IMG/VR virus record: IMGVR_UViG_3300024255_000159
Span: 1 to 24,381 of that record
Length of the DNA stretch: 24,381 bases
Strand: one strand, 5' to 3'
DNA from: a virus
Both the position numbers and the translations under genes were made by a program. Below, piece after piece: positions 1-24,381 of this stretch. The notes under the pieces were generated by a model. That model was given only the letters and a program-made list of their open reading frames with translations. It was not told the origin of the DNA and did not search any database. Numbering within the stretch: position 1 is the first letter of the stretch; every line of letters starts with the position of its first letter.

Positions 1-230
1 TGGGACATTTGCTTGATTAAGTATATCTTGGTGAAGTTATCCTTTTTCTTTATTTCGGACCATACACCATTAACTAATCTATTATAAGGATCAGTCCACT
101 TCATCATCAAACTCTGTTTTACAGATGCATCAGGATTACTGATATTACCACTCTGGAAGTTATTATCTTTATAGTATGATGTAATATATTCTACAATATC
201 TGGAGATAGTAGATCACTCTGCCATATCAT
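1..230 (-). CDS. 2OG-Fe(II) oxygenase, PKHD-like, N-terminal part only
   Basis: Only the first 76 residues are in the window; the gene runs off the left edge. The start is ATG at 230-228, preceded by AGAGGA five bases upstream, so this start is well supported. It overlaps the chaperone-domain gene upstream by 17 bases. The visible sequence has an acidic-aromatic helix (SPDIVEYITSYY) and then a segment (FQSGNISNPDASVKQS, residues about 25-40). That segment resembles the substrate-binding N-terminus of PKHD-type 2-oxoglutarate/Fe(II) hydroxylases, where 'W.dG..tag.qa..vK.N' is typical. The catalytic HxD/H residues would lie outside the window, so the enzyme class is inferred from the N-terminus alone. 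In T4-like cyanophages such oxygenases are common beside tail fibre genes and their substrates are unknown. An unrelated small virion protein remains possible. Confidence 0.6.
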   Translation of the reverse strand, partial: MIWQSDLLSPDIVEYITSYYKDNNFQSGNISNPDASVKQSLMMKWTDPYNRLVNGVWSEIKKKDNFTKIYLIKQMS

Positions 231-1158
231 TTAATTCCTCTGTGGTGTAAATCTTATTGTAATCAATGCCGCCTTCGATAAAATCTTCAATGCGTAGTAG
301 TTTCATCATTTCTTTAACAGCAGTAGTTGTTGTCCTTTCTGATTTAGCGTAATCCTGTCGCATTGCAATGATATTTGATAGTCTAGACTCAATCAAATCT
401 CTTGATGAATCAGTATCTCTTTCTACCCATTGATTATCCGTTGCCAAGTATTCTACCACGTTGCCATCAACATCTACACCATCAGGATATAAATCTTTAA
501 AGTTTTTGGGATCAATAGGCCATCTTAACGTTTTGATGGCTTTGAAGAAATCTAAAGGAGATGGATGTTCATCAAGAGATGGAATTACTAAAGATCTAAC
601 TTTTTGACGATATGAAATCCATCTATCTTTTTCACCAGGATAAGAATCAACAACATCAGGAAGAATACGCCAATCAGTTGCTGCTAGAATAGCATTCTTT
701 TCTGAAATTCTTTTTAGATATGTTTTCTCAAAAAAGAGGATATTTTCATCAACTTTGGTTACATACTTATTAACTTTAAGTTCCTTTACAACATTGTGTG
801 CATCAAGGAAAGATAGAACTTTATCATATAAATCAGAGACTTGCTCTTCAGTAAATCCAGTGAATGTATAAGTTGAATACACTTGTTGTGCATTTGCAAA
901 ATCATATTTGTATTTTTTTCTTTGGCAAAATAAAGTATTGTCATTAAAAAATGAAAGATATTCAAGTTGATCTTTTTCATCATGCCAAAATACATCTAGA
1001 GATTCTAAAAATCTAGTTAACATCTCTTTATCGTATTTTTTGGCAGAATTAGGGATCTTGGTTCCGTCATCTAAAGTGATAACATTAGACATATCCAAAA
1101 CCATACAGTTGAGAAAATCTACCTCTAGTTTACATGTCTTATCTACGTATTCCGCCAT
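214..1158 (-). CDS. 314-residue protein with phage tail assembly chaperone (APC-like) domain
   Basis: The preferred start is ATG at 1158, which shares bases with the TAA stop of the oxygenase upstream (TAATG, coupled translation). An in-frame ATG at 1185 would add nine residues but overlap more and is less likely. Residues about 150-192 carry the signature of the Phage_tail_APC family: R-I-S-E-K-N-A-I-L-A-A-T-D-W, then L-P-D and W-I-S-Y-R-Q-K-V-R-S-L. Usual members are short proteins or C-terminal tails of fibre genes, ending 'R..LL..TDW....D......W..YRQ.LRdip'. Here the motif is central in a longer protein. Residues 1-145 and 200-314 match no family I recognise. The N-terminal part is rich in aromatic residues and the C-terminal part looks helical. 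No signal peptide or membrane segment is visible. Its position after the fibre genes suggests an assembly factor, but direct virion roles cannot be excluded. Confidence 0.72.
   Translation of the reverse strand: MAEYVDKTCKLEVDFLNCMVLDMSNVITLDDGTKIPNSAKKYDKEMLTRFLESLDVFWHDEKDQLEYLSFFNDNTLFCQRKKYKYDFANAQQVYSTYTFTGFTEEQVSDLYDKVLSFLDAHNVVKELKVNKYVTKVDENILFFEKTYLKRISEKNAILAATDWRILPDVVDSYPGEKDRWISYRQKVRSLVIPSLDEHPSPLDFFKAIKTLRWPIDPKNFKDLYPDGVDVDGNVVEYLATDNQWVERDTDSSRDLIESRLSNIIAMRQDYAKSERTTTTAVKEMMKLLRIEDFIEGGIDYNKIYTTEELNDMAE
236..241 (-). promoter_or_regulatory. Strong ribosome binding site of the left-edge oxygenase
   Basis: AGAGGA on the minus strand with a five-base spacer to ATG 230. It lies within the coding sequence of the chaperone-domain gene. 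It fixes the start of the truncated gene at the left edge. Confidence 0.65.
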
Positions 1159-1820
1159 TAAGTTGACCCCGATTTGATATACCAACCTGTTACTATGTAT
1201 TTATTCTGCTCACCCATAACTAAATTGCCTTTATGCACATGTGTCATTCCCGCAGGGAATATAACTACTGTCCCAGTGGTAGGTTTAATCCTACGCAGTT
1301 GATATTGAAACTCCGTTTCTCCCCCATCTTCTATGTCATTTAGATAAATCATCCATGTAAGTTCTCTATGAGAATACGATGATGATGCATTTTCATAATG
1401 CCACAAGTGATATCCACCGCCAGGAGGTGTACGTTGAAATTTGATATCATTTGATACTAACCCAACTTTCTTTAGTTGAGAATACTCTTCAACATAATGA
1501 AGAGCACACGATTTTAAAAACTGATTTACTTGAGTGCCCCACTTGCTACTATGATAGTTTAGCATAAATGCCCTATCATGACGATTTTGTTTTCCATTAT
1601 ATCCGCTCGATCCATCCATAATATCAAGAGCTCCTGTACCAATACTATGAGCTACTGTATCATCTAAAACATCATTACCATACTTAATAAGTTGATCACA
1701 GAATGCTTTGGGAACAAATCCTTTCCATACTCCAATAAAATCTTCAAAATCTGATGATGTCAGATTAGAATCTAACATCAATTCAAGTGGCCTATAAGGC
1801 GCAAGTTCATTAGTTGACAT
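1158..1820 (-). CDS. 2OG-Fe(II) oxygenase (prolyl-hydroxylase-like), complete
   Basis: This is a 220-residue single-domain enzyme of the 2-oxoglutarate and Fe(II)-dependent dioxygenase superfamily (double-stranded beta-helix fold). Visible landmarks in order are F-Q-R-T-P-P-G-G-G-Y-H-L-W-H-Y-E at 128-143, giving the proximal HxE pair H141/E143 (H138 is an alternative). Next come W-M-I-Y-L-N-D at 156-162 and G-G-E-T-E-F at 166-171. The segment V-I-F-P-A-G-M-T-H-V-H-K-G at 186-198 supplies the distal histidine (H194 or H196). K207 within K-Y-I-V-T-G-W is a likely 2-oxoglutarate carboxylate contact. The proximal acid is Glu rather than the commoner Asp. No clear Shine-Dalgarno sequence precedes ATG 1820. 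It lies four bases after the collar chimera and overlaps the chaperone-domain gene by one base. Modification of a virion protein is a plausible but unproven role. Confidence 0.82.
   Translation of the reverse strand: MSTNELAPYRPLELMLDSNLTSSDFEDFIGVWKGFVPKAFCDQLIKYGNDVLDDTVAHSIGTGALDIMDGSSGYNGKQNRHDRAFMLNYHSSKWGTQVNQFLKSCALHYVEEYSQLKKVGLVSNDIKFQRTPPGGGYHLWHYENASSSYSHRELTWMIYLNDIEDGGETEFQYQLRRIKPTTGTVVIFPAGMTHVHKGNLVMGEQNKYIVTGWYIKSGST
1198..1205 (-). promoter_or_regulatory. Candidate T4-type late promoter (AATAAATA)
   Basis: On the minus strand this reads AATAAATA, matching the NATAAATA form of the T4-like late promoter (-10-like, TATAAATA in T4) used by cyanophages. It lies inside the 3' end of the oxygenase gene, 39 bases before the ATG at 1158. 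It could therefore give the chaperone-domain gene and the second oxygenase their own late transcript. An eight-base AT motif can arise by chance, so this is a candidate only. Confidence 0.4.
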
Positions 1821-1824
1821 AAAT

Positions 1825-4800
1825 CTAGAATGCTTTAATAATATACTTTGCTTTATGAAACTCTGGTGCTAGTGGCACTGTCCTGTTAGGAGAAAATACT
1901 ACGTCAGGAATAGGTTTCTTAACTGATGTATTTAGAGTAAATAATCCAGGATTTAATTCCATGCCAACATCACTCTGATTAAATGTGATGTTAAGTGTAG
2001 TCTGCGCTGATCCTAAACCTTCTTTACCATTGCCAGCACCTGACGTATTTCCGTATGTATAATCTTCGCTTGGATCAAGAACTGGTTGAGTCGTAATTAA
2101 ATGAGCATGAGTTTGTATACTTCCGTCGTCACCATCAAGAATAGGTGGAGAATAAGGGTCTATTCTTGTAAAATACTGATTAGTATCAAAAACACATGCA
2201 ACGTCACGACTACCAGTTCCAGCCTCCCCATCGGTGTCATAGAATCTGTTTAATAGACCTGTAGCGATCTCCATGTAATCATCAGAAACAACAGAATATG
2301 GTGATGGCCACCAGGTATTTGCCGAAATTACTAAAGCAGCTCTGTCACTAGCATCGATATTATTTGGGTTAAGTGATTGAATCATCTCCGTAACTAAAGT
2401 TATTAAATCAGGTTGATTGGCGATTTGATTCCATTCAGCTTCAAACTGTTGACTTTCGCCAATACTGTTCAATCTAGAGATCCAAGCATTTGCAATTGTT
2501 GTGGGGTTATATGCGTCCGGAGCATCATCTTCGATGGACAGCTGCCCCTGACCAATACCTCCACCAGAAACGGTGTGACTGTCTAATTTAGATGATCCTC
2601 TAGTGTCCCATTGGATTAGAGGATCTCCAGTTATTCCATCAGAAATTGCAGCGACATATAAATGACTATGAATAGGAACATTAACCGAAGTATCTAAAAG
2701 TGGTCCAACTAGAGCAGTTACACTACTGCTAGCAGCAACAGTAAAGTCAACATCTTGAGTAAGATCTTGTGCAAATACTGTTTTTACTGTACCAATAGAG
2801 AAGAAGTTACTCTCAATTCCTGTTGTATCATTAGTATCATCAGATACAATGATTTCATATGGATTATCTCCAGCAACATCAACATCATCAACATACCACC
2901 AACCACCAGTTCCGCCTGGTTCGTATATACTACTACCGCCATCAATAGGAAGAAATGCTGATGATGCTCTATTTCCATCAACTACACCAGTTCCCGAAAG
3001 TTTTCTATTTCTGTAATCTGGTAACTTAAAACTACTACCAGCACCACCATAATCATAACCAATGACATCAAATAAGAATGGATAATCATCTTTATCTAAT
3101 GTTTGTCCCGCACACTCATAATATCCTGGATATCGTGATGATCTACTACCATCTAATAGACCATAAGTACCATTAGGTTGCTTGAGAATAGTTATAATAG
3201 TACCAATAGCATGACCATCTTCCTTACTTTCTTTAATATCACCGTTGCTATCAACATAAGCACCTTTCTTACTATACCACGCACCTTTGAGATCTGGTGG
3301 TGGTGGAGCAACAGCATAGTTACTTACTTGCCAAATAAATTGATTTGGTGATCCAGTACCAATACTAACTGTTGTTTGCTTTGAATCGGATAATCCACTA
3401 CCGGTAGTAATAAAGACACGGAACGAAGTATGAATAGTAGGATCAAATGTAACCGGGCCAGCAACTGGAGTAGCAAAGTCAATAGAAATAAGACCACCAT
3501 TTGTTGCATTGATGGTTATTGGTCTATTGATACCCGAAACACTGACAATACTACTTAATACTTCTGTATTAGGAACTTGATTAACAAGATTGGTAGGTAT
3601 TGAAAATACAGCATCAGTATCTGGTCCAGAATTAGTAGTAATACTCCAAGGATCAAGAACTCTCTGACCGACTTTAATAGTAGTTGTTACTACTGATGGC
3701 GTTAAAGAAGTTGAAAATGTTCCCGAAGACCTATTGTATAGTACAATCCTATCCCCATTGTTTACTTTTGTTGGGAACAATCCGATAGAACTCTCACCTC
3801 CCTCTGCATACTGAATCTTAATTCTTGGTTCATCTCCACCAGAATCATTAGAAGAAGTACTGCTTACCAACACAACATCAACTTCTACATTTGTACCTAA
3901 TTCGCTAATGGATCCTGGAGTATCATTAGGATCTGGTGCTGGAGCAGAGGCAATTAGTGCATCTTCTAATACATCAGTTTGATTAACAAAACTGAAATCT
4001 TTTGGTGTAGTTGATGGGAAATTTCCATTGCTTACACTCCAGATAGATCCACTTGCCCCATCACCAATAGATAGTGGATTTGACGACACAGCACCTGCAG
4101 TATTTTCAGTTACAATATACAACTGCAAATATTGACCGTTATTAATTGTTGGTGCAGGAACGTCGGATACTAATTCAAAAACAGTATTACTTAAAATCTC
4201 ATAACCATTTGTATCAGTGAAAAATGTATTAGTATCAGATACTCCTACGTATAAATTAGAGTTTGTTGATGCAATTATTGCAGTATCATTTAATCCCTGA
4301 ACTTGTATAATATTACTATAAACAGCCGTATTTAATGGTTGATTAGTAAGATCATCGAAGTCTGGAAATGGTACAGGAACATTAGGAGGTGTTACTTTCG
4401 CATTAATAGTCCAACGTTCTGACCTTGCTCCAATAGTAAGATCAACATATGACGATAATCCAGGAATAGAATTAGATTTTAACCTAGTTTGGATTTGATC
4501 TGTATTCTTTACAGTAAGTGCTCCTGGATTAGGCAGCTGCCAATCACTAAATTCTGTTTCTCCATCTGATACTTTCTTATATCTGATAGAGAAGTTTTCG
4601 GATAATGCAGGAGCAGATCCAGTAACAGTAACGCTTGCTTCTGTAGACGTAGTTAAACCAACAATAGTGAGAATGCTTTCTCCGGGTCTACTTCCATCTC
4701 CATAGACATACATGATACCTGCATCTGCATCATCAAGAGTCTGAAATGGATATGGATCAGGAGCAAAATCTTCTGGTATCGTAGTGATATACCAGACCGT

Positions 4801-4926
4801 TGTTTGCTCACCAATCTGAATAGTTACACTTTGAGTAGTGTTCCACTGTGAGGGTGCTTTAAATTTAAAGCGAACTGTTTGTCCTTCGCTTACATATACT
4901 GGTGTATTAGAAAAAGAATATGTCAT
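1825..4926 (-). CDS. 1033-residue tail fibre-like protein: beta-sandwich repeats plus tail collar domain
   Basis: The start at ATG 4926 follows the only sizeable gap in the window. Residues 1-540 are a chain of beta-rich segments. Two related units share W-(T/S)-I followed by an 'N-T-x-V-x-S-x-I-x-x-V-x-G-(L/I)-N' block, near residues 172-213 and 427-467. A proline spacer (P541-P544) leads to a phage tail collar domain at about 571-650, with G-Y-Y-E-C-A-G-Q-T-L, D-Y-P-F-L-F-D-V-I-G, Y-G-G and F-K-L-P-D-Y-R-N-R. The rest is a long C-terminal region with H-S-H (753-755) and T-H-A-H (939-942), ending in K-Y-I-I-K-A-F. HxH pairs in T4 gp12 and gp37 coordinate metal in trimeric fibres. The ending resembles those of the two small collar proteins in this window. 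It is probably a trimeric fibre or baseplate-tip protein; its exact virion position is unknown. Confidence 0.8.
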   Translation of the reverse strand: MTYSFSNTPVYVSEGQTVRFKFKAPSQWNTTQSVTIQIGEQTTVWYITTIPEDFAPDPYPFQTLDDADAGIMYVYGDGSRPGESILTIVGLTTSTEASVTVTGSAPALSENFSIRYKKVSDGETEFSDWQLPNPGALTVKNTDQIQTRLKSNSIPGLSSYVDLTIGARSERWTINAKVTPPNVPVPFPDFDDLTNQPLNTAVYSNIIQVQGLNDTAIIASTNSNLYVGVSDTNTFFTDTNGYEILSNTVFELVSDVPAPTINNGQYLQLYIVTENTAGAVSSNPLSIGDGASGSIWSVSNGNFPSTTPKDFSFVNQTDVLEDALIASAPAPDPNDTPGSISELGTNVEVDVVLVSSTSSNDSGGDEPRIKIQYAEGGESSIGLFPTKVNNGDRIVLYNRSSGTFSTSLTPSVVTTTIKVGQRVLDPWSITTNSGPDTDAVFSIPTNLVNQVPNTEVLSSIVSVSGINRPITINATNGGLISIDFATPVAGPVTFDPTIHTSFRVFITTGSGLSDSKQTTVSIGTGSPNQFIWQVSNYAVAPPPPDLKGAWYSKKGAYVDSNGDIKESKEDGHAIGTIITILKQPNGTYGLLDGSRSSRYPGYYECAGQTLDKDDYPFLFDVIGYDYGGAGSSFKLPDYRNRKLSGTGVVDGNRASSAFLPIDGGSSIYEPGGTGGWWYVDDVDVAGDNPYEIIVSDDTNDTTGIESNFFSIGTVKTVFAQDLTQDVDFTVAASSSVTALVGPLLDTSVNVPIHSHLYVAAISDGITGDPLIQWDTRGSSKLDSHTVSGGGIGQGQLSIEDDAPDAYNPTTIANAWISRLNSIGESQQFEAEWNQIANQPDLITLVTEMIQSLNPNNIDASDRAALVISANTWWPSPYSVVSDDYMEIATGLLNRFYDTDGEAGTGSRDVACVFDTNQYFTRIDPYSPPILDGDDGSIQTHAHLITTQPVLDPSEDYTYGNTSGAGNGKEGLGSAQTTLNITFNQSDVGMELNPGLFTLNTSVKKPIPDVVFSPNRTVPLAPEFHKAKYIIKAF

Positions 4927-4986
4927 GGACTAAAGTTACTGCTTTCCACGTAATGGATTATCCTAATCTTATTTAGGGGCAATGGT
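4927..4986 (-). other. 60-base intergenic gap before the collar chimera
   Basis: This is the only gap longer than 12 bases in the window. It separates the last member of the five-gene array from the 1033-residue collar protein. It holds a late-promoter-like element but no convincing terminator hairpin and no strong Shine-Dalgarno sequence before ATG 4926. Confidence 0.6.
4970..4977 (-). promoter_or_regulatory. Weak late-promoter-like element (CCTAAATA)
   Basis: Reads CCTAAATA on the minus strand, 43 bases before ATG 4926, and shares the TAAATA core with the T4 late promoter TATAAATA (six of eight positions). Its place in the only real intergenic gap raises its credibility, although the match itself is imperfect. 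Confidence 0.33.
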
Positions 4987-6684
4987 TTATATGTTCTCTA
5001 CGTCAATCCACACACCATTATTGTCAATCTCTACCTGAATAGGATAATCAGATTTGATTTCTACAGGGATATCAATATCAGTGACTAATAGTTCTTCTGT
5101 TGTTAATTCTATGTTAGGAGTTACAATAGGTTCTTCATTCTTAAAAGTATCATCCGATTCTGGTACTGTAATAGAATCTGGAAGTTGATCTATTATAGCA
5201 GGAACTATTTTAACATCTTCATCTGTTAATGAACCAGCTCCCTCTGCAAGTAACTTGTACTCGATTCTTGCAGGTCCACGATTATCCCATACAGGAGTGT
5301 GTGTAATAGTACCGCTAACATTATCACCTGTTGGTAATACCACATCCGCACCTATAGTTTCTACACCATCTAACGAGTAGTAATATGGCACTATCTTTAG
5401 TGATGTCGTAGCATTAATTGATGTATACCCCAACTCTAAACTATTTCCATAACTAACATTTAAAGGAACTATTAAATCAACTTCTGGTGGTTGCAATACG
5501 GTTAATGTAATCTGATCAGTATCAGTTCCACCTAAACCAGACACAGTTGCAGTATACGTAGTAGTTACAGTTGGAGAAACTGTTACCTGGGATACTAAAT
5601 TACTAGAACCAATTCCGGGTTGTATATTATTAGTTGAGGCGTCACCAGTAGTATTCCAACTTAATATTGCAGATTGTCCTAAAACGATAGTGCTGTTGTT
5701 AAGACTTAACGTAACAATAGGAGGAATATAAACTGTAGCAGTTACAGTTCTAGTTGTTGAACGACCACTCCTAGAAACAATTAAAGTGTAAGTAGTAGTA
5801 TTAGTAGGACAACTTACAGTGCTTCCATCTACACTAACTGCTCCAATACCTTGATTAATGCTAGCACTCGTCGCATTTGTAGATGACCAAGACAATGTAG
5901 TACATTGCCCACGTATAAATGCTGTCGGACTTAACGAAAAACTGTCAATTGTAGGATTTGAGATGTCATAATAAACAATTGCGAATCCATTACCATAATT
6001 TATTGTATTGTTATTAAGACTACAATAACTACTATCATAACCAGATCGACCACCCTGACCACCACCGCCGCCGCGATTGTTATCAATGCCAAATGAACCA
6101 CCACTACCACCGCCGCATCCACCACCGCCGCCACCACCACCGCCGCCATCAGGACGACCTGATGGTTGACTAGTATTTTTTTGACCATTGCTACCAACAC
6201 TGCGATTGTTTGGATTGCCAGACAGTCCTCTACCAGCACCGCCAGTACCACCACTGCGATTCAACGAAGCGCCTCCACCGCCACCACCGCCGCCTACAAT
6301 AACAACCCATCCATTTTTTAAAGAATCGTAAATACCACTGGCACCACCACCGCCACCACCAGCACCAGAATATCCATTATTAGCAGAATTTCCACCTATA
6401 CCACCGCGAGCAGCGTTTGAACTACCTGCACTACCACCACCGGCATTGGATCCGGTTCTTCCGGTGCCTCCTTGTCTTCCGATATAAAAATTTAATGTTC
6501 TAGCAGTATAATTAGGAAAAGAAATAGTTGCTCTTCTTCCACCACCACCTTGTCCAGCATTGGCACCAGCATCGTTGCCACCCCCGCCACCGCGAGATCC
6601 AGCAATATCAACACGAACATTAATCGCATAACTTGGAATTTGTACTGATCCGTTGCTGTTAAATGTTTGCTGAAAGTCTGCCAT
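4987..6684 (-). CDS. Adhesin-like array gene 5: glycine-rich head, Ig-like repeats, shared C-terminus
   Basis: A 565-residue protein, last of five tandem paralogs. Residues 1-30 form a beta opening with a V-Q-I-P motif (14-17). Residues 31-235 are glycine-rich: G-G-G-G-G-A-S-G at 111-117, then W-V-V-I-V and a run of eight glycines, and a run of ten glycines before Cys190. The 'GGGGGGAS...VIVGGGGG' pattern recalls both the Gly_rich family of the ALK/LTK ectodomain and poly-glycine phage adhesins such as gp38 of T-even relatives. Two Ig-like domains follow at about 245-322 and 323-400, with L-S-W and T-T-T-Y-T motifs. A third beta domain spans about 400-500. The acidic shared tail (505-565) ends D-I-D-I-P-V-E-I-K-S-D-Y-P-I-Q-V-E-I. 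One base separates it from the gene upstream. Receptor binding is inferred from composition and context. Confidence 0.8.
   Translation of the reverse strand: MADFQQTFNSNGSVQIPSYAINVRVDIAGSRGGGGGNDAGANAGQGGGGRRATISFPNYTARTLNFYIGRQGGTGRTGSNAGGGSAGSSNAARGGIGGNSANNGYSGAGGGGGGASGIYDSLKNGWVVIVGGGGGGGGASLNRSGGTGGAGRGLSGNPNNRSVGSNGQKNTSQPSGRPDGGGGGGGGGGCGGGSGGSFGIDNNRGGGGGQGGRSGYDSSYCSLNNNTINYGNGFAIVYYDISNPTIDSFSLSPTAFIRGQCTTLSWSSTNATSASINQGIGAVSVDGSTVSCPTNTTTYTLIVSRSGRSTTRTVTATVYIPPIVTLSLNNSTIVLGQSAILSWNTTGDASTNNIQPGIGSSNLVSQVTVSPTVTTTYTATVSGLGGTDTDQITLTVLQPPEVDLIVPLNVSYGNSLELGYTSINATTSLKIVPYYYSLDGVETIGADVVLPTGDNVSGTITHTPVWDNRGPARIEYKLLAEGAGSLTDEDVKIVPAIIDQLPDSITVPESDDTFKNEEPIVTPNIELTTEELLVTDIDIPVEIKSDYPIQVEIDNNGVWIDVENI
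5561..5597. repeat. 37-base exact repeat, copy in array gene 5
   Basis: Identical to 7257-7293 and 8633-8669. It lies in the second Ig-like domain and codes the V-S-P-T-V-T-T-T-Y region. Three identical copies in array genes 3, 4 and 5 point to recent duplication or gene conversion. Confidence 0.85.
5645..5736. repeat. 92-base exact repeat, copy A
   Basis: Base-for-base identical to 7341-7432 by direct comparison. It codes the first half of the second Ig-like domain (IPPIVTLSLNNSTIVLGQSA and onward). Flanking bases diverge, so the identity is a patch and not a whole-gene duplication. Confidence 0.88.
6061..6160. repeat. CCN trinucleotide-rich tract coding poly-glycine
   Basis: A low-complexity run of CCA/CCG triplets on the plus strand, read as GGN glycine codons on the minus strand. 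It encodes the densest glycine stretch of array gene 5 around Cys190. It is the most GC-rich patch of an otherwise AT-rich window, and copy-number slippage here could change head length in multiples of one residue. Confidence 0.7.
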
Positions 6685-6685
6685 T

Positions 6686-8062
6686 TTAGATCTCTCTTAT
6701 ATTCGTCCAATTATCAGATTGATTAAGATCAACTTGAATAGGATAATCTGCTTTAACTTCAACAGGTATATCAACATCATCAATCACAATTTTTTCCGTA
6801 GTAACTTCAACATCTGGAGAGATAATAGGGGTTTCGTTTTTAATCTTGTCATCAGATTCTGGTATTTCAATGTTAAATGGCATTTGATCAATATCAACAT
6901 TGACTGTAATCGATTCAGAATCGGTTAAATTACCAGGTCCAATTGCATATAAAATATATGCAATAGACGATGGTCCTCTATTGTTATATGGAACATTATG
7001 AATATATGTGCCATCGGCAGACGCAGATGCTCCCAAATCAACGAGGTCATTAGTAATATTACCATCCAAATCTGTCATTGCAATCTGCAACTCATATGCA
7101 ATCGTAGCTCTTTCTTGCTCATGTGTTAACACAACATTCTCTCCATAAGTAACTCTTATTGGACCATTTAAATTTACTTCTGGTGGAGGAAATACAGTCA
7201 GTGTAATCTGATCACTATCAACTCCACCAACACCAGAAGCAGTAGCAGTATATGTTGTAGTTACAGTTGGAGAAACTGTTACCTGGGATACTATATTACT
7301 GGGACCGATGCCAGGTTGTACGTTTACCGTTGAAGCATCGCCAGTAGTATTCCAACTTAATATTGCAGATTGTCCTAAAACGATAGTGCTGTTGTTAAGA
7401 CTTAACGTAACAATAGGAGGAATATAAACTGTTAATGTTTTTGCGACTGCACGAGTACCGCCTAGCCCACTTGCAGTTAGTATATACGTTGTTGTACTAT
7501 TGGGAGAAACTGTTCTAGATCCTGATGTACCTACTGATCCAAATATATTAATATATCTAGATGTACTTCTAGATGTGCTCCAACTAACTGTGGCATTTTG
7601 TCCTCGAATAATAGATGATGGACTAATGCTTAAAGATACTGTTGGTGGATAGTAAGTACATGAACCATCATTAAATGTTGCACTAGGATTATAGTTGCTA
7701 GCCTGACTATCTGTACACCCAGGAAAAGGACAGTTAGCCCCGAGTCCTAAATTTGTATGCCTTCCTTGAGATTGAACATTCTGTAGTTCACCACTTCCAC
7801 CCTGATTCCTGTCACCACCAGCTCGGACCATTTGGTAGATACTACTAAAACCACCTCTAGTAGGGTGATATACCCACGTACCTACGTATCTTTCTACACC
7901 ACTCTGTTCTCCATATCTACCAAACAAACTATAATATGCAGATGTAACTTGATTGCGAACGGGGTCATTAAAATCACCACCGCCACCAGGCCACCATAGT
8001 TGTCCCCTATCACAAATATATATATTTCCGTAACGATTGTAATGACTATAGCGATAAGGCAT
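6686..8062 (-). CDS. Adhesin-like array gene 4: DUF4214-like head, Cys/Asn module, Ig-like repeats, shared C-terminus
   Basis: A 458-residue protein, the shortest array member and the only one without either a glycine-rich or a DUF5648-like head. Residues 1-110 are aromatic and arginine-rich. The piece S-A-Y-Y-S-L-F-G-R-Y-G-E-Q-S-G-V-E-R-Y-V at 41-60 resembles DUF4214 ('LY..LLGR.pd..Gl.yWv'), a weak match. Residues 115-137 form a G-C-T-D-S-Q-A-S-N-Y-N-P module closed by G-S-C-T-Y, a motif frequent in secreted and virion proteins. Two Ig-like domains (about 140-218 and 219-296), a third beta domain and the acidic shared tail follow, ending T-N-I-R-E-I. The gene upstream overlaps by one base (TAATG). 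It shares a 92-base exact repeat with array gene 5 and a 63-base one with array gene 3. A host-binding tip role is inferred. Confidence 0.76.
   Translation of the reverse strand: MPYRYSHYNRYGNIYICDRGQLWWPGGGGDFNDPVRNQVTSAYYSLFGRYGEQSGVERYVGTWVYHPTRGGFSSIYQMVRAGGDRNQGGSGELQNVQSQGRHTNLGLGANCPFPGCTDSQASNYNPSATFNDGSCTYYPPTVSLSISPSSIIRGQNATVSWSTSRSTSRYINIFGSVGTSGSRTVSPNSTTTYILTASGLGGTRAVAKTLTVYIPPIVTLSLNNSTIVLGQSAILSWNTTGDASTVNVQPGIGPSNIVSQVTVSPTVTTTYTATASGVGGVDSDQITLTVFPPPEVNLNGPIRVTYGENVVLTHEQERATIAYELQIAMTDLDGNITNDLVDLGASASADGTYIHNVPYNNRGPSSIAYILYAIGPGNLTDSESITVNVDIDQMPFNIEIPESDDKIKNETPIISPDVEVTTEKIVIDDVDIPVEVKADYPIQVDLNQSDNWTNIREI
6691..6698 (-). promoter_or_regulatory. Ribosome binding site of array gene 5 inside the end of array gene 4
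   Basis: AAGAGAGA on the minus strand, six bases before ATG 6684, includes the Arg and Glu codons of the terminal R-E-I. It is weaker than the equivalents in front of array genes 2-4. Confidence 0.45.
7105..7167. repeat. 63-base exact repeat, copy in array gene 4
   Basis: Identical to 8481-8543. It codes the start of the third beta domain (GPIRVTYGENVVLTHEQERA). Similarity continues beyond the exact stretch into the preceding linker. Confidence 0.87.
7257..7293. repeat. 37-base exact repeat, copy in array gene 4
   Basis: Second of three identical copies (with 5561-5597 and 8633-8669) in the second Ig-like domain. Confidence 0.85.
7341..7432. repeat. 92-base exact repeat, copy B
   Basis: Partner of 5645-5736. 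The segment immediately downstream in the coding direction (7294-7340) has diverged between the two genes while this block has not. This is the pattern expected of localised exchange. Confidence 0.88.
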
Positions 8063-9612
8063 TATAGTTGCTCCACATCTACATACACACCACTGTCGCC
8101 TATTTCTACCTGAATAGGAGCATCTGCTTTGATTGCTACCGGTATATCAATATCATCGATAAGGATTTGCTCACTAGTAACTTCAGCATCTGGGGAGATA
8201 ATGGGTGCTTCGCTTTTAATCTTGCCATCAGATTCTGGTATTTCAATGTTAAATGGCATTTGATCAATATCAATATTAACTTCAATAGAGTCCGAATCTG
8301 ACAAATTGCCGGGCCCAACAGCATATAGAGTATATAGTATAGACGATGGTCCTCTGCTATTATACGGAACATTATGAATATATGTGCCATTGCCCAACGC
8401 AGACGCTCCTAAATCAACGAGTTCAGTAGTCATATCACCATCCAAATCAGTTAGTAAAATCTGCAACTCATATGTATCAATAGCTCTTTCTTGCTCATGT
8501 GTTAACACAACATTCTCTCCATAAGTAACTCTTATTGGACCATCTAATTTTACTTCTGGTGGAGGAAATACAGTCAAGGTAATCTCATCACTATCGGTTC
8601 CCCCCAAACCAGACACAGTTGCGGTATATGTTGTAGTTACAGTTGGAGAAACTGTTACCTGGGATACTAAATTAGCAGAACCAATTCCAGGTTGTATGTT
8701 ATTAGTTGAGGCGTCACCAGTAGTAGTCCAAGACAATATAGTAGACTGACCCAAATTAATAGATTGCGAAGCTAGTGATAACGTAACATTTGGGGGGATA
8801 TAAACTACTAAAGTTTTAGTACTAGTATTACTAGTGATGCCATAATAAGATGCGCTTATAGTATATGTCGTATCATCATTAGGAGATACAATAGTAGAAC
8901 CACTAGCAGCAATAGCACCTACACCACTTAATGATCTACTAGTAGCATTACTAATAGACCAAGATAATGTAGCATTTTGTCCTTGAATAATAGATGATGG
9001 TGATATTGTGAAACTAATACTGGGAGTAGGATAGGAACATCCACTATTAACATTAGCCCTTGGATTGTAGTTACTAGCACGACTATCAGTGCATCCATAG
9101 ACATTATATGTACATCCTGTGCTGACCTGATTTGCATATGGGTTAAAATTATTAGCACTAGAGTCTTTACAACCATATACAAATACAGGAGAATACCACG
9201 CAACACCTGCAAAGCTGTATCCCGATGGCGCAGAAGAACTGGTCTTAAACTTATGATCTACCAGTTGAGCATTATAAAATCTATAAACTGGTACACGATA
9301 TGCTCCAGGACTAGTATATGCATGACCAATAATACCTTCATAAACATAACCAGAAGGAGTGCTGGAATTAGTTTTGTAAAAGTGATTATATTGAGTTGGA
9401 TTCCAATATCGATATACAGGTGCAACAGCCCCAACGATTCCAGGAACGCTGCCAGACATAAAAAGATTCCAAACACCAGTGGATACAGCACTATATGCAG
9501 TGATTTGTTCGCCGCCAGGGTTTGAAGTATAGAAAGTATCCGCTCTAAAATAACCAGGATTGAAAGTAGCGTAAAAAGAATCGAATGTATGTAAATTACC
9601 GGAAGTTCCCAT
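8062..9612 (-). CDS. Adhesin-like array gene 3: DUF5648-like head, two Cys/Asn modules, Ig-like repeats, shared C-terminus
   Basis: A 516-residue protein. After an unrecognised lead (1-62), residues about 66-145 hold two tandem units, P-V-Y-R-Y-W-N-P...N-H-F-Y-K-T and P-V-Y-R-F-Y-N...D-H-K-F-K-T. Each is followed by S-G-Y and an aromatic-G segment. This is the pattern of DUF5648, a lectin-like repeat of extracellular proteins. Two modules of the form G-C-x-D-S-x-A-x-N-(F/Y)-N-P-x-A...G-C-x-Y follow at 147-169 and 173-194. The common architecture comes next: Ig-like domains (about 197-275 and 276-353), the third beta domain and the acidic tail, here ending V-D-V-E-Q-L. It overlaps the next gene by one base and lies two bases after the previous one. 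A carbohydrate-binding tip is a reasonable inference from the DUF5648-like repeats. Confidence 0.8.
   Translation of the reverse strand: MGTSGNLHTFDSFYATFNPGYFRADTFYTSNPGGEQITAYSAVSTGVWNLFMSGSVPGIVGAVAPVYRYWNPTQYNHFYKTNSSTPSGYVYEGIIGHAYTSPGAYRVPVYRFYNAQLVDHKFKTSSSAPSGYSFAGVAWYSPVFVYGCKDSSANNFNPYANQVSTGCTYNVYGCTDSRASNYNPRANVNSGCSYPTPSISFTISPSSIIQGQNATLSWSISNATSRSLSGVGAIAASGSTIVSPNDDTTYTISASYYGITSNTSTKTLVVYIPPNVTLSLASQSINLGQSTILSWTTTGDASTNNIQPGIGSANLVSQVTVSPTVTTTYTATVSGLGGTDSDEITLTVFPPPEVKLDGPIRVTYGENVVLTHEQERAIDTYELQILLTDLDGDMTTELVDLGASALGNGTYIHNVPYNSRGPSSILYTLYAVGPGNLSDSDSIEVNIDIDQMPFNIEIPESDGKIKSEAPIISPDAEVTSEQILIDDIDIPVAIKADAPIQVEIGDSGVYVDVEQL
8071..8074 (-). promoter_or_regulatory. Ribosome binding site of array gene 4 inside the end of array gene 3
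   Basis: GGAG on the minus strand, eight bases before ATG 8062, formed by the V-E codons of the terminal V-E-Q-L of the preceding protein. It supports the TAATG-coupled start. Confidence 0.6.
8481..8543. repeat. 63-base exact repeat, copy in array gene 3
   Basis: Partner of 7105-7167 in array gene 4, at the equivalent position in the third beta domain. Confidence 0.87.
8633..8669. repeat. 37-base exact repeat, copy in array gene 3
   Basis: Third identical copy (with 5561-5597 and 7257-7293) in the second Ig-like domain. Confidence 0.85.
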
Positions 9613-9614
9613 AT

Positions 9615-11306
9615 CTAAATCTCCCTGATATCTACGTAGATTCCACTATCATCAATCTCAAGCTGTATTGGATAATCTGCTTTAACTTCAACAGGTATAT
9701 CAATATCATCAACAAGAAGTCGCTGACTAGTAACTTCAACATCAGGTGTTACAACAGGTTCTTCATTCTTAAAAGTATCATCAGTTTCTGGAATGTCAAT
9801 GGCATCAGGCATTCTGTCAATGTTGATTGATACTTGTTCAATATCTTCCGCAGTCAATGAACCCTCACCTATAGCATATAATTTATATTCTATAATAGTA
9901 GGTCCAAGATTATTATAAGTTGGTGTGTGTATCACATCTCGATCAACTACATCTGCAATAGGAAGATCTTCCACAAGTTCATAGTCAGTATATGTATTGT
10001 CAGCGTAATAATATCTTACTAATAATTGTAGAGATGTGGTAGCATTTTCGGATTGTACATTGAGATTAATATTTTCACCATAATCAACAGATAAAGGATA
10101 CGTTAATGTTATTACAGGAGGTGTAATAACAGTAACAGTAACTTGATCGGAACCTTGACCTGCTAATGGATGAGAAGCAGTTATTGTATATGTCGTAGTT
10201 GTAGTTGGAGATATTTGGATTGGAGTTGACTGAATATTAATAGGACCAATGCCAGGAGAAATTTGTGCTAAAGAAACATCTCCAGTAATAGTATATTCTA
10301 AAAAGGTAGATTGCCCTTGTATTATTGTATTATCAGTAGCAGTTGTTGTAAGAGTAGGGATTGGTGGAATAAGAACATCAACACTTATGGATTGTGAAGT
10401 AGTTCCTCCAGGTCCAAATGCACTTAATGTATATGTTCTATCATTAACAGGTTGTATTGTGATGCCAGGAGGTGACTGATTTTGTGGTTGATTGCCACCA
10501 AAATCAGTCAAAGAAACAGTAGTTACATAACCAGTAATTTGATATGTTAGTTGAGCACTGCCGCCTCGAACAATTTGATCAGGACTAATTGTAAAATACT
10601 GAATATTTGGTTTAGCATAATCAAACGACAACGTATAGAATCCGTCACCATAATTACTATATCCACTATTATAAGTCCATTGATAATAACTTCCATTGCT
10701 ATACCAAGCAGAATTTCCTCCAATACCAGCATATCCATTGGTGGTTGTTGCACCACCTAACCCACCGGCACCGCCAGTAGAAGATCCTCCACCACCACCA
10801 CCACGGTGACCTGCAGGAGCATTCCCACCATTTCTTCCACCTATTCCACTTGTTGTACCTCCACCACCAATACCACGACCAGCAGTATAATATCCACCAT
10901 AACCAGTATTGTTATCAAATCTACCAGCGCCGCCACCACCACCAACAATGACAGTATATCTGTTCAATCCACCGTCATATACTCCTGATGCTCCACCTCC
11001 ACCGCCACCAGAACGGTAACCATTACCACCACTTGCTAGCGGAGAATAACCACCAGATCCACCAGGGTTAGCTGGTCCTTGTCCTTTTGATCCTTCTCGA
11101 CCCATGTAAAACGTCAGATTATATGTATAGTCACGACTAGTTAATCTAAAATCACCAGATCTACCAAAACCACCACGAGAATGATTCCATGTAGTAGATG
11201 CTGATCCACCACCTGATGCAGCTCCTATACTAAATCTTACATTCGTAGATCCTGCTGGTATTTGAATAGTTCTCTGTCCAGATCCCCTTCCCGAATAACT
11301 TGGCAT
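9615..11306 (-). CDS. Adhesin-like array gene 2: glycine-rich head, Ig-like repeats, shared C-terminus
   Basis: A 563-residue protein with nearly the same length and plan as array gene 5. The opening has I-Q-I-P at 14-17. F-Y-M-G-R-E-G at 66-72 is matched by F-Y-I-G-R-Q-G in array gene 5. The glycine-rich core spans about 72-200, with G-G-G-G-G-G-A-S-G-V-Y-D at 100-111 and Y-T-V-I-V-G-G-G-G-G at 117-126. Tyr, Asn and Ser fill the gaps between glycine runs, and there is no Gly-X-Y collagen periodicity. Ig-like domains at about 233-318 and 319-400, the third beta domain and the acidic tail follow, ending V-D-I-R-E-I. The ATG shares a base with the TAA stop of array gene 1 and has a good Shine-Dalgarno sequence (GAGGG). 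Its head is clearly homologous to that of array gene 5, although two genes with other heads lie between them. Confidence 0.8.
   Translation of the reverse strand: MPSYSGRGSGQRTIQIPAGSTNVRFSIGAASGGGSASTTWNHSRGGFGRSGDFRLTSRDYTYNLTFYMGREGSKGQGPANPGGSGGYSPLASGGNGYRSGGGGGGASGVYDGGLNRYTVIVGGGGGAGRFDNNTGYGGYYTAGRGIGGGGTTSGIGGRNGGNAPAGHRGGGGGGSSTGGAGGLGGATTTNGYAGIGGNSAWYSNGSYYQWTYNSGYSNYGDGFYTLSFDYAKPNIQYFTISPDQIVRGGSAQLTYQITGYVTTVSLTDFGGNQPQNQSPPGITIQPVNDRTYTLSAFGPGGTTSQSISVDVLIPPIPTLTTTATDNTIIQGQSTFLEYTITGDVSLAQISPGIGPINIQSTPIQISPTTTTTYTITASHPLAGQGSDQVTVTVITPPVITLTYPLSVDYGENINLNVQSENATTSLQLLVRYYYADNTYTDYELVEDLPIADVVDRDVIHTPTYNNLGPTIIEYKLYAIGEGSLTAEDIEQVSINIDRMPDAIDIPETDDTFKNEEPVVTPDVEVTSQRLLVDDIDIPVEVKADYPIQLEIDDSGIYVDIREI
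9621..9626 (-). promoter_or_regulatory. Ribosome binding site of array gene 3 inside the end of array gene 2
   Basis: AGGGAG on the minus strand, eight bases before ATG 9612, formed by the R-E codons of the terminal R-E-I. It is the strongest Shine-Dalgarno match in the array. Confidence 0.68.
9730..9811. repeat. 82-base exact repeat, copy in array gene 2
   Basis: Identical to 11421-11502. It codes the acidic linker IPETDDTFKNEEPVVTPDVE and its flanks. A second nearly identical stretch follows in both genes, coding the D-I-D-I-P-V-E-V-K-A-D-Y block. Confidence 0.87.
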
Positions 11307-12895
11307 TAGATTTCCCTCACATTAATGAATGTTCCGCTGTCATCAATCTCAATCTGTATTGGATAATCTGCTTTAACTTCAACAGGTATATCAATATCAT
11401 CAATAACAATTTGATCTGTCGTAACTTCAACATCAGGTGTTACAACAGGTTCTTCATTCTTAAAAGTATCATCAGTTTCTGGAATGTCAATGGCATCAGG
11501 CAGTTGGTCGATAATGACAGGAACTTCAATAGTATCAGTTGCTGTCAAACTACCATATCCATCTACAGTAAACTCTAGTCGCACTTTAAATGGACCAAAA
11601 TCATTATATTCAATAGGAATATTATATAGATCTACTTCTACTTCATCTCCAGTAGTATTAGGTATTGCTACAGAAGGTTTAAACTCGTTAGTTCCATCTA
11701 GATATAGATATTCAGCAATGTAACTAATACCACCATCAGAATTTGTAGCGGTAATAGTTATTGGTACATTTTCTCCATACAATATATTAAGAGGACCACT
11801 TACACTGATAGTTGATGGTTGCAAAACTGTTACTAGTAATTCAGAAGAACCAGTTCCTCCTAATCCTGAAGCAGTAGCAGTATATGTTGTCGTTATGGTT
11901 GGAGATACTACCGCTTGACTATTAAGAGCAGAAGAACCAACACCAGGTTCAATAAGGAGCGAGTTAGCATCACCAACTACAGTCCAAGACAATATAGTAC
12001 TGTTTCCTTGTACTATAGTGTAAGTTGGTGGGTCGGATTCTGGGTCCTGATCACCAGCAGATGCTGATAATGTTATTACCGGTTCTATGTATACGTTAAC
12101 AAGAACTGTATCTGACCTACTATATGCAGGGTTTGAAGCGGTTAATCTAAATTCACTAGTTTCTGTAGGAGCAACGACAAACGAGTTATTAGTCCTATTT
12201 ACTTGTCCATATGATTCAACAACAGCGCCATTTCGCAGTCTTTCTAATACTTCAGAATCAGAATCTCCACCACCAACCGTCCAAGATAACGTTGTTTGAG
12301 CATTATTTCCATCAGTTCCATTTAATCGAAAAGCACCAGGATTAGCACTGATTGATGGTAACGGTGCATCATATGTACAAACACACCCAAAAAATCCTCC
12401 AGAAGCACCATATCTACAGTTACCACTTCCTCCTTGTGTTCCTCCGTATCCTATACGAACATAAACATTTTGTCCTGCTATAGCACCACTAGTTCCTCTA
12501 GATTTTGTACAGCAAGATGCACCACCGCCTCCTCCACCATATGAACTAGATGCTCCTCTCCACTGACCAGATCCACCAGATCCATAACTCGAATATCCAG
12601 AGGCAGCTCTATTCCACGGACCACCACCGAATCTACCTGATTGACCACTACGCCAGTTACCACTACCACCATATCCAGGACTGTATAAACTACCTGCTCC
12701 ACCACCATAAGATATAACTCCACCGGCACAAGTATATCCACCTGCTTGTGGAGCAGTAAAGTTTCCACTGAAAACTGGAATGTTAGGGTAACCACCACCG
12801 CCACCACCAGCTACAGTGATATAAGTCATGGTCTTTACATCTGTTGGTACTTGAATATTACCACTGCTAGACCTACCTATAGAATAGCTTCCCAT
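11306..12895 (-). CDS. Adhesin-like array gene 1: Cys-containing glycine-rich head, Ig-like repeats, shared C-terminus
   Basis: A 529-residue protein, first in the array. The opening has I-Q-V-P at 14-17 and I-T-V-A-G-G-G-G-G-G at 26-35. The glycine-rich head runs to about 175. Unlike the other glycine-rich heads it is rich in Trp, Arg and Tyr and carries six cysteines (56, 128, 129, 160, 171, 173), including C-C and C-V-C. The G-G-G-G-G-A-S motif is present at 121-127. The first Ig-like domain (about 179-270) is diverged and longer than in its paralogs. The second (about 272-360) is canonical, with G-N-S-T-I-L-S-W and T-T-T-Y-T-A-T-A-S-G. The third domain and acidic tail end I-N-V-R-E-I. A 12-base gap without a good Shine-Dalgarno sequence precedes the ATG. 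It is probably a virion adhesin; the cysteines may be unpaired, bridged or metal-bound. Confidence 0.79.
   Translation of the reverse strand: MGSYSIGRSSSGNIQVPTDVKTMTYITVAGGGGGGYPNIPVFSGNFTAPQAGGYTCAGGVISYGGGAGSLYSPGYGGSGNWRSGQSGRFGGGPWNRAASGYSSYGSGGSGQWRGASSSYGGGGGGASCCTKSRGTSGAIAGQNVYVRIGYGGTQGGSGNCRYGASGGFFGCVCTYDAPLPSISANPGAFRLNGTDGNNAQTTLSWTVGGGDSDSEVLERLRNGAVVESYGQVNRTNNSFVVAPTETSEFRLTASNPAYSRSDTVLVNVYIEPVITLSASAGDQDPESDPPTYTIVQGNSTILSWTVVGDANSLLIEPGVGSSALNSQAVVSPTITTTYTATASGLGGTGSSELLVTVLQPSTISVSGPLNILYGENVPITITATNSDGGISYIAEYLYLDGTNEFKPSVAIPNTTGDEVEVDLYNIPIEYNDFGPFKVRLEFTVDGYGSLTATDTIEVPVIIDQLPDAIDIPETDDTFKNEEPVVTPDVEVTTDQIVIDDIDIPVEVKADYPIQIEIDDSGTFINVREI
11314..11318 (-). promoter_or_regulatory. 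Ribosome binding site of array gene 2 inside the end of array gene 1
   Basis: GAGGG on the minus strand, seven bases before ATG 11306, overlapping the codons for the terminal V-R-E-I. It supports the start that overlaps the preceding stop codon. Confidence 0.65.
11421..11502. repeat. 82-base exact repeat, copy in array gene 1
   Basis: Partner of 9730-9811. The bases just outside both ends differ, which defines a sharp block of identity. Confidence 0.87.
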
Positions 12896-12907
12896 AAAAT
12901 ATTACCG

Positions 12908-13807
12908 CTAAAATTTGATAATATAATGAACTAAAATAAATGGTGTAACAACTTGATTTAATACATTTAAATTTTCAACATCCACATCTACATAAGATTC
13001 CATATCATCTAGAGGAACATCAATATTGTTATACGTATATGTAAAATCACTAGTATATGTATAGGGTCTTGTAATTGTGTGATCGTGTCCCGGTTCACCT
13101 GTAGGAACATTTAAAGAAGTTTCTTCTAGACTATTTCCCGCAGAAGCATTTGCGGTGTTAGCTCTAGGTCCTTTACCGTCACCACCAGTAGCATGAGTAA
13201 CTGTTTTATTTAAAACTGTAAATCCACCGCCGCCACCAGCATTATGATAATGACCTTGAAATTCATCAATAGAAAGAGTGGTTGCACTGGTATTTCTAGG
13301 AATATTAAACCTAGGAGTTCCATTAAAGTTAGCAATATCAGAGGAGATTACCATATTTCCGATATAGTTTACTGTTGCTCTATCTCCAATATTGGTGAGA
13401 GGTTCTACTTCAACACCGACTTTACTAACACCAGCATCATCTTCCAAAGTTGTAGAAAAATACTCTCCAGATCCTCTACTACCAATAATTACTTTTGATC
13501 CTAAATCGGGAAGTTGAAACTGACCAAGATCATTTGTTGCAATATCAGGATTTCTCACATTAGTCGAAGGTTTTTTGAATCTAGAATCATCTCCTACTCC
13601 CAAAATTTGTGACAGTAAGTAAAAATCTTTTGCATTTTTTACTGTTCCATCACATTTTAAAAATCCCCCAGGCATAGTATTTTTAAATATTGCAGTAGTT
13701 GGATCATTGTTAAATCCCAAACCATGAACGGTATGCATTTGAATGGTTCCGGGAATTCCGCCCCAGTTAGATTTGTTGTGAGTATAGTTACTAGTTCTCG
13801 TTACCAT
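12908..13807 (-). CDS. Small phage tail collar domain protein (299 residues)
   Basis: The start at ATG 13807 has AGGG nine bases upstream and lies one base after the preceding stop. The tail collar domain occupies residues about 38-108: P-G-G-F-L-K-C-D-G-T-V, D-F-Y-L-L-S-Q-I-L-G and F-Q-L-P-D-L-G-S-K-V-I-I-G. Two histidine pairs follow, G-H-Y-H at 185-188 before a G-G-G-G-G run and G-H-D-H at 240-243. In T4 gp12 an HxH pair binds zinc at the trimer axis, so these are candidate metal sites. The C-terminus, I-L-V-H-Y-I-I-K-F, matches the Y-I-I-K/R ending of the other two collar proteins in the window. It is probably a short-fibre or fibre-tip component made as a homotrimer. Its position between the giant protein and the adhesin array suggests the connection region, which is inference. 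Confidence 0.82.
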   Translation of the reverse strand: MVTRTSNYTHNKSNWGGIPGTIQMHTVHGLGFNNDPTTAIFKNTMPGGFLKCDGTVKNAKDFYLLSQILGVGDDSRFKKPSTNVRNPDIATNDLGQFQLPDLGSKVIIGSRGSGEYFSTTLEDDAGVSKVGVEVEPLTNIGDRATVNYIGNMVISSDIANFNGTPRFNIPRNTSATTLSIDEFQGHYHNAGGGGGFTVLNKTVTHATGGDGKGPRANTANASAGNSLEETSLNVPTGEPGHDHTITRPYTYTSDFTYTYNNIDVPLDDMESYVDVDVENLNVLNQVVTPFILVHYIIKF

Positions 13808-13808
13808 T

Positions 13809-15257
13809 TTAGTATGCCCTGATAATGTATATTGAAGTTACTCTTGGTTGTTGAATATTAAAATCAATTTGTAATGCATTTCGATTTGCCACATTATCAA
13901 GGGTAGCATTTGGCATGTTAACACTTGCAGTTAAGTTGCTTTGAGGTCTCATTCTACTACTATCAAATGCTACATCAAACTCGTCATGAGTATGTGCAAC
14001 AATCGGAGCACCAGGAGATTCATTTAGTTCAGTAAAACCAAGTCCAGGATTACTCACAAGTGTATCACCAACGGTATTGTCAGATGTTGTATAATAATTT
14101 GTAAATCCTTCAGGAATGCCAACAGTATTTCCTCCTATACCCGCAGGAACATTGCCCGAAATATATTTAGAATACCCATCAACACTAATAAATTCTTCAG
14201 TTAGGGGAGTTCTAGATAAAAACGCTGGTTTCATATTAATAGGCGGTTGCTCTGAATGTGCTTTTCCAAGCGTTTTACCAGGTTGACCTTCACCAAAACC
14301 ACTAGGAATATCATTGCCAGTGGGCCATAGTAAAGTCCATGTATCAACAACATTAGCATCTTGTGGTGCAGGGGTGTTTGCACCGGTCGTTCCAGCAGTC
14401 GTCAATCTACCAGCTACGATACCACCATATATGTTAGAGGTTCCAGCAGGTGTTATAGAGACGTTTGAGGTTCCGTTGCCCGTCCCAGCTGGGGAATCAT
14501 TTTGCCAACCTTCGTCGTCAGACCAACCAAAGTAAAACGCCACTCCCTTCGCTTCATCACCACTGACGGGATCGTCACTATCGGACGATTGTCCATCGTT
14601 ATCAGTACCTTGAGCAAAAAGAGTGTAATAAACTGGATCATAAGGAACTACTCCTTGTCCAGGTTTCGCATTATTACGACTATCAATAGTTTCTAAAGAT
14701 CCTAAATGAGTATGTCTCTTAATATGCGCTCTACCTAACTTTCTTGGTCCAGGGTAAATAGTTACAAATCCTTCCCCATCAATTTTTGTATTTCCTTGTA
14801 TTCTACCTGCATATCCAGATCTGTCATCATTATTAATATTAAAAACTAAATCAACAAAAACATCAGTAAAAATAGTAGTTACTCCAGCATCTTCATTTGT
14901 TCCGATGATAGGGTCCATTAAGATCAATGCTTTTGGATCTACATCCGCAAGACGACCAGTACCGCCAGCACTAAACTCGGCAAAATATGATGATTCCATA
15001 TCAATCAATGTTTTACCATTGAGATTAGGCATTTTAATGTTACCCACATAACCAGGAAAATTACCATCAAAATCGCTGTTGCCAGCATTATAAGTGTCTC
15101 CAATTGCTTGTGCTAATAACGGAAAATCATTAGCAGAGATACTCTGACCATCACAAATAATCCATCCAGAGGGGATTGATGTCAATCCCCCAGTCCATGG
15201 CATAATGGTGCCAATAGCAGCACCTCTTGCAGTTTTAGTTTCTTGATAGAAAGGCAT
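13809..15257 (-). CDS. Phage tail collar domain protein (482 residues)
   Basis: It begins at ATG 15257, four bases after the giant gene; the upstream bases are A-rich with no clear Shine-Dalgarno sequence. The collar domain is at residues about 13-88: G-T-I-M-P-W-T-G, P-S-G-W-I-I-C-D-G-Q-S-I, D-F-P-L-L-A-Q-A-I-G and I-K-M-P-N-L-N-G-K-T-L-I. A long Asn/Asp/Gly-rich stretch follows. Histidine pairs R-H-T-H (181-184) and A-H-T-H (421-424) bracket it, and the end is I-Y-I-I-R-A-Y. A locally acidic, GC-richer part lies around residues 215-265. The architecture matches gp12-like short tail fibre and collar proteins of myoviruses. I cannot say whether it is the gp12 equivalent or an accessory fibre. 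The collar call itself is secure. Confidence 0.83.
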   Translation of the reverse strand: MPFYQETKTARGAAIGTIMPWTGGLTSIPSGWIICDGQSISANDFPLLAQAIGDTYNAGNSDFDGNFPGYVGNIKMPNLNGKTLIDMESSYFAEFSAGGTGRLADVDPKALILMDPIIGTNEDAGVTTIFTDVFVDLVFNINNDDRSGYAGRIQGNTKIDGEGFVTIYPGPRKLGRAHIKRHTHLGSLETIDSRNNAKPGQGVVPYDPVYYTLFAQGTDNDGQSSDSDDPVSGDEAKGVAFYFGWSDDEGWQNDSPAGTGNGTSNVSITPAGTSNIYGGIVAGRLTTAGTTGANTPAPQDANVVDTWTLLWPTGNDIPSGFGEGQPGKTLGKAHSEQPPINMKPAFLSRTPLTEEFISVDGYSKYISGNVPAGIGGNTVGIPEGFTNYYTTSDNTVGDTLVSNPGLGFTELNESPGAPIVAHTHDEFDVAFDSSRMRPQSNLTASVNMPNATLDNVANRNALQIDFNIQQPRVTSIYIIRAY

Positions 15258-15261
15258 TTTT

Positions 15262-18200
15262 TTATACTTCGATTAGATACCAACCAACTTTGGAGGTAGA
15301 AACAGCAGTGTTGCCATCCGCATCAGATGATCCTGCATACACAAGAGCAAATCCTGCATAAGGTGTTTGAACAATAAGTTCACCACCATTATATCCAGAA
15401 AGACTTGCGGAGTTACCAGAAAGCATTATAGATCCTGTGTTATCAGCAGAATTCTGAACTCTAACATCACTTGGTGCTCTAACAACAAGTGATAAGTTAT
15501 AAGTCAAGATACCACCAATATCTATAATCCTAATCATGTCGCCCAATTGGGCATTTTCAGGAAGTTTAACAACAGTGTTCTGACTTACGTTTAGGAAGTA
15601 ATTTACGTTTGCTTCTGCAACAACTTCAAAGGAATCGGAATAATCCCATCTTCGACCACCTGTGGGTGAGAAGTAGTTAGTAATTCCACCAAGGGTAATC
15701 GCTTTATCAGCACGAATAGCGAAGGATTGGTTTCCTCCAGAGTTAATAGTTAGGTCACCACCATTGATCGTAACATCACCAGCAATTGCTAATGATCCGC
15801 CAAATGTACTTGTTCCTGTTCCTAAAGCAGAGAATGAACCGTATGTGGTAAAGTCTCCAGAAGAATTATCAAAGGTAAGTCTCGGTGTAGTTCCATCAAC
15901 ACCATAGATATTGAAGTTACCACCATTCAAGGTTAAATCACCTGTTGCAGTATCAATCTCGAATGTTTTTCTGAATGGAACTGCAACCGTTGTTCCATCA
16001 GATAGGTAAGAAGGACCACCGTTGGTGATTGTAAAGAACTGCTGACCTTCGATTGTAGAACCGTTGATCGTAAGTGTGTTCTCGGTAGTAAGTGTTCCCG
16101 CAATAGCAGTATTACCTGTAGGACCATCAACAACTAACTTATTAAATCCTTGACCAAAGTTAAGATCTCCACTACCGAATGTATTACCGGTTGTAGATTC
16201 GATCTTGAAGTTAACAGACTCTGGTGTACCACCGTCAGTAACAATGAATGATTGAATGTCTGTAGATACCAGTTCAACAACTTTAACAATCTCACTATTA
16301 GAAAGAAGTAAGTAATCACTAGTTGTTAAAACTCCACCGAATTCAGAAATACCAATACGAACATTAGCAGTATCAGCAAGAAGACCAGATGCACTCTGCA
16401 GTCTAACTTCTGCATCATCAGATTGATCAGACCAGAGATATTCTGCAGCAGCAAGTGTATTAGAAAGTCTAACTTCTACCGTACTATCATTAGCAACAAT
16501 GCTTGATTGTACAGGCCAATCACCATTCAGTTCACTTATGTTTGTGCCAGAGATTCTGATAAACTCACCATAATCAATATTCAATGTAGAGTTTGTTTCA
16601 CTCTGCCAATGAATAGTAACAATGTCAGTACCGTCAGAAACAATCTTCTGAACTTGTGCATCAGTAATGAGTACACTTGATACAGGATCTAATTCACCGT
16701 TGTAATCGAAGTCAAATCCAGTAATAAATGAAGCATTTGTTTGCTTATCTAACTTATTGATTACACAACCATCAGGGTGATCCGTTCTTGCTGTTGTGCC
16801 AGAGTCAGCACGAGAAACCGAGATACGGAAACCACTAGGATCATTCGGGTTGGTGATGTTAGTTAGTCCAACAACCTGAACAATTTCCGTTTGTGATTGA
16901 TCCTTTGGTAAGGTAGCACCAGTGCCATCAATACTATCAGGAGATAGGGGATCTGCTCTATCAATCAGAAGCAAATCACCAATCTGGAAATCACTAACAG
17001 ATGGTTGAGTGATCGGTAAGTTGTAAAGATTACCAGCAGCATTAACTCCAGAAACCTGGAAAGTTAAATCATCGCCAGCTGGATTACCTAAAACAGCAGC
17101 AGGAATAGTAAGAAGATCATTGTTGCTATAACCAGAACCAGGAGATACTAATTCAACAACGGCAGTACCATCACTCAATACTTGAATAGTGAACAATCCA
17201 CCTTGGCCAGTTCCACCAGTTGCTTCGATGAAAGAATATGTGGTGTTAGCAACCCAAGTTGCACTTTGAGTAGGATTGATGTTATCAATAGCAGCAATCT
17301 GACCGCCACCAAGTAAGAAAGCAGGACCACCCCAAAGACCAACACCAGCAGTATCAATTACTTTTCCTGTTTGTGAGAACTTAAGGAATGTAACATTTGG
17401 ATTTTCCAGTGAACCAACAATGTGATCGGATGGGCTAGTCGCGAATCTTGCTCTTTCAAGTTCGACAATACCAGCACTCAATCCACCATCAAGTTTAAGG
17501 TTACCAAAAACAGTGGCAGTTGCAAGAACATCAAGAGAGTTTCTAATAGTAGTCTTACCACCCAACGATGCAATAGTAACTTGGGAAGCGTTAACTCCAA
17601 GTTTTACTGCAGTTGTTGACTGACCATCACCGATATTAAGTGTTGCTGCAGGAGTAAAGATACGAGCAGAAGATGTGCCAGCAAAAGCAGCAACTTCAAG
17701 TGTGCCAGCAAGTTTAGTCTGATATGTACCAATATATGTGGTGGAAGCAAGGTTAGGTGCTGCACCACCAAGTCTGACATCACAGTTACTAGTAACATCA
17801 TCCTCAACTGTAGCAATATCAACTACCGCATTCTGCGATCTTTCATGAATTTTAAGGTTAGTTGATCCTGCATTAGAACCAATTCTAACAGTTTGAGTTG
17901 ATGAACTACTGACTGAATCACCAAGGCTAATCGATTGTGAAGATGTAGTAGAGTTACCAAGAATAATCGACTCTGCTTGATTTAAACCGACGAAGAAATC
18001 AACATTATTTGTTAAGAACTGGAATGATTCTGCAGTAGAGTTAAGATCTCCACCATCCACACTCAAGTCATCTTGAATCTGCACGTTTCCAGTAAATCTG
18101 GAATCACCGATAACAACGAAGTTCTTATCGAGTTCAGTTGAAGGATCTAATCCGATGCTGGTGTTAACACCAACGCGACCACCTACTCTATAAGTAGCGG

Positions 18201-21200
18201 ATTGATCAACAACCGCGAGATCTGTTGTAGAAACACGTAATGTTGCGAAGTCATCTCCATCAGAACTATCACCACCAACCAAGAATGCATTAGTAAGTGG
18301 GAAGTATACCTTATTGTTAGAAGGTTCGCCCAGATAGTTATTAGCGGAAACTGCACCAAGAGCATCATATGTTACTAAATTCTTACCACTGATGAACGCA
18401 TTACCAACAACATCCAAGTTAGCACGAGGATCTGAATCAGAAGATACATTAGCGGTCAATGATGCTTCTTGATTAGTTCTGCCAACTGTATTGACTCCTA
18501 ACTTATAGTCACCAGGGATATTAGTGTATGTACGTAATGCTTCTGCCCCAAGTACACCAGTTTCTTTCCAGATAGATTCGGAAATTTCAATCTTCGCACC
18601 AGGACCTTCATCAACCCAGTTGTATACATTTGCAGCGATCTCGTTAAAGAGTCTAATCTGACATGTATTTTCTGCATCTACTGCGCCAATTACATTCCAA
18701 GTTCCGTCAAAGAAGTTGTTACTGAAAGAAGAAATACGAAGTTTCTCACCAACTTTAACCTTCAGGTCTTGGTTGCTAATACCAACAGACCACTGAATTG
18801 TAACAGCAGTAGAATTGTCAGTAGTAATAGTAAAGATTTGAGCGTCAGCAATCTCTGTATAGAAGTTAGAGTAAATCCAACCTAAAGATCCAGAATAACC
18901 AACCTCTTCACCTTTGTAAATGATATCACCAGCATTAGGAACGATAGAAGAACCATAAGTGATATTCTGTAAGGTATACCAAGCAGAACCGCCATTAGCA
19001 ACTAAACCAGTATTATTTGGTGTTACATTAGAAGGAGTACCACCAGTATAATGTGTTCTGATGCTGTAAACCTGACCTTGAGCACCTACATTACCGCGAG
19101 GATTAAGTTTAAATACACCTGCTTTAACTTCGTTCTTGGTTAGAACAATGTCGCCGTCTTTATTGTCTCTGAAAGAAGATCTATCAAGAGTTGGGTCATC
19201 ACCAGCACCAACCAATGATAGGATGCGAAGTGAATCTCCCTCGAATGGGTCAACATTAATTGTTACTGGGTTGTTGAGGAACAAATCTCCTTCAACTGTT
19301 ACTTTGTCATTAAATGTAACTGCAGTGTCGAATGTAGTGACAAGTGCTCCAATAGTATCACTATCATCACCGCTATCACCTAGAACTGCCTGCTCAAGGA
19401 ACGTCTCTTCGCCTGTGATAGCGTTGATCTTACGATTACCAATATAGAGGTCACCGTTAGAGTTTAGACCCGTGTAGAAGACAATACCGCCGTCTTCACG
19501 CTTCGCTTGAGCATAGAAGTCCTGTTTGTCAGTTAGGACCACTTCCTGACGAAGTGGGAAACCAGTTGAGTAGTTACCAGGACCGAAACCAAGATATTCA
19601 AACGTGTGGTTACCAGATCTTGCAATCGATGGACGACGCAACTCAACATAGTATCTACCATCTAGAGGATATACAGAGTCACCATTGATGGGGATCTTTC
19701 TGTTTTCTGAACCGATAGAAGCGTTACCTTCTTGTGCTCTTAATCTGTTATCAACAATATTTCCATCAACATTTGATGTAGTGTTCGTAAATTGATAGGA
19801 AAGAAGTGGATCAGTAGCAAGAAGATCTGAAACTGATTCTTTTGTCTCACTATACTTGTAATCATTAAGTGTTACAAGACCATGAACATAGTTATCTGCC
19901 GCAGCTGATGATGCAGGAGGATCAACAATGGATGTATCTCTGGTTCCGTTATCTTGAACCTGGAACCACAGTGGATCATTCTTGTAATCTAATGGATACA
20001 GATTGGAGATTGGTTGAGAGAACTTATAGTTTCTAAAGTTATCACCAACACCAGCACCAGTTGGATATGGAGAGATGTTACCACGGACAGCGGTTAGATA
20101 GTAGATACCATCCTGTTGTGCAGGAATAACTTCTTGAATCTGTTCAACGTCAAAAATATAGAAACTATCTTCAATTTCAGGAACATCAGAAATATTTGAT
20201 ACTGTATAAGTATCACCGCCAGGAGTTGTTACTCTATCACCAGGAACAACTGTATAAAGATTTGCTCCCTCAATTCTATAGAGGAAGTTATCTCTACTAG
20301 ATCTAGATGCTCCTCGATAAGGAGTTATGTTATTCCAACTATCAGGTTCACCTAATAATTCCCAGAAAGTTCCATTCGATTGTGTGAATGTTGTAACAGT
20401 ATTGCCAACGTATCCCGCACCAGCAGTGTTGAAATCAAGTTTGCCAGTGACATTCTTAAGAATAACAAATGCTGTTGCTTCAATAGCTGCTGGGAAATAT
20501 GCATGAACATATGCAGAACCAGTGCAATAACCACTCCACGTTACGTAGTTGTCATCATCACTATTGAATAAATCTTCTTCAATACCAGCACCTTGAGGAG
20601 GAGAAATTTCAATAATAGTAAAGATTTCGTTCTTTAAACTCTGATTAGTAATAGTATGATCAAATACAGTTAATTCTAATCTGCTTTCGCCAAGATCATT
20701 CGTGACAGTTCTTGCACTTTGAATGGTAGTTGCAATCTTTGATTGAAACTCAATCTGAAGAGGATTTTCATATGGATCATATAGATCCTCGGGAGAACCG
20801 ATATCAATACCAGCAGTATCCAAATCTGCTAAAGAAGCACCAAGTTGTTCTGTAGGTTGTGATGGGTTGAAGAATTGTGCTACAGCAGGAGCTCCACTGC
20901 TATATGGTTCCAGAGTTAACTTTTGTGGGCGAAGTCTTCTTCTATCATCAGTTCTAGTCTTAATAACATAACCATTAAGAGGTTCACGGACGTTATCAAG
21001 ATATTGTGGAACAACATAACGCAAACGATAGATTCTATCGAGTTCGTTTCTATCATCAGAATATCTCTCATACCATGTATCTGGGGTGAATAGATTACCG
21101 GTTCCATCAACAAAATCAGGATCATGGAATCTTGTAAGAATACCGTTTTGATTTTGACCACCCGAAGATTCATCGATAACGTTAAGATACCATCTGTTGA

Positions 21201-24200
21201 AGTTAGAAGCATCAAACTTCATTGGAGATGTTTTCTTATCTCCATATACAAGGAAGTCACTACCACTGTTAGCAGTAAAGATAACTGCGTTTACACCCGC
21301 TTGTGCATCTGCTTGAGATGTATGAACCGAGAACTTCGTCTTGGTTACATAACGAGGATAGTAGTAAACATCGGTTTCTACTGGTCCACCACCAGCAATA
21401 TCAGGAAGTAGTGAGTTAGCATCAGAAGAAGTTCTGAAGAAAATAGTTTGTGCGGGTACGTTAGGTAGGGGAACATCAAAGATGTGAGGAATATCTGTCT
21501 CAAGATAAATTCCACTCACATTAGTGACATAGCGATGCAAGTCATATGACTCGTCAAGAACATACTGCTGTAGAACAATCTCTACTCCAGGATCAATTGC
21601 TTCAGTTTCTGGCGAGTAGATGTAAATACCAGCAGCTGCGTTTTCTTTAGTGGCAGCAAGTAATAAACCTGTTCCAGCAGTTGTATCAAACTCACTAGTA
21701 TTATTGAATGAATATGGATATGTATCTCTACCAGGAGCGATTACATAGTAAGGTCTATTGGTTTCAAATCCACGAGGCAATCTAACGAGACGCTTATCAG
21801 TGTCAACTGTCAATGCTCTTGGAACAAGTCTTACCGGTGTACCAGTTTGTAATCCATGGGGATCAGATTGTAATCCACCCGTATTAATAGAAAATAAAGT
21901 TGCACGTCCAGTTAAAGAGCGAGACTCGATAGGTGCTTCTACTCTTACTGCTTGACTACCGTTACCAGACAAAACCAGGTTAACATTATCAAAGTATCCT
22001 TCAATTGCTGTAGCAATGTTGGCACACTCTGGATAATTTGTATCCTGGGTAATATCATTATTGGCATACTGGAATGTTTGAGCATATTGGGAAAGATTCT
22101 CAAAATACAACCATGCAGTATTAGTTGTTCCAACTGCATTATATGCTACACCTGTTGCCTGATCTACCAATGTGATTGTAGTTGAGTTTACAATCTCGCC
22201 AATGATAGCAGTATTAACGTTAATGTTGTCAGGAAGCGAAACCGCTCCGTCATCAAGAAGACCATTTGTATAATCGTCTTGATCATATTCAATAACTCTC
22301 ATACCAGGAACAAGACCTGAAGTATCTCCAACTACAACAGTTGCACTACCATCGGTTGTTGTACAATTTTTAATCAAGAAGTTGAAGTTACGCATTGCGC
22401 CGATCATCAGGCGCTTCAGGTAATCATATGCTTCTAAAGTTTCAGTCAGTTCGTTGTCGATGAAGTCTAACTGACCACCAACTAGATAACCTTCGGCAGC
22501 AAGAATTGTATTGATGTTACCACCAAGACGCAAGTCCTTGACAGTTGCATCAACAAAGTATCCGATGTCTCTTTCACACTTACCAATCGTGATATTAGGA
22601 TTAGTTAATAGTGCAGGATACTTGGCAGTAATATGACCATAGGTCTCTTGCTGTAACCATACTCTATTCCTTTCAATTTGATTTGCCGCATCTTGTGCGT
22701 AATTAAAATCGTCATTACCATCACCATCAACATCAAGATTGATGTTAAGTCCTGCGGGAGTTAACGTAGAGAGTGATGTAGTAAATGTCTGGAATCCACT
22801 CGGAGATAGTTCAGCAGAATAAGTTTGCTTACCACCTACGCCACCAGAAGGCAGTTTAACATATAATCTATCTCCAGTTTTGGCACCAATACGATATCCA
22901 CCAATAGTAGCTGCAGGTCTGTTTGCAGGATCTTGATTAGTGTCTCCGGCAAGATACAGACTAGTATTATTACCTTGATCGTTAGATGCTTCAATATCAA
23001 TCGTATAATATTGCTGCTTAACAATTGCTGTGGCAGAAGTATTAACAACTTTTGGAGGAATGATAGCATCAATATAACCACCTTTATCTTGGTTGAAGGA
23101 GAATCCTTTGAAACCAATTGCGTGAAGTGATGTATTACCGAAGTTGGAGTTCGAGTTGGTGATAGACATGTCACCACCACTTTCCATCAGGAAGTGATCG
23201 TGGAAACCAACAGCGAAGACCGAGACGCACTGAATGAAAGAGTCATCCGTTGCACGAATGTGGAAGTTTCTCCAATCATCCTTCCAGTATGCATCACCTT
23301 TAGTGTGATAAGGAATGGTAGCAAATGCATCAGTGAGTGCTGCTTGATTCCAAGTGTTAGTAAATCTATCGTAACGAATGAACGCTCTGTCATCTTTCTG
23401 GAGCGAAACACCCGTGTACTGTGCAACAACCATCGACTTGAATCCAGTTGCCTTGGATCCATCCGCCCACATACCACACTGCCCCCAGGTGGATCTGATG
23501 GAGCAGTTAAAGACATATGGTGATGCAGACTCAACCGAGTCAATTTCTGCTTGGATAACACCGTTAGTGCCAAGACCATTAGCAGCTGTGTATGTTGTAC
23601 CAGAAACTAATCCCAGACCAGCAGCATTGATGGGAATAGTATAGGAGAATACTTTGGGATTATCCTGATCAACTGTGTCAACCTTGAATGTACCGTTGAC
23701 ATTCTCTGATAATCCGCTATTGATAACAGCGATGTACTGACCCCTAAAATATCCGTGGTCAATCTTTGTGGATACAGTAATTCGAGCAGAAGATCCAGGA
23801 GCAATGTCTACAATCTCGATACTCTCGATTGTTCTGGTATCAGATAGAGGACCAACAATCCTATTCTCTTGTACCAGTGCTTCTAAATCGCCATCATCGA
23901 TGGTGGGTTGGAACTGTGCGAATGCTCTACCAACTTTCTCGTAATAACGATCGAGTTCAGCATTATCCGCATAAGTCATGATAGTGATCTTATGGTGCGA
24001 ATACTCGGGAATCGCTAATGAAGAGAAATCGGATGGATTGTTGTATACCTTACCAACACGATCTGCCTGATCATACAAAGGAGAGTTCTCGGAAAGATCA
24101 CCATCCTTGATAGTGAACTGCCACAGATAACAACCACCGGTCAAGTTAAAGATAGAAGTTCTTCCATAAGCACCATCTACGGGATCAGGAACAAACAGAG

Positions 24201-24381
24201 GTCTTACAATCGTGCGTCGAAGGTCATAACCAATCAGCGAACAACCTCTGGGAACGATAGTGCCACCAGTCGTGGAGTTAAACTTGTAGAGAACGTTGTC
24301 TGGATTGGAAAGATCAAGAATCGAATCATCCTGCCATTCTTCCAGTGCTCTGTTGTAATCAAATACAGGCACAGTACCAGT
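15262..24381 (-). CDS. Giant virion structural / tail fibre protein, 5' end outside the window
   Basis: At least 3039 residues; the frame stays open to the right edge. The GTG at 24372 is an internal valine rather than a convincing start, because relatives carry sequence before this point. Numbering from that GTG, residues about 32-80 (I-V-P-R-G-C-S-L-I-G-Y-D-L-R-R-T) and about 394-430 (M-S-I-T-N-S-N-S-N-F-G) resemble the pectate-lyase-type beta-helix segments of large cyanophage structural proteins. The middle is a series of beta repeats. A roughly 95-residue unit recurs at about 1842-1935 and 2567-2661. Residues about 2064-2350 are short repetitive strands (G-D-S-R-F-T-G-N-V-Q-I type) typical of fibre shafts. 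The C-terminus (about 2897-3036) is the R-R-W-D-Y-S-D-S-F / V-K-L-P-E-N-A-Q-L-G-D module of cyanophage fibres, ending V-G-W-Y-L-I-E-V. It is probably a baseplate-attached fibre. Confidence 0.82.
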   Translation of the reverse strand, partial: TGTVPVFDYNRALEEWQDDSILDLSNPDNVLYKFNSTTGGTIVPRGCSLIGYDLRRTIVRPLFVPDPVDGAYGRTSIFNLTGGCYLWQFTIKDGDLSENSPLYDQADRVGKVYNNPSDFSSLAIPEYSHHKITIMTYADNAELDRYYEKVGRAFAQFQPTIDDGDLEALVQENRIVGPLSDTRTIESIEIVDIAPGSSARITVSTKIDHGYFRGQYIAVINSGLSENVNGTFKVDTVDQDNPKVFSYTIPINAAGLGLVSGTTYTAANGLGTNGVIQAEIDSVESASPYVFNCSIRSTWGQCGMWADGSKATGFKSMVVAQYTGVSLQKDDRAFIRYDRFTNTWNQAALTDAFATIPYHTKGDAYWKDDWRNFHIRATDDSFIQCVSVFAVGFHDHFLMESGGDMSITNSNSNFGNTSLHAIGFKGFSFNQDKGGYIDAIIPPKVVNTSATAIVKQQYYTIDIEASNDQGNNTSLYLAGDTNQDPANRPAATIGGYRIGAKTGDRLYVKLPSGGVGGKQTYSAELSPSGFQTFTTSLSTLTPAGLNINLDVDGDGNDDFNYAQDAANQIERNRVWLQQETYGHITAKYPALLTNPNITIGKCERDIGYFVDATVKDLRLGGNINTILAAEGYLVGGQLDFIDNELTETLEAYDYLKRLMIGAMRNFNFLIKNCTTTDGSATVVVGDTSGLVPGMRVIEYDQDDYTNGLLDDGAVSLPDNINVNTAIIGEIVNSTTITLVDQATGVAYNAVGTTNTAWLYFENLSQYAQTFQYANNDITQDTNYPECANIATAIEGYFDNVNLVLSGNGSQAVRVEAPIESRSLTGRATLFSINTGGLQSDPHGLQTGTPVRLVPRALTVDTDKRLVRLPRGFETNRPYYVIAPGRDTYPYSFNNTSEFDTTAGTGLLLAATKENAAAGIYIYSPETEAIDPGVEIVLQQYVLDESYDLHRYVTNVSGIYLETDIPHIFDVPLPNVPAQTIFFRTSSDANSLLPDIAGGGPVETDVYYYPRYVTKTKFSVHTSQADAQAGVNAVIFTANSGSDFLVYGDKKTSPMKFDASNFNRWYLNVIDESSGGQNQNGILTRFHDPDFVDGTGNLFTPDTWYERYSDDRNELDRIYRLRYVVPQYLDNVREPLNGYVIKTRTDDRRRLRPQKLTLEPYSSGAPAVAQFFNPSQPTEQLGASLADLDTAGIDIGSPEDLYDPYENPLQIEFQSKIATTIQSARTVTNDLGESRLELTVFDHTITNQSLKNEIFTIIEISPPQGAGIEEDLFNSDDDNYVTWSGYCTGSAYVHAYFPAAIEATAFVILKNVTGKLDFNTAGAGYVGNTVTTFTQSNGTFWELLGEPDSWNNITPYRGASRSSRDNFLYRIEGANLYTVVPGDRVTTPGGDTYTVSNISDVPEIEDSFYIFDVEQIQEVIPAQQDGIYYLTAVRGNISPYPTGAGVGDNFRNYKFSQPISNLYPLDYKNDPLWFQVQDNGTRDTSIVDPPASSAAADNYVHGLVTLNDYKYSETKESVSDLLATDPLLSYQFTNTTSNVDGNIVDNRLRAQEGNASIGSENRKIPINGDSVYPLDGRYYVELRRPSIARSGNHTFEYLGFGPGNYSTGFPLRQEVVLTDKQDFYAQAKREDGGIVFYTGLNSNGDLYIGNRKINAITGEETFLEQAVLGDSGDDSDTIGALVTTFDTAVTFNDKVTVEGDLFLNNPVTINVDPFEGDSLRILSLVGAGDDPTLDRSSFRDNKDGDIVLTKNEVKAGVFKLNPRGNVGAQGQVYSIRTHYTGGTPSNVTPNNTGLVANGGSAWYTLQNITYGSSIVPNAGDIIYKGEEVGYSGSLGWIYSNFYTEIADAQIFTITTDNSTAVTIQWSVGISNQDLKVKVGEKLRISSFSNNFFDGTWNVIGAVDAENTCQIRLFNEIAANVYNWVDEGPGAKIEISESIWKETGVLGAEALRTYTNIPGDYKLGVNTVGRTNQEASLTANVSSDSDPRANLDVVGNAFISGKNLVTYDALGAVSANNYLGEPSNNKVYFPLTNAFLVGGDSSDGDDFATLRVSTTDLAVVDQSATYRVGGRVGVNTSIGLDPSTELDKNFVVIGDSRFTGNVQIQDDLSVDGGDLNSTAESFQFLTNNVDFFVGLNQAESIILGNSTTSSQSISLGDSVSSSSTQTVRIGSNAGSTNLKIHERSQNAVVDIATVEDDVTSNCDVRLGGAAPNLASTTYIGTYQTKLAGTLEVAAFAGTSSARIFTPAATLNIGDGQSTTAVKLGVNASQVTIASLGGKTTIRNSLDVLATATVFGNLKLDGGLSAGIVELERARFATSPSDHIVGSLENPNVTFLKFSQTGKVIDTAGVGLWGGPAFLLGGGQIAAIDNINPTQSATWVANTTYSFIEATGGTGQGGLFTIQVLSDGTAVVELVSPGSGYSNNDLLTIPAAVLGNPAGDDLTFQVSGVNAAGNLYNLPITQPSVSDFQIGDLLLIDRADPLSPDSIDGTGATLPKDQSQTEIVQVVGLTNITNPNDPSGFRISVSRADSGTTARTDHPDGCVINKLDKQTNASFITGFDFDYNGELDPVSSVLITDAQVQKIVSDGTDIVTIHWQSETNSTLNIDYGEFIRISGTNISELNGDWPVQSSIVANDSTVEVRLSNTLAAAEYLWSDQSDDAEVRLQSASGLLADTANVRIGISEFGGVLTTSDYLLLSNSEIVKVVELVSTDIQSFIVTDGGTPESVNFKIESTTGNTFGSGDLNFGQGFNKLVVDGPTGNTAIAGTLTTENTLTINGSTIEGQQFFTITNGGPSYLSDGTTVAVPFRKTFEIDTATGDLTLNGGNFNIYGVDGTTPRLTFDNSSGDFTTYGSFSALGTGTSTFGGSLAIAGDVTINGGDLTINSGGNQSFAIRADKAITLGGITNYFSPTGGRRWDYSDSFEVVAEANVNYFLNVSQNTVVKLPENAQLGDMIRIIDIGGILTYNLSLVVRAPSDVRVQNSADNTGSIMLSGNSASLSGYNGGELIVQTPYAGFALVYAGSSDADGNTAVSTSKVGWYLIEV
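16390..16675 (-). repeat. Protein-level internal repeat of the giant fibre, C-terminal copy
   Basis: It codes a unit of about 95 residues: D-A-Q-V-Q-K-I-V, V-T-I-H-W, G-E-F-I-R-I-S-G, L-N-G-D-W-P-V, V-R-L-S-N-T-L-A-A-A-E-Y-L-W and A-E-V-R-L. It aligns along its length with the copy at 18570-18850. The DNA has diverged, so this is an old duplication. Confidence 0.7.
18570..18850 (-). repeat. Protein-level internal repeat of the giant fibre, middle copy
   Basis: It codes D-A-Q-I-F-T-I, V-T-I-Q-W, G-E-K-L-R-I-S-S-F, F-D-G-T-W-N-V, I-R-L-F-N-E-I-A-A-N-V-Y-N-W and A-K-I-E-I, in the same order as the unit at 16390-16675. A looser relative may be near residues 181-250 of the same protein (I-T-V-S-T, G-Q-Y-I-A-V, V-N-G-T-F-K-V). 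Confidence 0.7.

Follow-up and report, generated by a model that had tools for sequence, protein, structure and literature searches.

The window, the whole 24,381-nt stretch of DNA analysed here, represents part of the genome of a T4-like cyanomyovirus. Between positions 4987 and 12895 its (-) strand carries five complete ORFs in tandem (Table 1). Two of the four gene junctions are 1-nt overlaps and the other two are gaps, one of 1 nt and one of 2 nt. The array slot is flanked by a tail collar gene on one side and a gp12-like fibre gene on the other; the latter belongs to the GC740 family, whose beta repeat weakly resembles the C-terminal peptide of the array proteins. For the 3036-aa protein further upstream, a Pfam search at E 0.01 returned zero matches, and no Rfam families were found in the window.

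Table 1. Features of the array and its surroundings in the window. Parts of the array proteins are given as residues, with window positions in brackets.
Feature	Positions	Strand	Head	Ig chain	Acidic linker	C-terminal peptide	Assignment
Tail assembly chaperone (context)	214..1185	(-)					phrog_4697
gp12-like short tail fibre, Collar domain (downstream border)	1825..4926	(-)					phrog_4924; T4-GC 740 in relatives
Array gene 5 in transcription order (P0001, 565 aa)	4987..6684	(-)	glycine-rich, 1-242 (5959-6684)	243-497 (5194-5958)	498-529 (5098-5193)	530-565 (4990-5097)	phrog_2155, E 3.1e-201
Crossover side B: Ig2 stretch of gene 5, against relative L024	5447..5683	(-)
Array gene 4 (P0002, 458 aa)	6686..8062	(-)	small alpha/beta with Cys motif, 1-137 (7652-8062)	138-390 (6893-7651)	391-422 (6797-6892)	423-458 (6689-6796)	phrog_2155
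Array gene 3 (P0003, 516 aa)	8062..9612	(-)	DUF5648, 1-193 (9034-9612)	194-448 (8269-9033)	449-480 (8173-8268)	481-516 (8065-8172)	phrog_2155
Crossover side A: Ig2 stretch of gene 3, against relative L024	8519..8755	(-)
Array gene 2 (P0004, 563 aa)	9615..11306	(-)	glycine-rich, 1-231 (10614-11306)	232-495 (9822-10613)	496-527 (9726-9821)	528-563 (9618-9725)	phrog_2155
Array gene 1 (P0005, 529 aa)	11306..12895	(-)	glycine-rich, 1-176 (12368-12895)	177-461 (11513-12367)	462-493 (11417-11512)	494-529 (11309-11416)	phrog_2155
Tail collar protein (upstream border)	12908..13807	(-)					phrog_4714; T4-GC 736 in relatives
gp12-like short tail fibre (context)	13809..15257	(-)					phrog_4591; T4-GC 735 slot
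Very large protein, 3036 aa (context)	15262..24372	(-)					T4-GC 734 'short tail fiber' slot

As the preliminary description had stated, the five genes are intact and share one order of C-terminal parts. The acidic linker and C-terminal peptide that it reported were found with exact lengths in all five proteins, the linker having 32 residues (7-10 acidic, 1-2 basic) and the peptide, which carries D-[IV]-D-I-P-V, having 36. The PHROG 2155 profile matches all five proteins over most of their length (E 5e-135 to 3e-201) and the DNA repeat families D1, D2 and D5 map to the part common to the genes, so similarity across the array is far beyond chance. A domain described earlier as a third beta domain is more exactly a third Ig-like sandwich, according to both single-chain models made. 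The proposed shared C-terminal chassis holds for the last 68 residues, which are common throughout, whereas Ig2 and Ig3 have a mosaic make-up and Ig1 for the most part moves with the head. In the single-chain models pLDDT was about 41-54 for the linker and 54-72 for the C-terminal tail as a monomer.

The heads measure 137-242 residues, not 110-235 as first given. By eye they comprise three types (glycine-rich, DUF5648 with E 2.6e-11, and the small alpha/beta head of P0002), in agreement with the earlier count of unrelated types, but at the threshold used they form five sequence clusters, the three glycine-rich heads each falling in a different one. Every head count reported here depends on this threshold. 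The final clustering was stricter, used the first 130 residues and left out 50 of 482 modules that were open at the start and 2 that were too short; it replaced a first, single-linkage clustering that lumped 345 of 430 heads.

P0001 was the one modelled among the three glycine-rich heads, as a single chain (residues 1-241). The model aligned with the ALK glycine-rich domain over 188 residues (Z 14.9, rmsd 3.8) and with a Bxb1 tail-tip chain over 149 (Z 10.4, rmsd 3.0), and a sequence profile reached ALK at E 6e-4, with no single stretch passing alone. Pam3 gp24, reported to resemble the ALK fold (PMC9608196), was absent among the 50 fold matches listed for the P0001 head, so the link between the two runs via ALK and the published comparison. 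The P0001 head models as a TNF-like/glycine-rich fold, which is used as a receptor tip by a known myocyanophage fibre. Other heads match DUF5648, a DUF4114-like domain or, in a fused protein, PA14. For most of the 20 head representatives scanned there was no match over the Pfam cut-off. Assignment of the P0002 head to DUF4214 was rejected and the head left unnamed, because the match was weak (one in 32 proteins, E 0.047) and missing for P0002 itself. In head cluster 0 of the relatives the motif D-x-S-G-S-M, which would read as a MIDAS, is invariant. A vWA identity for this cluster was discarded, the VWA profile having matched none of 14 members with E up to 1. Against PDB profiles there were three hits (E 0.006-0.02), the proteins hit being of Ig type or a carbohydrate-binding module.

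A search with the tail yielded 482 matches across 191 loci, a count that excludes 22 loci already covered through their own contig, through a near-identical record or through the window itself. Complete arrays, defined as bounded by collar and GC740 genes, numbered 96 before dereplication and 46 after it (85% flanks). Among the 96, most (67) contained three tails, with one tail in 2, two in 10, four in 8, five in 7 and six in 2; fused multi-tail ORFs were present in 16. The comparison of related phage genomes proposed in the preliminary description thus revealed variation at the locus in both copy number (1-6 tails) and heads. All 44 tail matches (E <= 0.001) in 14 complete array-bearing phage genomes lay within the slot. 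In five more distant genomes the tail search gave no match in three and one weak match each in two, and in the distant relative Sf-FR1 the slot holds a free-standing 58-residue tail-like ORF (weak match, E 4.9e-4). The slot contains other genes or none in five distant relatives, the fetched subset of ten records having a collar match but no array. The lone genome_contigs match outside these phages was rejected, being a contig identical to viral contig L056, and a plasmid search with P0001 gave no match.

Across the arrays the heads fall into 34 sequence clusters, arranged in 47 different orders, and no cluster is repeated inside any of the 96 arrays. In the dereplicated set a repeated head cluster occurred in 0 of 46 arrays versus 6.9 expected with positions kept (P 0.0004), under a null that shuffles heads across lineages and whose expectation is inflated by relatedness; with 70% clustering the effect was weaker (0 of 26 versus 3.8 expected, mean P 0.009). 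These P values are approximate because array pairs are not independent. Head clusters also cross lineages: of the 515 array pairs whose collar identity is below 0.5, 147 have a cluster in common. Phages often carry tandem paralogs that undergo gene conversion, consistent with ordinary tandem duplication and divergence in which head diversity serves no display function. Such a reading is very improbable here, as head clusters span lineages and never recur within an array.

Exchange of heads was mapped in seven differing pairs of closely related phages (two pairs share L018 and two share L001), with breakpoints taken as BLAST alignment ends and therefore approximate. Between the S-RIM44 isolates L017 and L018, whose flanks are 96.9-99.6% identical, the replaced stretch begins with the start of the middle gene and stops 27 nt short of the tail, and L137/L018 has an identical 3' breakpoint. 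In the ACG-2014j group (L001/L012 and L001/L186) the break lies 13 nt inside the tail. Comparison of L024, a close relative, with the window revealed a crossover between genes 3 and 5 in Ig2, L024 combining the third gene's head with the last gene's tail. L085 and L204 differ by gain or loss of a whole gene, while the difference between L182 and L189 is confined to the head interior, the lone mapped exchange breaking inside the head and not in the tail or Ig2. These results support exchange of heads by recombination, with breakpoints at the tail, in Ig2 or, once, within the head, and bear out the original proposal of swapped N-terminal heads on a common C-terminus. New heads may arrive by homologous recombination, often with tail DNA (about 200 nt) or Ig2 DNA as the handle.

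Tails show a likeness within genomes. Median tail identity was 0.64 within arrays versus 0.53 for same-head genes of different arrays, and in 404 ortholog pairs the tail was closer to its array mates in 301, compared with 35 for Ig1. Agreement at four-fold sites in tails was 0.56 within arrays versus 0.46 between same-head genes, with some arrays, e.g. S-CAM3 (0.44), showing no excess. The closest tail (n=147) came from the same array in 67 cases and from a same-head gene of another array in 55. Recombination between copies may keep the tails of a genome alike, and may add, remove or fuse genes. Protein-level constraint was strongest in the tail (ratio 0.51 versus 0.76-1.09); faster evolution of heads was not found, the ratio being 0.76 for heads, 0.76 for the neighbouring collar and 0.79 for GC740. 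Over 40 arrays tail divergence tracked GC740 (Spearman 0.76) better than the collar (0.60), and likewise in the collar-adjacent array gene (tail partial 0.30 with GC740 versus 0.05 with the collar).

Simultaneous display and a stock of alternatives had both been suggested initially. In a stock, one gene would be used at a time via inversion, reverse-transcriptase retargeting or recombination during growth, and the copies do recombine with one another on evolutionary time. The window genes are nevertheless intact, tightly packed and on one strand, and intergenic spacing across relatives has a median of -1 nt, with 179 of 185 gaps within 20 nt. The longest inverted pair found in the window is 33 nt at 73%, its arms 7 kb apart. 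None of 8 complete relatives had a match to the reverse transcriptase PF00078 or the serine recombinase PF00239, whereas the controls gave matches in 3 of 14 and 10 of 14, respectively; the window itself is a fragment. A silent stock is accordingly very unlikely, and gene spacing together with the missing PF00078 and PF00239 matches indirectly supports co-production. The late promoter motif reported for S-PM2 is NATAAATA (PMC2984593); a late promoter inside the array was rejected, ATAAATA occurring once in the window (9.95 expected) and outside the array.

The locus is probably a cassette array of tail-associated adhesins that are co-produced, dock by their C-termini and present their N-terminal heads. 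Each gene would encode a modular fibre in which an N-terminal binding head is followed by an Ig-like stalk, then by an acidic linker giving flexibility, and at the C-terminus by a peptide for docking. The members would be expressed jointly from a single compact run of genes, each array supplying a set of different heads to the virion. By the common tail each would be held in the baseplate/tail-fibre complex on a partner particular to the phage, probably a neighbouring collar/gp12-like fibre, leaving the head outermost and in a position to bind receptors.

The opposite orientation would make the C-terminal tail the receptor tip, directed at a common host receptor, and the N-terminal heads attachment modules, as in T4-type fibres. 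N-terminal attachment is usual, e.g. in Pam3 gp24 (PMC9608196) and Ackermannviridae spikes (PMC11414711), and genome-specific tails would also suit one shared host receptor. This orientation is nonetheless unlikely. Constraint is highest in the tail, which is also short, comes after a linker of low pLDDT and is itself modelled at 54-72 as a monomer. In the 16 arrays with fused ORFs, moreover, tails sit inside the ORF with the next head after them, and at least one head is modelled with a known receptor-tip fold, others matching DUF5648, DUF4114-like or PA14 domains.

The proteins could also be virion-associated without being host-range adhesins. Whiskers or decorations could bind carbohydrate, particles or other virions, or tune adsorption, while the main receptor is bound elsewhere. 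In the S-PM2d GenBank record the middle of three array genes is a 'virion structural protein' and the other two are 'hypothetical', and RefSeq applies the former name to all three S-PM2 array genes. The main text of an S-PM2d evolution experiment names coevolution mutations in the neighbouring d218, d219, d220 and d224 and none in the array genes d221-d223, and the paper treats the S-PM2d175 block as a putative adhesin (PMC9910659). The silence of the main text on d221-d223 runs against expectation for main receptor binders, and the slot's other or missing genes in the five distant relatives fetched point the same way. Against this, the model of one glycine-rich head has a fold that a myocyanophage receptor tip is reported to share (PMC9608196), and the genes around the slot encode gp12-like fibres, with a tail assembly chaperone nearby. 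A role confined to such functions is possible but rather doubtful.

For docking of the adhesins, one specific route is conceivable, though speculative: the 36-residue peptide would correspond to the initial half of the GC740 beta repeat, complete copies of which would form part of the neighbouring GC740 fibre, and the adhesins would dock by strand complementation or swapping into the repeat. A repeat profile derived for the most part from GC740 proteins was run on array ORFs, and its eight best hits all lay in the tail and in the repeat's first half; the best E was 0.034, with 4 real hits under E 1 versus 2 in the reversed control. Profile-profile comparison of tail and repeat gave a probability of just 4-19%. 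The closer tracking of GC740 by tail divergence and the free-standing tail-like ORF of Sf-FR1 are further leads towards this route. These signals are weak, and homology between tail and repeat is unsupported. If docking did occur in this way, the result would be a marine phage fibre studded with one-of-each interchangeable heads in reversed polarity.

By sequence and genome slot the window genes are members of phrog_2155, phrog_29022 and phrog_9770, annotated 'virion structural protein' and corresponding to T4-GC 737, 738, 739, 1047 and 1048 of cyanomyoviruses; the entries consulted state neither a function nor a head/tail cassette anatomy, and their PHROG category is head and packaging. The proteins are thus already catalogued, while the cassette system is not described in the open-licence papers searched, as far as their text was covered (including PMC3037559, PMC9910659, PMC2984593, PMC10665884, PMC11414711, PMC8651126 and PMC9608196). 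The earlier statement that no named system has this layout agrees with those papers, but the genes form a known PHROG/GenBank family and multi-adhesin phages, with opposite polarity, are known. A 2010 review records that several T4 tail genes, g12, g34, g35 and g37 among them, had not been detected in cyanomyoviruses, and that some of the absent fibre proteins may be represented by structural proteins of unknown identity (PMC2984593). The array provides one concrete candidate for filling some of this gap. It offers separable modules (head, stalk and putative docking tail), natural pairs of closely related phages differing chiefly in one head, and a DNA handle for head movement. Because heads are exchanged by recombination on a common plug-like end, the swappable heads are a strong, testable candidate for how marine cyanobacterial viruses vary what they bind.

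Among known systems, the Alcyoneusvirus adsorption complex contains many receptor-binding proteins. Its likeness to the array is by description only, namely a complex host-recognition apparatus in one phage (RaK2, phiK64-1; PMC10253068). Pam3 gp24 and T-even gp38-type adhesins have a TNF-like and glycine-rich tip, to which the ALK-type fold modelled for the P0001 head is comparable. In Pam3 gp24 a helical docking domain is N-terminal and the tip lies on the distal, C-terminal side (PMC9608196), whereas the array proteins have the opposite order, with the putative tip N-terminal on an Ig stalk and the common tail C-terminal. The Ackermannviridae multi-tailspike (TSP) complex resembles what is proposed for the array: it is encoded by several genes for binding proteins, in which the docking parts are conserved and the binding parts can be exchanged, with homologous recombination between the genes (PMC11414711). 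The 96 arrays contain adjacent sets of 1-6 modules encoding putative binding proteins. Gp10-like XD/TD domains were absent from the Pfam output of the five window proteins. In the TSPs docking (XD, TD) is N-terminal and binding C-terminal (PMC11414711), in contrast to the conserved C-terminal part of the array proteins. If the docking reading is right, the array represents a multi-adhesin phage design whose conserved dock is C-terminal, a polarity opposite to that of the multi-spike phages already known.

The window, a 24,381-base virus record, is assigned to a T4-like cyanomyovirus because matches to its genes occur in the same order in the fibre regions of S-PM2, Syn1, S-CAM1 and S-CAM3. Along the minus strand, a 3,036-aa protein in the position of a large fibre-like gene is followed by a gp12-like fibre, the tail collar protein, the five head-tail genes (the array), a second gp12-like fibre (GC740), a 2OG-Fe(II) oxygenase and the tail assembly chaperone. 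The five intact tandem genes of the preliminary description were confirmed, with junctions consisting of a 1-base overlap (two) or a 1- or 2-base gap (two). The motif ATAAATA, resembling the S-PM2 late promoter motif, occurs once in the window versus 9.95 copies expected from shuffling, approximately 12 nt upstream of the chaperone ORF. In the S-PM2 record sixteen tRNA genes are annotated within the 11.3-kb fibre gene; in the S-PM2d record the tRNA genes lie upstream of this gene and none within, and the former placement may represent misplaced coordinates.

Coordinates of features in the window and in related loci
Feature	Record	Positions	Strand
Array genes 1-5 (P0005, P0004, P0003, P0002, P0001)	window	4987-12895	-
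Genes 3 and 4, with Cys motif	window	6686-9612	-
ATAAATA motif	window	1198-1204	-
Four fused head-tail modules	L171	6659-13447	
Free-standing 58-residue ORF	L217 (Sf-FR1)	10402-10578	+
Post-collar gene with beta repeats	L214 (Sf-CH1b_30)	6691-8736	
Fibre gene with annotated tRNA genes	L008 (S-PM2, NC_006820.1)	929-12268	

All five array proteins of the window begin with an N-terminal head and continue as a chain of Ig-like domains (Ig1 to Ig3); they end in a tail made up of an acidic linker (32 residues) and a C-terminal peptide (36 residues). Structure models of P0002 (mean pLDDT 85.5, pTM 0.48) and P0001 (mean pLDDT 86.8, pTM 0.55), built with family alignments, contain a mostly confident head and three Ig-like sandwiches, followed by the linker (pLDDT about 41-54) and the C-terminal peptide (about 54-72). 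By fold comparison the Ig chains matched other proteins built of tandem Ig domains (Z near 10), a kind of match that is common. The modelled P0001 head (residues 1-241) matched the ALK/LTK glycine-rich domain (Z 14.9, rmsd 3.8, 188 aligned) and a tail-tip chain of mycobacteriophage Bxb1 (Z 10.4, rmsd 3.0, 149 aligned). A sequence profile reached ALK at E 6e-4, with no single stretch passing alone and a possible contribution of glycine content. Where the head gives way to the Ig chain, genes 3 and 4 encode a Cys motif of the form G-C-[TK]-D-S-x-A-x-N-[YF]-N-P, and other heads in relatives carry similar motifs.

Searched with tblastn, 49 of 50,697 phage records contained the array family, a count that a second search repeated. 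They comprise 35 Synechococcus phages, 11 labeled 'Cyanophage', 2 Prochlorococcus phages, and 1 marine virus from a single-cell sample. The collar gene was present in 59 phage records, ten of which have a collar match without an array; in five of these ten that were examined, the slot between collar and GC740 lacked array genes and held other genes or none. Further loci were obtained from three viral-contig scans, two of them limited to the best 80 matches, and the tail profile yielded at least 482 matches in at least 191 loci. Where loci include the collar or GC740 gene, tails are positioned after the former and before the latter in all order strings among those listed, and all 44 tail matches at E <= 0.001 in 14 complete genomes fall in the slot. 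The 96 complete arrays contain 1 to 6 tails (mode 3, 67/96), and in 16 of them a single ORF joins two or more modules and has a tail in its interior.

The fused ORF of L171 is about 2,260 codons long, and its modules are separated by acidic stretches. The small ORF of Sf-FR1 lies in the slot, is weakly tail-like (E 4.9e-4), and closely follows a glycine-rich gene that gave no tail match. The post-collar gene of Sf-CH1b_30 contains several copies of a beta repeat of a type also present in GC740 proteins; the first half of this repeat is similar to the array tail. An Opitutia MAG includes contig NYYP01000039.1, whose sequence is that of an array-bearing IMG/VR contig (L056), and the MAG therefore contains viral DNA.

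Heads formed 34 clusters at the chosen threshold, in 47 orders across the 96 arrays. Pfam names were available for few (DUF5648, Gly_rich_2, a DUF4114-like match that stayed below the cut-off, and PA14, seen in a fused protein), and most of 20 representatives scanned had no head match over the Pfam cut-off. No head cluster occurred twice in any of 46 dereplicated arrays (6.9 expected if heads are permuted separately at the first, middle and last positions, P 0.0004) or of 26 at the coarsest dereplication (3.8 expected, mean P 0.009), a result influenced by both relatedness and clustering threshold. Head sets without repeats are suggestive, but not proof, of selection for mixed sets.

Head order was identical in 46/47 array pairs when flank identity was 98% or more, in 12/21 pairs at 95-98% and in 14/27 at 90-95%. 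The preliminary description had raised head and copy-number differences between related genomes at this locus; both were found, and seven differing pairs were mapped. Between the S-RIM44 isolates (L017/L018) the replaced stretch of the middle gene begins at the gene start and stops 27 nt short of the tail, the first array gene being only 85% identical, and the replacement in L137/L018 ends at the same point. The breakpoint lies 13 nt within the tail in L001/L012 and L001/L186. L024, with flanks 96-98% identical to those of the window, has three genes versus five, the third being the head of window gene 3 fused within Ig2 to the rest of gene 5. One complete gene distinguishes L085 from L204. 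L182 and L189 differ over about 0.7 kb inside a head, tail and Ig2 not being involved. The control, L163, retained the head order of the window at 99.6% identity across the array.

Median tail identity was 0.64 within arrays, 0.53 for the same head between arrays, and 0.46 overall. Between the window and S-CAM3, heads were 0.63 identical for orthologs and 0.31 for non-orthologs, whereas tails were 0.58 identical for both; judged from these sequences, the tails no longer carry ortholog signal. Among 404 ortholog pairs, the tail was closer to array mates than to its ortholog in 301, Ig2 in 220, Ig3 in 157, and Ig1 in 35. The single nearest tail was located in the same array for only 67/147 tails, and homogenisation is therefore partial. 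Agreement at four-fold silent sites in tails was 0.56 within arrays and 0.46 for same-head genes; random pairs reached 0.43, with 0.39 expected from composition, and gene conversion therefore contributes. Per array this agreement spans 0.34 to 0.89, with no excess in S-CAM3 (0.44); the tails of window genes 1 and 2 agree at 18/19 such sites.

The simplest account is that the C-terminal tail would dock and the N-terminal head would bind, since the tail is constrained, genome-specific, exclusive to the slot and preceded by a flexible linker, while heads vary freely. Array members would be produced simultaneously, given that the genes are tightly packed and that eight complete genomes of relatives gave no match to serine recombinase or reverse transcriptase (PF00239 / PF00078). 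Evidence against a main receptor role comes from the main text of the S-PM2d coevolution paper, which names mutated neighbours and not the array genes (PMC9910659), and from the finding that heads evolve no faster than neighbour genes. GC740 is the best lead as a candidate docking partner, as tails track it more closely than the collar, although linkage and shared ancestry could explain this tracking instead.

Phages with multiple adhesins are already known, and existing catalogue entries name the array proteins virion structural proteins and assign them no function. In the Ackermannviridae design, as outlined in PMC11414711, conserved N-terminal parts dock and variable C-terminal parts bind. 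The array differs in polarity, its shared part being C-terminal.
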